Source of the DNA: a virus
Direction: 5' to 3' (one strand)
Length of the DNA stretch: 64,000 nucleotides
IMG/VR virus record: IMGVR_UViG_3300028608_000006
Span: 124,001-188,000 of that record
The notes beneath the pieces were generated by a model. It had not been told where the DNA came from. It did no database searches and saw nothing but the letters and a program-made list of their open reading frames with translations. Both the position numbers and the translations under genes were made by a program. Positions 1 through 64,000 of this stretch are shown piece by piece. How positions within the stretch are numbered: position 1 is the first letter of the stretch; each line of letters starts with the position of its first letter.

Positions 1-1252
1 TGACGTTCGTACAGATGAGATCGGCGCTCTGCTTGGTGATACGCTTCTCCAGCGGCATCATGCAGCTAGGGCACTCCTCAGGTGCTTTGAAGAGCTCGGC
101 TTCACCATGCTCGATCACACGATTCAGACGAGGAATCACGTCACCGTTACGGGTAACACCGATGACAGAACCTTTACGCAGCTCCAAAGCAAGGAACTGT
201 TTATAGTTGTCCAGCAGCGTACGAGAACAGATCACCCCGCCGATACGAGTAGGGGTATAGATCCCCACCGGCACCACACGACCAGTGCGAGTTGTGTTCC
301 ACTCGATATCGGTCAGACTGGTTGCCACTTCCACATCTGGATACTTGTACGCCAGCGCCCAGTTCGGGTACTTGTTGGTGACCCCCAGTTGATCTTGCAA
401 GTCAAAGTTATCGACCTTGATCACAATACCGTCAGCAGGCCAGTCCTTGCTGTTGATGTTCTCCCGGATAGCTTCTAGAGACGCCACAGGTGCGCAGTGG
501 AAGCCGAGCAGGGTCAGGTGGTTACGCAGTTGACTGTACTTCTGGAAACCCAGTCGACTGCTGCACGAGTAAGCGCCAAATCGCAGAAGACCTTTCACCG
601 CCGGGTTCTGGTTCTCCGGCAGAGCACGCACCCAACCACTGACTGCGTTACGAGGGGTAGCAGCTTGTTTAACCGCCGTCTCGTTGTACAGTTCAAACTC
701 GTGGTTGGCAATGTGACCTTCACCTCGGATAGAGATGGTGCCTGGCACAGGCACGTTGTGCAGGTCGGTTAACACCGTTGGGATATTCAGGCCAAACAAT
801 GGCAGAGCATGAGTCACATCCTCACCCACCAGACCCGAACCCCGGGTAACCATGGAAACCAGTGGTCCATCCACGTAAGTCAGTTCCAGCGCCAGCCCGT
901 CCAACTTAAGTTCATAGAAGAACTCAGTGTCTTCCGGAAACCGTGCGAGGAACTTATCAACCGCTTCTTGGTTCAGCCCTTTCTTCAGGCTGAGCATTGG
1001 CGAGTCAAAGGTCACCGCTTTCAAGCCTTCATTAGTAGGCTCGTGGATCGGCACAGGTTTGCGGGCAGTCTCGAACAACTCGGCAACTTCCGGGTGTTCT
1101 TCGGCCAACTCTTCGAAACGTTCTACCAGTTTGTCGTAGGCGTAATCGGGGATCTCCGAGGTGTCCTTGTTGAAATACAGATCCGCGTGGTACATGATGT
1201 CACGATTGAGATCGTTCATCTCGGCGAAGATTGTTTTGTGTTTTGCTTTCAT
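1..1252 (-). CDS. ligA: NAD-dependent DNA ligase, N-terminal part (cut by window edge)
   Basis: Seals nicks in duplex DNA using NAD+, probably in phage replication and repair. The first 417 codons are visible; the 3' end lies beyond base 1. Residues 21-53 resemble the NMN-binding Ia domain of LigA enzymes (Tyr, Asp, then IPDYAYDKL). The adenylation motif ELKLDGLA places the nucleophilic lysine at residue 116, next to where E. coli LigA has it. Further on comes TRGSGLVGEDVT, close to the bacterial TRGDG-xx-GED motif but with Ser for Asp. The visible end enters the zinc finger (CPSC, then a third Cys). The HhH and BRCT parts would be off-window. ATG at 1250-1252 follows a weak GCAGG. A terminator-like hairpin lies just upstream, so this gene probably has its own promoter or depends on read-through. 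Confidence 0.93.
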   Translation of the reverse strand, partial: MKAKHKTIFAEMNDLNRDIMYHADLYFNKDTSEIPDYAYDKLVERFEELAEEHPEVAELFETARKPVPIHEPTNEGLKAVTFDSPMLSLKKGLNQEAVDKFLARFPEDTEFFYELKLDGLALELTYVDGPLVSMVTRGSGLVGEDVTHALPLFGLNIPTVLTDLHNVPVPGTISIRGEGHIANHEFELYNETAVKQAATPRNAVSGWVRALPENQNPAVKGLLRFGAYSCSSRLGFQKYSQLRNHLTLLGFHCAPVASLEAIRENINSKDWPADGIVIKVDNFDLQDQLGVTNKYPNWALAYKYPDVEVATSLTDIEWNTTRTGRVVPVGIYTPTRIGGVICSRTLLDNYKQFLALELRKGSVIGVTRNGDVIPRLNRVIEHGEAELFKAPEECPSCMMPLEKRITKQSADLICTNV

Positions 1253-1263
1253 CGAAAAAACCT

Positions 1264-1319
1264 GCAAGCATAAATAAGGGTATATAAGGAGCCTGAGGAT
1301 AGTCCCCAAGCTCCTTATA
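1264..1319 (-). terminator. hairpin with TTATGCTTGC tail
   Basis: A 10-bp inverted repeat (1283-1292 with 1310-1319), read on the minus strand after the gene ending at 1322, is followed by TATACCC and then TTATTTATGCTTGC (motif at 1264-1273). This matches the tail seen at most other hairpins in the window. It separates the small-gene cluster from the ligase gene. Confidence 0.6.
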
Positions 1320-1321
1320 CT

Positions 1322-1657
1322 TCAGTGCAGTGTACGTGTAGTCGGTGCGCTGATAAACGACTCAGCTGACCCGATGATTCCACCCACCGTAATAACAGTA
1401 GGTCGGTCGAACATCAGGTGTAAATCTAAATGCCACAGGAAACTCCACATCACCGCTGTGTTGTTTGCTTCGTGTTCCATGATCTCAGCGGCGAAACGGT
1501 GTACGGTGGGATGCAACATCATGGACAGCTTCGGAGCCTCGCGAGCATGCCCCATGAGGACATCCATACAAGTCTTGTCAACTACCACTTCATCGGGTGT
1601 TAAATCGAACGCATGCAGAAAACTGCGGTACGTCCAAATCAATTGTTCTTTGTTCAT
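1322..1657 (-). CDS. diverged paralogue of the adjacent nucleotidyltransferase-like protein
   Basis: 111 aa, function unknown. The ATG at 1655-1657 is preferred over an upstream start because AAGGGGTGA lies 5 nt before it. The N-terminus MNKEQLIWTYRSFLHAF parallels MNKDQVIARYKALVESL in the gene at 1761-2198, and the following 35 residues can be aligned without gaps (VVVDKTCMDVLM with VVLSAGGALVMM, and HPTVHRF with KPGVFKW). The Gly-Gly and Asp-x-Asp positions of the neighbour are replaced here (KT-C and KLSMML), so any catalytic function would be lost. It could be a regulatory partner or a decaying duplicate. The relationship was judged by eye. Confidence 0.6.
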   Translation of the reverse strand: MNKEQLIWTYRSFLHAFDLTPDEVVVDKTCMDVLMGHAREAPKLSMMLHPTVHRFAAEIMEHEANNTAVMWSFLWHLDLHLMFDRPTVITVGGIIGSAESFISAPTTRTLH

Positions 1658-1698
1658 GCAGTCACCCCTTAGAAGGGTATCCGGTCTGTGGGCGGAGA

Positions 1699-1746
1699 GT
1701 TCCATTACGATGGTCAACCCAGTCATCAATAACGGTGTAATGGAAC
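1699..1746 (-). other. inverted repeat between small genes
   Basis: GTTCCATTAC at 1699-1708 is repeated as GTAATGGAAC at 1737-1746, a perfect 10-bp stem. A GATG/CATC pair lies inside the loop. It sits between the stop of the gene at 1761 and the start of the gene at 1657. There is no T-run, so it could be an mRNA stabiliser, an attenuator or a processing site rather than a terminator. Confidence 0.4.
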
Positions 1747-1760
1747 CCCACCCCAGAACC

Positions 1761-2198
1761 TTAGGCCATCCGCGCGGTTAGTCGGGGTGACCTCACTAGG
1801 GATTCCAGCTGAACGATCTCCATCAGATCTCGCTCACGCTTTCCCGGTTTACGGTTAGGCATGTTTGCCAGGTGCCGTTTCTGGATTAGCATTTCCCGTG
1901 CGCTGTAACAATACACGCCGTCAATGCATGCTAACCCGGTATCTTCGCTCAATTCGTGTAGATCGATAAACGGATCGTACACTATTCGCGGGCTTACGTT
2001 GTCTTCAATAATCAAATCACGACCTTGCGCGCACCACTTGAATACGCCAGGCTTTACATCCACATCCAGATCTTCGGTTGTCTCACGAACATCCATCATT
2101 ACCAGAGCGCCGCCAGCACTCAGTACTACATGATGCGGAAGCTCACCCAGACTCTCGACCAGCGCTTTGTAACGCGCAATAACCTGATCCTTGTTCAT
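1761..2198 (-). CDS. nucleotidyltransferase-fold protein
   Basis: 145 aa. Residues about 24-48 read VVLSAGGALVMMDVRETTEDLDVDV. This has the pattern of minimal nucleotidyltransferases: a Gly-Gly turn, a short helix, then Thr-x-Asp-Leu-Asp-x-Asp carrying the metal-binding aspartates. Proteins of this kind can transfer nucleotides to proteins or RNA, and some act in toxin-antitoxin pairs. The substrate cannot be told here. SD GAGGCGA precedes the ATG. The gene overlaps the previous one (2143-2613) by 56 bases and is followed by its diverged copy. Membership of the superfamily is fairly likely; activity is inference. Confidence 0.6.
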   Translation of the reverse strand: MNKDQVIARYKALVESLGELPHHVVLSAGGALVMMDVRETTEDLDVDVKPGVFKWCAQGRDLIIEDNVSPRIVYDPFIDLHELSEDTGLACIDGVYCYSAREMLIQKRHLANMPNRKPGKRERDLMEIVQLESLVRSPRLTARMA

Positions 2199-2613
2199 CG
2201 TGTCGCCTCAATTGCGGAGTGATAAGTGTTGGGGCAATCGCCCTCAGTTGTTTGAAGAATTGACCCGAAGCCCATGCGTTTATGTTTTCGCGGACGTAAC
2301 TACCAAAGAGAGATTCCCTCACAAAATTCTCAAAGGCAACCCGCAGTGTTTCGTCGCATGAACCGGGTGGAGGCAACAACCCTTTATCGCGAACCTTACG
2401 TACCGCTTCCGACAATCGAATGCGGTCAACGTTCATGTCCACGATCCAGGTTGGATAACGCTTGCGTATAACAAAATGCAAGGCACCATGTTCCTCTATA
2501 AAACCAAGGACAATGCTGCTCTTGCGATTTTCAGTTACGGCTTCAACCAGAATTGGCTCAAAGGACCCTTTAAAGAAGTCAGGGTCCTTTAGGAATAAAG
2601 ACTTTAGATTCAT
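2143..2613 (-). CDS. unknown small phage protein
   Basis: 156 aa, not recognised. The sequence is soluble-looking, mixed charged and hydrophobic, with no signal peptide, membrane segment or clear motif. SD AGAAAGGG precedes the ATG. The last 18 codons overlap the start of the nucleotidyltransferase-like gene in another frame, and the tail (RRHDEQGSGYCALQSAGRESG) is of low complexity, as expected of an end constrained by overlap. It lies in the small-gene cluster downstream of a possible early promoter. Confidence 0.65.
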   Translation of the reverse strand: MNLKSLFLKDPDFFKGSFEPILVEAVTENRKSSIVLGFIEEHGALHFVIRKRYPTWIVDMNVDRIRLSEAVRKVRDKGLLPPPGSCDETLRVAFENFVRESLFGSYVRENINAWASGQFFKQLRAIAPTLITPQLRRHDEQGSGYCALQSAGRESG

Positions 2614-2623
2614 GCACCCTTTC

Positions 2624-2899
2624 TCAGTGAAGCTGCGTAAGGTAGTTGATGATGTTCATCACGCTCTGTTGCACCTGGACAGTGGCACCAGGGTTGAGCA
2701 TGGTGTAGTTGATGGCACTGCGACCAGAATCGTCGAAGTTCACCAACGCTTGGTTGGAGCCGAAGAACGCGATGATAGCCGTTTTCGGATGACCTGGCTC
2801 CTGTTGGATGTTGACACTGGCGAAACCGGGACCCATTGGGTTCGGTGCGATAGAACCGTCTGCTTGTTCGGCGACGGGGATCTGTACGGGATTGATCAT
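2624..2899 (-). CDS. unknown 91-aa protein
   Basis: 91 aa, not recognised. It starts MINPVQIPVAEQADGS, is rich in Asn, Pro and Val, and has no charged clusters or membrane segment. AAAGGA precedes the ATG. It is the first gene of the minus-strand small-gene cluster (2899 down to 1322), separated from the SbcC-like gene by a 135-bp gap that holds the TATATTAC octamer. It could be an early host-directed protein, but nothing in the sequence shows this. Confidence 0.6.
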   Translation of the reverse strand: MINPVQIPVAEQADGSIAPNPMGPGFASVNIQQEPGHPKTAIIAFFGSNQALVNFDDSGRSAINYTMLNPGATVQVQQSVMNIINYLTQLH

Positions 2900-3014
2900 T
2901 ACAATGTTCCTTTAGCTCTTGAAAAGGTGATTATGTCTTCGTTCCATAAACATGAGGCTTAACGGTTCAAATATAACCTAGCTGATCAAGACCCTAAAGT
3001 CCTATCACAGCTAA

Positions 3015-3022
3015 GTAATATA
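3015..3022 (-). promoter_or_regulatory. candidate phiKZ-type early promoter element TATATTAC
   Basis: On the minus strand this reads CCTATATTACTTAG. It contains exactly the octamer I recall as the consensus early-promoter element of phage phiKZ. It lies in the 135-bp gap upstream of the small-gene cluster, 116 bp before the first ATG at 2899. The assignment rests on the match and the location only. Confidence 0.4.
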
Positions 3023-3034
3023 GGTTTCAAATAA

Positions 3035-5500
3035 TTAAGCAATGATGCTGTCCTTATTTACTTCCCCCGTCAAGGTAAGACCCTCGTACCGCATGGCGAT
3101 AACGTTAGGGTTGGCAAACAAACCGTACTGGTTAACATAGTGCGAAACCATGAACAGTTGATTAGGCGACTTCTGCCGGGTGTATTCCTGAACGAAGCTA
3201 AAGAACCTGCCCCGATTAATCTCGTCCAAGTTAACCCCGATCTCATCCATGATCAACGGGTATTCAACCGGATGATACGACAGCATGACAAAGCGGAACG
3301 CCCAGTCAATAATGTCGCGTTCGCCCGCAGAACAATCCGTTACATCCGGAGTCGGTTCAGCATCACCCACGATCACAGGGAACTTGTACGTCAGGTCCCC
3401 GTTCTCTTTACTGCACGGCTTGATAAACAGCGGGCCATTCCAGATCTGCGCAAACAGCGCATTCATGTTGGCACAGACCGCTTTGATGAAGTCACCCATG
3501 AGGCGACCAATAAGACCTTTGTTCGGACACAGACCATCCATGTGGATGTCAATGATCTTCAAGCGACGCTTCAACCGTTGAATGTCGTCCGAGATGGAAT
3601 TCACCACCGCAGTCAACGAACGGTTCTTAATGATGGACGTCATGTAGTGGTCTTTCTCCTCGCTGAGGATACTGATCCGCTCATCCACTTTCAGTTTGAA
3701 GTTCGCTTTACCCTGATTACCGAGACCACGCATGATCTCTTCACGCAGCCCACGCAACCGACCCACATCACGCTGATACGACACGATGTGTTGCTGAGTA
3801 CGCTTCAAGGATTCCAGACGGTCCTTGTAATGGGAGATCTGGTTGTTCTCGACCAGCAGTTCCTTTTCGATACTCGCCAAGTAGATCGCTATATCCAGAA
3901 TGTTGTTCCGGTCCAGCAACCCTAAGCGCGTGTCTAAGAGGTTTTGCTCGACAGCCAGTGCCTCTTTCTTCGCCAGCAAGAGATAACGACCCATGAAGGT
4001 CTCAAGGGCATTCAGCAGCCGGTTTGAATCGGTTTTGCCGATATCGTACTCTTTAATGAAAGAAGGCAGCACAACACAGTGGTTATTCTCCCGCACAAAC
4101 CCAATCAACTGGTTCATGCTCAGATACCACTCCGCATCGTTCTCAATCTGCTTAGCGAGAACTTCCTGTGCTTTCTCGGTGCGTTCTACCCGAGTCGTCA
4201 ATCCTTCTTTCTGCTGACGCAATGCCGCTAGCTCAGCCGGCGTCACCCCCAACTTAAACTCGTGGGAACAATCTGGACAGTTCACGTTTTCAGCCGAGTC
4301 GTAATGATTCAGCTTGTGGGTGATGTCGGTCAGTTCGTTCTTCCAGTGACGCAACGAGTTGCTAAGTTCTTCCTGCTCACGGAGCCAACCTTTATAAGTC
4401 GCCCCATTGACAGTAGGATCGCTCACAACGGTCAATCGCCCCAAGAACTCACGGAAGCCCGGGATAACCAGTTCAAGGTTGTTCAGCGGGATCTCAGGGT
4501 CATTGAAGATCGGATACTGAGCCAGCAGGTTGTTGTAATCCGCCAGTTCCTCATTCACCTTCGCCAAGTCTTCACGGATATGATCCGCTTGTACCTGAAA
4601 CACTTCTGGATCCGCTAAGAACTCTTCCAGTCCGTCCAGCACCCCGGCGTGTTCCGCGATTACCCGTTGCAACACACCCGCTTGTTCTTGGTGACGTTGC
4701 ATGAGTTCCGTGGTGAAACCGATGGCCGTCGCTACCTCTGATTGGGTGTAAATAATCCCGCTCAGTTTATTAGTAGTTAATTGGTCCACCATGCGATTGA
4801 AGTCTTGGATCTTGGTGTTCAGATCCCGATCAACCTGAATGCCTTCCAGACTACCACGCACCAGCAGTGAGTCGCGAAGTTCCCCTTCGATGGTCTTAAT
4901 ACGTACTTCAAGTTCATCGATCCCGTACTCGTTAATCTCAGCGAGCTTACGGTTCTCTTCGGTGTAACGCGCAATCTGGTTCTTGATCGCCGCTTTCAAC
5001 TCGTTACGCTCAGTCCGGAGTTTGTTCCAGACCCCCAATGCATAATCCGTATCGTTCGGATACAGTTGCATGAAAACTTCTTTACGCTTACCCGGGGACA
5101 TCAACGACAGCAGATCAGTAATCCGCAGCCCACTCAAAACACGGTTGAGGTTATAGTCCAAACGGAAGTAACTCGCGCACAACTCTTTCTGTACCGCGCC
5201 AGTGCCGTTCGGGTTGAGTTCTTTCCCGTTCAGTTTAAAGCTGTGGCCGTTACTGTCATGCGGATAGGAATCAACGATGAAGTGTCGATCGCCTAATTTG
5301 AATTCGCCGTACTTACGGCCACCCGGGAGATAGTTAGCTTTCTCCGGAGCAAGAGGATTGGCTTCTTTCAGAATGCTGCTCTTACCACTTCCGTTTTTGG
5401 AGATAAACAGATTGATCATGTGGGGAGTAGAAAGGTTAACACTCTGGATGCCACTCTTTGTAAGGGGAATGTACTTTTCTAAGATGAGTTTAAGCAACAT
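3035..5500 (-). CDS. SbcC/Rad50/T4 gp46-like ATPase of a recombination nuclease
   Basis: 821 aa. Proteins of this family pair with an SbcD/Mre11/gp47 nuclease and process DNA ends for recombination and replication. Walker A is SKNGSGKS at residues 34-41. A long coiled-coil region (about 170-640) is broken by a zinc-hook CPDC at residues 408-411. The ABC signature SAGERD is at about 724-729, and Walker B PLIMDEIG carries D752 and E753. The order and spacing are those of a complete SMC-like ATPase. No nuclease partner is in this window. The ATG at 5498-5500 has no strong SD. The gene diverges from the tail-spike gene across 53 bp. Confidence 0.88.
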   Translation of the reverse strand: MLLKLILEKYIPLTKSGIQSVNLSTPHMINLFISKNGSGKSSILKEANPLAPEKANYLPGGRKYGEFKLGDRHFIVDSYPHDSNGHSFKLNGKELNPNGTGAVQKELCASYFRLDYNLNRVLSGLRITDLLSLMSPGKRKEVFMQLYPNDTDYALGVWNKLRTERNELKAAIKNQIARYTEENRKLAEINEYGIDELEVRIKTIEGELRDSLLVRGSLEGIQVDRDLNTKIQDFNRMVDQLTTNKLSGIIYTQSEVATAIGFTTELMQRHQEQAGVLQRVIAEHAGVLDGLEEFLADPEVFQVQADHIREDLAKVNEELADYNNLLAQYPIFNDPEIPLNNLELVIPGFREFLGRLTVVSDPTVNGATYKGWLREQEELSNSLRHWKNELTDITHKLNHYDSAENVNCPDCSHEFKLGVTPAELAALRQQKEGLTTRVERTEKAQEVLAKQIENDAEWYLSMNQLIGFVRENNHCVVLPSFIKEYDIGKTDSNRLLNALETFMGRYLLLAKKEALAVEQNLLDTRLGLLDRNNILDIAIYLASIEKELLVENNQISHYKDRLESLKRTQQHIVSYQRDVGRLRGLREEIMRGLGNQGKANFKLKVDERISILSEEKDHYMTSIIKNRSLTAVVNSISDDIQRLKRRLKIIDIHMDGLCPNKGLIGRLMGDFIKAVCANMNALFAQIWNGPLFIKPCSKENGDLTYKFPVIVGDAEPTPDVTDCSAGERDIIDWAFRFVMLSYHPVEYPLIMDEIGVNLDEINRGRFFSFVQEYTRQKSPNQLFMVSHYVNQYGLFANPNVIAMRYEGLTLTGEVNKDSIIA

Positions 5501-5553
5501 GATATGGATTCTTTATGAAAAGTCTCAATGGTCTACAGAATGAGGCAGGGAGT

Positions 5554-6558
5554 ATGAACTTAATCAACCATCTGGGTGTCGGCACCGTTGCCAGTACCAA
5601 GCAGACCAACACCGATGAAATCATGGTGTACCTGCCTAGCATGGCACCCGCAGCTGATGGCCGTGTGGTTGCGACTGCTAAGCAGGTCGAGAAGAAAAGC
5701 GAGAACGCGTACGGGGAGGAGACTACTAGCCGTGTACTGACGTCCAACACCTTCCCCGCTAAGTGGCGTTCCATGGGGGATAGCAACCGGATCACCCCAC
5801 CGGATGTTCGTGAAGGCAGTCAGGTTTCGATCTACCAAGTGAGCGGTCAGAACACTTACTACTGGACCACGTTCGGTATCAACGCCGAGACCATGCGTCT
5901 GGAAACGGTGATCATGGGTTATTCGGCTAACCCACAACAGTCCGATGACACACCTTTCAATATCGACAACTTCTACACCATGACGGTCTCTACTCACGAG
6001 GGCTTTGCTGCGTTCCGCACGACGCAAGCCAATGGCGAGAAGGCAGCCTTCGAAATCAAGGTCGATGGCAAGAACGGCAAGGTCATGGTGGGCGGCAGTG
6101 CCGGTAACTTCCTCGTTAAAGACGACGTCGCGCACTCGCTGACTTATGTGAACGCTGACGGCAGCATCTTTAACATCGACAAGAAGAAGATGAACGTCTA
6201 CGTTAAAGACTCCATCACGTTCAACGCCGACGAAGCATTTAACATCCTGACGAAGGTGTTTAACCTGAAATGCGAAAGTATTAACATTCAGGCTGATACT
6301 GCTGACATCCGTATCGGTGAAACGACATGGACGGGCAACATTACCCAGAAGGGTAACTACACCCAAGACGGTGACTTCGATCAAACCGGGGATTACACCC
6401 AGACCGGTGATTACGACCAGACGGGTAACATTACTTCTTCTGGTACAATTCACGCTGCCATCGATGTAACATCCTTGGTCAGTTTGAATTTGCACATCAC
6501 TACTGGCGTCAGAGGTGGTCCAGATCTCTCCGGTCCTCCAATGCCTACAGGCGGTTAA
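5554..6558 (+). CDS. tail spike / baseplate hub protein with beta-helix (gp5/gpV-like)
   Basis: 334 aa. It is probably the membrane-puncturing spike at the tip of the contractile tail. The start at 5554 is chosen over the ATG at 5515 because GAGGCAGGGAG precedes it. Residues about 85-130 (PPDVREGSQVSIYQVS, then YYWTTFG) look like the OB-fold domain of gp5/gpV proteins. The second half has short beta-helical strands (NLKCESINIQ, ADIRIG), then repeats of the type GNYTQDGDFDQTGDYTQTGD. The end resembles a spike tip, LHITTGVRGGPDLSGPP, but with one histidine where such tips usually have His-x-His. The gene ends at a strong hairpin. Confidence 0.75.
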   Translation: MNLINHLGVGTVASTKQTNTDEIMVYLPSMAPAADGRVVATAKQVEKKSENAYGEETTSRVLTSNTFPAKWRSMGDSNRITPPDVREGSQVSIYQVSGQNTYYWTTFGINAETMRLETVIMGYSANPQQSDDTPFNIDNFYTMTVSTHEGFAAFRTTQANGEKAAFEIKVDGKNGKVMVGGSAGNFLVKDDVAHSLTYVNADGSIFNIDKKKMNVYVKDSITFNADEAFNILTKVFNLKCESINIQADTADIRIGETTWTGNITQKGNYTQDGDFDQTGDYTQTGDYDQTGNITSSGTIHAAIDVTSLVSLNLHITTGVRGGPDLSGPPMPTGG

Positions 6559-6615
6559 TAACCTTACTACTACCCAACCCCATTACGGAGGTTGGGTAGT
6601 AGGGGTTATGTTTGC
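6558..6615 (+). terminator. bidirectional hairpin with TTATGTTTGC tail
   Basis: A 13-bp perfect stem (6567-6579 with 6590-6602) is extended by ATAACC/GGTTAT at its base and followed by TTATGTTTGC at 6606-6615. It lies between the convergent spike gene and the 961-aa fibre gene, so it probably stops transcription from both sides. Confidence 0.75.
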
Positions 6616-9501
6616 TTAGAACACGTCGCGTTGGGTAAAGAACTGGTTAGGTCCGTTAGCACCATCGTCAGTGAAGCAAGGGATCGCTGTACCACGACGA
6701 GACGCACTAACAACGTGGTTACTCATCACCAGGTAATCCTTGCTTTGTTGCAGAACACCGTTGACCGCAATACCGAACATCACTTCGTTGTTTGCCACCT
6801 CACGACGAACCGAGGAAGCAACTACTTGAAGTACGTCACCCAAACGGATCAGGTAGCAGTATACCGTCCCGACTGTCCCGACCTTAAGCGCCAGCTCTTG
6901 ACCAATGAGGAACGCTTTACCGCCCAGCATGACACGGCCACCCGAAGGAAGACGAATCCAGCCAGCTTCATTGATGTTGAACTGATCGATCGAGGTCACC
7001 CCGTTGACTTCCAACATTCTGCACGTTAGCGCGGTGTTGGTAGGGTCGTACTGGTAGATACCCTTGTTAGGGATCTGGAGTGACGGGAGGAGTTCTTCCA
7101 CCAAATCGATCTGAGCCGTGCCCGCATACAGCCGAACAGGGTTAAGCTTGTTGGGGGCAAACACCGGGAAGGTGGATGTCTCGAAGCCTGTCACCGTGAA
7201 ACTCACATCACCGTAGTTGTCGCCGAAAGGACGAGTCGCCACGATGTTGAAGTTGTTCGGTGTAACCGATGCGATCTGCAAGTCAGCAAAGTTCATCCAG
7301 ACGTTATCACCCGAACCCGACTCACGGTTACCCGCAGCAACGGGACCGCTGGCCAACGTGATAGGTGTCAGTGCTACACCGTTGGTAGGCTTGAAGTCCA
7401 GCGTGATGATGTTGTTCGTCACCGCATAACGTGCCGATGCCGCTTCTGCATAGCTCACGCCATCAGAGATGATGACAATCACTTTGTTCAGCGACACTGC
7501 GAAGATCTGAATCTCAACCTTCCGCAACGAGTCCAACACACCCGGGTTCAACACTTTAGCCCGGTCCATCACGCCACGAGACACACCTTGAAGGCTGAGC
7601 ATGCTCGAGATGGCCACAGTAACGTCAGCCCCTACGCTCAATACCCCGTTCACGTAACTGATGCTGGCTTTGCCGATGTGGTTGTTGGTCCCCGTAAACG
7701 CCAGACCATTCATCCCCACGCCCACCGACGACTTGTACACAGCATTCACAACCGACTTCGGGAAAACCCCGAGGTTGGAGACTGGGCTGCTAACTTCCGG
7801 CAAACGAACGCCGAACACACCGTCACCCGTCTGAGTACTGATGATGGACGTATCGTTCCATGTCAGTCGAGACCACCCGAACAACCCTGTGGAAGGATTG
7901 AGACCGTAGACCAGATACTGCGTTTCCGCCGCGGTATGCAACACCGGGATGATACGCTCTGGCAATGGACCGAACGGACTATGACGACTTGGAGCAAACA
8001 CTTCAGTAGAAGCATCCGCCGGGTTGATCACCGGACGTTTAGCCGTCATCCAATCTTTCACACCCTCGTACTCGGTGCGGTAGCGCTTAACCCGCAGAGC
8101 CAACTTGGTGCTTCGTGCTTTAACGATCAACCCCGAGTTCAACACCGCGCCAGGAGACTGGGTAATGTTGTTCAAGTCAAATGGGTTGTTAACGGTAAAG
8201 TAGTCAGAGTCCACTACCGGTAACAGTTCAGCGTCCAAAGTATCCTTGACACGAGTGCCGAGGGTTTTGAAGATTGCCGAACCACCCGATCTCAATGTTC
8301 CCGGAGTGATGGACTCGGTAAACGACAGCACCAGCTTACTGGTCTTCGCGCCTTGTGTTACAATCAATGCAACACTGACATTCAGGTAAGCTTCGAAGTC
8401 AACCGCATTCCACACCAAGGTGGTGATCACATCAGGGCGAGATGGATCCGCCGCAATGGTAGCGCCAGCCGGCAGCGTGATGAAGTCAGTCAGGTTGTAG
8501 CTGTGAGACCCGTTAGCAGGTCCGGCCGACAACGTGTTACTGATACGATCGAACTGAGCGGTGTATGCGTTGGTGATGGTCTCCGTCAGACTAGGCGCTG
8601 TGTCAGCCGCGTTCGCATGGAAGAAACGGTGATTGATAGTAATGACACCACCTGCCAACGATGCCGTGATTCCCAGACCCTTATAAAGGGCGCTGTTGAA
8701 GTTGTTGTACAGCAGGTAGTTACGGTTACCCGCTGGCAACGGCAGAGTGGTGGCGAAGTTGTAGATCCTCCGATCGCCCAATGGACGGAAGAAAGCCACC
8801 TTACCGTCAACTGTATCCCCGCCTGTCATGTTCCAGTTGGTCCCAACGTAGCGAGAAACCAAGTTGGTGATTTCGCTAAGACGAGCACGGGACAAACCTT
8901 TCAGTGGCAACCCCACAAACATGAGCTGTTTGCTGTAGTACGGGTTATCCGACTGAGGGGAGTAAATCAAACGATCCCCGTTGATCAGAATTGGGACACG
9001 ACCGTTGGACACCAAGAAACGACTTGGTTCCGGTGTAGCCGGAGGAGTCGTCTCGTAGTCGTCCGGGTAGTAGTACGACGCGAACTGGAATACACCATTA
9101 CGCTGATACAGGTCCAAATCGAACTCACCGGTGTTAGCGTCCAGCGCGGCTTTGGCCCCAGCAGGCGTTACAAAGGCGTTCACGTTGGCGTAGCTAGAAG
9201 CCTCAGCCGGTGTGGCGGGTCGGAAGTTATCCTTCTTACTGAGCCCCACAGTGGCTTTGGTTTCGCCGTGCACCGCACCCCGTTTAGCGATGTGGGTGTC
9301 GATCGGAGTAACCGTGGCATTAATGAACGCCGTTACATGGGTGTCCAGTGCCGCGATCTTTTCTGCCACGTTCTTGTTGAACTGGGTTTGCCGATCCTCT
9401 TTCTCAACCGCCATCTCGTTGAGCTTCTGGATCACTGACCCGAAGGCCGGTTCCGGCACCTCTACGAAAGGAGGTTCTGCTATAGGCCTGACAATAATCA
9501 T
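6616..9501 (-). CDS. large tail-fibre-like protein (961 aa)
   Basis: 961 aa. The ATG at 9499-9501 is preferred to an upstream TTG because it has ACGGAG before it. The N-terminus (about 25-90) is helical and charged, and the rest is beta-rich with many Asn, Thr and Gly, as in trimeric fibres or spikes. The last 100 residues (from VMLGGKAFLIG to about GTAIPCFTDDG) can be aligned with the C-termini of the next two giant proteins (compare GTAVTNDRQILTIER and KRGNSIP), so it shares a C-terminal module with them. It lacks their N-terminal domain. It would act outside the virion in adsorption. Host receptor and enzymatic activity cannot be read from the sequence. Confidence 0.65.
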   Translation of the reverse strand: MIIVRPIAEPPFVEVPEPAFGSVIQKLNEMAVEKEDRQTQFNKNVAEKIAALDTHVTAFINATVTPIDTHIAKRGAVHGETKATVGLSKKDNFRPATPAEASSYANVNAFVTPAGAKAALDANTGEFDLDLYQRNGVFQFASYYYPDDYETTPPATPEPSRFLVSNGRVPILINGDRLIYSPQSDNPYYSKQLMFVGLPLKGLSRARLSEITNLVSRYVGTNWNMTGGDTVDGKVAFFRPLGDRRIYNFATTLPLPAGNRNYLLYNNFNSALYKGLGITASLAGGVITINHRFFHANAADTAPSLTETITNAYTAQFDRISNTLSAGPANGSHSYNLTDFITLPAGATIAADPSRPDVITTLVWNAVDFEAYLNVSVALIVTQGAKTSKLVLSFTESITPGTLRSGGSAIFKTLGTRVKDTLDAELLPVVDSDYFTVNNPFDLNNITQSPGAVLNSGLIVKARSTKLALRVKRYRTEYEGVKDWMTAKRPVINPADASTEVFAPSRHSPFGPLPERIIPVLHTAAETQYLVYGLNPSTGLFGWSRLTWNDTSIISTQTGDGVFGVRLPEVSSPVSNLGVFPKSVVNAVYKSSVGVGMNGLAFTGTNNHIGKASISYVNGVLSVGADVTVAISSMLSLQGVSRGVMDRAKVLNPGVLDSLRKVEIQIFAVSLNKVIVIISDGVSYAEAASARYAVTNNIITLDFKPTNGVALTPITLASGPVAAGNRESGSGDNVWMNFADLQIASVTPNNFNIVATRPFGDNYGDVSFTVTGFETSTFPVFAPNKLNPVRLYAGTAQIDLVEELLPSLQIPNKGIYQYDPTNTALTCRMLEVNGVTSIDQFNINEAGWIRLPSGGRVMLGGKAFLIGQELALKVGTVGTVYCYLIRLGDVLQVVASSVRREVANNEVMFGIAVNGVLQQSKDYLVMSNHVVSASRRGTAIPCFTDDGANGPNQFFTQRDVF

Positions 9502-9562
9502 AGCGCTACTCCGTGTTGAATGTGGAGAGACCAAGGGGGATTGCTCCCCCGTGACCTATTTG

Positions 9563-12500
9563 TTACGGCAACAGCTCCGCTGCCCGCAGGAAGACGAATG
9601 TACCCGCGTCCTGTGGCAGACCGGTGCTGATTGGAATGATACCGCCCTCACGTGTGTAGCTGAGGAGGTACTGACCGACCATCAAAGGTTGGTGACGAGT
9701 GATCGAGAGGATCTGTTGACCGTTCGTCACGATCGTTGCCGCTTTCAGCAGGTTGCCCGACTTACGCAGTTTGGTTAGGGTCACCAGGTATTTAGGCTGG
9801 TCATCTTCCACCGTTGCGTAAATGTAGAACGTTTTGTTTTGTGGGGCAGGGTCGATGTCACGCAGATCAATGGAACCACCCGGCATAGCGTACGCCGTAC
9901 CATTCACCATCATCCGGATGTTGTCTTGCAGGAAGAGAACCCAACCTGTTTCCGGATAAGCCGATCCAAGCATGTAGTAGTCAATGCTCGTGTCAGCATT
10001 GGTCTTCTTCACGATTGCCGCAGCTCCCCCGGTGTTAACGTAAGGCTGAGGGTTGGCGGGGCTGATTGTGGTGTTGTCAGGCGTTGTTCCGCCTAGGGTA
10101 ACGTCAAGCATACCCACCTTAGGGATCATGGTCACTATGTCGCCGTACCCCCAGCTAGCATTGCCCCCGTAGACACCCGTCACTTTGTTAGTGGCGAGAT
10201 CAACATCAAACAGGCAAAGCTGCTTGGTGTTAATGGTGCCCGTCGTTACCGTCGAGTACGGAGCCAGCACGTAGACTTTCAGCTTGGTGCCGTCGCGATA
10301 GATCGACACGATGGACTTGGGTTTGGTCCCGCCGTTAACCAGCAGGTTGGTCTCACCCATCTTCACGTTGACCGCCGTACGGACATGCGGAGGCGCATCC
10401 AGCACCGTGATATCTTTGATCCAGTGCACCCCAGGGTGATCGGCGTTAGGCGCTTCCACCACCGGGGTGAACAGAACCACCTGAGTCCGCGTCTGAGACG
10501 CATCGGCGTCAAAGAAGTAGATCAGAGCCAGACCAACGTTGAGACCCTTGAACATCCCACCCGATTCGTTCCCCAAGATATTAAAGCTGAAAGCCCAGTA
10601 CTTGGTGTTTTGGAATTCAGCAGGGATCATCGCTTTAAGCTTGTCGATGATGTTCTGACGAATGCCGTAGAACGTGTCAGCCGCATACGTGGCCTTCTTC
10701 AGCCCGTTATCCAGCGTCCGAGTCACCGTCCGTGGAAATGACAGCAGCACATTATTTCCCGCCGGAGCCCTCAGCACGTTTGTGCGCGGAAGCGTCTGAC
10801 TTGCAGTAACGTAAGACGACCATGCACACGCACTGAAACTAGTGCTCCCACATTCCACTCCACCAGCCGTCAGCTCCGCCGCCGTACCGGTTATCCCGAT
10901 GACGATGTCGCTATGCGGAAGGTTGGTTTCATAGACGGTGTTCGAGAGAGGTCGGGTCTTCAGATCAGGCAGGTTCAAGTTCGTAATTCCCGGCCGCACC
11001 TGATACCCGCCCGAGACAAGCCGGAGGTACATCTTCCGGTTACCCGACTTCATGTCCTCCGCCCCGTACAACTCCCCATCCGGCTCATACGTCATGGCAG
11101 CTGGATAGGTGCCGCTGAGGATAGGAGAAGACAGCACTGGGTTCAATACACGACGAAAAGTCAGTGGTGAATCAGTGACCTTCATGGAACCGGACAAGAC
11201 CTGTGCTGCTGAGGGTTTGTCTTTCCAGCGTGTTACTTCAACAACGGTCGGGAAGGCGTTACCATCCGCAATCGTACCCGTTACGAGGTCGCCGTTATCC
11301 AGCATCACAGTACCACACTGCGTCGCTTGGAACGTAGAGTTGTAAAGGTATCCGTAATGCAGGTCCATGTACTGCGCACGTTCTGTAGCTGTGGTATCCG
11401 TGAACCCAACGCTGATGGGAGGAGCCTTATTGATTTGAGTCAACACGCCAGTGGCCGGATTGATCTCATACCCGATAGTGCTGATCAGACGAAGGTTGAT
11501 GTTCTCCCCTACGTCGGAGTAGAGCACGACGTACCCCATGATCAATTGCAGGTAACTGACAGCGTTATTCCCTGGCTTAGGGCAAGAGATCGTTAAAGAC
11601 CGCCCGCTCTTAGTCATGGAGGTAACACCCTGACGGAATGTCCAAGGACCGGTTTTAATGATCTTGTTGGCACCATCCCGAACGATCGGGTTAGGAACCA
11701 GCGAATCAGCCGCCGTAAACAAGGTTCCGTTCCAGTCAGTATAGGTAACCTTGAGTGGTTGCCAAGTAACTGGCAGGCCAGCCTGTACGTCAGCAACTGG
11801 AACCCGGAAGAACGCGTAGGCATCTGTGTAAGCTGCCCCGAAGTTCTGAACCAACACTAGGTAATCGCCCATGTGGTGAATCATCGCCCGGCTTTGACTG
11901 TTGTACGGGACATTACTGAACAGTTTGTTTACTTCGACCATGTTGCATTTAACGAAACGGTGAGCCGATGGGTCAAACGTAGCGTTGGTCAGGCACAGGT
12001 ACCAATCTGTCGAACTCGGGCGTCCGACCATCAGCACTTTGTGGTTACTACCACCCATGATCAGTGTCGGGTTAACCCCGATAGACGACAGCGATGGCGG
12101 AGCGTACTTAAAGCCGGTGTAGATGATCTTGCCACCTGGTTGGTCATAGTTCTCTACGTACGAATAGTAGAGACCTTCCTGACGACCATCGAAGTGGTTG
12201 GAGAGCATCATGAGAAGTCCGTTGTTCTCTAGGCAGAAACCAGCGGTCTCAAAGGTGGCACCCAAACCTTCAAACGAACCATCGATGTTCGGCGGGATAT
12301 AACTGTCGCCGGCAAAACGGCTAACCGGCATGATACCCTGATACATTGCGGCATCAGTATCCGGCTTGTACGTCTTCGCCAGCTCAGCCACACCGAATGG
12401 CGTACTGAACGCATCACCCCGTACACCCGCCAGTTCTTCCGCCAATGTAGCAGTGGGGTAGTTGGCGTGGTTACCGAGGAGGATGTCGAACTTGGTGGTG

Positions 12501-13150
12501 CCATGCGGAACGCTGTAGTTCTCATCGTGAGCTTTCAGCTGGGCCAGACGGGTTACCTTTGCGGCCTTCAATCGATCGAACGCACGACGCGCCGCCGCAC
12601 TGACCTTGTTGTTGGCTTCCGGGTCACGGGTCAGAGAGACCTTACCCAGATAGATGAAGAACCACGTCAGCTCGTACCAGTCCGAGATCTCGGTCTTGAT
12701 ACCGTGCATGTGCAGCGAAGGCGGTAGGGTTGGAGGAACGTCGAACACCTTGGACCAAGTCAACGGACGAACACCGTTCTTGATCTTGTCCATCCAAGCT
12801 TCGAGGTCGTTACGGGGAACGAAGTAGGCGCCAATGCTCTGATAGTCAATCTTGATCTGAGTGTTGGCGTCCAGAATGTTTTGAGGCAGCCGAATGAACG
12901 TCTTGATCGACCGACCCGTTACTTCACAGAAGGGAACGAACTCTTCTTCGAGGAAGTAGTCACGGTTCAACTTCATGACCGCGCCACTTTGGTTGTAGAC
13001 GGTTACTTTGGCGGGTTCAGCGAAGAAGGGCGAACCATTTGGAATAACCCACTGACAAGTTTTGTCGGTGAGCTTAACGATTTCCCCGACAATAGTGTTG
13101 ACGGGTTCAGTGCCATGAATGTCAAACTTTACCAGTCTGATAGGTTCCAT
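9563..13150 (-). CDS. giant tail/baseplate fibre protein, paralogue of the next gene (1195 aa)
   Basis: 1195 aa and paralogous to the 1191-aa protein at 13217-16792. Residues about 35-150 form the N-terminal domain shared with that protein and the 245-aa one (NGSPFF at 39-43, then PPSLHMHG with H147 and H149). Next comes YIPPNIDGSFEG followed by ETAGFCLENNG, nearly repeated in the paralogue. A long beta-rich body follows, and the C-terminal block is GSIDLRDID, KTFYIYA, then a final AELLP. AAAAGG precedes the ATG. The N-terminal domain probably fixes the protein to the baseplate while the rest projects. This is inference from shared modules. Confidence 0.65.
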   Translation of the reverse strand: MEPIRLVKFDIHGTEPVNTIVGEIVKLTDKTCQWVIPNGSPFFAEPAKVTVYNQSGAVMKLNRDYFLEEEFVPFCEVTGRSIKTFIRLPQNILDANTQIKIDYQSIGAYFVPRNDLEAWMDKIKNGVRPLTWSKVFDVPPTLPPSLHMHGIKTEISDWYELTWFFIYLGKVSLTRDPEANNKVSAAARRAFDRLKAAKVTRLAQLKAHDENYSVPHGTTKFDILLGNHANYPTATLAEELAGVRGDAFSTPFGVAELAKTYKPDTDAAMYQGIMPVSRFAGDSYIPPNIDGSFEGLGATFETAGFCLENNGLLMMLSNHFDGRQEGLYYSYVENYDQPGGKIIYTGFKYAPPSLSSIGVNPTLIMGGSNHKVLMVGRPSSTDWYLCLTNATFDPSAHRFVKCNMVEVNKLFSNVPYNSQSRAMIHHMGDYLVLVQNFGAAYTDAYAFFRVPVADVQAGLPVTWQPLKVTYTDWNGTLFTAADSLVPNPIVRDGANKIIKTGPWTFRQGVTSMTKSGRSLTISCPKPGNNAVSYLQLIMGYVVLYSDVGENINLRLISTIGYEINPATGVLTQINKAPPISVGFTDTTATERAQYMDLHYGYLYNSTFQATQCGTVMLDNGDLVTGTIADGNAFPTVVEVTRWKDKPSAAQVLSGSMKVTDSPLTFRRVLNPVLSSPILSGTYPAAMTYEPDGELYGAEDMKSGNRKMYLRLVSGGYQVRPGITNLNLPDLKTRPLSNTVYETNLPHSDIVIGITGTAAELTAGGVECGSTSFSACAWSSYVTASQTLPRTNVLRAPAGNNVLLSFPRTVTRTLDNGLKKATYAADTFYGIRQNIIDKLKAMIPAEFQNTKYWAFSFNILGNESGGMFKGLNVGLALIYFFDADASQTRTQVVLFTPVVEAPNADHPGVHWIKDITVLDAPPHVRTAVNVKMGETNLLVNGGTKPKSIVSIYRDGTKLKVYVLAPYSTVTTGTINTKQLCLFDVDLATNKVTGVYGGNASWGYGDIVTMIPKVGMLDVTLGGTTPDNTTISPANPQPYVNTGGAAAIVKKTNADTSIDYYMLGSAYPETGWVLFLQDNIRMMVNGTAYAMPGGSIDLRDIDPAPQNKTFYIYATVEDDQPKYLVTLTKLRKSGNLLKAATIVTNGQQILSITRHQPLMVGQYLLSYTREGGIIPISTGLPQDAGTFVFLRAAELLP

Positions 13151-13170
13151 TGCGTTAGCCTTTTAAAAGA

Positions 13171-13202
13171 GAGAGGAGGAGGGGTTCACCCTGCCTCCTC
13201 TC
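13171..13202 (-). terminator. hairpin followed by TTTT
   Basis: GAGAGGAGG at 13171-13179 pairs with CCTCCTCTC at 13194-13202. On the minus strand TTTTAAAAGG follows directly. It lies between the two paralogous giant genes and can act as a partial terminator. The AAAAGG is also the SD of the downstream gene. Confidence 0.5.
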
Positions 13203-13216
13203 CAACACGTTGTTGT

Positions 13217-16200
13217 TTAAGGGAGAAGCTCACCAGCCGTTAGCCAAGGGATCTGACCTTCGGTGTTCGCCAGACCAGAGGCCGCCGGGATACTGTTACC
13301 CCGTTTAGTCTCGGTTACCCGGTGACCATCCAGAGCAAACACGTTAAACCGCTCGATGGTTAAGATCTGACGGTCGTTCGTTACCGCCGTTCCCACCCAC
13401 AGTTGATAGTTGGTCTCCAACCGCTTGTCACGGGAAACCTCATACACCGGAATGCCGTTATCCAGCTTGGCATAGATGTAGAAGGTCTTCCATTGTGGAT
13501 TCGCATCGATATCCCGCAAGTCGATTGAACCCAACGGTAGCACGTACAGCGTGCCGTTGAAGATGACGTTGATGTCCGTCTTGAAGAAGATCACCCAGCC
13601 GACTTCAGGATACACCGACCCAACCAAGGCGTTGTTAGCGATACCCTCCGAGATAGTAGCAGCACCACCCGTTGACAAGTCCCAACCCCGCATCACCTGA
13701 ATCCCGTTATCCGGGCTCATCATGATACCACCACCCCGACTGGTGTGCTCCACATACGTTTCGTAGTTCCAGGCGTGCGAAGCGGTACGGTCGTTGATGG
13801 TGAAGGTATGGTCCAGAGAGTAGGCGTCACCAGGAACCTGTGCCATCACACCTGTGCCGTGATACACCGTCAGCTTGTTGCCTTCGAGGTAGTACTGAAC
13901 GCGCATCGGACCGTGGGTGGTTTGCGGAGTTTCCCACTGGATCCCGTTACCGAAGATCCGCAGGATGTTAACCCCGGCACTTGGTTTCCGCACATGCACC
14001 TTGTTGATCACAGTGAACCCAGTGACCACGTAACGACCGCCGCTGGTCGTGTAAGTAGGCTGGATCGTCATGAACGTGTGGAACAAGGTGGTCTGGTCTG
14101 GTGTGCCGTCAGCATCGGTGTACTGAATAGACACGGTCACCGGTAGCCAACCAAACTTCGCAGGTAGGTTGGAGAACGTAGGATCACACACCGTCACATG
14201 ACGAGCACGACCACGGTTCATGATGGCCGGATATTCCACCTGAGCTTTCAGTGCCTCAACAATCCACTCTTGGTACAAGAGTTCCAACGTCGGAACAATG
14301 GTAATCGTACCATCTGGTTCAGTGCGACGAGTGTGCTGTTGAACAAGGATGATATCCCCGGCCGCTACACCACCAGGCCATGCGGTACCCTTCATCTCGC
14401 GGTCAAAACTCTTCTTCTGTGAGTTAACACAGAATTGAGATTCACCCACATCCACACCGTACGTACTGAGATAAGCCGACGGCACCACCACTGTTGCTCC
14501 GCCCAAACCGAACGGTGCATTCACCTTGCGGATGTTGTTGGTCAGTGGACGAGAAACAATGTTGCTCATGAACAAGTTCTGAATGTCCGACCGATAAGCG
14601 AAACGCCCCGATACAGTCTTCCAGTACAGTTCGAGCTGCGTTGCGATGGTTCGGTGAGCAGCAATGTAGAACTCACCACCTGGGTTGTACAGCAATGCCC
14701 GCGGGTTAATCCCCGACTCTGTTGGTGTTGTTACCGTTTCCGGAATCAAACCAGCGTAATAACCGAAAGGGAGTTCGGACCCGTTGCCCCAGAACTTGTT
14801 CACTGTAGCAAAGCGGGTGTTGGTGGTGGCGATCTTGCAGGTGAACGCCGCACGTGGATAACCTGTAAACCCGTAAGCGCCGGCCGACACAATCCGCCCA
14901 TCATCCAAGATGTTACCACCTTGCGCCTGATAGAAGTACACCTGATAGGACATGCTGGATGCGTGACGATACTGAGCCGGGATGATGTTGCCGTTACCCA
15001 GCCCGAAGTTAGCATTCCATGCCGCCGTCCGGTGTTTGTAGCTGAACACACCCGTATTCGGGTTGAAGTCGTAGTTCAGCTCCTGCATGTAGTCGATTGC
15101 GGCGTTCACCGTTTCACTGACGTAAGCGAAGTAATGCGCACCCAGAAACTTCACAGCATAGCTGTTAGGATTGTTGGGGTTCTGCGCTACGTGGGTGATC
15201 AGGCTCCGATACAGCCCGATGGCGTTGTTACAGGGATAAGGCGAGAATGTCAGGATAGCTTTTGTTTGATGACCGTTGCCGTCAACTACCGGCTGGTACC
15301 AGCGGAAATACGGACTGTTGTTCCACTGCAAGCCATCCGCGTCCAAGAAGGAAACGTTCTGTCGAACAGGAGTCACATCAATCTGTGCTTTGATGCTGGA
15401 GATTGGTACTCGGAAGAAAAACTTATAACGCAAATCCGAAAACTGGTTCCATGTATCTGACGGCACGCCTGTGGAAGCTGACAGGATCACGTAGACCCAA
15501 TCACCCATCACGGCAACACTGATCAAGTTGAACAGTTCCGTCACGGTGTGTGCGCCAGGGTTCGTCGAGATCGCATCGACCAAAGGCCGCAGGTTGATCT
15601 TCGAGTAAACGTGCTTTGCCGGGTCCAAAGAACCGTTGGTCATCCCGATGTAGAAGATGTCCTTAAAGCTGTCGCCCACCAGAATGCATTCGTTACCGCT
15701 ACCCTGCGCAATACGGTCAACGCTGGCATTGTCCGGGTCAAAACGAGGGTGCTCGTATTTAAAGCCAGTGTACGTCAACAAGGCGCTTCGTTCTTCAGGA
15801 TCCGTAAGAACAGAGAAGTACAGACCACGGGTACGACCGTCCATGCGGTTCCACAGCACAGTGATCGAACCGTCGCTCTCCAAGCACATGCCTGCGGTTT
15901 CGATCACACCCCCGATGCCTTCAAACGAACCGTCAATGTTGGGAGGAATGAAGTTGGTGTTACCGAATTGAGCCACCGGGAGCATCTTCGCTTCCAAGAA
16001 CTCGTCAGCGTTGAAGCCATGGTACTCGATGATGCTCTTCAGCTCTTGAGGACGCAGGTGCATGTCCTGACGCGCTTGCAGGATGTTGGCTGGTGTTGCA
16101 GTGGCGAAGTTGTCCACCTTGTCCAGCTGCACGTCCAGTGCGGTCAAACCGTGGGCGTCGTACGACTCAGAGTGACGAACCAGGAACTGATCCAGCATGT

Positions 16201-16792
16201 TGCCGTAGACACCGATGTACCAGTCGACCAACTCCATGAAGTGGGTCAGACGACGTTCGATGATGTCCAAGCCCTGTTGTTCGATCAACACTTGCAGCTC
16301 GCTCAGGAAGTCGATCGTGTCTTGGAAGGCAACGATGTCGTAGAGTACGCTGTGGGTGTGCAGGGTTGGCGGAAATACCGAAGGCTTGTTGGACAGGTTC
16401 TCCCAGTACACAGGACGGTCGTCATTAATAGCGTCAATGATCAACGCCATCATGGTGCTGTCGAGCAGAGGGAATTCCCCAAGGACGTGGTAAGAGAGGG
16501 TCCCTTCGGTGATCTCTGGTTTCTTGAGAGTCACCAGACACGCCACTGGTTTACCTACCAGTTCCGTCAGGCGCGGCATGATTCGGAAGATCTCGTAGTC
16601 TTCGTTCAAGATCATGGGCTCGCCGTTGGGGTGTTTCAGTTTCAAGCTTTCTACAAAGAACGGTGAATGACGAGGCACGATGACACGAGTAAACACACCG
16701 GCAGCCACAGAGAACGGTTCGTCGTAGATCTCGTTCTCTGGGTTGCTACGGTTGATATCGGTCCTGTATTCCTGAACAATGGGGAATTGCAT
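13217..16792 (-). CDS. giant tail/baseplate fibre protein (1191 aa)
   Basis: 1191 aa. The N-terminal domain (about 30-150) contains RHSPFF at 41-46 and PPTLHTHS with H145 and H147, at almost the same place as in the 1195-aa and 245-aa neighbours. A helical linker (150-260) precedes FIPPNIDGSFEG and ETAGMCLESDG. The body is beta-rich. The C-terminus GSIDLRDIDANPQWKTFYIY, then GTAVTN and KRGNSIP, ends in AGELLP, matching its paralogue. AGAGG lies 8 nt before the ATG. It sits 11 bp after the 245-aa gene in the same direction, so the set is probably one late operon from 17541 to 6616. It is likely an adsorption structure. Confidence 0.65.
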   Translation of the reverse strand: MQFPIVQEYRTDINRSNPENEIYDEPFSVAAGVFTRVIVPRHSPFFVESLKLKHPNGEPMILNEDYEIFRIMPRLTELVGKPVACLVTLKKPEITEGTLSYHVLGEFPLLDSTMMALIIDAINDDRPVYWENLSNKPSVFPPTLHTHSVLYDIVAFQDTIDFLSELQVLIEQQGLDIIERRLTHFMELVDWYIGVYGNMLDQFLVRHSESYDAHGLTALDVQLDKVDNFATATPANILQARQDMHLRPQELKSIIEYHGFNADEFLEAKMLPVAQFGNTNFIPPNIDGSFEGIGGVIETAGMCLESDGSITVLWNRMDGRTRGLYFSVLTDPEERSALLTYTGFKYEHPRFDPDNASVDRIAQGSGNECILVGDSFKDIFYIGMTNGSLDPAKHVYSKINLRPLVDAISTNPGAHTVTELFNLISVAVMGDWVYVILSASTGVPSDTWNQFSDLRYKFFFRVPISSIKAQIDVTPVRQNVSFLDADGLQWNNSPYFRWYQPVVDGNGHQTKAILTFSPYPCNNAIGLYRSLITHVAQNPNNPNSYAVKFLGAHYFAYVSETVNAAIDYMQELNYDFNPNTGVFSYKHRTAAWNANFGLGNGNIIPAQYRHASSMSYQVYFYQAQGGNILDDGRIVSAGAYGFTGYPRAAFTCKIATTNTRFATVNKFWGNGSELPFGYYAGLIPETVTTPTESGINPRALLYNPGGEFYIAAHRTIATQLELYWKTVSGRFAYRSDIQNLFMSNIVSRPLTNNIRKVNAPFGLGGATVVVPSAYLSTYGVDVGESQFCVNSQKKSFDREMKGTAWPGGVAAGDIILVQQHTRRTEPDGTITIVPTLELLYQEWIVEALKAQVEYPAIMNRGRARHVTVCDPTFSNLPAKFGWLPVTVSIQYTDADGTPDQTTLFHTFMTIQPTYTTSGGRYVVTGFTVINKVHVRKPSAGVNILRIFGNGIQWETPQTTHGPMRVQYYLEGNKLTVYHGTGVMAQVPGDAYSLDHTFTINDRTASHAWNYETYVEHTSRGGGIMMSPDNGIQVMRGWDLSTGGAATISEGIANNALVGSVYPEVGWVIFFKTDINVIFNGTLYVLPLGSIDLRDIDANPQWKTFYIYAKLDNGIPVYEVSRDKRLETNYQLWVGTAVTNDRQILTIERFNVFALDGHRVTETKRGNSIPAASGLANTEGQIPWLTAGELLP

Positions 16793-16803
16793 ACCTAAAC
16801 CTC

Positions 16804-17541
16804 TTAATCGATTTTCAGTGTGCCCGCGACAAGCTTACGGAACGCTTCCTTGAGGACGGCCATGGTGATGTACTTGTTACCGCTGGCGCCTTCGAGGTCG
16901 GCGTTAGTGGCAGGGCCAATGTTCTCCACCAAGTCGAGACCGATGTCTTCGGCACTACCCATGTGGGCTTCGATGAGTGGAGCAGCCATGTGCTCTTCCA
17001 GCAGTGCTTTAACTGTCAGGCCTTGGCTCTGGTCAGTGATTGCCAGCACAAGGCTGCGCAGGCTAACCATCATTTCCAGGTAGTCGTAAGTCTGGGTCGC
17101 AGGGTGAGTGTGTGGGTCGCTTGGGAACTCGGTCGGTACTTGAACCAAGTCTTCCCAGTTAGCCACACGCGGGCTGTTGATGATGTTGGCAACCAAGGTG
17201 GCAAACGCGATTTGATCCAATACAAAAGGACCACCAATGGTGCTGTAGTCGGCCTTCAGCACTTCGTTCGGCAACGGCTTGAGCATGATCACCGAACCGA
17301 AGCAATTGCGCTTGTAGCCCGTGATGAAGCGGTCGAAAGTATGACCGAACACGTAGTCAACGCCGAATACCAACGGGGTTGCAGTGCCCTGACGCCACAG
17401 CTTGAAGTTCTTGCCGAAGAAGGGTGCAGCACGCGGTACCCACTCAACACGAGTAGTGATGCCAGCGGTTTTGATTACTTCTTGTTTGATGTCGTTGTCA
17501 ACACGTTCTTGAAAGGGGTTCCAAAGATAAGTGATAGCCAT
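16804..17541 (-). CDS. short protein sharing the fibre N-terminal attachment domain
   Basis: 245 aa. Residues 30-150 match the N-terminal domain of the two giant proteins downstream: PRAAPFF at 36-42, a tyrosine-rich strand near 63, NWEDLVQVP near 129, and DPHTHPA with H144 and H146. After this it has about 95 helical residues and ends, so it has no fibre body. It may be a trimeric adaptor or cap on the same baseplate site, or an ancestor or remnant of the longer paralogues. SD TAGGAGTG precedes the ATG. It is the first gene of the fibre operon and diverges from the gene at 17663 across 121 bp. Confidence 0.6.
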   Translation of the reverse strand: MAITYLWNPFQERVDNDIKQEVIKTAGITTRVEWVPRAAPFFGKNFKLWRQGTATPLVFGVDYVFGHTFDRFITGYKRNCFGSVIMLKPLPNEVLKADYSTIGGPFVLDQIAFATLVANIINSPRVANWEDLVQVPTEFPSDPHTHPATQTYDYLEMMVSLRSLVLAITDQSQGLTVKALLEEHMAAPLIEAHMGSAEDIGLDLVENIGPATNADLEGASGNKYITMAVLKEAFRKLVAGTLKID

Positions 17542-17662
17542 TTAAAGCACTCCTAGTGGGGATCCTGGGGAATATCTTATGACCTGCACCCCATAGTGAT
17601 AACGGCATCTATACAGTCTTTATAGGGCCGAATTTTCATAGAATCGTAAGGAGTTTGCCCCT

Positions 17663-18901
17663 ATGTACACTTATCGAAGGGCTGTTGGTATTAACCTACA
17701 GGTCCCCCGAGGAGAAGAGCTTTTAGATATTTCAGCGGTGCAGACAAAACAACTTTTTGCTTTGTACAGCGATCTCATCATCGTGGTGACTGACAGCTTT
17801 GCTAAACGTGACGTTGCTATCGACGCCGCTAAGTATCAAGACGAGCTTGGTCTCTTTGTTGGGACGATCCAGGCGTGGCTCAACACCAAGGCCACGGTCC
17901 CGTTGATCACCAGCAATACCCTGCCCGGAACCGAATACCGCTTTGTGACCACTCACGATATCCAGTACGAGTGGTTCACCCTCCTTCCAGGTGATGCCCG
18001 CATCTCTGAAGACCGGCAAAACCTGCTGACCAAAACCTCCGCTCCTGATATCCGTGTCGCCAAGACCGATAACACCGTGGTCGATTACGAAGCCTTGGTG
18101 AAGCGTTGCCTGTGGACCATCAACGGCCACTTGGTGCGTGCGGTCAAAGGTGATCGGAGTGTTTACCTGTTGAATGCCGGCAAGCACTTTAACGTGGATG
18201 ATAACGTCCATGTCAACTCGCTGAACTTCAACACGGTGTCCACCCTCAATACTTATCCCATTGCCGCTGAACAATTAGAGTTCATTGACCACGACACTTA
18301 CCGCTCTTTGCGAGTGGACTTGCCGGTGTCGCTGGTAGGTAAGACGGTGTGGATGTCGATCGGTGGTCGCTTGTACCTCAATGACGTGGTTCAGGTAAAC
18401 GGTCCTAAGGGTGTGACTATCCGGACTGAGAAAGTGGATTGGTTCTCGCGGATCTTTGACTCGAAAGAATTGATCGACCTGACCTCGGTGATTGATAAGG
18501 ATCGCCAAGTGGTTGGTAAAGACTTCTTCCAGACCGAAGAGTTCTTCACGAAGCTGCTGACGGACCCCTCGTCCTTCTTCATCATTCTGGACAACCCGCA
18601 TCTGTACGTGGATCTGCAACCGATCACGAGCTATGCTTACCCCTTTACGTTTCATACGGAAGAAACGAGACGTATCCCGTTGATGGTTGGTAATGGACTG
18701 CTGCCAAAATACTTCACCCGTAGACTTATTAACCGGAGGCTACTCGACATTGACATTGGCGTTCATAAGCGTTACCTCAACAAGACTACCGGTATCCACA
18801 ACGAGGGGGAACTCTTTCATGGATACACCAATCGGTATACCCCAAGCACCCTTCTAGAAGGGTATCTCCTTTACATACGCGGTCTGATTCAAGAGGCTTA
18901 A
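17663..18901 (+). CDS. unknown, probable virion protein (412 aa)
   Basis: 412 aa, not recognised. It has a mixed alpha/beta character, with no membrane segment or catalytic motif. AAGGAG precedes the ATG at a spacing of 9. It opens a plus-strand unit with the spanin genes (3 bp to the next ATG) and ends at the hairpin near 19700. Divergence from the fibre operon and grouping with lysis genes suggest late expression. A tail or baseplate role would fit the setting, but no motif shows it. Confidence 0.55.
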   Translation: MYTYRRAVGINLQVPRGEELLDISAVQTKQLFALYSDLIIVVTDSFAKRDVAIDAAKYQDELGLFVGTIQAWLNTKATVPLITSNTLPGTEYRFVTTHDIQYEWFTLLPGDARISEDRQNLLTKTSAPDIRVAKTDNTVVDYEALVKRCLWTINGHLVRAVKGDRSVYLLNAGKHFNVDDNVHVNSLNFNTVSTLNTYPIAAEQLEFIDHDTYRSLRVDLPVSLVGKTVWMSIGGRLYLNDVVQVNGPKGVTIRTEKVDWFSRIFDSKELIDLTSVIDKDRQVVGKDFFQTEEFFTKLLTDPSSFFIILDNPHLYVDLQPITSYAYPFTFHTEETRRIPLMVGNGLLPKYFTRRLINRRLLDIDIGVHKRYLNKTTGIHNEGELFHGYTNRYTPSTLLEGYLLYIRGLIQEA

Positions 18902-18904
18902 CCT

Positions 18905-19450
18905 ATGGTGGCTTTACTTTCAGGTACTTTCTTTTCGGACAAGGTCCGATCAGCGATTACCATGTTCCTACTCACCCTGTTGCTCGGGCTGGCTTGCTTT
19001 CAGTATTTCTTCCCCCGGCACACCAACACACTCGATGCAGCAACGATCGAGTCCTTGCGTGACGTGCGCGGTCAGCTGGAACGTGTGGCAGACAACCTGG
19101 AAAAGTCCAGTGAGTCACAGGCCGCTCTGAACAGTACCCTAACCCGGCAACTTGATGTCGCCAGACAGGTGCAGAATGAAGGCTATGCGAATCTCCTTAA
19201 GCAGTATGGGCTTGATCTTTCTTTGCCTAGTGCTAATACCGATGACCCTTTCGGGCTGCGGACACCAGACCACAATCTCGGAAGGGAACTTGTACCTCCA
19301 AGCCCAGGCTCAACAGGTACAGATCAACTCTTACAAGACCCAGCTGAAGTCCACAAGGGAAAGACTGACCCAAGTCATCCCCCAGGTGCGGAGCGACAAT
19401 CCGGAACCACCCAAGTCGTTGCTGGCGGACCTCACGACGTATCTGGTTAA
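18905..19450 (+). CDS. i-spanin-like (Rz-type) inner-membrane lysis protein
   Basis: 181 aa. A short cytoplasmic start is followed by one membrane helix (about 18-36, ITMFLLTLLLGLACFQYFF). A charged periplasmic helix comes next (about 45-100, DVRGQLERVADNLEKSSESQ), as in i-spanins that span the periplasm and pair with an outer-membrane lipoprotein. From about residue 90 the gene overlaps the lipoprotein gene in another frame. Its tail there is Pro/Gly/Ser-rich and of low complexity, a usual effect of Rz/Rz1 overlap. AGAGG precedes the ATG. Role: fusing inner and outer membranes in the last step of Gram-negative host lysis. Confidence 0.7.
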   Translation: MVALLSGTFFSDKVRSAITMFLLTLLLGLACFQYFFPRHTNTLDAATIESLRDVRGQLERVADNLEKSSESQAALNSTLTRQLDVARQVQNEGYANLLKQYGLDLSLPSANTDDPFGLRTPDHNLGRELVPPSPGSTGTDQLLQDPAEVHKGKTDPSHPPGAERQSGTTQVVAGGPHDVSG

Positions 19451-19655
19451 CAACGACTGCACCACGTTCCCCGCTACTATCAAGGATCAGTGTTACAAGG
19501 CGACTCGAGTCAAGTTGATTGAGATCACCCGATTACTTGATTCGACGAGGATGAACGAATACGCTGGACAGCGCACCATCGTTCAATTGATTGCGAGCAT
19601 CAACACGCTGATCGACAGCATGGCTGATACGCAACCTCTTAAACCTCCCGAGTAG
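19176..19655 (+). CDS. o-spanin-like (Rz1-type) lipoprotein
   Basis: 159 aa from the ATG at 19176 (AGG 6 nt upstream; ATG 19155 is also possible). A signal sequence ends in the lipobox LSGC with Cys28, so the mature protein should be lipidated and sent to the outer membrane. The rest is helical and charged, with two further cysteines (NNDCTTF and KDQCYKA) that could form a disulphide. It starts inside the i-spanin gene and runs 205 bp past its end, intermediate between embedded and separate spanin arrangements. It is long for an Rz1 protein. Assignment rests on lipobox, overlap and partner. Confidence 0.65.
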   Translation: MKAMRISLSSMGLIFLCLVLIPMTLSGCGHQTTISEGNLYLQAQAQQVQINSYKTQLKSTRERLTQVIPQVRSDNPEPPKSLLADLTTYLVNNDCTTFPATIKDQCYKATRVKLIEITRLLDSTRMNEYAGQRTIVQLIASINTLIDSMADTQPLKPPE

Positions 19656-19661
19656 CAAAAT

Positions 19662-19727
19662 GCGACATAACACCCTTACCCCTACGGAGCCCATAGAGGC
19701 GTCCGTAGGGGTAAGGGGTATGTTTGC
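19662..19727. terminator. bidirectional hairpin flanked by the TTATGTTTGC-type motif on both sides
   Basis: A 15-bp stem (19673-19687 with 19703-19717) lies between the convergent spanin and holin-like genes. GCGACATAA is on its left and TATGTTTGC on its right, so each strand reads a hairpin followed by a TTATG-type tail. Confidence 0.75.
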
Positions 19728-19739
19728 TTGTCCAGCCTT

Positions 19740-20162
19740 TTATTGCGGCGCAGGAGGGTCCTCAGGAGGCTTTGGATCCTTCGGTGCAATGGCTGTCGCC
19801 ACCCGACTACGGATCTTGTCCGCAACAGGTATCAATTCCATCAAGGTTGCAATGGTCTTGTTGGCGTTCATCCACGTCCAGGCTACAATGATCGGTCCCA
19901 CGTTCATAACGATCATGGAGATCTCGCTCGGCCATTGACCGTTCTTCTCAACCGAAACGTTTGTAGTCCAGGCGTTTGCTAATGCTGCAAGACAAAGAGT
20001 CCACACCGTCACCGCACCAAAGGTGTTGCGCAGCATGACACTCCACTTCCCGAACACCTCCCGCTCAATACCACCAGCGGGAGGAACCGGGGCTACTTCT
20101 TGAACGGGGAGGGTAGCAGGTGTCTCGCTAGCTCCTCCCGGCTCAGTATCGACAGTGGCCAT
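19740..20162 (-). CDS. holin-like protein with two membrane helices
   Basis: 140 aa. Proline-rich start (1-30), two hydrophobic helices (about 46-66, FGAVTVWTLCLAALANAW, and 80-100, EISMIVMNVGPIIVAWTW), then a basic helix and a proline-rich tail (PKDPKPPEDPPAPQ). The size and layout would suit a class II holin that opens the inner membrane at lysis. Position, converging on the spanin genes, supports this. The start overlaps the resolvase gene by 70 bases. An internal ATG (CAT at 20034-20036, after GGAAGTGGAG) would give a 98-aa form that keeps both helices, so dual starts are possible. It could also be an unrelated membrane protein. Confidence 0.5.
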   Translation of the reverse strand: MATVDTEPGGASETPATLPVQEVAPVPPAGGIEREVFGKWSVMLRNTFGAVTVWTLCLAALANAWTTNVSVEKNGQWPSEISMIVMNVGPIIVAWTWMNANKTIATLMELIPVADKIRSRVATAIAPKDPKPPEDPPAPQ

Positions 20163-20749
20163 TCGTGATATACCCCGTAGTCTTTTGCAATCTGTTCACA
20201 ACGGTACAGACATACGGCGCCGGCGTCAGTGGTGTGTTCATCCATCAACGAGATATCTAAATCACCAGCATCAAGTCCACCGTACTCCTTAAGGCCTTTT
20301 TGTACATCTTCTTTGGTTGTACCACGGAAGTTTGCTTTCACAATTTCCTTGGCTTGGTTCGGCAATACATACGACAGGTGAACATCATTCTCGATAAACG
20401 ACTGTCGTAGTAAAGCAACGCATTGAATCAACTGCTTGAACGTCAGAGGGGACATGCCCATGAAGTTATCTTCGCAGATCCCAGTGTCCGGTTCATGAAT
20501 AGCCACCAGAGACTTAAGGCTGCGAAACAAGCCGTAGGTCCGGGCCAAGAGTTTAGTCCCGGCCAAGTCATCGAACTGCACGGGAATGTCGTAGAGTACC
20601 TTCTCGCCGTAGATCGTGTTGGCATACACCAACTTAAACTTCTCCGGCTTCTCGATGTTCACATCTACGACAAACACACCCATGTTGGTAGTCGAGGGGT
20701 CAATCCCCATTACCCGCACGATACCTGGATGTCTTAGACCCTTAGGCAT
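20093..20749 (-). CDS. RuvC-like Holliday junction resolvase
   Basis: 218 aa. It cuts branched DNA before packaging and in recombination. The RNase H-like fold is shown by the first strand MGIDPSTTNMGVFVVD with D17, the second acidic residue in ICEDNFMG (E93), and the C-terminal DEHTTDAGAV with D170 and D175, in the order and spacing of RuvC-type enzymes. A downstream start at residue 14 (MGIDPS) is possible because no clear SD precedes the first ATG. It overlaps the upstream gene by 16 bases and the holin-like gene by 70. It lies among virion genes, so late expression is likely. Confidence 0.8.
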   Translation of the reverse strand: MPKGLRHPGIVRVMGIDPSTTNMGVFVVDVNIEKPEKFKLVYANTIYGEKVLYDIPVQFDDLAGTKLLARTYGLFRSLKSLVAIHEPDTGICEDNFMGMSPLTFKQLIQCVALLRQSFIENDVHLSYVLPNQAKEIVKANFRGTTKEDVQKGLKEYGGLDAGDLDISLMDEHTTDAGAVCLYRCEQIAKDYGVYHEWPLSILSREELARHLLPSPFKK

Positions 20750-21348
20750 ATGAAGCCGAGTTTAGACCCAGAGAGGATCTGTACCACGGCAACCATGTCA
20801 GGAGAATCTTCCAGCAGGAACTCATCCGGTGCATCTTCGGAGGTCCCTTTGTAGACGAGCTTAAAGCCGCCTGCACAGAGATCACCGATAGTACCTGACT
20901 TCCACTGGCCCAGTACGCGGTAGTTGTTGAGCAGGGTCGCCAGCTTCCAAGCCACAGTGTTATCCGTGTACTCAGTACCGTAGACATTGCCCACACCCAC
21001 TTCATCCAGAAACTCCAGCTCGTCGGCGCTATGCACGGCAACGGGGGATGTCAGCCAAGGGTATTCGGCGGATGCAGTGAGGATGTTGTCGATCACCAGT
21101 TCGTCTTCAACTGCTTTCACAGCTTCTGCAACGTTGGTGAAGGTAACCACAACAGTACCTAGGTTGAAGTGAATCAATTCCAGATACAGCTTACCGTCAA
21201 CACCGCGGAAAGCTTGAGACTGTTTAAAGTCACCAGCGTTCAGCTGTGTCTGATAGAACGTGTTGCACAGAGACACCGCCTCAGAGGACGTAGTCCCTTC
21301 TTTAAGGGGAAGGTGTGTCTCCCCTTTCAGAATCGCTGGGGTTTCCAT
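20734..21348 (-). CDS. unknown, probable virion protein (204 aa)
   Basis: 204 aa, not recognised. It is mixed alpha/beta with no membrane segment. AAGGA lies upstream of the ATG. It is packed between the 315-aa gene (3 bp gap) and the resolvase gene (16-base overlap), in the minus-strand run from 25095 to 19740, which is probably one transcript. A structural or head-completion role would suit the neighbours but is a guess. Confidence 0.6.
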   Translation of the reverse strand: METPAILKGETHLPLKEGTTSSEAVSLCNTFYQTQLNAGDFKQSQAFRGVDGKLYLELIHFNLGTVVVTFTNVAEAVKAVEDELVIDNILTASAEYPWLTSPVAVHSADELEFLDEVGVGNVYGTEYTDNTVAWKLATLLNNYRVLGQWKSGTIGDLCAGGFKLVYKGTSEDAPDEFLLEDSPDMVAVVQILSGSKLGFICLRV

Positions 21349-21351
21349 GGA

Positions 21352-22299
21352 TTAGTTTCCTTGGCCGGTAGTCGTACCAGTTGCGTTGGTGTGCAACAGC
21401 ATAGGCTCGCTGGCGCCGTGATCGTAGGCCAGTTGTACCTTGGTGTTGGTGATGGCGTTACGACCGTCACGTTCAGTTACGTAGTGAGCATAAACAGCGC
21501 TCAATACTTCGGTGTACTTGATGGTAGCGCCGCCGGCGATCTGACCGTCGAACTGAGTGTCGATACCCCAGGCCACGCCCACTTCGTTGATCGAAGCAAA
21601 GCTGGTGTCACCGAACTTGAGTTTGCACGCTTGAGCGCACTCGTTCAGGTCCTGTTGAGTCATCGAGCAATCCAGGATCGCCGAGCTGTTCAGGTAGGTG
21701 TCGGAGATCGGCACCGCGTTGACCGAAGTGAAGTCGATCGGTTGTGGATCGAACAGGTCGTCCTTCGTCGGTACGTACGGCTTGGCGTTCTCGTTACCCG
21801 CGTCGTCACGGGTGATCTTGTTCACCGAAGGGTCGTAGCTGTCGAAGTTGATTACCTTGAGGTAATACACCGCGTAGACTTCGCCATCCGGGAAGGTTTC
21901 GATCACACGCATGCGATACTTCAGGCGGTTGATGTTGTCCAGGTCGCTACCGATAGGACGGCAGATAAACGGGATCGGCACGAACAGGTTCATGTCGATT
22001 GGCTGGTGCTGGTTCACTTTCAGCTTGGTGGTGCCAATGCTGGTGCGGCCATCACAATCGGACCCGCGGATACCAATACCAAAGAACTTCAGTTCAAAAT
22101 CACGGCCATTCTTCAGACCGATGGACTCATCACCCATGATGTTGTAGCGTTCATTCAGGGTGGTGTACTGGGGAAGGTTGATCTTTTGATTGGTAGCGCA
22201 GCACTTCCCAATCAGGTTACCGAATGCCGTGTTGGTAACTGTTTGGGTAGGAACCTCCGAACGGTTCTGGTCTTGTACTTCAGCGCTAGTAATAGTCAT
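21352..22299 (-). CDS. unknown, probable virion structural protein (315 aa)
   Basis: 315 aa, not recognised. The sequence is beta-rich, with many Asn, Thr and Asp and few lysines, and four cysteines in short runs (GKCCATN, DLNECAQACK). Its composition is like a tail or tube protein. AGGA precedes the ATG. It follows the 135-aa gene by 12 bp and precedes the 204-aa gene by 3 bp. A tail-tube, sheath-associated or decoration role is possible. No family was recognised by eye. Confidence 0.6.
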   Translation of the reverse strand: MTITSAEVQDQNRSEVPTQTVTNTAFGNLIGKCCATNQKINLPQYTTLNERYNIMGDESIGLKNGRDFELKFFGIGIRGSDCDGRTSIGTTKLKVNQHQPIDMNLFVPIPFICRPIGSDLDNINRLKYRMRVIETFPDGEVYAVYYLKVINFDSYDPSVNKITRDDAGNENAKPYVPTKDDLFDPQPIDFTSVNAVPISDTYLNSSAILDCSMTQQDLNECAQACKLKFGDTSFASINEVGVAWGIDTQFDGQIAGGATIKYTEVLSAVYAHYVTERDGRNAITNTKVQLAYDHGASEPMLLHTNATGTTTGQGN

Positions 22300-22311
22300 C
22301 GAAAAAAGTTC

Positions 22312-22719
22312 CTATAAAAAAGAGATAACGAAAGAGCTCTGAAAGCGCATAGAATTTGGGCTCATCACCACAGTCAGCTTAGTGCCAACCAGCGACAAAA
22401 CCCCGATGTCTTCCGGAAGCAATTCCAAGTTGACCTGTCTGTTGATCCAACCTGCCATGCTCGTTTTATTAAGCATGGCCTCACGGTCGCCCTGCAAATC
22501 TTTCGGGAACCACAGCGACTTCTGCTGGCTGTAAGGCTTAACGTCTAGACGTTTATGCTCGTAGATCTCTGGAGTCGTACCATCACGACTAACCAAGAAG
22601 ACCTGGTTCCCTGTAATACGATCAACACGCTGGTGGACAAAGGTGACTTCTTTAACGTCCTTTATCTTCCGTCTGTAGCAATAATCTTTAACGATCAGGT
22701 TGACTTCACGAGTTGCCAT
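22312..22719 (-). CDS. unknown (135 aa)
   Basis: 135 aa, not recognised. It is basic and beta-rich: a charged N-terminal half (VKDYCYRRKIKDVKEVTF) is followed by strands ending in SSFVISFL. It is spaced 3 bp from the 790-aa gene and 12 bp from the 315-aa gene, so it is translated from the same message. Its size and place in the operon would fit a head-tail connector or tail terminator, but nothing specific is visible. Confidence 0.55.
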   Translation of the reverse strand: MATREVNLIVKDYCYRRKIKDVKEVTFVHQRVDRITGNQVFLVSRDGTTPEIYEHKRLDVKPYSQQKSLWFPKDLQGDREAMLNKTSMAGWINRQVNLELLPEDIGVLSLVGTKLTVVMSPNSMRFQSSFVISFL

Positions 22720-22722
22720 GGA

Positions 22723-25095
22723 TCAACCTCCCACTTGCAGTAACGGTTCATCATCATCGAACTTCAGCTTACCGTAGTAAGTCTCGGGGATGATGCTTGG
22801 TCCCTGTGGTGCGAAAGGGAACTTCAACTTGCCGTAATAGGTGTCAACGATACGGGTGGCTGGTTTGGTTGGGAACTTGAGTTTCCCGTAGTACGTATCC
22901 GGAATTGGTTTCAGGACCGGAATCGGGAACTTCAGTCTCAACGGATCTGGCAGCGGCGGTGGCGGGATCACTTCAGGCGGCTTCGGAATGTCTTCCAATC
23001 CCAGCGGTCTGAAGTACGAACGATCGGAAATGCGTACCGCGTAGTTGCGGATGTCATCCGACAGGTCCACAGGCTTGATGTGGTCGTTGCTGACGACCGT
23101 TGCCTTGCCCTCCGAGTCCATCACAGCCTTCGGCTTGATCGCGTCTGTAATAGGGGTCACAGACGCCATGTGGCGGATCCCGTCAATGTAACCACGGGTC
23201 AACAACTTAGCGTTCTGGAAGTCCCCGTAAGAACCGTTGCCTTTACCGATCCATTTCGGATCACCAATAAAGGTTTCGTTCTTCAGCTCCGTCAGGTCAA
23301 TACCGTCGTCCATCTCCTTGATCACATGAATGGTGTACGAAGACAACCCAGTCATGATGTCAATGAGATCACTCTGCTTAGCACGGAGTGATGGATGATT
23401 GTTACTGTCCCAGCCGGTAATGCGCTTGAAGATGTCCCAAGCAAAGTTCCTAGCTTCTTCTGCCGAGTACTCAGAGAAGTCCAGTTCATAAGCTTCGATC
23501 AGGTTCTTGTACGACGTGTGCTTAGTCAGCGTGGTCAGGTAGCCCGTCTCGTACATGTCAGCGCAGGTGTTCTTAACCCGAGCCCGCATGTTCAAGTCGT
23601 AGTACTGACTGAAGATCTTCCGATGGTTCCACTGTGCCGTGTACACCGCTGTGGCGTAGGTCATCAGGTATTCAGGGGCGATGAACGTATCCACCGGTAT
23701 CCACTGATCACGAATCCCTTTTGCATCCGGGTAGTTGATGAAGGCTTTACCGCCGATGCCTTGCAGCTCGGCAATCGAAGGTGGCTTGATCTTCATAACG
23801 TTCTGGTACTGAGCAGGCTCGATAGCAAGCGGCTCTTCACCATAGGTCAGGTCAATCAAGTAACGCCAAATGTAATAAGCGTCACCAACTGGCAAACGAA
23901 CCGAACGCCCGTTCTTCGGATCGACCACCAGGATCTTGCCTTTAAACAGACCTTTCCCCGCCAAGTAGATCCACTCGTTGTACACCGTGGACATCAGGGT
24001 ATCGATGTGCCGGTTGGTGTAATCCTTCATGGAGGATTCGAGCGTCTTGGTAGGCAGTTCCGAATGCAGACTGAACTGACCCTTCTGCATGGCGTCTTCG
24101 TAATAGATCGACGTCTGGTCGTAGTTGTCCTTAGCCACAAACTGTGTCTTCAGAATCAACGCCCGGGTGTCGATAAAGGAAGCAGCCCGACCGTAGTCTT
24201 CCATCAAGTTCATCTGGAGCTTACGGTACAGCGGGGTAGGGGTTACATCGTCCAGCTGGGTCTCGGTGGTCTCCACCATGTCGTACTTCGCCAACGGGAT
24301 GTCAGCGGTCGACAGCATGTTGTCCAGCAACTTGTGGAAAGTGTACTGCTGGCCGGGATTGTTCTTGATCCACGCAATGTTGCGATACAGCCACATGATT
24401 TGGAAACGAGTAAGACTATTCTTATATCTGGAGAAGTCCCCGTAGGAATCTATACGGGCCCAAATGTAGAAGTCATGGACGTTTCGAGTCCCGATGGCTT
24501 CAAAGCGGATGGTGCAGATAGCTTTGATCAAATCTGCATACAACTGCATAATCGCTACCGGCAACATCAAGTCGTCGGTAACCATGTATTCGTTGTCGAA
24601 GATGTGACTCTTTTCCGCGAGAACCCAGGCCTGTAGTTGGGGGATCAATTGATCCTCGTTCCACAGCACCAAGTTCTTGTTGTATTTGAGGATCTTATAG
24701 TCCTCTGCCCCGATCGTCTCGGCATACGGGATCGGTGCCAAAATGCCGCGTATTAATTCTGACTGCGCAGGGTACGTGCTGTTAAGGCGTTGGAACAAGT
24801 CACCACCGGAATTGTACTCCCGGAAAGTGGCCATGTGGATTTCCAAGTTCGCTTTGTTGAAGACGATGTCGTCGCCTGTGTCTACAGACTTGACGTACAT
24901 GACCTCATCAGTGTCGTGGTAATCCCCGTTCATGTTCATGTAGTAGCGCCAGGTGGTCTTGTCACTGCTGACCGGATACCCCGCATTTACCAGCATGTCA
25001 TTGTCGCGAACAGCAACCGCCTCGATTTTGATCACCATGGTTCGCGCTAAGCGGAACACACTGGTTAGATATGCATCCAATTCGATATTGTTCAT
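22723..25095 (-). CDS. large probable virion protein with C-terminal YYGKLKF repeats
   Basis: 790 aa, not recognised. The main body (1-700) is mixed alpha/beta and rich in Tyr, Trp and Asp. The C-terminus is unusual: after a proline-rich stretch (PKPPEVIPPPPLPDP) come LRLKFPIP and then three copies of TYYGKLKF (in DTYYGKLKFP, DTYYGKLKFP and ETYYGKLKFD) spaced about 20 residues apart. The repeats could be a binding tail for another virion part. The gene diverges from the portal candidate across 21 bp and heads a five-gene minus-strand run. A structural role is inferred from size, company and repeats. Confidence 0.6.
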   Translation of the reverse strand: MNNIELDAYLTSVFRLARTMVIKIEAVAVRDNDMLVNAGYPVSSDKTTWRYYMNMNGDYHDTDEVMYVKSVDTGDDIVFNKANLEIHMATFREYNSGGDLFQRLNSTYPAQSELIRGILAPIPYAETIGAEDYKILKYNKNLVLWNEDQLIPQLQAWVLAEKSHIFDNEYMVTDDLMLPVAIMQLYADLIKAICTIRFEAIGTRNVHDFYIWARIDSYGDFSRYKNSLTRFQIMWLYRNIAWIKNNPGQQYTFHKLLDNMLSTADIPLAKYDMVETTETQLDDVTPTPLYRKLQMNLMEDYGRAASFIDTRALILKTQFVAKDNYDQTSIYYEDAMQKGQFSLHSELPTKTLESSMKDYTNRHIDTLMSTVYNEWIYLAGKGLFKGKILVVDPKNGRSVRLPVGDAYYIWRYLIDLTYGEEPLAIEPAQYQNVMKIKPPSIAELQGIGGKAFINYPDAKGIRDQWIPVDTFIAPEYLMTYATAVYTAQWNHRKIFSQYYDLNMRARVKNTCADMYETGYLTTLTKHTSYKNLIEAYELDFSEYSAEEARNFAWDIFKRITGWDSNNHPSLRAKQSDLIDIMTGLSSYTIHVIKEMDDGIDLTELKNETFIGDPKWIGKGNGSYGDFQNAKLLTRGYIDGIRHMASVTPITDAIKPKAVMDSEGKATVVSNDHIKPVDLSDDIRNYAVRISDRSYFRPLGLEDIPKPPEVIPPPPLPDPLRLKFPIPVLKPIPDTYYGKLKFPTKPATRIVDTYYGKLKFPFAPQGPSIIPETYYGKLKFDDDEPLLQVGG

Positions 25096-25116
25096 AATTT
25101 ACTCATGAGGTTTACG

Positions 25117-28100
25117 ATGGCTAGGGAAAATCGTCCTGGTACGAGAGGGAATATCCAGGTAGACTACACAGCCCTACGGGCCGACATTAACAACATCAAC
25201 CCGGTCGTGAAGAGCACGCTACGTAACGCGGTTCCTCGCAACGGCCAAAGCCCTGAACGCGATGAGATGCAGGGCAAAACAACGGTTAACGCCCACAAGT
25301 TGGAGCGGCTCAGCAACATTATCAGCAACAACATTAACGCCGCCACCGACTTGCGTCAGATCACTCCTTACATTGGTAAGGCTGAACTGATTTGGGACGC
25401 CATCATGCTTTACCCTAACGGTAAGCAGGAGAAGACCCTCAACTACGACACCCGGCCATCGAAGCTCAAGAACTCTAAGCTGCATGACGAGCTTTTGCGT
25501 GTGTGGGATAACTATTACACAAACGACTATAAAATCGAGGCAGATCTGCGCCCCATGGTGCACGACATGCTTTGGAATACCGGCAGTTATGTTCTGTTCA
25601 ACTTGAGCCGTCCTGGTCTGGATTATTTGATCAACGGTTCTGAGTTGCTGGCTGAAGATAAAGGCATGGCGGGTCGTGCTGGTAACGAAGCTTACGAAGC
25701 CTACAAGACCAAGGCGCAACACGCCGTGGATCAGGAGTTCGTGAAGACCGAGGGCGGTAAGTACGTCGCCCGTAACCGCGGTCGTTTCGTTCGTGACCCA
25801 CACGCGAAGACAACCGTAGCGGCAGTAAGCGGTCTCGAAGCGATCATGAGCGGTCGTCAGACTTACGCCGGTAATGAGTTCAGTCTCTTTGGTGATAACG
25901 AAGTCGCTGACGATAAGGGCGCCAAGGTCAAGGTGGATTTCGGTATTACTCTTACCGATAACCCTTCTCTTCTTTATCTCCAGAAGCTCAGTGCTGTAAC
26001 CCGTCAAACTGACGTGGATGCGGTGATGGGTACTGAAGACCTTAACTTGGTGATCTCTTCGGCGATGATCAAAGGTAAGGAACGGGAAGAGGAAGAGAAC
26101 AAGAAGAAGGGTAAGAAAGCACCTGACCCTAAAGCCCAGACTCAGAACCTCACCGAGCAACAGGCGGATGCCTTGAGCAAAGGCTTGTTCCCTAACCGTA
26201 ACGTGGGTCACCAGTCGATCCAGTTCGTGAAGACGAATGACTCGCTGTCGGGTAACTTGTACGGTCGTGGTTTGACTTGGCATGTTCCTTCTGAGGCTGT
26301 GATTCCAATTCACCGTCAAGGCAGTAACGGCAAACACGAAGACTACATCTTCCTTCTGGATGACGAGGGTAACTTCCTCAAGAACACCGCAGACGCGGAG
26401 TACTACCAGTCGATGAAGAAGAATGCCAACTCGATCTCCAACAAGCCGAAAGGCGGGAGCACTGACAGTCTGATCTCCAACCTGAAGACGATTCAGGACG
26501 GTAAGGACTGTGAGTTCGATATGGCTGAATTTGCTGAGATGGCTAAGGCTAGCATCGTGCGTCAATTCATGTCGGCTATTATTAGCGGCAAGGGTGACAA
26601 CATCAGCATCAGCATCGACGAGGAAACCAACAAGATCTTCTTGGCGCGGATGTTTAAGCGTCAGTCGGTCCGTTGCTTGTACGTTCCAGGCGAAAGCGTG
26701 ACGTACATGGCGTTCAACTACAACCGTTTGGGTATCGGTCAATCCCTGACCCAAGCAGCCAAGATGCACATTGCTCGTCTGGCGGCCTTTGACGTTGCTG
26801 ACGCCATGGCGAACCTGGAAGCAGCCCAACCCCACAGCCTGATGTCTATCAACATCGCTAAGGAAGACCCGGACCCCGCACACACCATTGCGATTGCCCG
26901 GAGTGTGTTCTTCGAGGCCAACCCTCGAATCCACAGTATCCTTTCGACGGCTCAGCTGTCTGTTCCTCAGATCGTGGATGCTTTGCGCGAATCGTCTTTG
27001 ACGGTGAAGATCAATGCGGGGGAAAACCCTCACATGCCTGCACCAGATATCGACATCTCGCACATGGATAAGCAGGTGTTCAAACCTGTTGACCAAGCCA
27101 GTCGTGACGAGGTCCTTAACAAGATCTCCAACTACTTCGGTTTGCCACGCAGCTGGCTGGACATCGTGGATGGTGGCGAGAACCAGTTCCAGATTGAAGC
27201 GTTGACTGAACACCAGATGCTCCTGAACCAAGGGGCTAACTGGCAGGATCAGTGGTGTGACATGATCATGGACTTCGAGCGTAAGCACACGTCTGTGAAC
27301 GGCCCTCTCCTTAATGACTTGGTAAAGGTCATTGTGGATAACAAACCTCTCTGGGTAGGTGATGCTAAAGAACCTCTTGAAGGTTCTGATGAAGTAAAGA
27401 TCAAGATTCTGTTGACTGACTTCATTAACAACATCTACTGCTGGTTGCCAACTCCTGCCAGTACTGAGAGTCATCAGAAGCTCAAGGAAAAGCTGGAAGC
27501 GGTTGATGCATTGGTCGAGGCTTGGACTGAGCTGTCAGGCTACGAGAAGATGCTGCCAGTGGTGGCTAAGGCTCTGGGTCTGGAAGAAGGTGACTACAAC
27601 GCAGACACCATCAAGGAAGCCCTGCGCGCAGCTTACACCACCGAGGCGTTCAAGCGCTTCAACATGCCAATGCCGTTCGATGAGATTGTCAGCGAAGGTA
27701 AGGGCGGTGGCATGGCGTCGCTTGTTAACGCTGTGGTGCATCAGCGGGTTAACTTGGCTGAGTTCTTGGCTAAGCTGACCATTGACGTATCGGCAGCTGA
27801 CAAGAAGCTGATCAAAGAACACCAGCCGAAGATTGCCAAGGCACTGACTGCTCTTGAGGAGACAGTGAACAAGGTAACGGGTGCAGGTGACGAAGGCCAG
27901 CCAGGTGGTGTTGATGGCGATGGCAACCCTATCCCAGGTGGTGATGACGGTTTGGGTGGCGCTGGTGATGGGCTAGACGATGGTCTGGGTGGTCCACCGG
28001 ACGATGACAGTCTGACTCCTCCGGATGACGGCGCTCCGCCGCCTGATGATGCAGATCTGGACGCCCCGCCTGATGACGATGCCCTTCCACCGGACGATGA

Positions 28101-28194
28101 TGCCTCCACTAAAGATGACGATAGTGGCGACGGACTCGATCCCGCGAAAAACGATCCAACACTAGACCCTTTCACGGGCACCCCGAAGAAATAA
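25117..28194 (+). CDS. probable portal protein (1025 aa)
   Basis: 1025 aa. It would form the dodecameric DNA gate at one head vertex. The start at 25117 is chosen because ATGAGG lies 6 nt before it. Residues about 520-720 carry a portal-like sequence: strands around VRCLYVPGESVTYMAFN, a helix rich in Ala, then a region with NYFGLPRSWLDIVDGGENQF followed by a long helix (TEHQMLLNQG). This is the pattern seen at the clip/stem of contractile-phage portals. A basic stretch (REEEENKKKGKKAPD) interrupts the middle. The last 110 residues are acidic and proline-rich (repeats of PPDD). The gene stands alone on the plus strand and ends at a strong hairpin. The call rests on pattern, not alignment. Confidence 0.55.
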   Translation: MARENRPGTRGNIQVDYTALRADINNINPVVKSTLRNAVPRNGQSPERDEMQGKTTVNAHKLERLSNIISNNINAATDLRQITPYIGKAELIWDAIMLYPNGKQEKTLNYDTRPSKLKNSKLHDELLRVWDNYYTNDYKIEADLRPMVHDMLWNTGSYVLFNLSRPGLDYLINGSELLAEDKGMAGRAGNEAYEAYKTKAQHAVDQEFVKTEGGKYVARNRGRFVRDPHAKTTVAAVSGLEAIMSGRQTYAGNEFSLFGDNEVADDKGAKVKVDFGITLTDNPSLLYLQKLSAVTRQTDVDAVMGTEDLNLVISSAMIKGKEREEEENKKKGKKAPDPKAQTQNLTEQQADALSKGLFPNRNVGHQSIQFVKTNDSLSGNLYGRGLTWHVPSEAVIPIHRQGSNGKHEDYIFLLDDEGNFLKNTADAEYYQSMKKNANSISNKPKGGSTDSLISNLKTIQDGKDCEFDMAEFAEMAKASIVRQFMSAIISGKGDNISISIDEETNKIFLARMFKRQSVRCLYVPGESVTYMAFNYNRLGIGQSLTQAAKMHIARLAAFDVADAMANLEAAQPHSLMSINIAKEDPDPAHTIAIARSVFFEANPRIHSILSTAQLSVPQIVDALRESSLTVKINAGENPHMPAPDIDISHMDKQVFKPVDQASRDEVLNKISNYFGLPRSWLDIVDGGENQFQIEALTEHQMLLNQGANWQDQWCDMIMDFERKHTSVNGPLLNDLVKVIVDNKPLWVGDAKEPLEGSDEVKIKILLTDFINNIYCWLPTPASTESHQKLKEKLEAVDALVEAWTELSGYEKMLPVVAKALGLEEGDYNADTIKEALRAAYTTEAFKRFNMPMPFDEIVSEGKGGGMASLVNAVVHQRVNLAEFLAKLTIDVSAADKKLIKEHQPKIAKALTALEETVNKVTGAGDEGQPGGVDGDGNPIPGGDDGLGGAGDGLDDGLGGPPDDDSLTPPDDGAPPPDDADLDAPPDDDALPPDDDASTKDDDSGDGLDPAKNDPTLDPFTGTPKK

Positions 28195-28210
28195 AAAAGA
28201 TAGGCCTTAA

Positions 28211-28257
28211 TACTACTCTACCAGCCTAGGCTGGTAGAGTAGTATATTTATGTTTGA
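28211..28257 (+). terminator. 34-nt perfect palindrome hairpin with TTATGTTTGA tail
   Basis: Bases 28211-28244 form a perfect inverted repeat (15-bp stem, CTAG loop), followed by TATTTATGTTTGA. It lies between the convergent portal gene and the 243-aa gene and probably terminates both. Confidence 0.8.
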
Positions 28258-28989
28258 TTAGTTGTCGTCCCAAGGATCTGACTGAATAATCCAGCCGGGA
28301 TACTCGCGATTGATTTCTTTCATTTGCTCGGATAAGTCCAGCAGTTGCCCGCGGTCCACATGCGGAATATGTTCCCCGATGTGTTCAGGTTTACCCAGTA
28401 CCAGCAGGAGGTTCTTCCCGGAGAACATTCCCAGATTCTCGTGCTCCCTACCCACTAGTTGTTCGTGGATGAGCCAGTAGATATGACGAGCATCGTCAAC
28501 ATCCATCGGCCAAGTGTTGTGGTGGGTCAGGTAATTAAAGACAGCCCCGATGCCAGCCAGCGCAGCATGGAGAGGTTGGTTAACATCGGGTGGCAGGAAA
28601 CGTTCAAGCGAGACAGTGATGCAACCAATACGGTGCTGATCGTCCCGTGCCTTGTGAACCTCCCAAGCGCCGCGGAGGAAGTCTTTAGGGAAGCGGTATT
28701 CCTCGTAGCCTTTAATAAGGTCACGTTGTGGTTTATCTGGATTGTGTCCACGCAGTTCTTTCTTTAGATCCGATGCAAGACCTAGCTGGTCTTTGCGGGA
28801 GAGTTCGTGTTCAACAACCACAGGCGCGGTTAGGCGTTCACGAAGGAGTTCTATTAGTCCGTCGAAGTTAGGAAGGTCTAACAACAGCAGGTGTGGAGGC
28901 AGTGGTTTTACTTGACGAAGCCCCAAGTACTTAAGCAGCTCTGCCAGCTGTTCATTAGTCAGGGGTGTCTTAGTAACTTGATTATTCAT
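28258..28989 (-). CDS. unknown (243 aa)
   Basis: 243 aa from the ATG at 28987-28989, preferred over an upstream start because AAGGAT lies 9 nt before it. It is not recognised. The composition is that of a soluble, mostly helical protein with many His, Leu and Pro. Residues about 95-105 read KGYEEYRFPKDF. No catalytic motif or membrane segment is seen. It is the last gene of the minus-strand run that begins near 37064. Confidence 0.6.
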   Translation of the reverse strand: MNNQVTKTPLTNEQLAELLKYLGLRQVKPLPPHLLLLDLPNFDGLIELLRERLTAPVVVEHELSRKDQLGLASDLKKELRGHNPDKPQRDLIKGYEEYRFPKDFLRGAWEVHKARDDQHRIGCITVSLERFLPPDVNQPLHAALAGIGAVFNYLTHHNTWPMDVDDARHIYWLIHEQLVGREHENLGMFSGKNLLLVLGKPEHIGEHIPHVDRGQLLDLSEQMKEINREYPGWIIQSDPWDDN

Positions 28990-29057
28990 ACTTTCAAATC
29001 CTTGTGTAAAGAACAAGAAGCCGTGGGGCTAAACAACCACCCCACGGAGTACTGCGC

Positions 29058-30086
29058 TTACCAGCTTGCCATTTGACGACGGAAGATAACCACTTCCGGT
29101 GCTGTGTCGTTGAGAGCGTCGTTGGAATCACCACGGTATGCGCTGTGGACAACCCAACCGTTAAAACCGAGTCCTACCCGAGCAGCCAAGGCGGCAGGGA
29201 GGTTTTGGAGTTCACCAATCGTCAGGAACAACTTCGGGTACTTCGGTGCGTCGTAATCGGCCATCTGAAGTTCACGAGAGATCTCGTTCACCATGGTCAG
29301 CAGTTCGATCTCGTCGCAGGTTTCAACCAGCACTTCGCTCTTGAGCAGAATTTCCTGGATACCCAGAACAGTGTCGGTAAAAGATTCATCGTTAGAGAAT
29401 TCGAACGACACAGACGGCAGCGGCGCCATACGGGTGTTCGTCGCTGCACCCATGAAAGGGCCGAACGGGAATTGAGCTTGGTTGAAAGTGTTGTAACGCT
29501 CGTTACCGTAAGGGTTAGCTGGCATGTTGAAAGGCTGCATCCCAGACTGTTGACTTTGGAACAGACGGCTCTTCACCAGTTCCAACAGCTCCAATCCAGC
29601 CGGGTAGGCGCCAAACTGAGCCGGCGGAAGCGGATGAATCTGAGTGAGGGTATACGCACCCAGTACTTGGTACAGTTCCAAGTTGGTGGCGGGACGGTGG
29701 GTTCCGAGCTGGCGGCCGAAGCAATCGAGGCCGAACATAAAGCCGCGGTTAGAACTGTGACCACCCATTCCCATATCAGCCTGAGCGAAAGGTCGGAAGT
29801 TCGCATCAGCGGTGCTGCGATCAACACACTTGAATTCCCAACCCGGATGACCCGCTTGTTTCTTTGCCCAGATATCGGCGGTAACGATGTAACGTTCAGT
29901 AAGCTGGCTCATTACGCTCATGGACGGAACCATTGCGGTGATGGCACAGCGGGCATCCATTTCGTCAATGAAAGAACCGCTCTTCACGAGATGCTCTTTC
30001 AAGAGATTCAGGTCGATGCCCATTGGAGACATGAACTGGTTCAGGATAACAGAGATAACTCTTGGTGCTTGGGTGTTCTGTTGCAT
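29058..30086 (-). CDS. unknown, possible virion protein (342 aa)
   Basis: 342 aa, not recognised. The centre (about 160-220) is rich in Pro, Gln, Asn, Phe and Met (PFNMPANPYGNERYNTFNQAQFPFGPFMG) and looks like a flexible linker between two folded halves. AAGGAATAAACAC precedes the ATG. It sits 17 bp after the 75-aa gene in the same direction. Confidence 0.6.
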   Translation of the reverse strand: MQQNTQAPRVISVILNQFMSPMGIDLNLLKEHLVKSGSFIDEMDARCAITAMVPSMSVMSQLTERYIVTADIWAKKQAGHPGWEFKCVDRSTADANFRPFAQADMGMGGHSSNRGFMFGLDCFGRQLGTHRPATNLELYQVLGAYTLTQIHPLPPAQFGAYPAGLELLELVKSRLFQSQQSGMQPFNMPANPYGNERYNTFNQAQFPFGPFMGAATNTRMAPLPSVSFEFSNDESFTDTVLGIQEILLKSEVLVETCDEIELLTMVNEISRELQMADYDAPKYPKLFLTIGELQNLPAALAARVGLGFNGWVVHSAYRGDSNDALNDTAPEVVIFRRQMASW

Positions 30087-30103
30087 GTGTTTATTCCTTC
30101 TAA

Positions 30104-30331
30104 TTAGATTGGGAGACGGAAGCCAGAGGCGGGGAAATCTTTACTACTAGTTTCCTCACCTATTAACAACCGGCGTTTTATTTCTTCAAACATTACTTTA
30201 CCATTGATGACCAAGGCGTGTTTGTCGCCCCCGTTTGATGTTGCATACAGGTGGTAATGCCGGAGCACTTCCACAAGTTCTTTGTTCGATAGGTTCTTTA
30301 CATCCTCTATCGATTTGTCATTCGTTGCCAT
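30104..30331 (-). CDS. unknown small protein (75 aa)
   Basis: 75 aa, not recognised. It is helical and charged (KSIEDVKNLSNKELVEVLRHY), with no membrane segment. GAGGGA lies 8 nt before the ATG. Its opening resembles the N-terminal part of the 241-aa protein upstream (EMSNEKLAFEIGRLEMYGN), since both have NxEL-type helices, but this is weak. A hairpin upstream (30363-30406) suggests a separate promoter or partial read-through. Confidence 0.55.
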   Translation of the reverse strand: MATNDKSIEDVKNLSNKELVEVLRHYHLYATSNGGDKHALVINGKVMFEEIKRRLLIGEETSSKDFPASGFRLPI

Positions 30332-30362
30332 AAAGAAAGTCCCTCGATGCAGAAAACAAAAT

Positions 30363-30406
30363 CCTCTAACTCTATTAACGTCTTGGTGAGAAAATAGAGT
30401 TAGAGG
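30363..30406 (-). terminator. 14-bp hairpin with T-rich tail
   Basis: CCTCTAACTCTATT at 30363-30376 pairs perfectly with 30393-30406. On the minus strand ATTTTGTTTTCTGC follows. It lies after the stop of the gene at 30415, so it probably terminates the upstream message. Confidence 0.75.
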
Positions 30407-30414
30407 CGGTGCTG

Positions 30415-31140
30415 TTAGTAGTGCGTACCCGCTACGTAGTGTTGACGTATGTCGCCGTTCATTTCGCAGAGGTACACACCCGTGCCTTGGACACCCGACG
30501 TCTTGTACTCGTGCTTGATAACCTGGTCGTCGAAGTTAACGAGAAGATTCGTGAAAACCTCGACACTAGTCCAAGAGGGTGGGATTGTGCTGTACTGCAC
30601 TTTGGCAAAATCCGGATTCTCCGCTATCAACTGGACCGAGTAAGCGTAATACATGCTCTTGCTAATATAGTGCCGGACGAATTCACCGCGGCGCTCCACA
30701 ACAGGGATATCCACGAGCACACGCCACTTCACACCTTCTGCTTCGTCGATCTGTTTGATCTCTAGAAACACTTGCGCTGTTGCCAGTCTTTCGGCGGAGA
30801 TCTTCAGTCCAATGGATTCGACGATTTGGTTGCACACACGGTTAACCCCGGTATCTGGTTTACCTTGGAGGAGACCATACACCGCATCCTTTACCAAATT
30901 AACCAGAGCCAGATTGTGGTGCACTACCGCGGCGAGATCGATACCAACTACCTTGGTGTTCTTCCGTGTATCAGTAGCGGTGGAATCCGAATTGCCCTCC
31001 AGACGGATCTTGGCGGCGCTCAGTAATTTCTGAGCGTAGCCAGACAGATTCCCGTACATCTCCAACCGCCCGATTTCAAATGCCAGCTTTTCATTGGACA
31101 TTTCGAGATAGGGGTTCTTTCCGTTTTCGATGAGACTCAT
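30415..31140 (-). CDS. unknown (241 aa)
   Basis: 241 aa. The ATG at 31138-31140 has AAGG 8 nt upstream, and a longer reading to 31272 would run through the hydrophobic gene upstream, so it is rejected. It is not recognised. An N-terminal helical part with lysines (KLAFEIGRLEMYGNLSGYAQKLL) leads to a beta-rich C-terminal half (WRVLVDIPVVERRGEF, VYLCEMNGDIRQ). No motif gives a function. Confidence 0.6.
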   Translation of the reverse strand: MSLIENGKNPYLEMSNEKLAFEIGRLEMYGNLSGYAQKLLSAAKIRLEGNSDSTATDTRKNTKVVGIDLAAVVHHNLALVNLVKDAVYGLLQGKPDTGVNRVCNQIVESIGLKISAERLATAQVFLEIKQIDEAEGVKWRVLVDIPVVERRGEFVRHYISKSMYYAYSVQLIAENPDFAKVQYSTIPPSWTSVEVFTNLLVNFDDQVIKHEYKTSGVQGTGVYLCEMNGDIRQHYVAGTHY

Positions 31141-31213
31141 GACTAATACCTTGTGTTTGAAATGAGACAAAAATAAAGGGCAGCCGAAGCCGCCCCTGTA
31201 CCACAACAGCCAG

Positions 31214-31588
31214 TTAAGCCTGGCCGCCGAGGTTGCCCAACGAGTCGATGATTGCAGCGCCCAGGCTTGCAACGCTTACGCCGAAGCTACCAGCGGTAAT
31301 GCCGGTCAGTACTTTGGTGGTAGTGTTAACGTTGCTGAATGGGGACATTACTGTACCCAGAGCGTAACCACCGATAGCACCAGCGATAGCACCACCAATG
31401 GCGGCACCTTTGGAGTGACCAGCGGACAGTGCGCAAGCACCACCCAGCAGACCACCGATAACACCTGCAACTTCAGATACAGCCAGGCCTTTGTCACGCT
31501 CACCCAGAATGGATGTGGCGCGAGCGCGTTGAGCTTCGGCTTCGATGTTGTCAGCAAAACGTTGTTCGGTAGAAGTGAATGCGGTCAT
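31214..31588 (-). CDS. glycine-zipper membrane protein (124 aa)
   Basis: 124 aa. After a polar, charged start (1-35) come three hydrophobic, glycine-rich stretches (about 38-55, 61-80 and 92-115). The middle one, GAAIGGAIAGAIGGYALG, is a typical glycine zipper, a pattern that packs membrane helices into oligomers or pores. It could be a holin-like or superinfection protein, a membrane-bound host-takeover factor, or a virion pilot-type protein. AAGGA precedes the ATG. A near-match (TATATAAC) to the candidate early-promoter element lies 59 bp upstream. Confidence 0.6.
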   Translation of the reverse strand: MTAFTSTEQRFADNIEAEAQRARATSILGERDKGLAVSEVAGVIGGLLGGACALSAGHSKGAAIGGAIAGAIGGYALGTVMSPFSNVNTTTKVLTGITAGSFGVSVASLGAAIIDSLGNLGGQA

Positions 31589-31646
31589 GGTTCAAGTCCT
31601 TGTGTATCAGGGTAGGAAGAAGTTATTTGTATTGCTTACTACCCTA

Positions 31647-31654
31647 GTTATATA
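31647..31654 (-). promoter_or_regulatory. possible promoter element TATATAAC
   Basis: On the minus strand TCTATATAACTAG differs by one base from the octamer TATATTAC. It lies 59 bp before the ATG of the glycine-zipper gene. One mismatch makes it weak evidence by itself. Confidence 0.25.
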
Positions 31655-31683
31655 GACCTGAAAAGAAATGTAACTTAAATTTA

Positions 31684-31815
31684 TTACATGTAGAAGCTGG
31701 GGAAAGAAATCCAAGTACCCAGATACTTAAAGCCGTAGTACAGACCAAAGCCAATAGCGATACCCAAGATAGGCGCACCGCAGGCATCCGCAAAGCGTCG
31801 CAGCAAATAGCTCAT
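31684..31815 (-). CDS. 43-aa single-helix membrane protein
   Basis: 43 aa. ATG at 31813-31815, stop at 31684-31686, with GAGG 8 nt before the start. A basic N-terminus (MSYLLRRFADACG) is followed by one hydrophobic helix (APILGIAIGFGLYYGFKYLG) and a short aromatic tail (TWISFPSFYM). The positive charges ahead of the helix favour a cytoplasmic N-terminus. It lies between a terminator hairpin (31867-31898) and the glycine-zipper gene. It could assist or inhibit that protein, as small membrane partners of holins do, but that is speculative. Confidence 0.6.
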   Translation of the reverse strand: MSYLLRRFADACGAPILGIAIGFGLYYGFKYLGTWISFPSFYM

Positions 31816-31860
31816 GATTAATCCTCAAAGAAAGAGTGGGGTGTTGAAAAGAAAGGTCAA

Positions 31861-31898
31861 GCAAACATAATCCACCGGGGTTGCCCTCGGTGGATTAT
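31861..31898 (-). terminator. hairpin with TTATGTTTGC tail
   Basis: An 11-bp stem (31867-31877 with 31888-31898), read on the minus strand after the 779-aa gene, is followed by TTATGTTTGC (reverse complement at 31861-31870). Its base pairs include the TTAT of the tail. Confidence 0.75.
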
Positions 31899-31908
31899 TG
31901 TCCGTTAC

Positions 31909-34248
31909 TTAATCAAGCGCCAGCAGAACCAGCGGTTGTTTACGAGAGACGTGACGAAGAGTCGCCATGTTCTTGTCTACAGCCGAGTAGCTCCAGAGCC
32001 ACAGGTTGTCGCTGGTGGTGAAGCAGAGCAGCTTGTCCGTTGTATCGAACGAGGCGTCTTCACCCATCGTCGGATCGAATGATTTCTCGATCAGGTCGAA
32101 GTATTCTGGGAAGGTACTGCGTTTCAGTTGGATCGGTAGGTTGGAATCTTGGTAGATCGGACCGCCACGGTTATTGATGAAAGTGAACATGAGTGGGCGT
32201 TCGAGGATTAGTTCTTGCGCGTACTTGATCTGCTCAATTGCAGACAGTTCGCCATCAGCAGGTTGGGACGGATGGTTGTACGTGAAGATCTTCAGTTCTT
32301 CAAGCAGGTAGTTCTCTGAATCGTTGGAGTTGAGCAACCGGAACATGATCGAGTCAGTACGTTCCAGATGTTCGTCCAGCGCCTCGTGGTCCTTCACAAT
32401 GCTGTCAACCGACAGGTAGTGAGCTTCGTGAGGGTAGCTGTCATAACCGCCGGAGTTGATGAAGAAGTTATTGATGGTCGCGGTCAGGCGGCTGTCAATG
32501 AACGACATCAGTTCACGGTCGATGATGTTCTGGCGGAAGTAAGCCAGTGTTGCTCGCATTGCTGCGAAGAAGGTGGGACGGGTCGACATGTCGCTGTCTT
32601 TAAACAGGAACGGCAGATCCTGGAACAAACGGATCTTGTCTTCTGGGCGCGCACAAGCAAATGTGTCCCAGACTTTGGTGTTGAAGCTCACCGCGTTAGC
32701 TTTGGTGAAGTTCTGGCTGACACGCTGGTTGACATTGATCAAGGTCGATTCCAGATCTTTCGAGCTGGCGAACAAGAGTTGGTCTTTCAGGGTGATGACC
32801 GGGATTTTGTCTTTCTCTTCCAGGGTCTGGCAAGTCTCGAGCGAGATTGTCAGCGCGGCGTCACCTTTCAAACCGGAGACGTCTTCCACAGCGGAAGTTT
32901 CAACTTGCAGGAAGTCACCACCTTCATCAGACAGACGGGGTAGCAGCTTCGTTGGGTCAGTCAATACGGTTGGCATATCAAGGCCCTCGGCACGGACGAT
33001 TCGGCTGAACCATCCTGAGTCAGCGTCAAGATCGATGATAACGATTCGGAAGCAATGCTCCATCACCGTTTCTTCTTTCTTCATTTCTGGGTGCTTAACA
33101 AACGCGTGTTGAATCTTCTTCCAGTCAGTCTCGGTAATCAAGTAATGATTTGGTTTACCGATGTTGTAGAAGAATCGTGCGAGCTGGAACTCTCCTTTGT
33201 TTTTGGGTGTAAGGTTGTTCAGGTCATTACGGATTTTGTTCCAGTTGTGTTCAGCCTGTGCGAAGGTTTCCTGAGGATCCTGTTGCACTGGGCGATCCCA
33301 AGTGTTGCCCGAATAGTCCCGAGCGTTCTTCTGGATCATGTGAAACAGGTCACGGGTGTCCGACATGTCAGCTTGACCATGCATACCCAGACCACCGCCG
33401 TACAGGTATTCAGCCCCTGACTCGTAGCGGTTCTGTTGGAGATCAGCGCGAACAGCCGCTTTGATCTCAAACTTCAAATCGGCGTACGGGTTGTTAAGAC
33501 CGAATACTGCACACGCCGAGCTGATGACATCTTTGTAGTTTTCCAGGTTAGGCATCTTGCTCGCCAAGTCTTTCGGCAATTGACGAGCATGCATGTTACC
33601 TTCTGCCGTCTTCATCAACCAGTTCACCATCTCCATCAGGAGAACGGAACGAATTGCGATTTCAGCAGCACCTAGGTATTGGTTAGCGGTTAACTCTTCC
33701 CGACCAGTTTCCTGACGGACGTGAATCAAGCGCCAACCAAACAGAGGAGCTGCGGCAATCGCCACCGGGCGGTTAAATTCCTGGTGGCGTTGGAACATGG
33801 TAACAAACGCATCACGAACTGGACAAGGATTGCCCTGCTCATTACGACGAAAGCTTTCCACAGTTTGCCGGTATACTTCGTAGAACTTACCGGAACGGGA
33901 GATGATGTGTTGCATGAAGATTACGTTGAACTGCACCACCGAAGCTGCGTGATACTGCATCGAATCTTGATCAGGACCTGACGAACTCAGGATCTCCTGC
34001 ATGCCGGAGTCGTACACGTTAGTGCCGTACGACTCCCACTTGATACCACCTCCCATTGCGGCGGTGCTGCCTTCGACCATCTGGCGAAACATCGCCATTG
34101 GATCCATGGCCTGACCCATTGCATTGGTGGTCGCGCCTGTCATGCCGGCACGCGCACCCATACCTGGAGCTGTACCCATTGTTGGAACGATTACAGATGC
34201 ACCGCCTGGTTTGATCATGCTGCCAGGACCGCCGTTACCTTGTTGCAT
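31909..34248 (-). CDS. large unknown protein (779 aa)
   Basis: 779 aa, not recognised. The first 70 residues are Gly/Met/Ala-rich and look disordered (MQQGNGGPGSMIKPGGASVI). The rest is a long, mostly helical, soluble protein. There is no Walker motif, zinc site or membrane segment. It lies 14 bp after the 550-aa gene, so the two are co-transcribed, and it ends at a strong terminator. Its size and position upstream of the membrane genes and downstream of the capsid region do not settle whether it is a virion or an intracellular protein. Confidence 0.6.
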   Translation of the reverse strand: MQQGNGGPGSMIKPGGASVIVPTMGTAPGMGARAGMTGATTNAMGQAMDPMAMFRQMVEGSTAAMGGGIKWESYGTNVYDSGMQEILSSSGPDQDSMQYHAASVVQFNVIFMQHIISRSGKFYEVYRQTVESFRRNEQGNPCPVRDAFVTMFQRHQEFNRPVAIAAAPLFGWRLIHVRQETGREELTANQYLGAAEIAIRSVLLMEMVNWLMKTAEGNMHARQLPKDLASKMPNLENYKDVISSACAVFGLNNPYADLKFEIKAAVRADLQQNRYESGAEYLYGGGLGMHGQADMSDTRDLFHMIQKNARDYSGNTWDRPVQQDPQETFAQAEHNWNKIRNDLNNLTPKNKGEFQLARFFYNIGKPNHYLITETDWKKIQHAFVKHPEMKKEETVMEHCFRIVIIDLDADSGWFSRIVRAEGLDMPTVLTDPTKLLPRLSDEGGDFLQVETSAVEDVSGLKGDAALTISLETCQTLEEKDKIPVITLKDQLLFASSKDLESTLINVNQRVSQNFTKANAVSFNTKVWDTFACARPEDKIRLFQDLPFLFKDSDMSTRPTFFAAMRATLAYFRQNIIDRELMSFIDSRLTATINNFFINSGGYDSYPHEAHYLSVDSIVKDHEALDEHLERTDSIMFRLLNSNDSENYLLEELKIFTYNHPSQPADGELSAIEQIKYAQELILERPLMFTFINNRGGPIYQDSNLPIQLKRSTFPEYFDLIEKSFDPTMGEDASFDTTDKLLCFTTSDNLWLWSYSAVDKNMATLRHVSRKQPLVLLALD

Positions 34249-34262
34249 GGCTAGTTTACTCT

Positions 34263-35915
34263 TTATTCACGTCGCTTCAGCCTGTTCGCTGTCAATTCAT
34301 ATAACTCTTTGAACTCAGGAGCGAGTCCGGTTATTTTGTCATTGATCAGGTGCAGGCATGGCGTCAGATACCCTCGTCCGTCTGGATACGGGTTAGTCAC
34401 CCGCAGGTAACTGTTTACGAAGGGCAAGGAAGGGTGGGTGAAACACGCGCTGTCAGTGGTATCGAAATCGCCGCGTTTCTTCTTGTTACCTACCCCAGTA
34501 TAGACCTTGTGCTGTGGCATGCACCCTAACACATAATCGATAAAGGGATTATCTGTCGGTGTCGGTTCCTGAATGAGATTGGTCGTTCGAGCATTGTCAA
34601 TCTCCTTAATGTGAAAGTTGTTGTTGAGGAACCGGGACACTTTCTTCTGGCTGAGTTCCGAGTTGTTCTTGATGTCGTGTTTGAAACTGTTGGCGGCTGT
34701 AATCAGCTTGTCCAACGTGAATTCCAAACTCGCCAGCTCTTTGTAGAGCATGGACGCACGATCGGTTGTTTGAACGATCTCACTGCGGTTGGCAATGATG
34801 TAGTTAAACAAGTCGAACATGTTCGCCACCACGATGGACTGGGACGCGAATTTCTTGATCGAGTCTTCGTCCAGGTACTCGTTGATCGAGTCAAAGTGCT
34901 CATGCATGAGTCGCATGATGTACTCATTACTGTCACCCGCTTTCACGGAGCAGCGACCGATGATCAACTTCCAGTAGTCCGGGCTGTCAATGCTGTCAAT
35001 ATCAAAGTACGAGGAAAGACAATCGATGACAAACAACAACGCCCCGGCGTACTGCAACGCCATAGAGCTCAGCTCTTTACGCTTATCGGATTTGTTCCGT
35101 ACCGCCACGGCATAGTCGTGGCCTACGAAGTCACCCAGAGAACGCGAGTTAGGCGAACTGGAACGGGTGATGATTTCCCAACGGTCTTGCGGTTTGCATT
35201 CCGCAATCAAAGCATCCGTTGGTCCGATCTCAAAGTCACACTCGCCGTACTGCTGCATTGCGCGAGTGAACCCCATATCCGCAAAGATATACCAGGCTAA
35301 CAAAGGCGTAGGGGTTTTGGTATCCTTGATCTTCCGGGCTTCCGTCGGCGAGTAGAACCGATTGGCAGCCAGGTTGATGTCGGCGGTTCGTGTCAAGTTG
35401 CTACCGGTCTCTGAGAACACTTGGTCGTACTTAAAGTGTTCCACACCGATCTTGAACTTGAACCCCAAGACTTTAACGAAGAGCGAGTTTTCCTTAGTGA
35501 CCGGTAACCCACGTTCAGCTAACACAAATTGCAGGCTATAATGCACACCACGCAACCAGAGGTCGCCATGCTTGTCGCAATACGGCAACATGACATACAC
35601 TGGGTTCAACGCGATAATCTTGCCGGCCTTGTCCTTGTATTCGAACATGATCTTGCAAGGGTACAACGTCTCCTTGTGAATGTCGAAGATCTTGCTACTC
35701 GACTTGATGAGGTAATCGATGTACTCACGCGGCGGTACTCGAAAGACGCCACGGAAGAACACCCCACGCTTTTCAATGCTCTTGAAAATCAATCGAAGTG
35801 AATGGTCAAAGTAGTGCAGACCTTTTTCGAATTCCTTTTGATGAAAACCGTCAACAATTACCTGATTGAATTTCGGCATTGTTGCTTCAATAGGTCCAAT
35901 TAACCTTGGATGCAT
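34263..35915 (-). CDS. large unknown protein (550 aa)
   Basis: 550 aa, not recognised. GGAG lies 6 nt before the first ATG. The N-terminal 200 residues mix beta strands and basic patches; the centre is helical (TLDKLITAANSFKHDIKNNSEL). The C-terminal 110 have QHKVYTGVGNKKKRGDFDTTDS and FTHPSLPFVNSYLRVTNPYP, a possible nucleic-acid-binding surface. A subunit of a phage-encoded multisubunit RNA polymerase would be about this size, but I see none of the catalytic motifs, so that stays a hypothesis. It is co-directional with both neighbours. Confidence 0.6.
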   Translation of the reverse strand: MHPRLIGPIEATMPKFNQVIVDGFHQKEFEKGLHYFDHSLRLIFKSIEKRGVFFRGVFRVPPREYIDYLIKSSSKIFDIHKETLYPCKIMFEYKDKAGKIIALNPVYVMLPYCDKHGDLWLRGVHYSLQFVLAERGLPVTKENSLFVKVLGFKFKIGVEHFKYDQVFSETGSNLTRTADINLAANRFYSPTEARKIKDTKTPTPLLAWYIFADMGFTRAMQQYGECDFEIGPTDALIAECKPQDRWEIITRSSSPNSRSLGDFVGHDYAVAVRNKSDKRKELSSMALQYAGALLFVIDCLSSYFDIDSIDSPDYWKLIIGRCSVKAGDSNEYIMRLMHEHFDSINEYLDEDSIKKFASQSIVVANMFDLFNYIIANRSEIVQTTDRASMLYKELASLEFTLDKLITAANSFKHDIKNNSELSQKKVSRFLNNNFHIKEIDNARTTNLIQEPTPTDNPFIDYVLGCMPQHKVYTGVGNKKKRGDFDTTDSACFTHPSLPFVNSYLRVTNPYPDGRGYLTPCLHLINDKITGLAPEFKELYELTANRLKRRE

Positions 35916-35927
35916 CGTGACTCCAAA

Positions 35928-37064
35928 CTACGAAGTGAAGAGTTTATATCCCGTAAATGCGATTCCGGCTACAGCCCCCATAGCCTTACCGAATTCACCC
36001 CAGTTGTTGGCGGATCCTTTCTGCTTAACCAACTCAAGACTAGCTTTGTTCACCGTGTCTTTAATCCGACTCTCATATTTGAAGATGTCGCCTGACACTT
36101 TGGTCTGGTGCTTGAGTTGACTCATTTCAACGCGATGCTCATGTTTCAGCTGAACAACCTCGGTTTTGTGATCGAGGCGTGCTTGTGCAAGGTCTTTGGT
36201 CAAACGACCATTAGCACCTTCGGACTTGTCGAGGAGATCTTGAAGGTCAGTATTCTGCTCCTTCAGTTTACCAATCTCCTTGCCAAGGTCTTTGACCCTG
36301 TTCTCGGCATTCAGCGCGCGCTCGGTGTTGCCACCGTTCTCGCAGGCTGTCTTGCTTCGGAACAATCCCAGGGACTCGACGATTTTAGCGTCCAAACCTT
36401 CGAAAGTGTAATATAGGATTACCGGTGATTCATTACCGTACATGAGGCCAGTGTACAGCCCAGGCTGCTTCTCGTCATCATACACGACCGGAATTTCAAC
36501 AGCTCGACCCTTGAGATTGGTGTAGAGCGGATCGCTCTCACGACGCGGATCGTTTACATATACAAAGTAGTGCAGTCCTCCTTTAGGCAAAGGCTGGTCT
36601 CCCAGTGTAGCTTTGCAAAGTTCCTGGAGGGTAAAGGGTGGCGTGTTGAGGGAAGGTTGGTTGGCGTTTTCCATTCCGTTGTACAAGGTGATGCCGAGGA
36701 TTTCGCTGTGGATCGCGTCATTCTTTTCAACGAGGGAGCTGGTTAGTGCAATCACCACGTTGATGTCCTGACTGAACATGTCGAAGAATCCAGTATCAGA
36801 ATCCTTCAGTCGATCTCGATCTTTGCGAATCCCTCTAAGCAGTTGCTTGTCAAACAGTGTCAGTGCGGCGTTCTCGTCGATCAAGAGGTTAGCCATGACG
36901 ACTTGTGGAATGTGGACATGCACTTGGCGTTGTTCCGAATAGCTCGGTTCTTTCGCCCGACGAATGATGTAACCCAGACCACCTTTGGCCCTTACTACCA
37001 TTTCCTGACTGGATCTGTTAACGATCCTGTAATTCAGTTTGAAGCTGCTGATTTCGGTTTCCAT
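35928..37064 (-). CDS. coiled-coil protein with C-terminal hydrophobic helix (378 aa)
   Basis: 378 aa from the ATG at 37062-37064, which has a perfect AGGAGG; longer readings are rejected. Residues 1-240 are a mixed alpha/beta domain. Residues about 245-345 are a coiled coil rich in Glu, Lys and Gln (NRVKDLGKEIGKLKEQNTDL), and the end has a short Gly/Ala helix (FGKAMGAVAGIAFTGYKLF) that could insert in a membrane. The SD lies inside a 12-bp palindrome. It is not recognised. Overall shape: globular head, stalk and possible membrane anchor. Confidence 0.6.
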   Translation of the reverse strand: METEISSFKLNYRIVNRSSQEMVVRAKGGLGYIIRRAKEPSYSEQRQVHVHIPQVVMANLLIDENAALTLFDKQLLRGIRKDRDRLKDSDTGFFDMFSQDINVVIALTSSLVEKNDAIHSEILGITLYNGMENANQPSLNTPPFTLQELCKATLGDQPLPKGGLHYFVYVNDPRRESDPLYTNLKGRAVEIPVVYDDEKQPGLYTGLMYGNESPVILYYTFEGLDAKIVESLGLFRSKTACENGGNTERALNAENRVKDLGKEIGKLKEQNTDLQDLLDKSEGANGRLTKDLAQARLDHKTEVVQLKHEHRVEMSQLKHQTKVSGDIFKYESRIKDTVNKASLELVKQKGSANNWGEFGKAMGAVAGIAFTGYKLFTS

Positions 37065-37076
37065 AGGAGGCCTCCT
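37065..37076 (-). promoter_or_regulatory. Shine-Dalgarno inside a 12-bp palindrome
   Basis: AGGAGGCCTCCT directly before the ATG is a perfect palindrome that contains a consensus ribosome site. It could pair with itself or with another message and mask the site, or it may only reflect a strong SD. Confidence 0.35.
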
Positions 37077-37148
37077 AGAAACATTAATATTGCGTTCTAA
37101 TTCAATAATGTAGGTTTCAAAGATTCCAATGGAAACAAAGAGAAGGCG

Positions 37149-37193
37149 GACATAATAAAAACCCCTCAGCACCCGAAGGCACTGAGGGGTTTT
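37149..37193 (-). terminator. strong intrinsic terminator after the capsid gene
   Basis: A 12-bp perfect stem (37158-37169 with 37182-37193), read on the minus strand, is followed by GGGGTTTTTATTATGTCC. It combines a classical T-run with a TTATG-type tail. It ends the capsid message. Confidence 0.85.
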
Positions 37194-37207
37194 CGTGCTT
37201 ACTCAAC

Positions 37208-37282
37208 TAAGCCCAACTTTTCACCGGACACTAACAGCAAGTATTCAGCCTACTGTTAGTTGGCCGTAGTCAGTCGGGCTTA
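37208..37282 (-). other. structured 3' leader-out region of the capsid message
   Basis: TAAGCCC at 37208-37214 pairs with GGGCTTA at 37276-37282, which includes the capsid stop codon. Inside it ACTAACAG at 37230-37237 pairs with CTGTTAGT at 37253-37260. The nested stems lie between the stop codon and the terminator, and may protect the abundant message from 3' decay. Confidence 0.4.
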
Positions 37283-39472
37283 AGGATTTGGGTCAACCGG
37301 TTCCTGAGGAACGTTCAGACCCGCGTCTTCGATGTTGTCGACAGTAACGCGCTGAGTAGCCAGCTTCGACAGCAGACCTTCGTCACCCAGGAAGTCATGG
37401 GCGTCGGTGATGGTCAGCGAGCCGATGATTGGGTTCAGAGCCCAGTGCTTGTAGATCGGGAGGGTCATGACCACACCGAAGTCCTGCTGGTCACGAGTGA
37501 CGTTGCCTTGGACCAGGATGTTTTCCTTGGACACGTTCACACCGATGCCGCCCAGAGGGTTGATGGTATCGTTGGTGGAGGTGTTCTTCGGAACGATCAG
37601 GATCTGACCGATCTGCGAGTCGAAGTTCGTTTCGACTACGTGCAGGGTTTGCTTCGGACCAGTGGTACGAGCATCGCCGGAACGCATTACGAAACGGCTG
37701 AGGTTCTGGTGAACCACAACAGTCCACTCGATGGAGCCATCGGTGCCGCCGTATTCAGCGATCGCAGCCAGACCCGACTTGGTGTTCAGGGCAGCAGTGA
37801 TGTCGCTGATTTCGTTGGTGATAGCAGCGCAGACGGATTCGTACACGCCAGCGGAGTCAACCGAGGAAACCACGTCCTTCAGGGTGATCGCACGGTTCAC
37901 TGCCGAAGCGGTGACGAAGTGCTGACCGGCCAGAGTGTTGGAACCCTGGTTGTTACCCACGACTGGGGAGCCGTCGATGGAGGTGATGTACTTCAGGTGG
38001 TCCTGAGCCTTGTCGAAGGCGTTGCGCGAGCACTGGTTGTTGATCACAACCGACATCTGCTGGATTGCGAAGTCCAGGGAAGCCTGGTTCACGTCGTCCT
38101 TGCTGATCGGGTATTTCACCGACACTGGGGAACGGCGCTGTACGGACAGGTGCTTGCGAGCGTCGAACACTTCGATGCGATAGCCGAAGTTGCCACGGCT
38201 GGTGTTGGAAACGTTGAAGGTTGGCTTCATCGCTACAACAGTACCCAGGGTGAACGAACGGATCAGCGCTTTCTGAGTGTCGTCAGCTTTGCCAACGGTG
38301 ATCAGGCGGCCGGAGCTGATTTCGCGCAGCGAGTGAACTTCGGCAGTACCGGCGTTCAGACGCAGCTCGTTGCCTTGACGCTGGTAGTTACCAGAAGCCG
38401 AGACGTTCAGCATTGGCTCGTAGCCAGCGGTCTTGAAGGTGGCGAACAGAGTCTCGCCGACTTTGTTGCCGTCTTTGTCTTCGACCGAGAAGCCTGGCAG
38501 GTTGCGCAGGTGCATGTTGAGCATGCGGTCGTCGGACGATTGACCGTTGGCGGTTGGGCCGAAGGTGTTGTTCGACATCGAACGGGTGTCGATGAAGAAG
38601 TTGACCGAGTCGGCGCCGATCTTGCCGCCCAGAGCCATGGTGCGGATGCTGATGGAGTTCGATTCGATCTCGTCGGTCGAAGTCCAAGGGCGCTGGCCTG
38701 GAACCTGGGTCAGACCCAGCAGGTTTGGAACGGTAACCGGAACGGTCAGGAACTGGGTCTTGTGAGCGCTACGGCCGTAGGCGTCGCCTTCAGGGTAGGT
38801 AGCATTGGTCGGAGCAACCAGAGCGGCAGCAGCGAACAGAGCACGGGTGTCGTCGCCAGCGTCAGCTGGGTAAACAGGCCACAGAGCCAGCACTTCGTCT
38901 TTGAACATTTCGCCGGAGCGAAGCAGGCCAAAGATCGGACGCAGTTCGGAAGCCGACTGCCAGGCGCTGTTGCCGTAAGCGTAAGTGCCCAGACCAGCAG
39001 CACGTACGACCATTTCGGCGCCTTCATCTTCGTACTTGACGGAGATGGTGGTGAAAAGTGCTTCAGCCGCAGGCGTTTGCAGGTGGGACTGAGCGTTGAG
39101 GGTCATGTTCGCAGCTTTCAGGTCAGCCTGAGTGCCAGCGAAGTTTTGCATCGAGAAGCCTTCCAGACCCTGGATGGACTTCAGGCCTTGCTCGGCTTCA
39201 CCGAACATTGCCAAAGCGTCGCTTGGCAGGGCATTACGGGTCTTGGCGCCGACGAAAGCGTCATAAGCACCAGCGCGCAGAACTTTCAGGCTATTGCCCA
39301 GCGCAGCGCCTTCGGTACCAGCAACAGCGCTGAGCACGTTGGCTTGGAAAGTGTCGAAGCTCTCGTTACCGGTGAAGGTAGCCAGTGCAGTGTTGTTTAC
39401 CAGCGACTCGCGGATAGCGTGGAACAGGTTGCTCTCCGGCTTCAGCGCTGCCGTCAGAATTTTCTTAGCCAT
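37280..39472 (-). CDS. major capsid protein (phiKZ gp120-like)
   Basis: 730 aa, near the 747 aa I recall for the phiKZ major capsid protein. Features that fit are strong codon bias with GC-rich, regular codons, an Ala/Gly-rich N-terminal region with little charge (1-140), and a large mixed beta body. It is an isolated, strongly terminated transcript with an AT-rich palindrome upstream. Several Gly-x-Glu or Ala-x-Glu sites lie in the first 155 residues (after E37, E54, E104, E138 and E153). The site at 101-106, QGLE then GF, matches the sites of the internal head proteins, so N-terminal removal during head maturation is likely. The family call is from length and character, not an alignment. 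Confidence 0.65.
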   Translation of the reverse strand: MAKKILTAALKPESNLFHAIRESLVNNTALATFTGNESFDTFQANVLSAVAGTEGAALGNSLKVLRAGAYDAFVGAKTRNALPSDALAMFGEAEQGLKSIQGLEGFSMQNFAGTQADLKAANMTLNAQSHLQTPAAEALFTTISVKYEDEGAEMVVRAAGLGTYAYGNSAWQSASELRPIFGLLRSGEMFKDEVLALWPVYPADAGDDTRALFAAAALVAPTNATYPEGDAYGRSAHKTQFLTVPVTVPNLLGLTQVPGQRPWTSTDEIESNSISIRTMALGGKIGADSVNFFIDTRSMSNNTFGPTANGQSSDDRMLNMHLRNLPGFSVEDKDGNKVGETLFATFKTAGYEPMLNVSASGNYQRQGNELRLNAGTAEVHSLREISSGRLITVGKADDTQKALIRSFTLGTVVAMKPTFNVSNTSRGNFGYRIEVFDARKHLSVQRRSPVSVKYPISKDDVNQASLDFAIQQMSVVINNQCSRNAFDKAQDHLKYITSIDGSPVVGNNQGSNTLAGQHFVTASAVNRAITLKDVVSSVDSAGVYESVCAAITNEISDITAALNTKSGLAAIAEYGGTDGSIEWTVVVHQNLSRFVMRSGDARTTGPKQTLHVVETNFDSQIGQILIVPKNTSTNDTINPLGGIGVNVSKENILVQGNVTRDQQDFGVVMTLPIYKHWALNPIIGSLTITDAHDFLGDEGLLSKLATQRVTVDNIEDAGLNVPQEPVDPNP

Positions 39473-39501
39473 GGATTAAAGTCCTGTGAGTTGAGCTTTT
39501 T

Positions 39502-39519
39502 AAACAAATATATTTGTTT
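39502..39519 (-). promoter_or_regulatory. 18-bp AT-rich palindrome upstream of the capsid gene
   Basis: AAACAAATATATTTGTTT is a perfect palindrome 30 bp before the capsid ATG, in an 83-bp gap. It may be the core of a strong late promoter or a site for a dimeric regulator. The minus strand also reads AACA then six bases then TT, the pattern I recall for late promoters of the giant phage AR9, but so short a match can be chance. Confidence 0.35.
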
Positions 39520-39555
39520 GCGCAAGTTGAGCTGCACATAAAATATGTAAGAGTG

Positions 39556-40101
39556 TTAAGGGTTCTCAATGCTGAGCAGTTTGAAAACTTCTGCCAGAGT
39601 GAATTCCCCGAGAGCGGAGTGCGTGATTTTGCCAGAGTGAGACTCCAGGTAACCCACGCGGTTATAAATCGTTTCCAGCAGGGCGGCTGAGAAGGTATTG
39701 CTTTCTTGCAAGTGAAAGCCAGGGAGTAACTTATCCTTGGGATCACCTGCCACCATAACAATGGTTTGCCCTATAACAAGGGATTGATACTTCGAGGCCG
39801 CCTTGAACTGGCCGGCTAAAGCTTCACTGCTGGACGAATTGAATGCATCTGCGAGCATGGCTCCGTCATAACCGGAACCCATCTGCGCTTTGGCATCTGT
39901 GGTTGGAACTCCCAGCGTCTTACCGACGACGAGTTGATACTTCAGGATGTCCGCCATTTCTCCGTAAGTCAGGACACCATGGTATACTGCCAATTTGTCC
40001 AAGTCCTGCAACGGAACAGACGACCGGATCAGCGTGTCCACCATCCCGCTGGTCAGGAAAAAGAATTTAAACGGATTACCGTTAGGATAATTCAAAATCA
40101 T
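39556..40101 (-). CDS. unknown (181 aa), upstream of capsid gene
   Basis: 181 aa, not recognised. A hydrophobic and aromatic start (NPFKFFFLTSGMVDTLIRSS) leads into a mixed helical body with Gly/Ser-rich turns (MGSGYDG, NSSSSEALAG). It lies 83 bp upstream of the capsid gene and diverges from the helicase gene across 23 bp. A head-related role is plausible from position, but nothing in it is diagnostic. Confidence 0.6.
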   Translation of the reverse strand: MILNYPNGNPFKFFFLTSGMVDTLIRSSVPLQDLDKLAVYHGVLTYGEMADILKYQLVVGKTLGVPTTDAKAQMGSGYDGAMLADAFNSSSSEALAGQFKAASKYQSLVIGQTIVMVAGDPKDKLLPGFHLQESNTFSAALLETIYNRVGYLESHSGKITHSALGEFTLAEVFKLLSIENP

Positions 40102-40124
40102 CTTTAGCTCCCGGGGAGTTTTGA

Positions 40125-41657
40125 ATGAACGATTTACTGGTGTTGGTTAAGATCCTCTCGGCGCTTTATCAAGCAAAGAAGCTGAAAGACACTAACTTAA
40201 TCAACGAACTTGTGGAAACCTTGGAAGAGCTCCCGAAACCTAATGCTGACGTTTTCAGTCACGATAAGGAAACTCGTGAGAGCATTAAGGCGACAATTCA
40301 GTGGTTGCTGAAACAACCCAACGACGAGCCTGTTATAAAATCATTGCTAATGCAGCGTGTAGAGCTGTTCTGCAAGAATGACGAGTCGTTGAAGAAGACC
40401 ATCGCCGCCGGCCTTGAAGATTGCGAAGATGAAGAACTCACTCGCAAGTTGGTCTATAAACATGTTACCGAAGTTCGACTGAACGGCGAGACTGAAGCCT
40501 TCCAGAAGAAGTTCAAGCAAGCACTCTCCCCTTTCTACTTCAAAGACATCTCCGAGATGAAGAAGGAAGACTGGGGTAACCTGATCGACATGATTCAGGA
40601 GCGGGTCAACAATACCTACGACGAACGTACATCGGAAATCGTTTATACGGTTACCTCTGGTACTCCTGAGTCTTTCTTCCAAATCATTGAGATGGCGAAG
40701 AAGGAAAACAGTAAGCAAGGTATTCTCAAGCTTGGTCTGCATGCACTGAACCAAATGCTTGAACCTGACGGTGGTTTGCGTCGTAGTAAGTTCTACCTGA
40801 TCAACGCACTGACTAACCGCGGTAAGTCGTTGACCATGGCGCACATCTTGGCCTCGGTCGGTTTGTACAACATTCCGATGCTGCGTAACAACGCCAAGAT
40901 CCCTACGCTGCTCATGGAGTCCTCAGAAGACACCATGGACCTGATCATCATGCGGATGTACAAACTCGCATTGAGCGTTCAAGGTCAGTTAGACGGTGAC
41001 TTCCAAGTCGATGCTGCGGAAGACATTGTTACCACCATCGTTAAGTGCTTCAAAGAGAACGGTTGGTTCCTGATCATTAACCAGATCGAAGCGAACAAAG
41101 ACAGCATGCAAGGCATGTTTGACCGGGTTCGTAATCTGGAAATGAAAGGCCACGAGATCATCTTCTACGGTTACGACTACTTGGGTCTGGTTCCTATCGA
41201 CAAGATCCCTGGTGAAAGCAAGTCTGACAAACTTCAGATTCTGTTCCGTCGTGTTCGTTCTTTCATGATTGCTCGTGGTATCTGCTTTGTAACACCGCAT
41301 CAACTTAGCCCAGAAGCCAAGAAGATGTTGAAGGAAACAGACGATGAGTCTGAAGTCTATTTTGCTCGTGAAGTAGCTGGTAAGTCCATGACTGAGACCT
41401 CCACCAAGATCACGAACGAAGTTGATGTTGAGCTGACCATCCATGTAGCGAAAACCCCAAACAAGAACTACTTTACAGCGTGCGTGGGGAAATCGCGTGG
41501 TGAAGGTTGTGAGCCGAGCAAACGCTTTGCTATCTACGACCTCGATCCAATCCATGGCTTGAAGCACGACATCAATGGTCGACCTGCCTTCCGTCGTAGC
41601 CTGCAACAGAAGATCACTGACAACGGTGAACTTGTTTCTGACTTCGACATGTTGTAA
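40125..41657 (+). CDS. DnaB-type replicative helicase
   Basis: 510 aa. It unwinds DNA at the replication fork as a ring hexamer. The Walker A loop is ALTNRGKS at 228-235, with Ala in first place as in DnaB (AxPxxGKT). The catalytic glutamate is probably E265 (LLMESSED). Walker B ends in YGYDYLGLV with D351, like DYLQL of DnaB. A later conserved stretch (PHQLSPEAK) fits motif H3. The N-terminal 220 residues are helical, as for a primase-interacting or collar domain. GGGGAG precedes the ATG. It diverges from the 181-aa gene and ends at a TTATGTTTGC hairpin. Confidence 0.85.
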   Translation: MNDLLVLVKILSALYQAKKLKDTNLINELVETLEELPKPNADVFSHDKETRESIKATIQWLLKQPNDEPVIKSLLMQRVELFCKNDESLKKTIAAGLEDCEDEELTRKLVYKHVTEVRLNGETEAFQKKFKQALSPFYFKDISEMKKEDWGNLIDMIQERVNNTYDERTSEIVYTVTSGTPESFFQIIEMAKKENSKQGILKLGLHALNQMLEPDGGLRRSKFYLINALTNRGKSLTMAHILASVGLYNIPMLRNNAKIPTLLMESSEDTMDLIIMRMYKLALSVQGQLDGDFQVDAAEDIVTTIVKCFKENGWFLIINQIEANKDSMQGMFDRVRNLEMKGHEIIFYGYDYLGLVPIDKIPGESKSDKLQILFRRVRSFMIARGICFVTPHQLSPEAKKMLKETDDESEVYFAREVAGKSMTETSTKITNEVDVELTIHVAKTPNKNYFTACVGKSRGEGCEPSKRFAIYDLDPIHGLKHDINGRPAFRRSLQQKITDNGELVSDFDML

Positions 41658-41711
41658 AAACAGTAAACTTTTAATACAGTAACTATTGGTATTAAACTGA
41701 CCACCTAAATT

Positions 41712-41760
41712 CCCTCTCTCCAGGTTCATTCCTGGGAGAGGGTAAAAGGTTTATGTTTGC
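41712..41760 (+). terminator. hairpin with TTATGTTTGC tail after helicase gene
   Basis: CCCTCTC...CCAGG pairs with CCTGGGAGAGGG (41712-41742, one bulged base). AAAAGG and then TTATGTTTGC at 41751-41760 follow. Confidence 0.7.
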
Positions 41761-41930
41761 CTGTCAGCTATTTACAGGGCTGCGACGCTCTACAATGCGA
41801 TTACAGACGTTTTGAGAATACTCTCCTCTCCTTGTCTGGATTACTTCATTTAAATGCTTTAACGAGGTTTTGGAGTGAAGGATCCTATAGGCGTGCTTTT
41901 ATTCGGGAAGGCTTTAAAGAGGGTATTGAC

Positions 41931-42815
41931 ATGATGGAGGCATTAATAGGCATCGGCGGGGCGCCTGACTATAGCGGTAGCTGGCAACAAATGGCGACCA
42001 CCGGTGGACCAGTATTAAAAACAGCAATATCTGCAGCCGGGATAGGCGATAAGGTCTATACGTTTGGCGGGCAGGTTGGCGGGACCTATTATCGTGATCT
42101 TCGTTATTTCGACGTTACGAATGGGACATGGACGACACTTGGTAACGGAACCATGGTTGTTCGACATAACGCCGTTATGGTTGCCATGGGAGGTAAGCTC
42201 TACGTACACGGTGGGAATAACAGCACTGGCGGTCTTAATGATGTTTGGATGTACGATCCAGATCTAGCCACTTGGACTCAGAAACTGGCGGGTACCATCA
42301 GACACACGGCAGCGGCAGCCGCGGTCGGGAACAAGATGTATGTTTGTGCTGGGTGGTTAAGCAATTACTTAGCTGATCTGAAAGTCTACGACGCCGACGC
42401 CAACACTTGGCAAACGCTCTCGCCTCTACCAGGTGCTGCACGCAGTGACCACACGATGGCTTCGGTGGGGACCAAGCTTTACTTGTACGGCGGTGGTAAC
42501 GCCGGCGGACAGTTAAGCGACCATTGGTGTTACGACACCTTGACGGATACTTGGACCCAACTGGCTGATGGACCACCTGCTCGTTTCAGACACACAGCGG
42601 TCACCATTGACGATAAAATTTACGTCTTTTCTGGTAAACCTGTCGGAGTTAACAGCAACGAGCTGTGGTGTTATGATCCGACTGATGACAGCTGGACATT
42701 AATGAGGACAATCCCAACCTCTGGACGGGCTGATCATTATGCTGGTGTTGGTGCTGGGAAGATGATCACCGGCATGGGTAACGGTGTGCTGGACTGCTGG
42801 CAATATACGCCTTGA
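41931..42815 (+). CDS. Kelch-repeat beta-propeller protein
   Basis: 294 aa. Five repeats of the Kelch type are clear, each with a strand such as KVYTFGG, KLYVHGG, KMYVCAG, KLYLYGG or KIYVFSG, then Tyr/Phe-Asp and Trp about 6 residues later (YFDVTNGTW, MYDPDLATW, VYDADANTW, CYDTLTDTW, CYDPTDDSW). A sixth blade would be closed by the N-terminal SWQQ and the C-terminal DCWQY strand. No other domain is present. The start at 41931 has AGAGGG upstream; a long open frame reaching 41757 is not supported. A solitary Kelch propeller is unusual beside a helicase. It may bind a host protein or glycan. It has its own terminator. Confidence 0.8.
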   Translation: MMEALIGIGGAPDYSGSWQQMATTGGPVLKTAISAAGIGDKVYTFGGQVGGTYYRDLRYFDVTNGTWTTLGNGTMVVRHNAVMVAMGGKLYVHGGNNSTGGLNDVWMYDPDLATWTQKLAGTIRHTAAAAAVGNKMYVCAGWLSNYLADLKVYDADANTWQTLSPLPGAARSDHTMASVGTKLYLYGGGNAGGQLSDHWCYDTLTDTWTQLADGPPARFRHTAVTIDDKIYVFSGKPVGVNSNELWCYDPTDDSWTLMRTIPTSGRADHYAGVGAGKMITGMGNGVLDCWQYTP

Positions 42816-42872
42816 TCCACTCTTTTACTTTTCTTGGTAACCGGTTGCCCAGGCAACACAACGAATAAGGCA

Positions 42873-42905
42873 TACTCTCCTACTCCGCTAAGGAGTAGGA
42901 GAGTA
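42873..42905 (+). terminator. 14-bp hairpin after the Kelch gene
   Basis: 42873-42886 pairs perfectly with 42892-42905 around a GCTAA loop. It is followed by CTTGTTAAG. There is no TTATGTTTGC tail. It lies between the Kelch gene and the convergent 446-aa gene. I see no further gene in the 100 bp before 43011. Confidence 0.75.
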
Positions 42906-43010
42906 CTTGTTAAGAAAAGCTTAAATAGAGGTGTCACTGCCTCCCCTGCTTTCGCAAGAGCCCTTCCTTCACGGTTGTATAAACATAGCCTCCTAGACAG
43001 GAAAATATAT

Positions 43011-44351
43011 TCATTGATCCGCAGGGACTACGTTGTTCGCTAGGAACAATTCCAGGTTACTGTGTTCCCGGAAGATAGGCTGACCCGGGTTCTTGGTATC
43101 CTGTTGGTATTCCGAACGAACTGACACCACCGTTCCTTCACGATACATCAACGCCTGACTACCGCTCATGAAGTAGAAACGACATGGCATGCCCGGAACA
43201 ATCTCAGTCGCCCGAGAGTTGTGCCAAGTACGTGACACGATAGAGCCATCCGTGTACGCGTTCTGTGACAACAGCTTACACAGGTTGTTGGTCGGGGTAG
43301 AGTGGAAAGGAATGTTCTCCTCTTCACTACCACGTTGAGACGTCTTGTACTCGGACATGGAGTCTTCCCGTGTCGTGAGTGCTTGACCTCTGGCGTAGTA
43401 CTTACCCGTTTCGCCCATGATCGCATCAGAGCTCACCACACGCTTACCAGAGCCGTGGTTCTGCTTGTGGATGTCGCTGCCGTCCGTACTGTGACCTTCA
43501 CCCGTAGAGAGCACCGTGAGGACCTTATCATCAAGGAACCAACTGTTCTTCAGAGTGGGGAACACGTCAGACGGCAATGCGTAGATGTTGAGCACTTTCC
43601 GAGCATTGTCGTAACGACCCAACTTCAGAGGAGGAAAGATGTACCACATCCCTTTACGGTAGTAGGACGCCATCCCTCGACTGTAGAAGCCGAACTGATC
43701 GTCTTGCTGGAGGAACTCCGCCAGCTTAGGCAACGGCATAGGTGGAATGATGACTTGTCGGAATACCCGTGTGTTGTCGTACGGGTACTCGATGTCAACA
43801 CCCCGCCACTTATCACCCCCTGTCAAAGTCAGTTGTTCACCGAACTTGGTCAGCTGATAATGCAGGACGTTATCCAAGGTGGCCATCAGCATGTGGTCAG
43901 CCACGGTCTCGTTCTTCAACAGAGCGTAACCGATGTCCAGCAACTGGAATTCCACGGACACCATGTTCAGTGAGTCCTTGGTCGACAAATCCGCCAGAGC
44001 GGTGTTGTTCGCCGCCATAGGCGCGCTGGAGTCATGGAGTGGGATAGCCCTGAACCGATACATGGTCTGAGTGTAGCCCTGACGCTCTGTGACCTCGATG
44101 TAGAGGTTATCCTTCACCGGCAGTACGTTGTTCTGGTATACACCCGGTTGCAGCTGAGCTTTGATCCGGCAGTCATCAGAGTGGTTCACCCCAAACAACG
44201 CCAAACGAGCAAACCCAGTCGGAACAATCAACGGAATCTGCTCAGTGGGGGTAATGACCATCGCGGACATGGTAAAGATTCGTTCGCCACCACCCTGGTC
44301 GATCGTGTTGGCATACGCGACCAGGTTGGCTAACGGCTTTGGTACATCCAT
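43011..44351 (-). CDS. probable tail or baseplate protein (446 aa)
   Basis: 446 aa, not recognised. It is beta-rich with few lysines. Residues 255-330 have charged, flexible segments (STGEGHSTDGSDIHKQNHGS and YKTSQRGSEEENIPF). Its character resembles hub or wedge proteins of contractile tails. It is the last gene of a four-gene run (47880 to 43011) with overlaps of 1 to 4 bases or gaps of 3, so production is translationally coupled. The run probably makes one sub-complex of the tail. Confidence 0.5.
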   Translation of the reverse strand: MDVPKPLANLVAYANTIDQGGGERIFTMSAMVITPTEQIPLIVPTGFARLALFGVNHSDDCRIKAQLQPGVYQNNVLPVKDNLYIEVTERQGYTQTMYRFRAIPLHDSSAPMAANNTALADLSTKDSLNMVSVEFQLLDIGYALLKNETVADHMLMATLDNVLHYQLTKFGEQLTLTGGDKWRGVDIEYPYDNTRVFRQVIIPPMPLPKLAEFLQQDDQFGFYSRGMASYYRKGMWYIFPPLKLGRYDNARKVLNIYALPSDVFPTLKNSWFLDDKVLTVLSTGEGHSTDGSDIHKQNHGSGKRVVSSDAIMGETGKYYARGQALTTREDSMSEYKTSQRGSEEENIPFHSTPTNNLCKLLSQNAYTDGSIVSRTWHNSRATEIVPGMPCRFYFMSGSQALMYREGTVVSVRSEYQQDTKNPGQPIFREHSNLELFLANNVVPADQ

Positions 44352-44354
44352 GAC

Positions 44355-45071
44355 TTATCCTCTAAAGAGCCATTCGGACGTCTCAGTCGCGTTCGACTCC
44401 AGATTCACCAGACTGTCCATTACGGCCGTAGAAGGCTGCACGGGGCGATCAGCGGTTGCCAGCATGCTGTCTGAGGTCACGAAGTCCTGTTCTTGCAATG
44501 CATCAAGGTGACTGACGAAACTGATCTCGCCTTTCTCCTTGTTGTGGCTGAACAACATCGACAGGCCCATCAGACCGACCCTGTTCAATGCCTTGTCGGT
44601 AATCATCTGCTTCTCGATATCGTTATCGATCACAAACGGCTTGAGACGCTTGTAGATGGGGAACAGATACCAAGCCAGGGATTCCAACCAACGCAGCTCC
44701 TGAATCGGCGGTGTGCTGAACTCAGGAGCGTTGTTCTTGATCTCACACCAGAGCATGATGTATTCCTGGATCGATTCATAGATCTCAGGTACGACATGGT
44801 TAGCGTTGTTGAACCCCAGATCTTCATGCCCTGTCAAGTTCGGCAGGATGTCGATCATCTGACAGCAGTTCATCTTCCTGACTTGGTGGTTATCGAAGTA
44901 ACCCGCGTCGTTGGCGTACCCTTCCTGCTTGGATTCGTAACGCGTACGCAGCTGGTCGATGTCCATCAAGGTCTTCGGAGCAATCCACACCGGGTAGGCA
45001 CGGTTGTTCAGAATGTTGAACAGAAAGAAGACCCGATCTCGGATCTGGTTGTACCGCGAATGAGACATCAT
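44355..45071 (-). CDS. unknown helical protein of the tail operon (238 aa)
   Basis: 238 aa, not recognised. It is helical and rich in Leu, Tyr and Trp (QEYIMLWCEIKNN, RWLESLAWYLFPIYKRL), with a polar tail from about 205. Two adjacent ATGs (45069 and 45066) compete; the first has AGGTGATC upstream. It overlaps the 429-aa gene by 4 bases (ATGA). A baseplate wedge role would suit the set but is not shown. Confidence 0.55.
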   Translation of the reverse strand: MMSHSRYNQIRDRVFFLFNILNNRAYPVWIAPKTLMDIDQLRTRYESKQEGYANDAGYFDNHQVRKMNCCQMIDILPNLTGHEDLGFNNANHVVPEIYESIQEYIMLWCEIKNNAPEFSTPPIQELRWLESLAWYLFPIYKRLKPFVIDNDIEKQMITDKALNRVGLMGLSMLFSHNKEKGEISFVSHLDALQEQDFVTSDSMLATADRPVQPSTAVMDSLVNLESNATETSEWLFRG

Positions 45072-46357
45072 AGAGGATCACCTAATTTGCGGCTGACCTC
45101 CAACAAGAGCATCAGGATCGCACCGTGGTAAAGTTGTTTGTTCTTGTCGAGGTCGAAGTAACCCTCGCAATAAGCAAGCAGCTTCTTCTTGTCCACGACT
45201 TTATCCCGAAGGATGGTGAGTACCAGTTGTTCAAACGTATCTTCCGGAGTGCCCTCAAAGAACAGTTCGGAGAACACGTAATTCGAGAAGTTCTTTTCAG
45301 TCGACGGCAACAGGATAGGGAACCCGTCCATGTTGAAGTAGGCTTTGTACTCCTTGTAGTCCTCTGGGTTGGTGCAGATGAACCACATGAACTTGCTGGA
45401 ACGCAGGTTACCGTAGAGCCGGGTATTCGCCAGACGCGTGGTCTGGATCATGGCAGCCTTATCGGAACAGATCCGCAGCAGGTTGAAATCACCCCGCAGC
45501 AAGACTTCCCAGATGTTGATGGTGCCGTGATAACCCTTGTCCAAGCCGCCGTACTGTACGGAGAACTCGTTGATGAACGGGTACGTGGTTTGCAGCTCAG
45601 GAGGCAACACCGACCGGATAAAGCTAACCAGGTACTGGTCGTACACCTTCTCCCCGTTGGACGCATCGTAAGCAATGGTCTTCTCGGGGTTCCAGTAGAA
45701 CTCACGCATCACGTAGTTAGCGATGGTGGCTTTCCAGTGTGACAGCTTTTGACCGATGTCGTAGGCTTCTGGACTGATAACGTCAGCACCACTGTGCAGT
45801 GCTGCGTCACGGTCGTAAACCTGTTCATCCACCACACGGCCGTTCAGGATGTCGTACCATTCCTTGGTCAGAATCCCGAGGAACTGAAAGGTCAGGTAAA
45901 ACATCTTGTTTGCGGTGACGTTACGAGGCTCAGGCTGTTCGGTTACCGTGAACAGGCCCGCGTTGCCATCGCCGATGTCCATGATCATCACGTCATAGCG
46001 CACAGGTGCCAGCTTGCTGATCGACCAACCATTGAACGTTTCGGTGCTTTCGCCGTTCTCCGGGTTGAAGTTAAACGCCCCGTCACCTTCCTGCTTGATG
46101 ATGGTTCGCTTGATTCGGGTGTAGCTTTGATACGTCCCGGTGTTCCCTGGAGAAAACGGGGTGGGTTCTTCATCAGCACCCAAGAAGCAACGGTAGTACT
46201 CGCACAGACGCGGAGCGCCATCCACCATACTCAGCAGACTGGTTTCAGGCTGATAAGAAGAGTCCACGATGGAGTGTTTGAAACTGTCACTGTAAATCTT
46301 GGGGACATCCGGCGTAGGCGGAGTCTCTTTCCCCAGCGGAGTAATCGCAAAGGACAT
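45068..46357 (-). CDS. unknown probable tail or baseplate protein (429 aa)
   Basis: 429 aa, not recognised. The N-terminal third is Pro/Ser-rich with short beta strands. The rest is mixed alpha/beta with many aromatics (KEWYDILNGRVVDEQVYDRD, EFYWNPEKTI). It has no signal peptide, nucleotide site or membrane helix. Its start overlaps the stop of the 507-aa gene by one base (TAATG), and its end overlaps the 238-aa gene by 4 bases, which indicates fixed stoichiometry in one assembly. Confidence 0.55.
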   Translation of the reverse strand: MSFAITPLGKETPPTPDVPKIYSDSFKHSIVDSSYQPETSLLSMVDGAPRLCEYYRCFLGADEEPTPFSPGNTGTYQSYTRIKRTIIKQEGDGAFNFNPENGESTETFNGWSISKLAPVRYDVMIMDIGDGNAGLFTVTEQPEPRNVTANKMFYLTFQFLGILTKEWYDILNGRVVDEQVYDRDAALHSGADVISPEAYDIGQKLSHWKATIANYVMREFYWNPEKTIAYDASNGEKVYDQYLVSFIRSVLPPELQTTYPFINEFSVQYGGLDKGYHGTINIWEVLLRGDFNLLRICSDKAAMIQTTRLANTRLYGNLRSSKFMWFICTNPEDYKEYKAYFNMDGFPILLPSTEKNFSNYVFSELFFEGTPEDTFEQLVLTILRDKVVDKKKLLAYCEGYFDLDKNKQLYHGAILMLLLEVSRKLGDPL

Positions 46358-47880
46358 TATCTTCTCTCCTGGATGATGTTCCAGGCAATCAGCCCGGCAT
46401 TCGAGGTGTAGGTGTTAATTGGACGCGTCGGGAACTTACCCCAGCCTTTAGCGATGTCTTGACGGACTTCGAACAGGTGGTTGATCCAGTGACTGTCAAA
46501 CTGGTTCCAGTCGTATTCGTTCCAGAACGACTCAATGATCAAACGATCATCAGGATGATTGCGCATATCATCCCAGAAGGCGTCTGTGTAGTCGCGTATG
46601 GCCCAATCGATGCAAATGACGACCCGATATGTGTTACGCATCTCAGGCAGCCCAGAGAGCCAGATAGTACCCGTCTCGTCCAACGACATCCGAGGAATGT
46701 GTACGCGCTGGTCATTACTGAACACTTGAATGGTGAAACAGCTCTCGTTATCACGGAAAGCAAACTCACGACGACGCAGGATGTAGTTCTTAACCCGTTC
46801 GTTCCATTCGTAGCCCGGGATCTCGAAGATGTTACCCAGCGCTTGGTTCTCGACATTCTGAACAGAACAGCGAACCTGGATAACCGGTTGCATCCACGCA
46901 CGGAACTTCCAACGCCATGGATCGTGCAACGGTAGGCGGAGGTAGTACGGTGCTTGAATGTGACGGTCAGGGAAACCTAGGTCACGAGCAAACGCCACTT
47001 CAGGAGCCACACGCTTGTTGAACTGTTCTACGTGTTTTTCCTGAGGAGCCGGAATAAAGGCTTCAGGGATTTGGCTTTGGTAAACCATCAGCGGGTACTG
47101 CAACTCCCAACCAATGAACTCTTGGAAGAAGAAGTTGTAGTTCATCGTGACTTCGTACTTACCAAAGGTTTCTGCTTTACGAGCCAGAGCGGTTTGCGGT
47201 TCGTCGAAGTAGATGCCGATGTTGTCCAGCTTCAGTGGGGCTACCATGCGCTTGAGGTTGCCCGCCACGTTACTGATCGTGGTGACCGGGGACTTGCAGC
47301 CAGCATCGAACCAATCCGGCAGCTCAGGAGTCGTAGGTTCGTTCGCCACTAGCAAACCGTGGATCGCTTTCATGAACTCGATAATCTGTGGGTTGATCAC
47401 CAAGTGAATGTTGGCACTGAAGTTAAAGGCGGCGATCTGGTTGGCTTGCAAACGGTTGATGCGGTTAACAAAGGTCTTGGCAGAAGTCCGGCTATTAAAG
47501 TAAGCCGTGACCGCTACCTTGATGCGACGCCCTTCAAAGCTAGGCGTAAGAATCAGCGGCAACGCACCCCCGTCGGACCAAACCGGTAGTTCAGTCTCCA
47601 TGCGGCGGGAGTTGCTGAAACCAGAGTTGAACTCATGCTGTTCAACTTCGGTAGCGATGAAAATCTTGTTACGGAATACACCGTCGGTATAACGGACAGA
47701 GCGGTCGTCGTCAGTGGCGTTGTTGCCAACTAACTTAGCGATCTCGTTCTCACCGTTGAAGTAAATCTGGTTACCACTGTCCAGTCCGTAGAACTTGAGT
47801 ACTTGACGGATGGAATCCATAATAGCTGGTCTGAAGAAAGCATTGTAGTCTTCCTCCGACTCAATAAAGGTGTTGAACAT
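46357..47880 (-). CDS. unknown probable tail or baseplate protein (507 aa)
   Basis: 507 aa, not recognised. It is the first gene of the four-gene operon. Beta-rich and aromatic-rich throughout (EFIGWELQYPLMVYQSQIPEAF, PYYLRLPLHDPWRWKFRAW), acidic at its start (ESEEDYNAFFRP). It has the look of a structural protein and no catalytic motif. A hairpin lies upstream (47911-47941). Confidence 0.55.
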   Translation of the reverse strand: MFNTFIESEEDYNAFFRPAIMDSIRQVLKFYGLDSGNQIYFNGENEIAKLVGNNATDDDRSVRYTDGVFRNKIFIATEVEQHEFNSGFSNSRRMETELPVWSDGGALPLILTPSFEGRRIKVAVTAYFNSRTSAKTFVNRINRLQANQIAAFNFSANIHLVINPQIIEFMKAIHGLLVANEPTTPELPDWFDAGCKSPVTTISNVAGNLKRMVAPLKLDNIGIYFDEPQTALARKAETFGKYEVTMNYNFFFQEFIGWELQYPLMVYQSQIPEAFIPAPQEKHVEQFNKRVAPEVAFARDLGFPDRHIQAPYYLRLPLHDPWRWKFRAWMQPVIQVRCSVQNVENQALGNIFEIPGYEWNERVKNYILRRREFAFRDNESCFTIQVFSNDQRVHIPRMSLDETGTIWLSGLPEMRNTYRVVICIDWAIRDYTDAFWDDMRNHPDDRLIIESFWNEYDWNQFDSHWINHLFEVRQDIAKGWGKFPTRPINTYTSNAGLIAWNIIQERR

Positions 47881-47910
47881 GTCGAATACTCGTTGTACGA
47901 ATGAACAAAT

Positions 47911-47953
47911 CCGGTATGGAAGGGGCCACCCTCCATACCGGCATTATGCCTGC
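47911..47953 (-). terminator. hairpin with GCAGGCATAA upstream and ATTTGTT downstream
   Basis: A 10-bp stem (47911-47920 with 47932-47941) plus an inner GGG/CCC lies after the stop of the 242-aa gene on the minus strand. ATTTGTTC follows. The TTATG-type motif (47944-47953) is here on the gene side, the opposite of most other hairpins. Confidence 0.6.
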
Positions 47954-48682
47954 TTAACCGGCTTTGTCTTTATCACTGGCATCGAGAAGGCGATAGCGTA
48001 CGAACCACAGACGATCATCGGGAGTCCTGAAGACAGCGAGATCGGAAACCCCGTCGTTCATCAGGTCAACCACTTCGGCTTCCAGCATGTCCGCCACCGA
48101 AGGAGCGCACTCGATCGTGTGGTGAATCAGCTCAGCGGCCAAAGATTGAACGAAGCCCTTTCCCAGACCACCACCGCCAACCACGATCACGTCGTAAGCC
48201 GGGAAGACCTTGCTGACCAAAGCCAGTTGAGCCTTCTGTTCACCCAACGAGCAGCACACGGCGATCTTCGGACGATCGAACTTGGCCTTGTCCTTCACGG
48301 TGATGGCGAGAGAGCCTTTAACGTGGATGGACGTCTCGAGGATGTAAACCCCGGAAGAGAGTGTCCCCTCAACACCGAACCGCACAGTACCCTCATCGGC
48401 CTCGTAATCAACGCCAGGGGTCAGATACAAACGGTACTTAGCGGAAACAGCCGCCATCACGTCTTCCCAGCTGTCGCCTTCGCTTGCCATGACTTCAGCA
48501 CGCTGACCAGACAGGTAACGAGTGACGTCAACCTTTGGCATGGTAACCCGTTTGGTTTCCTCACCGATCTGGACAACGAAGACTGCCTTCTCTGGAGACT
48601 CAGCAGCGCCGGACTGAATGACCGCGCCAACCGGCAAACTTGCAAGCACAAGTTCCAGCACGCGAGGATTAACGTTACTCAT
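47954..48682 (-). CDS. unknown (242 aa), end of head-protein operon
   Basis: 242 aa, not recognised. The N-terminal half is beta-rich with many Val and Gly. The middle has SKVFPAYDVIVVGGGGLGKGF, which looks like a glycine loop after a strand but lacks the lysine-Ser/Thr pattern of a P-loop. Cysteines are at AVCCSLG. It overlaps the 469-aa gene by 8 bases. As last gene before a terminator in the head cluster it is likely late-expressed. Confidence 0.55.
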   Translation of the reverse strand: MSNVNPRVLELVLASLPVGAVIQSGAAESPEKAVFVVQIGEETKRVTMPKVDVTRYLSGQRAEVMASEGDSWEDVMAAVSAKYRLYLTPGVDYEADEGTVRFGVEGTLSSGVYILETSIHVKGSLAITVKDKAKFDRPKIAVCCSLGEQKAQLALVSKVFPAYDVIVVGGGGLGKGFVQSLAAELIHHTIECAPSVADMLEAEVVDLMNDGVSDLAVFRTPDDRLWFVRYRLLDASDKDKAG

Positions 48683-50084
48683 CCTTCTTCCCCTTCTTAT
48701 CGGTATCAGCGATGAAGATCTTTGGACTGATACCGGAGATAGCCTTTTGGATACCGGCCATCAGTTTGGTGTGAGCAGCCAGTTCGAACTTAACGTCCTT
48801 CAGCTTCTCTTTACCGGTTTTGACCTTGTCTTGGACTTTGGCCTTTTTAGCCTTCGCCACGTCCTTGTTGCTTTCGTCACCGGTGGTATCGCTGGACGCG
48901 GTCTTGATCTCAGCCACAGCCTTTTGAGCGTCGGTGATCTCAGCGTTCAGTTTACCGCCAGACGTAGCCTCTTTGGACATGAACCCCATCAGGGCGTCGA
49001 TGACCTTAGGGGCGTCGCTTGGGGTACGCAGCTGACTGACCAACCCTTTCAGCTTACCCGAAGGATCAACTTCAGCCATCAGGTTGGTAATACCTTCCCG
49101 GGCTTTGTCGTTGATCACCGCGGCCGTGTCCTTCATCGACTGCAAGGCCTTCTTGTTGTTATCAGCCATCAACTCAGCCGACTTAACCTTTTCTTCAGGC
49201 TTGCTGGTGGTGAAGAGGTCTTTGATAGCACCCAAGGATGCTGTCAGTGCGCTCCAAGCTTTCTCGCCCATGTCTTTGATCGCGTCAAAGATAGGACCTT
49301 CCTGACCGGCATAACCTTCCAGACGAATGTTGTTAGCATTCGCCACGCCAATGAAGTATTCCTTAGCAGGACTCTCGGTCCCGTTCAGGAAGTGCTCCAT
49401 CCCCTCGATAATCATGAGGGGGTGTTCCAGCGCGCAGCCGCACAGACAGTCGGTGTCTTTACGACATTCCAACCCGTCCACATCGAAGTCAGGATCAGGG
49501 ATCTCTTCCAGATCATCGGGGTCAACCTCTGGGTACTCTGGCAACCCAGCCTCGGCGCCGATCCGGCAGGCCACGAAGCAATCCGTCAATTCAAAGACCT
49601 TTTGAATGTACTCGAGTTGGCGGACATAACCACGCAGGATGGCAACCGGGAACTCTTCCTCCCCGGCATTAAGCTGTGCCAGTTTACCCAGATTGAAACG
49701 CACGTCATCCATGAAGAGTGCGAGCGAACTGGTCTGGTCCATGGGACCGCCTTTGTTCCCCATTCCACTGATGGTCATCGCCAATGTCGTTGGGCGTTCG
49801 TAGTAAGCGTTATGCATGTCATTAAAGACATCTAAGAGGTAAAGGTTCAGCGCACTGTTAACCTTCATCTCCGCCGCATCGTAATACGAGAAGTTCTTCT
49901 CGATACAAGCCAGAACATTGTTGAGAAGCGAGCGAACCTTCTTCTCATCCATAGGCTCGTCACCACTGTAACTACCCAGAGACTCGATGATCCGTTTCAG
50001 GATCGGGTGATCGTCCTTGGAGAACTCGAACATCTTGGTGATCAACATCATCCCCAAGAGAGACAACTGGAGGTAAAGACTCAT
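48675..50084 (-). CDS. internal head protein candidate with GQE processing site (469 aa)
   Basis: 469 aa. The N-terminal part (1-250) is helical and contains a cysteine-rich acidic patch (DVDGLECRKDTDCLCGCALEH). At 258-263 it has YAGQE then G, followed by PIFDAIKDMGEKAWSALTAS. This is the Gly-x-Glu plus Gly pattern and amphipathic helix shared with five other proteins in this region. Removal of the first 262 residues by the prohead protease would leave a Lys/Ala-rich helical protein of about 207 residues. It ends in a basic tail (DTDKKGKKDE). The role is inferred from phiKZ inner-body proteins. Confidence 0.5.
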   Translation of the reverse strand: MSLYLQLSLLGMMLITKMFEFSKDDHPILKRIIESLGSYSGDEPMDEKKVRSLLNNVLACIEKNFSYYDAAEMKVNSALNLYLLDVFNDMHNAYYERPTTLAMTISGMGNKGGPMDQTSSLALFMDDVRFNLGKLAQLNAGEEEFPVAILRGYVRQLEYIQKVFELTDCFVACRIGAEAGLPEYPEVDPDDLEEIPDPDFDVDGLECRKDTDCLCGCALEHPLMIIEGMEHFLNGTESPAKEYFIGVANANNIRLEGYAGQEGPIFDAIKDMGEKAWSALTASLGAIKDLFTTSKPEEKVKSAELMADNNKKALQSMKDTAAVINDKAREGITNLMAEVDPSGKLKGLVSQLRTPSDAPKVIDALMGFMSKEATSGGKLNAEITDAQKAVAEIKTASSDTTGDESNKDVAKAKKAKVQDKVKTGKEKLKDVKFELAAHTKLMAGIQKAISGISPKIFIADTDKKGKKDE

Positions 50085-50095
50085 GCCGAGGCTCC

Positions 50096-50584
50096 CTATT
50101 TGATTTTGACTTGAACTGTGCCTTTAAAGAGCACAGCGTTGCGAGCGTCGATGGTCATGTAGTCCTCAAACGAGCTGAGATCCACTTCGCTGAGCGACAG
50201 GCCGTTCAGACCTACCACGCGCTTCCACTGCGAGAACAACAGCCCCAGCGAGTCCCCAGGGCTCAGCTGGTCGGCCTCCTGAGCGATAACCGGATACTCT
50301 TGGGTCAGCAGGTCGATGCTCAGTTTTTCATTCAAAGCGTCAGGAGTGGTGAGTGAGTCCTTGAACTCAAAGCCGGTAATGTCCTGAGGGATGGTTGCGA
50401 ACAACTCGCCCAAGTCCACACGCTCAACCAACACAGCGTTCAGAGCATCGCCGCTCACAGCGTACTTGAACGACTTATCGTTGATCGGGTGAACCGTGCC
50501 GAAGCGAGGGTTCAGGTTAGTCAAGCCAGCCTGATGAACGGCCGACGAAACAATGACCGTTTGGTTAAACAGATTAAGCCGCAT
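50096..50584 (-). CDS. unknown small head-region protein with repeated D-A-x-N-A-V-L (162 aa)
   Basis: 162 aa, not recognised. Two related stretches occur: GDALNAVLVERVDLG near 45 and DARNAVLFKGTVQVK near the C-terminus. Both have Asp-Ala-x-Asn-Ala-Val-Leu then strands, suggesting a duplicated or strand-swapped fold. No Gly-x-Glu site of the family type is present. It overlaps the 352-aa gene by 11 bases and precedes the 469-aa gene by 11 bp, so it is made together with internal head proteins. Confidence 0.55.
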   Translation of the reverse strand: MRLNLFNQTVIVSSAVHQAGLTNLNPRFGTVHPINDKSFKYAVSGDALNAVLVERVDLGELFATIPQDITGFEFKDSLTTPDALNEKLSIDLLTQEYPVIAQEADQLSPGDSLGLLFSQWKRVVGLNGLSLSEVDLSSFEDYMTIDARNAVLFKGTVQVKIK

Positions 50585-51632
50585 GAGACTTACCCTTGTT
50601 GACAGTGGCGTTCAGGATGGACAACGAAGCGAAAAGACCTTTGAAGATGGTCAGCTCCAGCAACTTAATGTTGGCCATGCCGTTACGCATGATGGTTTGA
50701 AGGTCACTGATCGTGCTAACGTAGTGAGAGTTCTTGTCGGAGTCAGCCTTCTTGGTCTTCTCCAGCTCTTTGTTCAGAGCCTTAATGAAATCCTTTTCCA
50801 GCTTGACGGTGAACTCCATCAGGTCATCAGCGTTGTTCATCAACGCCTTGTGTTCCTTGAACAACCGCAAGACTTCCGTTTGGTTGGTACGGAAGGTTGG
50901 GTTTTTAGACTGGTTAGGTGGGGACGGTACTTCGTGCAACTTACCGTTCTGATCCATCTTGAAGTCGTGGGAAGCAAAGAACGGAGTGGAGACGTTGAAC
51001 CCTTTAATGCTCAGAGTCCCCATCCCCAAAGAGACAATCTTGTTGATCGTTTCTTTGAGTTGTGCAGGACCGTTGTTGGTAGGGGCGGTCATGTCGGTCA
51101 GAGACTTACACGCACCCTGAAGGATACCGACGTACAGAGCCACGCGCTTCATGGCTTCACCGCAATCGTGGAACGCCGAGGACATCCAAGACAGACTAGC
51201 TTCCGGTTTGGTCAGCTTATCGTAGATGTCCATGTAGTCGAGGGGATAATGGATCTCCCCGGTGTTGATGCCGTTCTTCTCGATGTCGAGTTCCAGGGAC
51301 TTGGTCTTGCGGCTGACCGCTTCTTTCTTACCGGTAAAGAAAGAGAACAGCCACTTGAAGAAATCTTTGACGGCCTGGATAACAACCTCAACGCCCTTCT
51401 TAACTTTGTCGAGGAAACCCTCGTTGCCCGATACAACAGAAACTTCTGGCAGGGAGACGTGAGAGAAGATCGCTTGATAGAACTCTTCGTTACCACTTAC
51501 GCGGTCGTACTCTTTGGAGAGTTCAAACTTGGTGTCTTCGTCGATCACATCGCTGTAACCTTTTTGGTCCGCGTTGTATTCTTCCAACAACGTCGGGGTG
51601 TTGATAAAACGTGGACTATCAGTAATGGACAT
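50574..51632 (-). CDS. internal head protein candidate with two GNE sites (352 aa)
   Basis: 352 aa. The N-terminal part contains two copies of a site, VSGNE then EF at 46-51 and VSGNE then GF at 67-73. The second leads into an amphipathic, aromatic-rich helix (LDKVKKGVEVVIQAVKDFFK and then WLFSFF). The rest is mostly helical. Loss of the first 71 residues would follow the processing pattern of phiKZ inner-body proteins. The doubled site is uncommon in the set. A strong hairpin lies between this gene and the upstream 415-aa gene. Confidence 0.55.
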   Translation of the reverse strand: MSITDSPRFINTPTLLEEYNADQKGYSDVIDEDTKFELSKEYDRVSGNEEFYQAIFSHVSLPEVSVVSGNEGFLDKVKKGVEVVIQAVKDFFKWLFSFFTGKKEAVSRKTKSLELDIEKNGINTGEIHYPLDYMDIYDKLTKPEASLSWMSSAFHDCGEAMKRVALYVGILQGACKSLTDMTAPTNNGPAQLKETINKIVSLGMGTLSIKGFNVSTPFFASHDFKMDQNGKLHEVPSPPNQSKNPTFRTNQTEVLRLFKEHKALMNNADDLMEFTVKLEKDFIKALNKELEKTKKADSDKNSHYVSTISDLQTIMRNGMANIKLLELTIFKGLFASLSILNATVNKGKSHAA

Positions 51633-51693
51633 AAGGAAGCCCCTTGTCAGTGGTTAATAGAACGTGCCTATAGCATCCCCTAAATATCAAAAT

Positions 51694-51735
51694 GCAGACA
51701 TAAGGCTATCGCCCGGGATTGCCCCGGGCGATAGC
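51694..51735 (-). terminator. 13-bp hairpin with TTATGTCTGC tail
   Basis: 51705-51717 pairs perfectly with 51723-51735 around a 5-base loop. On the minus strand TTATGTCTGC (reverse complement at 51694-51703) and ATTTTGA follow. It ends the unit of the 415-aa gene. Confidence 0.8.
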
Positions 51736-51766
51736 ACTCATTTACGTCGTGCGCTAACCGCGAGGG

Positions 51767-53014
51767 TTAGACGTGAGCTGCAACGGCGTCCAGGGTCCAG
51801 CCGGCGCTACGGATCACTTGCTTGTTGACGGCCTGAGCGATCGACGACGAAGTCGCGAACACGGAACGTACAACCTGGATCTGAGCGTTGACTTCTTCAG
51901 CCTTTTCCTTGTCGTCCGCTTTCAGGACGTTCAGGGAGCCGATGACCTGGTCACGCTGCGACTTCGAGAAGGCAGCTGCGACTTTGTCGTTGCGGATGGC
52001 GGTAACGGTTGCTTTGACTTTGCCCAGGGCAGCAGTCAGAGCGCCTTTGTCAGCCTTGGCAGCAACTTCGCCGCTGGTCAGCTTGGAGGTGTCGCCGGTG
52101 CCGAAGAAGATCTTGATCGAGCGAGCCATTTCAGCTGCTTCTTTCAGATCTTTCGCCAGGCCGTCTTTCATCTCGGCGTGAACGCGAACGCCAGCCGACA
52201 TGCCGATCAGGGTCTTCTTGTCGCCTTCGCTCTTCTCGCCGGCGTTCACGTCGGACTTGGCGTCCTTCTTGAGTGCGGCCAGCAGGGAAGCGTAAGCGCT
52301 GTTGAAGGACGACAGATCGACCTTGGCAGCCGACTTGGCGATACCAGCGAAAGTAGCCAGGGCGCCTTTGGTGGCAGTCCAGCCTTCAGGGTCTTTGTTC
52401 AGACCGCCTTTCTCGTAGTCGAACAGGACGTTCCAGCCGCCCAGCTTGATCTTTTCCTTGACCTTCTCGGCCGCGGTGACGCGAGTGACCAGTTGGTCAT
52501 GGCGACGGCTCAGCTTTTCAGCGGCGTTGAACAGGCCGACGAAGAAGTTGATCACGGTGTTGAAGATGTGCTTGATGACTTCGATGGCTTTCTTGGCGTA
52601 ACCTTTCACGGTTTCCATGAAGCCTTCCATGCCGCTGCGAGCCATGATCTGAGCGGTGGCCGCATCGGACATGGATTCAACGCCGCAACGCTCGATGGAA
52701 GCGCCGCCCAGCTTGGTGTTCAGCTTGGCCGCACGGTTGTACATGCTGGCGAAAGCGGTGGAGTTGAACTGGCCGGAGCTGATCAGGCATTCGAGGCCTT
52801 CAACCACTTCCTGGATTTCTTCGACGGCTTCGTCCTGCTGCTTGACTTCTTCACGCAGCTCTTCGATTTCCTGGCCTTGTTGCTCCAGGACTACCTGAAC
52901 TTCGGCGACTTCAGCGCGAACCGAATCTTCAGCACCGGCTTCGATAACTACGTTGTCGGCAGCGCCGCCCATTTCCAGTTCTTCGAAACCCTTGTAGCGA
53001 TCAAGAATGTTCAT
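51767..53014 (-). CDS. internal head protein candidate with GME site (415 aa)
   Basis: 415 aa. Codon use is very regular and GC-rich, as in the capsid gene, which suggests high expression. The N-terminal 110 residues are acidic and coiled-coil-like (EQQGQEIEELREEVKQQDEA). Sites CGVE then S (111-114) and SGME then GF (127-132) precede an amphipathic helix with aromatics (METVKGYAKKAIEVIKHIFN, VINFFVGLF). The rest is Ala/Lys-rich and helical. Removal of the acidic propeptide would leave a basic protein suited to sit with DNA in the head. Its flank has two 12-bp palindromes and its own terminator. Confidence 0.6.
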   Translation of the reverse strand: MNILDRYKGFEELEMGGAADNVVIEAGAEDSVRAEVAEVQVVLEQQGQEIEELREEVKQQDEAVEEIQEVVEGLECLISSGQFNSTAFASMYNRAAKLNTKLGGASIERCGVESMSDAATAQIMARSGMEGFMETVKGYAKKAIEVIKHIFNTVINFFVGLFNAAEKLSRRHDQLVTRVTAAEKVKEKIKLGGWNVLFDYEKGGLNKDPEGWTATKGALATFAGIAKSAAKVDLSSFNSAYASLLAALKKDAKSDVNAGEKSEGDKKTLIGMSAGVRVHAEMKDGLAKDLKEAAEMARSIKIFFGTGDTSKLTSGEVAAKADKGALTAALGKVKATVTAIRNDKVAAAFSKSQRDQVIGSLNVLKADDKEKAEEVNAQIQVVRSVFATSSSIAQAVNKQVIRSAGWTLDAVAAHV

Positions 53015-53025
53015 GCGGTATATCC

Positions 53026-53060
53026 TTCGTTAACGAATTGAGTTTGGTTGTTTATAAACA
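53026..53060 (-). promoter_or_regulatory. two 12-bp palindromes upstream of the 415-aa gene
   Basis: TTCGTTAACGAA at 53026-53037 and TGTTTATAAACA at 53049-53060 are perfect palindromes in a 47-bp gap. They could mark a promoter or dimeric regulator site for a highly expressed head gene. Confidence 0.3.
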
Positions 53061-53061
53061 G

Positions 53062-54045
53062 TTAAGCGAAAACACCCAGTACACCATGAATGTACCGGTC
53101 GGTGTATCCGACCACACGCGGAGTGAATCCACTATAAAATGCAAGCGCTCCACTGTTCCCTTCCAGAAGCTTCTCAGCTTCTTTCAACGCAGACTTGCTG
53201 ACTCGGTATTCCAGCTTGGTCAAGTTCTCGTCAACACCCTTGACCATTTCGGACCAAGACTTGATGAATGCGAGGTAGCCATCGTAGGCCGCCTTGACGC
53301 GCTGGTGCAGGTTGTTCACCTTGTCCAACTTGTTCAGCAGTTCGCTGACGTTGGATTTGGAGAATGAAACATTTCCACCTTCGCCAGCAGGAGTATCCCC
53401 CGACATAGAATATTTCGGAGCATTTCCGTCTGCATTGTTGAACTCCCATTCCTTACCGCCTGGGAGAACACCCGATGCTTCGAACGCAGGGTACTTCAAC
53501 TTCTCGCACGCATCGATAACCTTAAAGACGTCATCCGTGTGTTTGGCGTCTTTCAGTTTCCGCACGGCAATCAGCTGGGCGTCGAGGTGATCCAGGACGG
53601 CCTTGCTGTGTTTGTCCAGAAGCTCTAGGTGAGCGATGAGAGTGTCCATGTCGTGAGAGATGGTACTCGGGTCGCCCTTGGAGGTGATCATCGCTACCTG
53701 AGTCGCTGTGAGCTTCAGGTTGTGCTCGTCTTCTTTCGCCGTCGCCGCCAGCAAGCGCTTGATGTAAGACTTGTTGTCGTCGAAAGCTTTAGACAGCTGG
53801 TTACCCGCAGCGCTAATGCCAGCAGTAAAGGCACTCAGTGCTTTACCACCGACCCACATCGTGACGCTCAACAACCCTGTTCCGAGTTGCTGCATGCTGT
53901 CACCGAAGGCTTCGTTCCCCGCTACAGAATAGGGATCGGTTGCCATCAGCTGACCCAGCAGGTTCAGATCGTGGTTCGCTTGCATCAGCTTGATGTGCTG
54001 TTCCAGACCCGATGTGAGGTCCTGTTGAAGCTGTGACATATCCAC
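53062..54045 (-). CDS. internal head protein candidate with GNE site (327 aa)
   Basis: 327 aa. SVAGNE then AF at 40-47 matches the presumed processing site of the family, followed by a hydrophobic amphipathic part (LGTGLLSVTMWVGGKALSAF). Most of the rest is helical, rich in Lys, Asp and Leu. Cleavage at E45 would remove a short, Gln-rich N-terminal peptide. It lies between the 439-aa gene (12 bp gap) and the 415-aa gene. Role in the head is inferred from the shared motif and neighbours. Confidence 0.55.
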   Translation of the reverse strand: MDMSQLQQDLTSGLEQHIKLMQANHDLNLLGQLMATDPYSVAGNEAFGDSMQQLGTGLLSVTMWVGGKALSAFTAGISAAGNQLSKAFDDNKSYIKRLLAATAKEDEHNLKLTATQVAMITSKGDPSTISHDMDTLIAHLELLDKHSKAVLDHLDAQLIAVRKLKDAKHTDDVFKVIDACEKLKYPAFEASGVLPGGKEWEFNNADGNAPKYSMSGDTPAGEGGNVSFSKSNVSELLNKLDKVNNLHQRVKAAYDGYLAFIKSWSEMVKGVDENLTKLEYRVSKSALKEAEKLLEGNSGALAFYSGFTPRVVGYTDRYIHGVLGVFA

Positions 54046-54057
54046 CTCGTCCTTGGT

Positions 54058-55377
54058 TTAAGGCGTGTTAACCTTGATGGAAGTATGGCAGAGTTCGATC
54101 AGGCCAGCGATGATCAGAACCAGATAGCTGTTCACCGCAACGCGGATGTCCAGCAGCTCCATTTGGTTCTTCCGCACGATGGCAGAGAAAGTAACCAGGA
54201 GTTTGTGTTTCAGTTCTTCGCTGATGTCCGACTCGAAGAAGCCTTTGGTGATGTCGTCGCAATCGGCACCGGACAGCTTGAATTTCTCGCCGCCCTCGAA
54301 AACCTTGTTCCATTCCTTCAACACATCGCGCAGGTTTTTGACGACTGCTTTGATCTGTTGCGAAGACAGGGACATGATCTCCAGATCCAACTTCGAGTAC
54401 ATCAGCGGGGCCGTGTTGTCGAAGAAGGTTGTGTCGATGTCGATATAACGCTGAACGAAGTCTTCAGCCGCACCCAGGGACTTGTTGTTCCGGCCGTTGT
54501 CGTTCTGGCGAACGTCTACGAAGTAGGCACCACCCATCAGTTCAACGGATTGCTTGGCAGTGATGCCACCGGTCGAATGCTGAGGGCACGGGTAGGTGCA
54601 TTCCTTGAAGCGTTCCGAAGGAATGGAGATCGGCAACAGCGCAAAACGCTCTTCAGCTTGGGCTTGGCTCAGACCAGAGAAACCGCCGAAGAAGGCCAGC
54701 GTCGAGTTGAGGCTGTTGCGGTTGTTGAGGTAGTAGTTCTGGCTCAAGCCGGACAGGGAGCGGCTCAGCTTGGTCAGATCTTCAGACCAGTTCTCGCTGA
54801 CCTTGCCATTCACCTTGAACAGGTTGAACAGACGGTTGCCCAGGAGAATCTTTTCACGGTCCTTTTCGAACGGTGGGGAAGAGTTGATCGAGTTTTCCAG
54901 CAAGTCCACCGAACCAGCCAGAGAGTCCTGACTTTGGGTGAACAGGATGTAAGCCTCTTTAAAGCTAATCCCCATCTGCGAAACGATCGAACGGGACTTC
55001 TTGAAGAAATCCTCCATGAAGCTCTCACAGCCTACCAGGCGCGTGAAAAGGTAATCTTTGGGCATCAGGGTAAACCCCAGTGCTTCAGAGCCTTCTACGG
55101 CGCTCATACCGTCTGCTGGAGGGATGTCCACTTCGGAACGCGCCAGCTGGGCATCCATGACTTGTGCCAGGGTGGGAGACACTTCGTGGGCCTTGAGGGC
55201 TTGCAGGGTATCTTTCACGGACTGAACACGATCACGCGAGTTGTCCAGTTCGTTCTGGTAACGGCTGAGGTCACCCGTTTCCGTGGCGCTGGCTACGAGT
55301 TCCGCAGACGTCACCACGTTAATGGCGGCCATCTCAGCCGCCAGCTTTTCGTTTGCAAGTACCTCAGGACTAGCCAT
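54058..55377 (-). CDS. internal head protein candidate with GCE site (439 aa)
   Basis: 439 aa. The N-terminal 90 residues are acidic and Ala/Ser-rich. SAVE then G at 92-96 fits the Ser/Ala-x-Glu rule recalled for phiKZ protease, and LVGCE then SF at 114-120 fits the local Gly-x-Glu type. A helical region (FMEDFFKKSRSIVSQMG) follows. The C-terminus has a hydrophobic helix near the end (YLVLIIAGLIELC). It overlaps the 170-aa gene upstream by 8 bases. Confidence 0.55.
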   Translation of the reverse strand: MASPEVLANEKLAAEMAAINVVTSAELVASATETGDLSRYQNELDNSRDRVQSVKDTLQALKAHEVSPTLAQVMDAQLARSEVDIPPADGMSAVEGSEALGFTLMPKDYLFTRLVGCESFMEDFFKKSRSIVSQMGISFKEAYILFTQSQDSLAGSVDLLENSINSSPPFEKDREKILLGNRLFNLFKVNGKVSENWSEDLTKLSRSLSGLSQNYYLNNRNSLNSTLAFFGGFSGLSQAQAEERFALLPISIPSERFKECTYPCPQHSTGGITAKQSVELMGGAYFVDVRQNDNGRNNKSLGAAEDFVQRYIDIDTTFFDNTAPLMYSKLDLEIMSLSSQQIKAVVKNLRDVLKEWNKVFEGGEKFKLSGADCDDITKGFFESDISEELKHKLLVTFSAIVRKNQMELLDIRVAVNSYLVLIIAGLIELCHTSIKVNTP

Positions 55378-55882
55378 AGTAATTTTCCCCGCCCAGGAGT
55401 AGAAGGATACGTCCTACAGCGGCTGGACCGACGCCCGCGGCAAGACGATAAAGGTCGTAGTCTTCCAGACGGTAGCCGTCCTTCAGAAACGGTTCTGTGG
55501 TGCCAGGCCGGTGACGGGTCTGGTACGTAGCAGATCGGGCGCGGGCAGAGGCTTCAAGAGCGTGTTCTTCCATGCGCAGCGAAGTCAAGATCGTTTGGTG
55601 ACCTTGCTTGCCGTTGAGGTAATGCACGATATCGCGAATCAGGTTCGCCAGAGGCCCACGGCCGCCATCGAAGTTGATCTCGAGGAACTGAGCGAAGTTG
55701 TTACCGGTCAGGCGCTTTGCTTCCCGCAGTGTTTCCACGGCAACGTAGCCTTTGATAACCAACTCGAAGTCGTTGTAGGAATCCTGCCGCAGAAGGCGCA
55801 GGTTCCTGAACGAGCCACTCAGATCCTGATCGGACAACGACGCTTCCACGTAGCCGTTTTTGATCAGTCTGTAATCAGGCAT
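55370..55882 (-). CDS. unknown (170 aa) in head operon
   Basis: 170 aa from the ATG at 55880-55882 (GAGAAG upstream). A longer reading into the 293-aa gene is rejected. It is not recognised. Basic and mixed alpha/beta: MPDYRLIKNGYVEASLSD, then YNDFELVIKGYVAVETLREA, two similar strands (L-I-K-N-G-Y-V-E and V-I-K-G-Y-V-A-V) that may be a repeat. The end is Gly/Ala-rich (GVGPAAVGRILLLLGGENYYG). It overlaps both neighbours by 8 bases, indicating coupled translation. Confidence 0.55.
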   Translation of the reverse strand: MPDYRLIKNGYVEASLSDQDLSGSFRNLRLLRQDSYNDFELVIKGYVAVETLREAKRLTGNNFAQFLEINFDGGRGPLANLIRDIVHYLNGKQGHQTILTSLRMEEHALEASARARSATYQTRHRPGTTEPFLKDGYRLEDYDLYRLAAGVGPAAVGRILLLLGGENYYG

Positions 55883-56756
55883 ATTTCTTCTCGATCTGTT
55901 CGATGGCAACAGTGTTCTTGATGATCTCGTCTTGGTAGATTTCGATCTGACGTTCGAGCTGTGGATCTTCACCGCCACCTTTCTTGTTGATGGCTTGCGA
56001 GATCTTCATCGCGAACAGTTCGTTATCACGACGCATGTTTTCGATGCGCATGATGTTGATCTTGGCCCAGGCCAGGTGGAACCAGAACACTGGGTTGACC
56101 ATGTGCACGCCGAAGCCTTGCTTGAGCAGGTCGACCTTGGCATCGCCCTCCATGCTTTCCAGCACGTCCAGGGAGTTCTGGCTGACTTCCACATCCGGCA
56201 CGCTGTTGAGGCGCAGGAGGATGCCACGGGAGCCCTTGAGCAGCTCGACGGTCAGGGTACGGAAGAACAACTCGGTACCATTGATCCAGCGCGTGTCATA
56301 CTTCGACAGGTACTGGTCAGGCTGGATGTCCTTGTTGTTCATGGTCAGCAATACATCGAAGACCATACGCACGTACTTGATCCAGAAGGTCAGGTGCTCG
56401 ATCAGGTTGAGGATGTTCACCTGTTTAAGGGTGATCAACTTACCGTCCCAGATCTTTTCGTTGTAGCCCTTGATCAACTTGATCGTTTCAGGTACCAACG
56501 CCTGGATGCAGGCAAGACCAGCGGAAATGGTTTCCGGCAGCTCACCCATGTGCACACCATTGGCACGCAGAGCTTTTTCCAGACCCTTGGTGATGATCCA
56601 GTGGCCGGCCACGGCGCTCAGGTCCACATTGCTGTTCTTGATACGAGCAATGTTGGATTCGAGATCAGTGGCGGCAACAGTGATGTTCAGCAAGGAGGAG
56701 ATGATGTCTTCTTGCTTGAACGTCTGTACGCCAGCACTATATTCAACTGCGTTCAT
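55875..56756 (-). CDS. unknown helical protein of the head operon (293 aa)
   Basis: 293 aa, not recognised. Nearly all helical, with hydrophobic stretches (NLIEHLTFWIKYVRMVFDVLL and NPVFWFHLAWAKINIM) that are amphipathic rather than clearly membrane-spanning. The last 40 residues are a charged helix (DPQLERQIEIYQDEIIKNTV). The stop of the upstream gene is directly followed by its ATG. No Gly-x-Glu-Gly-Phe site is seen. It may be a scaffold or structural head protein by position only. Confidence 0.55.
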   Translation of the reverse strand: MNAVEYSAGVQTFKQEDIISSLLNITVAATDLESNIARIKNSNVDLSAVAGHWIITKGLEKALRANGVHMGELPETISAGLACIQALVPETIKLIKGYNEKIWDGKLITLKQVNILNLIEHLTFWIKYVRMVFDVLLTMNNKDIQPDQYLSKYDTRWINGTELFFRTLTVELLKGSRGILLRLNSVPDVEVSQNSLDVLESMEGDAKVDLLKQGFGVHMVNPVFWFHLAWAKINIMRIENMRRDNELFAMKISQAINKKGGGEDPQLERQIEIYQDEIIKNTVAIEQIEKKYA

Positions 56757-57869
56757 TTACGCACCCCCGTTCAACAGTTTGACCAGATCAGCCAGCGTGT
56801 TGCTGCCGGTGTCTTTCTTGGATTTGGACGACAGATCCTTACGGGTGTAAGTCTCCGCCATGTTCGCGCCGTGCGTGTAGAACGTGTAGATACCACGGTC
56901 TTCGTTGCACACGACGATGGTGTTGGCCTTGACCGCCGAGAAGATCGACTCACGGGACTTCGCATCGTCAAAGCGCTTACCGATATCCAGCTCGAGCTGG
57001 TTAGCAGTGTCCTTGGTGAAGACGAAGGTGTTGGCCAGGTTGTTGAAACTGACCAGACCGGTACGGATCGCCGCCATGCGGTTGCCGGTTTCGCGGTTCA
57101 GGGCTTCTTTGTAGTAGCCGGACATGTCTTCGTTCTTGAGGCGGAAGCGCTCTTTCACGATGTCCAGACCGCTGACGAATTCCGGGGAGGTGATCTCACC
57201 AGTCTTGACCATCAGCATGCGAGCCCAGAAACCGTCGTCGCCTTTGGCAGCCGAGAAGACACGAGCCAAGTCTTTCGGTTGAGTCGGAACTGGGATCTGA
57301 CGGAAGGTCAGCGGGAATTCGATCTTGGCACCGTTGTCACCGTAGATAGTCGCGTTGACTACCTTGCCGATGGCCAGCGGAGCGAACTCGTGGATGTCCG
57401 GGAAGGTCTTGCCGCCAACCTGTACATAGTTGGTCTTGCCTTCGTCGTCGTCCTTCTTGTCGTCTTCATTGCCGACGATGTTGTCGTTCAACGCCTCAGC
57501 ACCCAGGATCGACAGCATGCCGCCGCGATTTGGGTTGATGGTGCCGACGATGTCACGGACCTTGACACCCATGCCAGCAGAGTTCTGCAAAGCCAGGTGA
57601 GTCAGGGTGGCCACGACGTCACGCAACATGATGATTTGGATCAAGTCGGACATGAATTCTTGGTGCAGCAGCGAGCCTTCAATCACGCACATTGGGGCAA
57701 TGATTGCTTGGTTCGCGGACTGTGTCACCGACGTGGTGGAAACCACATTGTATGAATGTTTTGCCCGCTCGGCTACCTGAGCAGCCGACCCGATATCTTT
57801 GCTGTCTGGGTAGATCTTAGACGCGAAGTCGAGAAAGAACGACCCCAGATTAAGTACACTTCCGATCAT
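56757..57869 (-). CDS. unknown probable virion protein (370 aa)
   Basis: 370 aa, not recognised. It is the first gene of the minus-strand head operon, with GAGAGG before the ATG. The N-terminal half is helical and Ala/Val-rich. An acidic loop (GNEDDKKDDDEGKT, near 130-145) divides it from a beta-rich part (TIYGDNGAKIEFPLTFRQI), and the end is basic (KDLSSKSKKDTGSN). It diverges from the gene at 57897 across 27 bp. Structural role is inferred from the operon. Confidence 0.55.
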   Translation of the reverse strand: MIGSVLNLGSFFLDFASKIYPDSKDIGSAAQVAERAKHSYNVVSTTSVTQSANQAIIAPMCVIEGSLLHQEFMSDLIQIIMLRDVVATLTHLALQNSAGMGVKVRDIVGTINPNRGGMLSILGAEALNDNIVGNEDDKKDDDEGKTNYVQVGGKTFPDIHEFAPLAIGKVVNATIYGDNGAKIEFPLTFRQIPVPTQPKDLARVFSAAKGDDGFWARMLMVKTGEITSPEFVSGLDIVKERFRLKNEDMSGYYKEALNRETGNRMAAIRTGLVSFNNLANTFVFTKDTANQLELDIGKRFDDAKSRESIFSAVKANTIVVCNEDRGIYTFYTHGANMAETYTRKDLSSKSKKDTGSNTLADLVKLLNGGA

Positions 57870-57896
57870 GTTAACCTCTCCAAGAAGGAATAATTT

Positions 57897-58970
57897 ATGG
57901 CTGATAGCCCAAGTTCTAATGAGGGATGGTTTGACGGGACACCAGGAAACGAGAAACCTACTGTCGCGCTTGATTCACATAGCGTCCCCGAATACCTAGA
58001 TTATGCGTTCAGAGAAAATGGTGGACCTGGTTACCAGAGTGCGTTGGTTAACATGCTCCGAGGCATCAGAATTCTCGGTCCAGGGAACCAGCTAGCGCCC
58101 ATCCCCGACGACACCATAGGATTAGCGTTTGTTAGCCGTCCGATGTTGAACCTGTCTGACGAAAACGTCATTAAACACCCGCAGTTGGCTCCTTTGTACA
58201 AGCCTCAGAAAAACACGCTGATGGCTTACATTAAAGGTTTGCTGGATCCGACGTGGGGACGTGGTAACAGTGGGCTCACCGACATCCTTGATCCGTTGTA
58301 TCCCTGGATCCCACCGTGCTCCAACTTCCTCAAGGTTAGCTCGGGCTTTCCTGACCTGCAATTGACCATGGGTAAGTCGACTCCTGGTTTCCGTAAAGAA
58401 GTTTACCAGTACGTGAACAGCGTGCTTAAAGTGAACTACGATTACGACATGCGTCAGTCCTACCACACGTCCAAGCCTAGCGTGCTTCCTTATATGTTTG
58501 AAGCTTGGGTCCACTACATCGAAGCGGTGAAGTTGGGCGATGAAGGGATGGAGCCTTATCCCGAGGCATTGATCGAGAACTACGTCGATTACGACTGCCG
58601 CATCTACCACATGATCTTGAACAAGGACATGCGGAGTATCGAGTGGTTGTTCTGTAGCGGTAGTTCCGTGCCTACGACGTTCCCATCGGGTGCCTTCAGT
58701 ACCATCGACCGGACACAGAATACGTTGCGTGGTCAAGGGCAGGATGAGCTGGAGATTAACTTCTCCTCCGTGGGATTCCGTTTCGGTAACATTCAAATTG
58801 CCGACATGTTCAACCGCACCACCGTCAAGTTCAACCCAGGTATGTTGCCTGCGGTGCGTGAGCAAAATTACCGTCTGTTGTCCATGTCCGAGTATTTCTC
58901 TGGTGGGTATGAAGTGTACCCGTGGATCAACATTGACACCATGAAGTTAGAATACTGGAGTCGGCTCTAA
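57897..58970 (+). CDS. unknown virion structural protein (357 aa)
   Basis: 357 aa, not recognised. Rich in Pro, Tyr, Trp and Asn, with few lysines (LYPWIPPCSNFLKVSSGFPD, EYFSGGYEVYPWINID), as in baseplate or neck proteins. AAGGA precedes the ATG. Its stop overlaps the start of the 975-aa gene by one base (TAATG), so both are made together, probably for the same part of the particle. Confidence 0.6.
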   Translation: MADSPSSNEGWFDGTPGNEKPTVALDSHSVPEYLDYAFRENGGPGYQSALVNMLRGIRILGPGNQLAPIPDDTIGLAFVSRPMLNLSDENVIKHPQLAPLYKPQKNTLMAYIKGLLDPTWGRGNSGLTDILDPLYPWIPPCSNFLKVSSGFPDLQLTMGKSTPGFRKEVYQYVNSVLKVNYDYDMRQSYHTSKPSVLPYMFEAWVHYIEAVKLGDEGMEPYPEALIENYVDYDCRIYHMILNKDMRSIEWLFCSGSSVPTTFPSGAFSTIDRTQNTLRGQGQDELEINFSSVGFRFGNIQIADMFNRTTVKFNPGMLPAVREQNYRLLSMSEYFSGGYEVYPWINIDTMKLEYWSRL

Positions 58971-61897
58971 TGGCTATGTCCCAAGATGACCTGGAACGGT
59001 TGGCGAATAACCCACAGCGTGGGATCAACCTGATCATTGACGAAGTCGAACGCAACTGGTTTAACGGCACCGTCAAGCTGAACAGCAAAGCTCACCCCGC
59101 TGTACTCTGCATGGACCTGATCCTGGGTACCTCGCATGGCTTCCTGAACCGTTTGAGTGATGCCACCAGTAAGGTGGCCTTGAAGCACGCTCGTAACGTC
59201 AGCGACCTCAGCCGCAACATGGGTGACGACGAACGCTTTGGTCTGTTCGCCATGCCGTCGGAATCCACCATGCAGTGGGCGATCTCCGAAGATGCTTTCA
59301 AAGAGATCTCGAAAGAAGTCACGGTCGTTCAGGGTAAGACCACCTTTACCTACCAAGCGATCCTGATTCCTAAGGACTCGACCTTCGACGTTAACGGTTA
59401 TTCCTTTGCTGTTAACAACGGTGTTGAAATCCGCTGGAGTGAGAAGGCTGGTTGGCAGGCTGTGTACGACGAGCAGACCAATAACCCGTTCCAACCGATC
59501 GGCACTAACCTGATCGACAAGGACAAGAAGATTGTTAACGGTACGGTTTACCGACTGTTCAACATTCCGGTGACTCAGCTGGCTATTAAGTCGGTCGAGA
59601 ACATCACGTCCAACGAAGGCTCGGGTTGCCGCGGCACTGTTGAGTATCCGGACTACCTGTTCGGTGTGCGTGCGTTCTTGGTCAAGGACAACGTCCTGAA
59701 GGAGATTGCGGTCAGTTACGATCAGGATGTATTCGATCCACTGACGGTGACGCTGGCGCTGGACATCGACACAGTGAACAACCTGTTCAACTACGAGATC
59801 CCGGACGTCTACATCACCAACAAGCTGGGTACGGGCTCCATTCGCATTTACGCTTACACCACCAAAGGGGAACTGACCAAGAACCTCACCCTGACCCCTT
59901 CGCAGGTGATCATCCCGAACTACCAGGACTTCCGTTACGGTGCAGGTAAGCTGGGTGATACCTCGGCCATGCTGCGTAACGCCAAGGGTGCTGCGTGGGC
60001 CATGACCACGGTTACCACTGGTGGTAGCAACCCGATCCCGTTCAACCAGATGAAGCAAGCCCTCATCGATGATCGTCGTCAACGTAACACCCCGATTACT
60101 CAGAGCAACCTGAAAGGCAAGGTTGAGAACTACGGTTACGGTTCTGTGAAGACCATCGACTACCTGACCGGTCGCGCATACTCCCTGAGCAAGGAACTCC
60201 CTATTCAGGACAACAAGGGCTTCTACGCTCCGATGTCTTGCTACGTGGGCAGTCACTTGGCTTCGGCGAACGATCTGGTGGGCGCAGGTGTGGTGCTGGA
60301 CAACGGTAAGCGCATTACCATCCCGCACAACGTCTTGTTCGATATCACCTCGCCTACGTCTAAGTTGGTTAACCAAATCAACAAAGATCGCTACTTGGGG
60401 ATGTCGAGTGAACAGCTGGTTGACTTGACCGCTGATAGCACTCTGGTCTACACGCCGTTCTACTACGTGCTGGACATGACCAACAACCAAGCTGTGCTGC
60501 GCACTTATCACCTTGATGCACCGGTGGTTCGTAACCAGACCTTCGTGGCGGAGAACTCTACCCTGGGCTTTGAACTGGGTGTGGGTTCGATTGCGATTGA
60601 CCACATCGACACGGGTTACCTGATCACAGTCGTGACCAAGTCTAACGATGCGTATAAACAGCTGGACAACAACCAGCTGGGTCTGCAACTGTCGATCAAC
60701 CCACAAGACTCCAGTAGCCTGGCCAGTATTGCGGGTGTGTTGGTGGGCGTGACTGAAGACAACGAACGTATTTGGGAATTCCGTATGGAGACCAAGTTCG
60801 ATGTGGACGTCAACGATATCATCTACTTCACCAACCTGCATCAGTTCGGTACGGTTCAGCCAAGCACTGGCTCGACACTGGCCATCGACATGACCTTCAT
60901 CTTCTGCTTCGTAGGGGACATGGAGTTCAGTAAGTCGGACTCTGATGCGAAGATCGATCAAACCATCTTCCCTGAAGACATGGTGGCGATCATCGAAACC
61001 AGCTACGGTATTACCTTCGGGAAACTGATGGGTAACCTGTACAGCCGGATTCGTCCGTTGGTGGGTGAGGCGCAGTACCTGCGTTACGCGGCTGACGTTC
61101 CTGAGACTTATCAGGACAACAAGCTGAAGCGTGAGAACGGTGAGTTGGTGTTCGATCCTGAAACTGGACTGCCTATCCTGGAGCACAAGATCGGGGATGT
61201 GGTGTACAACGACAATGGCACCCCTCGTCTATTGTACCGCGCTGGCGTGGACGTGGTGGTGGATGCACAAGGCAAGCCGGTTGAGGTAGCGCCTCGTGAC
61301 TTGAAGTACCATTGGGACTTCATTGCTTTCGACGGTAACTACTTCTTCTCTGACGACCCGTATGACATCCAGTTTGCTCTGGATACGAAGAACTACTTCG
61401 TTAACGTCATCACCAAAGACATGGAAGCCTTTACCTCGGAAGCGCTGGACCGTACTGACTTGTTCTACCAGCCGCGCAGTAAGCTGGGGTACCAAAAGGT
61501 TGTGGTCAACAGCAACTACGAGTCGTTCCTCAAGCAGGACCTGGAATTCACCATTACGTATTACCTGACGGCCGCTGGTTATCGCAACCAGAACCTGAAG
61601 GATGCGTTGACCGACAGCACGCCACGGGTTATCAACATGGCGCTGTACGGGGCTACCACAATCGCTATCACCAGTTTCGTTACCAGTCTGATGCAGGATG
61701 CTGGCGACCAAGTGGTGAGCGTGAAGCTGAGTGCCTTGTCGGGTGACACCACTGTTGACGTTATCAGTAACGCCGACACACTCACTGGCTTCTGCGTTCG
61801 CAAGATGCTGAAGTTGTCGGGTGATGGTGGTGTGGGTGTTAAGGAGGCGATTGACGTCATCTTCTTGCCGCACGATGCCAGTACCGCAAATATCTAA
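58970..61897 (+). CDS. large structural protein, possible baseplate wedge (975 aa)
   Basis: 975 aa. ATG at 58970, or the second ATG at 58976. Beta-rich with many Asp, Asn and Thr. It has a helical start (DDLERLANNPQRGINLIIDE), long strand repeats, and a C-terminal region with helix and strand alternation (NMALYGATTIAITSFVTSLM). Size, co-translation with the previous structural gene and its soluble character suit a gp6/J-like baseplate wedge protein. A tail-fibre-type protein is also possible. No enzyme motif is seen. The gene ends at a TTATGTTTGC hairpin. Confidence 0.5.
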   Translation: MAMSQDDLERLANNPQRGINLIIDEVERNWFNGTVKLNSKAHPAVLCMDLILGTSHGFLNRLSDATSKVALKHARNVSDLSRNMGDDERFGLFAMPSESTMQWAISEDAFKEISKEVTVVQGKTTFTYQAILIPKDSTFDVNGYSFAVNNGVEIRWSEKAGWQAVYDEQTNNPFQPIGTNLIDKDKKIVNGTVYRLFNIPVTQLAIKSVENITSNEGSGCRGTVEYPDYLFGVRAFLVKDNVLKEIAVSYDQDVFDPLTVTLALDIDTVNNLFNYEIPDVYITNKLGTGSIRIYAYTTKGELTKNLTLTPSQVIIPNYQDFRYGAGKLGDTSAMLRNAKGAAWAMTTVTTGGSNPIPFNQMKQALIDDRRQRNTPITQSNLKGKVENYGYGSVKTIDYLTGRAYSLSKELPIQDNKGFYAPMSCYVGSHLASANDLVGAGVVLDNGKRITIPHNVLFDITSPTSKLVNQINKDRYLGMSSEQLVDLTADSTLVYTPFYYVLDMTNNQAVLRTYHLDAPVVRNQTFVAENSTLGFELGVGSIAIDHIDTGYLITVVTKSNDAYKQLDNNQLGLQLSINPQDSSSLASIAGVLVGVTEDNERIWEFRMETKFDVDVNDIIYFTNLHQFGTVQPSTGSTLAIDMTFIFCFVGDMEFSKSDSDAKIDQTIFPEDMVAIIETSYGITFGKLMGNLYSRIRPLVGEAQYLRYAADVPETYQDNKLKRENGELVFDPETGLPILEHKIGDVVYNDNGTPRLLYRAGVDVVVDAQGKPVEVAPRDLKYHWDFIAFDGNYFFSDDPYDIQFALDTKNYFVNVITKDMEAFTSEALDRTDLFYQPRSKLGYQKVVVNSNYESFLKQDLEFTITYYLTAAGYRNQNLKDALTDSTPRVINMALYGATTIAITSFVTSLMQDAGDQVVSVKLSALSGDTTVDVISNADTLTGFCVRKMLKLSGDGGVGVKEAIDVIFLPHDASTANI

Positions 61898-61899
61898 AG

Positions 61900-61945
61900 G
61901 CAAACATAACCCCTACCCCAGCCAGCAACGGCGGGGTAGGGGTTA
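61900..61945. terminator. bidirectional hairpin with TTATGTTTGC flank
   Basis: A 13-bp perfect stem (61907-61919 with 61933-61945) lies between the convergent 975-aa and 238-aa genes. The minus strand reads it and then TTATGTTTGC (reverse complement at 61900-61909). Confidence 0.8.
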
Positions 61946-61958
61946 TTCACGCTTGCGC

Positions 61959-62675
61959 TCAGTCCGGATCAGTGAAGGAGTGCAGGTAGCCCGCAAACAA
62001 CAGCGAGAGTTCCATGACTGCATCCAGCGAACCAAACCGCCAGTCCACATCAGACAGGCTCACGCTGTAGGACGTCGGGAAGTTTTCCTCGATGAACTTG
62101 TCGTGAGCTTTGCCGATCAGGTCGGGGATGTTTTCCAGGAACAGGTAGTCACCGTTTTCAACGGATTCCACGGTAGTGGTCAAGTCGACCCACTTCTTTG
62201 GACCCGAAGCCAACAGCTGAGCTTTGATCTCGTACACACCCCAGTTAACGAAGTTGATGTAACGAGACACCTGAGCCTTAACAACGTTGAGCATCCGGGC
62301 CGTGTCAGGACAGTCCAGAGGGCGTGCGTTGATGTTGTCCAGGATCACCTGCACTTCGCTTTGGATGTAAACACCCATCCCGTTGAAGTACTGACGAGTC
62401 TTGTCCGTGCTGATGGAATCGCTGATGCGCTTGTCCAGCCCCATGTTGAGGATGATCTGACCATTCTCCTTAGGGAACGTGCTGTACATGCGAACCTTCA
62501 GGTCGTTCGCTTCACGGGTTGGCCAGAAGCGGTTGATGATCTCGTTGGCTTCCTTCAGGCTGACACCCTCACGAAGTTGTTCCGCCAAGGTCTTCAACGC
62601 ATCAGTATGCGCAACCATCTCTTCGCGTGCCGCATTACGGAACTCGACAAGACGATCGTAGGTAACGTCGGTCAT
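61959..62675 (-). CDS. unknown helical protein (238 aa)
   Basis: 238 aa, not recognised. It is mostly helical and charged (RLVEFRNAAREEMVAHTDALK), with a Trp/Phe-containing C-terminal part (SDVDWRFGSLDAVMELSLLF). It overlaps the upstream gene by 4 bases (ATGA). It has no Gly-x-Glu-Gly-Phe site. As partner of an internal head protein it may belong to the head, but its role is unknown. Confidence 0.55.
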   Translation of the reverse strand: MTDVTYDRLVEFRNAAREEMVAHTDALKTLAEQLREGVSLKEANEIINRFWPTREANDLKVRMYSTFPKENGQIILNMGLDKRISDSISTDKTRQYFNGMGVYIQSEVQVILDNINARPLDCPDTARMLNVVKAQVSRYINFVNWGVYEIKAQLLASGPKKWVDLTTTVESVENGDYLFLENIPDLIGKAHDKFIEENFPTSYSVSLSDVDWRFGSLDAVMELSLLFAGYLHSFTDPD

Positions 62676-64000
62676 ACCAATTTCCCCCAGCCAGTTTGTT
62701 TGGCGAAGTTGTTGAACGAGGTTTTCACGCCGGCCAAGTCTTGGACGATGATCTCGTTCACGACCTTGCTGTTGCGTTCGTAGAAGGTCTTCGCGTCTGC
62801 GTCCTTAATAACGACCAAATCGGCCTCATAAGGGTAACCTTCCACATCGGCCGACGGACTATGGCCTTTGCTGCGCGCGTCTTGGTTGATCTTGGCGATG
62901 GTGTCCATATCGTCAAGCAAGGCGTGGTAGTAGTAGGCGTGCGCACGGTTGTACCAGTCAACCAAGTTCGACGCCTGACGTTCTACCAGCATCAACGAGT
63001 TCGACACGCTGAAGCAGAACTGGGTGTAGCTCCGCACGTTGACACACAGTTGCTGATAAGCCGCCAGCAGGTGTGGTTGATTGTAGTACCCAGCGATCTG
63101 CTCGATCTTGTCCGCTTCACCGCGTTCGACGATATCACCCAGTTTCCGGAAGTCGGTCTTCTGGATGTCAACGGTGTTCTCGGTGATCTCAATGTAACGC
63201 GCATTGAGGAACTGGATCTGATTGAGCAACAGCGGAACGTCCTGCTTCTGGATCTTGACGCTTTCAGTCACCAGAGTTTCCTGGATCTTCTTGCGGCATT
63301 CGCTGAAACCGTTCTGAAGCTCTTCGTTGCTGAACTTCAGGCTGTACAGAACTTCGTACAGCTTGGAGACCTGGTCCGAGATCGCATCGACGTTGAGGGC
63401 GGTGGATACTTCCAAGATCTCTTTGAGCAGGCGGTTGATTTCAGGTGAAGTTTCTGCCGTCCGTCCCAGCGAAGGGGTGCTTGCCCGAACACGAGTCTTG
63501 GTGTACTCCTTACCGATGCTAGTCCGCAGCGCTTGGTTAGCACGGGTAATCTTGTCAGCGGACTGGTTCAGCTTAACCATGGCTTGTTGCAGCAACGGCA
63601 TGGCTTCAACCAACGAGTCGATCGTACCCTGATCGGTTTCGAACTTGCTCTTCATCAGAGTCAGTTGAGCAACCCGATCCTGGTTAGGCGGCAGGTTCAT
63701 CAGGAAGTTCTCGACGTTGTAGTCGGCTGCCGGGAAACCCAGACCGCTCAGCGTCGTAACGAATTCCTGTTTCATCTTGCCCAGGTTGTCGTTGATTTCC
63801 TTGTTGATGCGTGCGCTCTTACGGAAACCGAAGATACCCTTAACCGTATCCACCACCCAGTTCACCGCCATGCGGATATACTTGATGATGTTCTCGATGA
63901 ACTTCTTGAAACCTTCCACGATGGCGCCGAAGAAACCCTCAGCACCAACCCGGGCATTGCGCTCAGACGGGAACGGGTCGTAATGCTCGTGACCCACCAG
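62672..64000 (-). CDS. internal head protein candidate with GAE site (5' end off window)
   Basis: At least 442 codons; the frame is still open at the window edge, so the start is not visible. Near the visible N-terminus comes ARVGAE then GFF, followed by an amphipathic, aromatic-rich region (VEGFKKFIENIIKYIRMAV, VVDTVKGIFGF). This is the clearest copy of the processing-site pattern shared by proteins at 48-55 kb. The rest is a long helical chain with coiled-coil stretches. It lies about 7 kb from the others, so the family is dispersed. Confidence 0.6.
   Translation of the reverse strand: MVGHEHYDPFPSERNARVGAEGFFGAIVEGFKKFIENIIKYIRMAVNWVVDTVKGIFGFRKSARINKEINDNLGKMKQEFVTTLSGLGFPAADYNVENFLMNLPPNQDRVAQLTLMKSKFETDQGTIDSLVEAMPLLQQAMVKLNQSADKITRANQALRTSIGKEYTKTRVRASTPSLGRTAETSPEINRLLKEILEVSTALNVDAISDQVSKLYEVLYSLKFSNEELQNGFSECRKKIQETLVTESVKIQKQDVPLLLNQIQFLNARYIEITENTVDIQKTDFRKLGDIVERGEADKIEQIAGYYNQPHLLAAYQQLCVNVRSYTQFCFSVSNSLMLVERQASNLVDWYNRAHAYYYHALLDDMDTIAKINQDARSKGHSPSADVEGYPYEADLVVIKDADAKTFYERNSKVVNEIIVQDLAGVKTSFNNFAKQTGWGKLV

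Follow-up and report, generated by a model that had tools for sequence, protein, structure and literature searches.

A four-gene fibre set in an EL-like giant phage: its module map and a candidate metal-binding motif

In published accounts, phiKZ gp131 is placed at the baseplate periphery by immunogold labelling (PMC5105663), and its C-terminal part, PDB 4GBF, is described as a seven-bladed propeller of that location (PMC4901313, PMC5105663). SPN3US gp168-170 are described as resembling phiKZ gp131, and a tailless mutant lacks them (PMC5694885). phiKZ gp131-gp135, SPN3US gp168-170 and ORF113-115 of Pseudomonas phage EL each form a multi-copy set beside a homologue of gp130, and the genes described here are arranged in the same manner.

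T4 gp37 is grouped with the R2 pyocin as tail fibres that have an HxH metal clasp. The fibre shaft of R-type pyocins (R1/R2; PDB 6CL5, 6CL6 and 6CT8) contains the stem motif W..l..KP..FPP..HxH. In crystals of the R1 and R2 pyocins, the HxH of the three chains forms an octahedral site for iron or a divalent metal on the three-fold axis, and in R2-pyocin fibres one metal ion is held by six histidines from three chains (PMC6116203, PMC6363177).

The DNA analysed here, termed the window, is a stretch of 64,000 nucleotides (positions 124001-188000) from a virus record of 231,788 bases. No nucleotide relative of the window was found among annotated phages; the closest protein matches are to phage EL and to the Erwinia phages RisingSun and Joad. 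Between 3035 and 18901 the gene order is that of EL ORF112-118. The gp130/ORF112 homologue (17663..18901, plus strand), whose SPN3US homologue is essential and a possible baseplate/fibre protein, is followed by four fibre proteins on the minus strand, i.e. those of 245 aa (ORF113; 16804..17541), 1191 aa (ORF114; 13217..16792), 1195 aa (ORF115; 9563..13150) and 961 aa, counted from the ATG (ORF116; 6616..9501). A baseplate assembly (spike) gene (ORF117; 5515..6558, plus strand) and an SbcC-like gene (ORF118) come next. The 245-aa protein is 58% identical to its EL counterpart. RisingSun, FishSpeaker, Miami, OBP and N1M2 have the same order, with the gp130/gp112 homologue on one side of the fibre set and the spike and SbcC genes on the other.

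A sequence-only reading of this DNA had proposed a modular fibre set in which an N-terminal domain is common to the proteins of 245, 1191 and 1195 aa, and a C-terminal block to the two long ones and the 961-aa protein. Its coordinates and histidine numbering are exact. By BLASTP alone, the 1191-aa protein matches the 1195-aa (E 3e-93) and the 245-aa protein (E 5e-10), the 245- and 1195-aa proteins match at E 0.001, and the 961-aa protein has no significant match to the other three. Relationships were extended with hhalign, using profiles for which viral contigs and phage records supplied the sequences, with reversed and column-shuffled profiles as controls (n=14; best E 0.056 for the 245-aa and 0.025 for the 961-aa protein). 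Residues 9-236 of the 245-aa protein align with residues 13-257 of the 1191-aa protein (E 1.5e-19) and with residues 15-260 of the 1195-aa protein (E 2.1e-12), and the common N-terminal domain is thus upheld. This anchor domain comprises aa 1-122 (17176..17541), 13-122 (16427..16756) and 15-124 (12779..13108) of the three proteins, in order of length; these and all further module positions are on the minus strand.

The list of parts assigned to each protein was partly wrong. The 245-aa protein is more than an N-terminal domain, since its alignment continues past the HxH through a neck module (aa 151-236; 16834..17091) with two invariant histidines, H184 and H193. The corresponding necks are at aa 156-280 of the 1191-aa (15953..16327) and aa 160-288 of the 1195-aa protein (12287..12673). 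The 961-aa protein was thought to have the C-terminal module only, but it holds a neck that had been missed: its residues 20-147 (9061..9444) match those of the 1191-aa (E 1.3e-8) and 1195-aa (E 1.8e-10) proteins. As to the long pair, they do share both the N-terminal domain and the C-terminal block, but their homology is not limited to the two ends and runs the whole length (E 2e-170); they are full-length paralogues. The C-terminal block is located at aa 1008-1170 of the 1191-aa (13283..13771), aa 1010-1175 of the 1195-aa (9626..10123) and aa 792-942 of the 961-aa protein (6676..7128). The last of these is a real but weaker match, which aligns with the 1191-aa block at E 2.8e-4 and scores above all 14 controls (48 vs a best of 32).

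In a genome-wide search the anchor domain was detected in these three proteins only, and the neck in the fourth as well. Pfam searches with the four proteins and their extended relatives assigned the anchor to no family. Across orthologues, the protein ends are better conserved than the bodies. In one related contig (L063:11618-18874) the 1195-type fibre gene is tandemly duplicated, with products of 1202 and 1200 aa.

The anchor connects the set with the described systems. A single-sequence phmmer search from the 245-aa N-terminal domain finds phiKZ gp131 (E 3.2e-13) and gp135 (E 4e-4), and the N-domain profile detects gp131, gp133, gp134 and gp135. Tandem paralogues beside a gp130 homologue, a feature of the phiKZ gp131 family, are also found here. 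Because the N-terminal domain is present in phiKZ gp131 and SPN3US gp168-170 resemble that protein, these are fibres of a known kind; on sequence grounds the set belongs to the phiKZ gp131/SPN3US gp168-170 family, of which the SPN3US proteins are known as 'paralog family C'. The four neighbouring genes are a good example of this already known family, and the cluster as a whole is very probably best explained as baseplate-fibre genes of an EL-like giant phage. There are differences, however. The phiKZ copies are shorter, and gp131, as the accounts of that protein give it, ends in the seven-bladed propeller of 4GBF, whereas the set described here includes a bare anchor of 245 aa and two members of about 1190 aa with another propeller-like body. 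In addition, phiKZ gp131 has HxQ rather than HxH.

Each of the three anchor-bearing chains has exactly one HxH over its full length, compared with a chance expectation of about 0.29 per 1000 residues; the 961-aa protein has neither an HxH nor the anchor domain. The pairs H144/H146, H145/H147 (16352..16360) and H147/H149 (12704..12712), numbered as had been proposed, occupy one aligned position, which follows a Trp...Pro segment; in the 245-aa protein the motif W129...P136...H144-x-H146 is at 17104..17169. An N-domain profile run over the fetched loci yielded 139 anchor-containing proteins from phiKZ-like phages, 114 after removal of near-copies. In an alignment of these with the window, the residue at His144 is His in 112/114, that at Pro136 is Pro in 113/114 and that at Trp129 is Trp in 105/114. 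His146 is less constant: it is His in 95/114 and Gln in 10, and is replaced in 19/114 (17%) by Gln, Val, Thr, Met, Leu, Glu or Phe. Loss of the second His, most often to HxQ, is seen in all three paralogue groups, where His is nonetheless the majority residue (34/43, 30/35 and 31/34). In Serratia phage 2050HW (Moabitevirus; L023), both recognised copies of the anchor domain are without the second His (HxV and HxT).

The HxH lies in a fibre stem with a W..P..FPP context, as in the HxH metal-clasp tail fibres. Profile searches of PDB match the motif to phage fibre 9d93 (E 3.2e-9, profile A1) and weakly to the R2-pyocin fibre segment WNALPGKPATFPPSAHNH (6ct8) and to 6cl6 (E 0.08-0.1, over the 20-residue motif alone); outside the HxH motif, the N-terminal domain has no PDB sequence match. 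The likeness to the R-type pyocin is limited to the motif of about 20 residues, which is distal in that fibre but lies near the anchor in the present proteins. Two tandem W..P..FPP..HxH copies are found in PDB 9d93 ('Tail collar fibers, gp4'), which has no match beyond them. Since the segment matched is the one that holds metal in the pyocin crystals, a metal ion on the trimer axis can soundly be inferred for these fibres and is, by analogy, probably present. The W..l..P..fPp..HxH segment, just past the N-terminal domain, would be the meeting point of the three chains, and the six histidines would most likely clasp a single divalent metal, probably iron, at the three-fold axis. To judge from the R2 pyocin, such a clasp may fix the register of the chains and lock the stem. 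The metal does not seem indispensable to the family, as 17% of its members, phiKZ gp131 itself among them, have lost the second His.

This variation raises the question of whether HxH is a conserved packing element of a stem turn that binds no metal, the first His being structural and the second optional. Both the disparity between the two sites and the loss in the two copies of 2050HW are in keeping with such a role. It is nevertheless rather unlikely, as the same W..l..KP..FPP..HxH motif is a metal holder in the R2-pyocin crystals and His prevails at the second site in every paralogue group.

Structure prediction for the 245-aa protein (30 sequences, mean pLDDT 80) gives a small beta domain with helices after it. 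Among viral predictions, the domain recurs in numerous fibre proteins of giant phages (54 matches with an E of 0.001 or less), and compared with PDB it has no significant match. N-terminal domains of the T7 gp17 type (7boz, 7ey9, 8vbx, 7y22) are the recurrent top Foldseek class, at E 0.06-1.5, with each match alone not significant. A collinear hhalign comparison with 85 such domains scores 21.3 vs a control maximum of 15.1, which at E 0.007 and a probability of 6% is also not significant. With a best Foldseek E of 0.06 and these hhalign values, homology to T7 gp17 is no more than a lead.

For the 1191-aa protein, the model (48 sequences, mean pLDDT 79.5) has its confident part at about residues 280-1150 and is beta-rich. 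Its HxH region has a pLDDT below 50, as is to be expected when a single chain of a trimer is modelled. The modelled body (aa 281-1007; 13772..15952) resembles beta-propeller glycosidases and the P. aeruginosa pseudaminidase in Foldseek, with a probability of up to 1.00. The TM-scores are low (0.13-0.15 of the query), and therefore the propeller resemblance is one of fold class only. No sialidase Asp-boxes were found in this body, and identification as a sialidase was dropped.

Taken together, the modules suggest how the fibres may be built. The shared N-terminal domain would dock the fibre on the baseplate, and the neck, a helix followed by an H...AHG.T...gL...N...AT segment, is homologous among the four proteins and may prolong the stem. 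The large, beta-rich, propeller-like bodies of the 1191- and 1195-aa proteins could bind or trim the host surface, with the common block at the end. Because its first module is the neck, the 961-aa protein must attach otherwise, perhaps to a different fibre. The 245-aa protein consists of the anchor only and has no part for receptor binding. The attachment machinery of EL- and phiKZ-like phages is poorly known, and a clean module map with a conserved metal-site candidate is thus of value for their fibres.

Some relatives of the bare anchor are not bare. L006, the closest relative at 80% identity, has a protein of 618 aa: the anchor is followed by a Pro-rich linker and a tip that matches tail-fibre families of PHROGs, and the extended gene is followed by one whose product, of 175 aa, is Tfa-like (PF02413, E 2e-8). 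The anchors of L046, L057 and L058 are also extended, with a Tfa gene in L057 too, and Miami has a GH28 tailspike at the anchor position. A search of the present genome for the collar tip and Tfa of L006, which had no positive control, gave no match. When the two forms are mapped on a tree built from the long fibre next to the anchor, 29 of 34 lineages are bare and the extended form requires five changes, which suggests that the tip acts as a swappable cassette. Judged from these gene sequences, tip plus Tfa has been gained or lost repeatedly behind one conserved anchor. The scattered cassette points to how these phages could swap receptor parts yet keep the baseplate joint. A tentative reading is that the 245-aa protein is a tipless, metal-clasped socket kept on purpose, to which tip and Tfa are repeatedly added and from which they are stripped, and which may also join the two long paralogues as a partner chain of mixed trimers.

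The partner role can also be taken further, with the three anchor-bearing paralogues forming hetero-trimers or a mixed ring and the 245-aa chain being a structural partner and not an independent fibre. Anchor, HxH and neck are at matching positions in all three, and the three genes are kept together in a fixed order. But homotrimers are the rule for fibres of this type, and the tip and chaperone borne by the 245-type protein of relatives suit a separate fibre; such co-assembly is distinctly unlikely. That the 245-aa protein is a decayed, non-functional fibre that lost its distal part is very improbable, for although the 80% identical relative has 618 aa and a Tfa, the bare form is an intact reading frame with 50-86% anchor identity across many lineages, EL and RisingSun included, and predominates in the tree.

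Two observations concern the neighbours of the set. EL and others have HxH at the apex of the spike protein (LNLHIHGGV); the spike of the window (5515-6558, plus strand) ends in ...LNLHITTGV..., and the second His of the apex is also gone in the relatives L051, L052, L053, L060, L062 and L065. On the other side, at 18905-19655 (plus strand), overlapping open reading frames resemble an i-spanin, with an N-terminal membrane segment, and, in another frame, an o-spanin with a lipobox-like LSGC. Spanin genes are annotated at the equivalent place in phage Miami.

Follow-up and report, generated by a model that had tools for sequence, protein, structure and literature searches.

A Kelch gene next to the helicase gene of an EL-like jumbo phage

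The window, that is, the entire 64,000-nucleotide stretch of DNA analysed here, corresponds to bases 124001–188000 of a virus record that totals 231,788 bp. The virus is an EL-like jumbo phage, with a helicase (40125–41657) that shares 67% identity with the homologue from Pseudomonas phage EL and 58% with that from Erwinia phage RisingSun, and with a major head protein of the PHROG family phrog_3231 encoded among the neighbours of the Kelch gene that is the subject of this work. Searching phages for near-identical DNA, with 24 kb from the window as the query, produced zero matches, and the sole match in a scan of viral contigs with the Kelch protein was a contig identical to the window across 10.7 kb, which we counted as the same genome. 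The locus includes the following features (window coordinates):

40125–41657, plus strand: DnaB-like replicative helicase (phrog_3213), the conserved left flank of the Kelch slot
41712–41742, plus strand: hairpin 3' of the helicase gene (-22.8 kcal/mol, z -4.6)
41865–42818, no strand assigned: inserted segment, 954 nt here versus 14 nt in the relative L025
41918–41923, plus strand: Shine-Dalgarno-like AGAGGG, 7 nt upstream of the ATG at 41931
41931–42815, plus strand: free-standing Kelch protein of 294 aa, predicted single six-bladed propeller (ORF, Pfam, AlphaFold2, Foldseek)
41931–41960, plus strand: codons specifying MMEALIGIGG at the N-terminus, a proposed docking tag (M-[FILMV]-E-x-[LM]; pattern comparison)
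42873–42905, no strand assigned: hairpin between the Kelch gene and the convergent structural operon (-27.3 kcal/mol, z -7.3)
43011–44351, minus strand: phrog_3245 protein, the conserved right flank, within the structural operon on the opposite strand

The Kelch gene lies on the helicase strand, and the structural genes on the other one. The first-pass annotation located it between a helicase gene and a tail operon; the helicase gene is indeed there, but the genes downstream of the Kelch gene are classed by PHROG as structural or have no function assigned, so that "tail operon" is at most a putative label. The mechanical ORF extends 5' to a TTG at 41757; we place the start at the ATG at 41931 because AGAGGG is located 7 nt upstream and homologues start at the same residue. 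No EL-type promoter was detected ahead of the Kelch gene, where the best score in the slot is 5.1 compared to 25–30 for the annotated promoters of EL. Elsewhere in the window, the EL annotated promoter motif (AAACCTACATTAT) is matched on the minus strand at 37104 and 3014, with scores of 25.1 and 20.7, respectively, on the same scale. Outside the window, a 567-aa ORF (L023:886–2589, minus strand) looks, by eye, like a GroEL-type chaperonin; EL carries an annotated GroEL-type chaperonin, gp146.

The assignment of ORF 41931–42815 to Kelch exceeds chance by far. The Pfam model Kelch_1 matches in five stretches (E = 3.2e-51; 170.8 bits versus a cut-off of 20.1), and ten Kelch-type Pfam models match the 294-aa protein with E-values of 2e-16 or better; no other Pfam domain comes near its cut-off. 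The AlphaFold2 model (mean pLDDT 75.6, pTM 0.80) contains 24 strands, which fit six four-stranded blades, so that a closed propeller is predicted; the top Foldseek matches are the solved Kelch domains of LZTR1, KLHL12, NS1-BP and Keap1, with TM of about 0.7–0.8. The initial observation of Kelch repeats with no other domain is thus confirmed by the five Kelch_1 stretches and the 24-strand model. The Pfam model of the NANM (N-acetylneuraminate epimerase) family scores above its bit cut-off, but its best stretch spans just 11–125 of 350, that is, the match is not full-length. Among the virion fibre families, the protein does not match phrog_1062, and its best phrog_16120 stretch covers 279–431 of 511, which is the Kelch part of that family; the N-terminal repeated modules of the phrog_1062/phrog_16120 fibres are absent from the window protein.

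Insertion into a variable slot

By helicase similarity, L025 is the closest relative (96% identity, a value common to the short contig L026). The alignment of the window with L025 runs to 41864 and resumes at 42819, and the 954-nt segment in between consists of the Kelch gene, a 66-nt leader and 3 nt past the stop codon, facing 14 nt in L025; the entire L025 record (233,283 bp) contains no Kelch_1 matches. This clean, one-gene insertion bears out the earlier suggestion of later acquisition. The simplest explanation is that this lineage gained the Kelch gene; alternatively, the gene may have been lost in L025.

Both flanking genes were found in 48 loci, namely, the window, its identical copy L024, five loci of named phages and 41 other IMG/VR loci (some of these are second copies of named phages). 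None of the 46 loci from relatives contains a Kelch gene between the helicase and phrog_3245 genes, nor does any Kelch match come from the remaining IMG/VR helicase loci, which lack a detected phrog_3245 and lie outside the 46. Homologues at the same place in all relatives, the outcome that the first-pass annotation had set against its own reading, were thus found there in no relative examined. Across the loci, the slot is 79 to 3111 nt long and contains unrelated ORFs; its contents were inspected in EL, RisingSun, pTD1, FishSpeaker, phiKp_32 and MIZ-Pa99, with EL carrying gp72–75 as cargo, and RisingSun an HNH gene together with a hypothetical one. The GC3 of the Kelch gene is 0.52, compared to 0.59–0.71 in six neighbours. 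The leader shows no DNA similarity to other loci, the 3' flank alone being matched, in L025 and L026; a 27-nt stretch within the Kelch gene matches a bacterial contig.

Both hairpins are still recognisable in the relative without the Kelch gene and therefore appear to be a property of the neighbours, the convergent helicase gene and structural operon, rather than of a Kelch unit. Accordingly, the hairpins that had been taken to bound a separate unit are real but belong to the flanking genes. GC-rich hairpins with GG(T)TTAT[AG]TTTGC directly after them occur in the window at 6604 (plus strand), 41749 (plus strand) and 61910 (minus strand), and the same combination is present in L025, in L028 and after the EL major head gene; this is perhaps the form that terminators take in these phages.

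Kelch relatives in tail loci

Kelch_1 matches were obtained in 10 of the 26 related records, either at fibre ends or in free-standing proteins of about 300–313 aa, with tail-fibre surroundings wherever the neighbourhood was inspected. EL itself has two Kelch genes, gp153 (“putative Kelch-like protein,” adjoining the tail-fibre genes) and gp155 (virion structural). Kelch proteins are present also in Noxifer, PhiPA3 (gp360), PA1C, D6, CBB and other phages, several of them labelled virion structural, a label that is an annotation. The view that Kelch propellers are rarely described in phages goes too far given this list, and passages of the CBB paper cite still other Kelch proteins in Pseudomonas and Yersinia phages (PMC5259590); a passage of an Erwinia jumbo phage paper states that the functions of phage Kelch proteins have not been elucidated (PMC7760394).

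The closest homologues of the window protein are free-standing Kelch proteins of L132 (41.1% aa identity) and L105 (38.1%), each encoded, in the tail loci of related phages, by the gene immediately after that of a Kelch-tipped fibre. The window's own genome encodes a fibre of 734 aa (record positions 81780–83984), whose C-terminal Kelch domain is 36–37% identical to the window protein. The phylogenetic tree, overall poorly resolved with 10 of the 23 inner branches open, joins the window Kelch, the tail-locus free-standing Kelch and the Kelch end of the phage's own fibre with support of 90/87. Thus, the propeller phylogeny called for at the outset finds the nearest kin in tail loci, free or fused to fibres. 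Cellular homologues are distant (five loci, 25–31% identity), with no donor among these five.

The Kelch-tipped fibre of this genome is 94–95% identical to that of the related tail loci, and DNA identity with the related contigs is 83% across the fibre, skips the free-standing Kelch gene and then picks up again; hence the tail locus is collinear with those of the relatives but lacks the free-standing Kelch gene behind the fibre. The helicase-side copy may have moved from the tail locus, or else the tail copy may have been lost and another one gained; the 38–41% identity to the tail-locus kin is too low to demonstrate a direct move.

The tail loci of L132 and L133 offer a closer view of how such genes change. 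The helicase proteins of the two are 100% identical and the fibres 98.5% identical, and 117 of 127 consecutive 100-nt blocks of the tail loci are at least 90% identical. The 10 blocks below 90% form one uninterrupted run over the free-standing Kelch gene (L132:8200–9184), which shows 52–79% DNA identity and 57.9% aa identity, with the first 11 residues alike in both alleles (MLEALIGGLAG and MFEALVGGLAG). From the sequences, this difference looks like a cassette exchange, and the pattern fits host-range pressure. The fibres appear in more than one form as well: in L149 and L150 (relatives G019 and G013), the same fibre (67–68% identical) ends ...GWRPIIEEV without Kelch, whereas the fibre of this genome reads ...GWRPQIEEL at that module border and then continues into Kelch.

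A short N-terminal peptide shared by some tail-locus proteins

Beginnings similar to the MMEALIGIGG of the window protein are found in other tail-locus proteins of the same genome: MFEALVGIGS in a non-Kelch protein, MIEQLVSTGS in the Kelch fibre and, in a third protein with a GTG start, FESLLFTAA after the first residue. Of the tail-locus ORFs, 22 of 224 begin, at their first start codon, with M[FILMV]E.[LM], compared to 0 of 560 from helicase loci (Fisher p = 5e-13; 16 and 57 stretches, respectively), where the tail stretches were chosen for Kelch or fibre matches, so that the figures describe those loci and not a random sample. Within the first 40 codons, the counts are 30/224 and 5/560, the five helicase-locus cases being internal methionines 19–26. 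Among non-Kelch ORFs, the tag lies in the first 20 codons of 19 of 208 in tail loci compared to 4 of 541 in helicase loci (p = 4e-8), given a crude sorting of Kelch ORFs by regular expression that classed 19 helicase-locus ORFs as Kelch.

In the window, the tag is found in one of 45 ORFs, the Kelch ORF itself. With a slightly wider pattern, which also admits Y in position 2 and I in position 5, it occurs in one of 192 ORFs of EL (gp155; gp153 is a near miss, MLESQL) and in one of 133 ORFs from three stretches of phiKZ (gp298, annotated as structural). In one stretch of PA1C, 4 of 22 CDS carry the tag; two are annotated as virion structural, and one of these two is a Kelch protein starting MFEALLGIG. 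The tag is also present on Kelch proteins of PhiPA3 (gp360), D6 and HPP-Temi, and is absent from the Kelch of Erwinia phage Hallingskeid, which we take to represent another lineage. In Hallingskeid (L153:2923–6744), another jumbo phage, the untagged Kelch-like gene is followed by three genes annotated as “regulator of chromosome condensation,” which makes a run of propeller-type proteins.

In the structural model of the window protein, residues 1–13 have pLDDT below 50 and are predicted to be disordered, which fits a peptide that would fold on a partner and is no proof of this. At the DNA level, some observations count against the tag. The pattern combined with a ribosome-site-like start occurs at four further sites of this genome that are not confirmed gene starts, and the counts in four relatives, which include overlapping matches, exceed the reversed control by little or not at all (7 vs 10, 10 vs 3, 10 vs 4 and 16 vs 4); the bare DNA pattern alone is no proof. 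The literature surveyed yielded no description of the shared peptide, and we do not claim that it is unpublished.

A candidate swappable virion tip

We consider it fairly probable that the Kelch protein serves this EL-like jumbo phage as an adhesin, namely, an exchangeable tip of the virion that is docked through its first ~10 residues. MMEALIGIGG would be a docking peptide, shared with further proteins of the virion and tail locus in phiKZ/EL-like phages, and would attach to a tail or baseplate hub; the single six-bladed propeller would bind a host-surface receptor through its loops; the helicase-side copy would do the job of the tail-locus copy missing here; and the single-domain tip would be exchanged between phages as one gene. 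Both presence in the virion and receptor binding are inferred. Of the two roles initially suggested, host-interaction factor or glycan-binding virion protein, a virion protein is favoured by the tail-locus setting of the homologues and by the common N-terminal peptide. Against a tip stand the location of the gene, which adjoins DnaB and is separated by ~82 kb from the Kelch fibre encoded in the tail locus, the absence of an EL-type promoter before it, and the shortness of the tag, which is predicted to be disordered and is imperfect in EL gp153.

An intracellular, non-virion accessory protein, such as a host take-over, anti-defence or superinfection factor whose propeller binds a host protein, seems unlikely. 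Genes of that kind typically sit in variable cargo slots, and unrelated small genes occupy this one in relatives (EL gp72–75, RisingSun HNH); furthermore, the Kelch domains with solved structures bind mostly proteins, as judged from PDB entry titles, and the gene is oriented with the helicase, opposite to the structural genes. These points are countered by the N-terminal peptide, which virion and tail-locus proteins also have, and by the nearest kin, which are found in tail-fibre loci and at fibre ends. The overlap with NANM and galactose-oxidase-type Kelch models, along with some database names that read galactose oxidase, could instead point to a decoy, or to a glycan-binding lectin or an enzyme similar to galactose oxidase or NANM, that is secreted or released from the particle, as opposed to a docked tip. 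The galactose oxidase propeller has seven blades, whereas the model strands here fit six; with the best NANM stretch partial and the N-terminus, by eye, unlike a signal peptide, we regard this as improbable. It is hardly probable that the gene is a recent capture that persists without function as a passenger in an intergenic slot that tolerates it: the insertion of a single gene missing in the closest relative and the GC3 value below those of the six neighbours would agree with such a passenger, but the 294-aa frame, the ribosome site and the repeats are intact, and cellular sequences of like kind are distant.

Returning to the virion tip, a broader and distinctly tentative proposal is that phiKZ/EL-like phages use a docking code of ~10 residues to mount any tip domain, Kelch or other, from a gene located anywhere, with tips swapped, duplicated or moved as single-gene cassettes; the window gene would be one that moved to a replication-side cargo slot. 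The window protein carries the N-terminal M-[FILMV]-E-x-[LM] of this proposed group and is encoded away from the tail-fibre locus in which such proteins would be sought; phiKZ gp298 and the tagged PA1C members likewise lie outside the main tail genes. The window gene would be a stray member of this proposed group of tagged, swappable tip proteins, and it is the group that is of interest: Kelch in a phage is already known, phage Kelch proteins as a whole are little understood, and the placement beside a helicase gene is unusual. To our knowledge, the receptor-binding proteins of phiKZ/EL-like phages are poorly characterised. If the proposal is true, a very short shared peptide would make tip candidates findable by sequence alone in every genome of this type, even outside the tail locus, and would serve as a simple handle for docking and host-range tests; the near-identical pair L132 and L133, in which a single Kelch gene has been exchanged, offers a natural experiment for the role of that gene.

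Comparison with known systems

Pectobacterium phage CBB encodes Kelch propellers as well (CBB_550, 552 and 554), one of which, CBB_552, was detected by mass spectrometry as a component of the mature phage according to passages of the CBB paper (PMC5259590); unlike the window phage, CBB is Rak2-like, from another lineage. The protein gp298 of phiKZ resembles the window protein in that it is tagged (MFELLLS), 335 aa long, annotated as structural and encoded away from the gp131–135 tail genes, but its Kelch signal is weak and sub-threshold; the one literature passage found on a gp298 concerned that of another phage, and the main text of the phiKZ interaction map (PMC10449902) does not mention 298. 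The PA1C Kelch (MK599315, 312 aa, annotated as virion structural) is tagged and free-standing, like the window protein, and differs in showing 28.5% identity to it and in residing in a tRNA-rich region with other tagged genes. EL gp153 is also free-standing, at 308 aa, but is very diverged, has the degenerate tag MLESQL and adjoins gp155 (virion structural), gp156 (tail fiber) and gp157. The phage's own 734-aa fibre (L022:7781–9982; phrog_1062/phrog_16120) shares the propeller and an N-terminal MIEQLV with the window protein, but ~445 residues of repeated fibre modules precede its propeller. The greatest likeness is to the Kelch proteins of L132 (8268–9167) and L105 (7529–8428), which consist of one propeller, are 300 aa long and start with MLEALIGG or MFEALVGG; in the tail locus, these genes immediately follow that of a Kelch-tipped fibre, whereas the window gene lies beside the DnaB helicase gene.

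Follow-up and report, generated by a model that had tools for sequence, protein, structure and literature searches.

We suggest that the front ends of ten or more of this phage's head proteins are probably cut off at sites of the form Gly-any-Glu (G-x-E), and that, judging from sequence, these sites are very likely recognised by the phage's own prohead protease of the S80 type, with enzyme and substrates having changed in step. A sequence-only reading of the DNA had described six head proteins with such sites and had taken them for prohead-protease processing sites with removable acidic propeptides, an interpretation that is well supported by the enrichment of the motif, by its conservation and by the presence of the protease. 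From the sites, their enrichment, their conservation with a free P2 residue, the homology, fold and catalytic residues of the protease and the branch-wide pattern, all of them computed, we infer the cleavage itself.

The analysed stretch of 64,000 nucleotides (the window) covers positions C1:124001-188000 of a virus contig of 231,788 bases (C1); coordinates without a prefix are window positions. Gene set and gene order of the contig match those of Pseudomonas phage EL and Erwinia phage RisingSun, which places it with the phiKZ-like jumbo phages, in the EL/RisingSun branch. Gene choice in the contig was based on homology to these two phages: 163 ORFs have a homologue in EL, RisingSun or both, with an identity of roughly 25-70% for structural genes, and homologues of their annotated genes for the nuclear shell (chimallin), PhuZ tubulin and a split RNA polymerase are found elsewhere in the contig. 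A megablast search of phage records found no match. Two short contigs from IMG/VR records with different sample numbers (IMGVR_UViG_3300028589_000476 and IMGVR_UViG_3300038441_000844) encode proteins identical or nearly so to those of this phage, and very close relatives therefore seem to be present in several samples. Long antisense ORFs at 37397-39541 (plus strand, 714 aa) and 58967-61186 (minus strand, 739 aa) overlap the capsid-protein gene and one structural gene. They appear to be artefacts of codon bias and mislead length-based gene calling.

The pattern counted was P3.E[GASN][hydrophobic], P3 lying two residues before the Glu (P1), with the expectation taken from within-protein shuffles (n=300). 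In 27 head-module proteins (chosen by genome region, with the protease and two genes for paralogues added) the Gly version occurs 26 times vs 4.7 expected (shuffle maximum 13 in 300); in 136 other proteins it is no commoner than expected (24 vs 25.2), and the placing of the portal among the latter makes the test slightly conservative. Neither the Ala version (6 vs 6.7 expected) nor the Ser version (5 vs 5.2 expected) is in excess in the 27 head proteins. Head proteins of EL and RisingSun repeat the picture, with Gly counts of 22 vs 4.7 and 21 vs 4.0 expected, respectively, and an S.E/A.E excess is likewise absent from them. The same count in control genomes gave Ala 16 vs 5.0 expected and Gly 2 for SPN3US, and Ser 16, Ala 13 and Gly 5 for phiKZ, in agreement with the published codes A-X-E and S/A/G-X-E (PMC5694885). 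Gly and Glu are common residues, and some matches are not conserved: for GTE237, near GQE262 in the 48675-50084 protein, conservation in relatives was checked and none was found. However, the size of the excess, its absence from non-head proteins and its repetition in two further phages leave next to no probability that the sites are chance matches of a loose motif.

All six sites claimed for the interval 48675-64000 are present, on the minus strand. The abundant internal head protein (phiKZ_IP; 51767..53014; PF12699, E 7e-33; phrog_5750, internal head protein) has a predicted maturation site GME130|GF (52625-52633) and further propeptide sites GVE113 (52676-52684) and GLE75 (52790-52798), with G-x-E invariant at each of the three in six sequences. 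Another internal head protein (phiKZ_IP; 54058..55377; PF12699, E 4e-27) has predicted sites GCE118|SF (55024-55032) and GSE98|AL (55084-55092), and an internal-head-type protein (50574..51632), with a weak phrog_5750 match and a profile link to the paralogue family, has GNE71|GF (51420-51428) and GNE49 (51486-51494), both conserved. The head-cluster protein at 48675..50084 (phrog_27616) would lose an acidic propeptide of 262 residues at GQE262|GP (49299-49307), which is kept in five relatives. For the virion structural protein (62672..64000 in the window, the gene running to 64201; 509 aa; phrog_14541) the predicted site is GAE88|GF (63938-63946), conserved in EL and RisingSun, with an additional GAE51 just beyond the window edge. 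The other head-cluster protein (53062..54045; phrog_15369) is the weakest of the six cases; at its predicted site, GNE45|AF (53911-53919), G-x-E is conserved and P1' is A, D or E.

The count of six proved too low, as a seventh protein in the interval had been overlooked. This candidate (56757..57869, minus strand) has the site GAE125|AL (57495-57503), which reads G[ACL]E|A in EL, RisingSun and three environmental relatives, and by gene order it is the counterpart of SPN3US gp50, a mapped protease substrate (PMC10052503). The plus-strand genes 57897-58970 and 58970-61897 inside the interval lie outside the G-x-E pattern. The description of the six proteins as otherwise dissimilar holds in part only and is too strong, because the 51767 and 54058 proteins both pass the PF12699 (phiKZ_IP) cut-off and several are paralogues: profile comparison links the 51767, 50574, 48675 and 62672 proteins mutually or to paralogues, mostly around the site, with scores to which the motif itself contributes. 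Against PF12699 the 62672-64201 protein reaches 20.3, below the cut-off of 27, and the 48675, 50574, 53062 and 56757 proteins have no match to this profile. A model of the 51767 internal head protein had no confident PDB match, and its matches in a viral library were to phage proteins only. RisingSun gp68 and gp66, orthologues of the phiKZ_IP proteins described here, were detected in lysate by mass spectrometry (PMC6034870).

Further sites, suggested in the sequence-only reading as worth seeking in the rest of the genome, were found in the capsid protein, the portal, the protease and paralogues. The major capsid protein (37280..39472, minus strand; PF25620, E 4e-136) has propeptide sites GNE37 (39362-39370) and GTE54 (39311-39319) and a likely maturation site GLE104|GF (39161-39169). 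The portal protein (25105..28194, plus strand) has a predicted propeptide of ~311 residues with sites GLE245 (25831-25839) and GTE311 (26029-26037), conserved in EL and RisingSun; its matches to PHIKZ129 (solved portal) and two other portal/virion chains (E ~1e-36) begin at residue 342, which puts GTE311 just ahead of the portal fold. Conserved G-x-E sites are also found in paralogues at C1:191997-193064, 193147-194220, 65771-66826 and 112388-113581. Each of these four dispersed paralogues, of ~350-400 residues, has one site near residue 35 and another near residue 65. Their predicted mature N-termini are strongly aromatic, and they are likely to be further inner-head proteins.

Absence of the motif from relatives, named beforehand as an observation that would speak against processing, was looked for in EL, RisingSun and environmental relatives, and the motif is conserved. 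Wherever the gene could be compared, the six sites recur at aligned positions in EL, RisingSun and three environmental relatives, with P2 free. Of the site form first described, Gly-x-Glu followed by [GAS]-F, the Gly-x-Glu part stands, while P1' and P2' are looser and Phe is not needed; P1' is occasionally acidic in the relatives' alignments (GNE|DF, GNE|EF), unlike at mapped sites. One environmental relative (L087) has ACE in place of GCE at the 54058-protein site, the sole Ala-for-Gly case, and so Gly may not be absolute. At capsid-protein sites 37, 54 and 104, Gly and Glu are each kept in 22/22 distinct sequences, with four, seven and eight different P2 residues, respectively, and at GLE207 and GSE249 of the protease they are kept in 26/26 sequences. 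P2 and P4 vary at most of these five sites, protease site 207 being less informative since its P2 is almost fixed (Leu in 25/26). Fixed P3 and P1 with a free P2 is the pattern expected from selection by a protease.

The claim that the upstream parts are acidic was borne out, with net charges of -5 to -24 for the six propeptides; those of the capsid protein and the 56757 protein are near neutral. Also confirmed was the Phe/Trp-rich stretch, F and W being enriched in the 40 residues directly after the site. An amphipathic helix, said to follow each site, is clear in the 51767, 50574 and 62672 proteins, moderate in the 54058 and 48675 proteins and absent from the 53062 protein, where the amphipathicity of the post-site segment is only at the 24th percentile. 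A model of the 51767 precursor (modest confidence) places E130 within a helix, which counts against the cleavage reading.

The protease gene, which the sequence-only reading had proposed to search for, lies in the contig outside the window (C1:29088-29936, minus strand, 282 residues) and was found with the SPN3US gp245 sequence. Its product matches Peptidase_S80 (PF20034; 216 bits, E 5e-64, cut-off 23.4) and the head maturation protease phrog_3014, and H79, S164 and D188 are conserved with SPN3US and phiKZ, S164 aligning with the SPN3US catalytic Ser, S153. T4 gp21 (5jbl) is the top PDB match of the protease model (pLDDT 73; probability 1.00, E 1.3e-3) and its only confident fold match; a profile search against PDB sequences found nothing. 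PF03420 (the T4 gp21 family) had no match in the contig or in the control genomes, which makes that search uninformative. The C-terminal tail has the conserved candidate sites GLE207|SY and GSE249|SF; self-cleavage of SPN3US gp245 was mapped at AQE-203 (PMC10052503), a few alignment columns from GLE207, and phiKZ has ALE in that stretch. Four protease positions alone fully separate the Gly branch from other phages, and only one of them, Pro171 in the loop after Ser164, is near Ser164 in sequence. This Pro, seven residues past the catalytic Ser, is invariant in 35/35 Gly-branch proteases, and the position is Asp or Glu in phiKZ, Phabio, RAY, SPN3US and Moabite. A link between Pro171 and the choice of P3 is possible and serves as a lead only, since the branch represents one evolutionary event.

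We propose that the S80 protease (phiKZ gp175-type) would enter the prohead and activate by cutting its own C-terminal tail, at GLE207|SY and/or GSE249|SF, and that it would cut after the Glu of G-x-E in the capsid protein, the portal and the internal head proteins. The N-terminal propeptides so released, most of them acidic, probably direct the proteins to the prohead core or belong to the core themselves, and the new N-terminus of several internal proteins would be an aromatic amphipathic helix. By analogy with SPN3US and T4, propeptide trimming may allow head expansion and DNA uptake. The internal proteins, once trimmed, may remain in the head, some of them probably to be ejected, as in published cases (PMC10052503, PMC5694885).

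It could be argued that G-x-E-[GS]-F is a structural element (a turn and helix cap) of the paralogous internal head proteins, unrelated to proteolysis, given the helix that follows the site in several proteins and the profile matches centred on it. However, the motif is also found in the capsid protein, the portal and the protease tail, which are not paralogues of the internal proteins, and the SPN3US homologues have mapped A-x-E cleavage sites at aligned positions, making this explanation very improbable. Another possibility, which we consider unlikely, is an enzyme as broad as phiKZ gp175 (S/A/G-x-E), with Gly dominant by inheritance of old sites and not by demand of the enzyme. It would fit with GLE163|NY in the phiKZ capsid protein, which we take to be the maturation site of that protein, with the ACE at an orthologous site in one relative and with the fact that a single branch is a single evolutionary event. 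The phiKZ and 201phi2-1 enzymes do accept Gly (PMC5694885). Such tolerance, however, should allow Gly to drift to Ala or Ser, yet 22/22 and 26/26 sequences agree at P3 while P2 and P4 vary at those sites, and A.E/S.E matches are not in excess in the head proteins of three phages. Branch-wide Gly at P3, set against Ala in SPN3US and Ser/Ala/Gly in phiKZ, argues for protease and substrates having changed together, the enzyme of this phage being one that would refuse Ala and Ser at P3.

FishSpeaker, Miami, VP4B, PS1, LAh10, SXP01, N1M2, OBP and a further contig (276,734 bases) have mainly G-x-E at the sites compared (capsid protein, protease tail and internal head proteins), with some A.E/S.E matches as well, the motif being loose and these being raw matches; Phabio and RAY have a mixed P3, and SPN3US has Ala. 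In the protease tree, 12/12 mainly-Gly phages fall on one side of a branch (support 100/99) and phiKZ, Phabio, RAY, SPN3US and Moabite on the other, SPN3US and Moabite on long branches, with P3 groups assigned by hand and that of Moabite from one site only. The Gly two before Glu is real and near-strict, but Gly there is not novel as such, as the phiKZ code already includes it: the statement that phiKZ proteins are cut after Ser/Ala-x-Glu is right for Ser and Ala and incomplete, the published codes being S/A/G-X-E for phiKZ and S/A/G/T-X-E for 201phi2-1 (PMC5694885; PMC13282480). At the level of sequence comparison, the change reads as a narrowing to near-strict Gly across the whole branch and is not private to this phage; since phiKZ uses some Gly too, an outright switch and the narrowing of a once broader code are equally likely. 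Processing after Glu with a small P3, Gly included, is already known; what appears to be new is the predicted near-strict Gly code across one protease branch, in place of Ala at SPN3US-mapped positions. The literature accessible to us, with the primary phiKZ, 201phi2-1 and EL proteome papers outside it, contained no branch-wide near-Gly-only code, and an earlier remark on EL is possible.

Shared with the phiKZ gp175 system (PMC5694885, PMC9026906, PMC13282480) are the S80 protease, a C-terminal site in it and, as predicted here, cutting after Glu, with long propeptides borne by the capsid protein, the portal and the phiKZ_IP proteins of the inner body. P1 Glu with a small P3, as in the phiKZ processing class, is found here, but its use of Ser and Ala is not, phiKZ head proteins having mainly Ser and Ala at P3 and those of this phage almost only Gly. 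SPN3US gp245 (PMC10052503) is a homologous protease with a likewise strict P3 and overlapping substrates (capsid protein, portal, gp45, gp50, gp53/54, protease); P3 is Ala there, the mark of its class, whereas here it is Gly, and more internal proteins of this phage have sites. Mapped SPN3US sites gp53 AQE-95, gp54 ARE-137 and gp45 ASE-20 align with GCE118 (54058 protein), GVE113 (51767 protein) and GNE44|F (C1:188647-190164), respectively, and the SPN3US sites of the capsid protein, portal 254, gp47 and gp50 have no exact alignment with sites here. With SPN3US identity of 17-23%, unsure around propeptides, and the other pairs inexact, these alignments are supporting evidence only. T4 gp21 shares the protease fold (5jbl) and likewise has a three-residue motif with the cut behind Glu, but its P3 is Leu or Ile, unlike in this phage, and T4 targeting propeptides are short. 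EL and RisingSun have gene order, all substrates and G-x-E sites in common with this phage. Our literature search found no mapped head-protein cleavage sites for either, and the published RisingSun lysate peptides (PMC6034870) came with no analysis of cleavage.

Whether protease mutations might alter specificity and hence the choice of processed head proteins is a question raised by the SPN3US authors (PMC5694885), and a single-residue code in a branch of many phages, beside Ala or Ser/Ala relatives, makes it testable. The sites also predict where the mature capsid, portal and inner-body proteins begin in EL, OBP and RisingSun and in jumbo phages of Vibrio, Aeromonas and Klebsiella, and such predictions are needed by structural and proteomic work. 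As a tentative and somewhat doubtful extension, phiKZ-like prohead proteases may have split into private, mutually exclusive P3 codes (Gly, Ala, Ser/Ala), each established in at least ten head proteins at once and partly insulating the head maturation of lineages in mixed infection.

Similar stretches were seen in other proteins. Two large neighbouring proteins (9563-13150 and 13217-16792, minus strand) share a conserved DG[SN]FE|G[LI]G-like stretch near residues 291-294, which EL and RisingSun have as well. The stretch is similar to S-x-E, but these products are probably not head proteins. A 2679-residue homologue annotated as tail fibre (C1:39262-47301, plus strand) contains GME787|GL and GLE822|GI.
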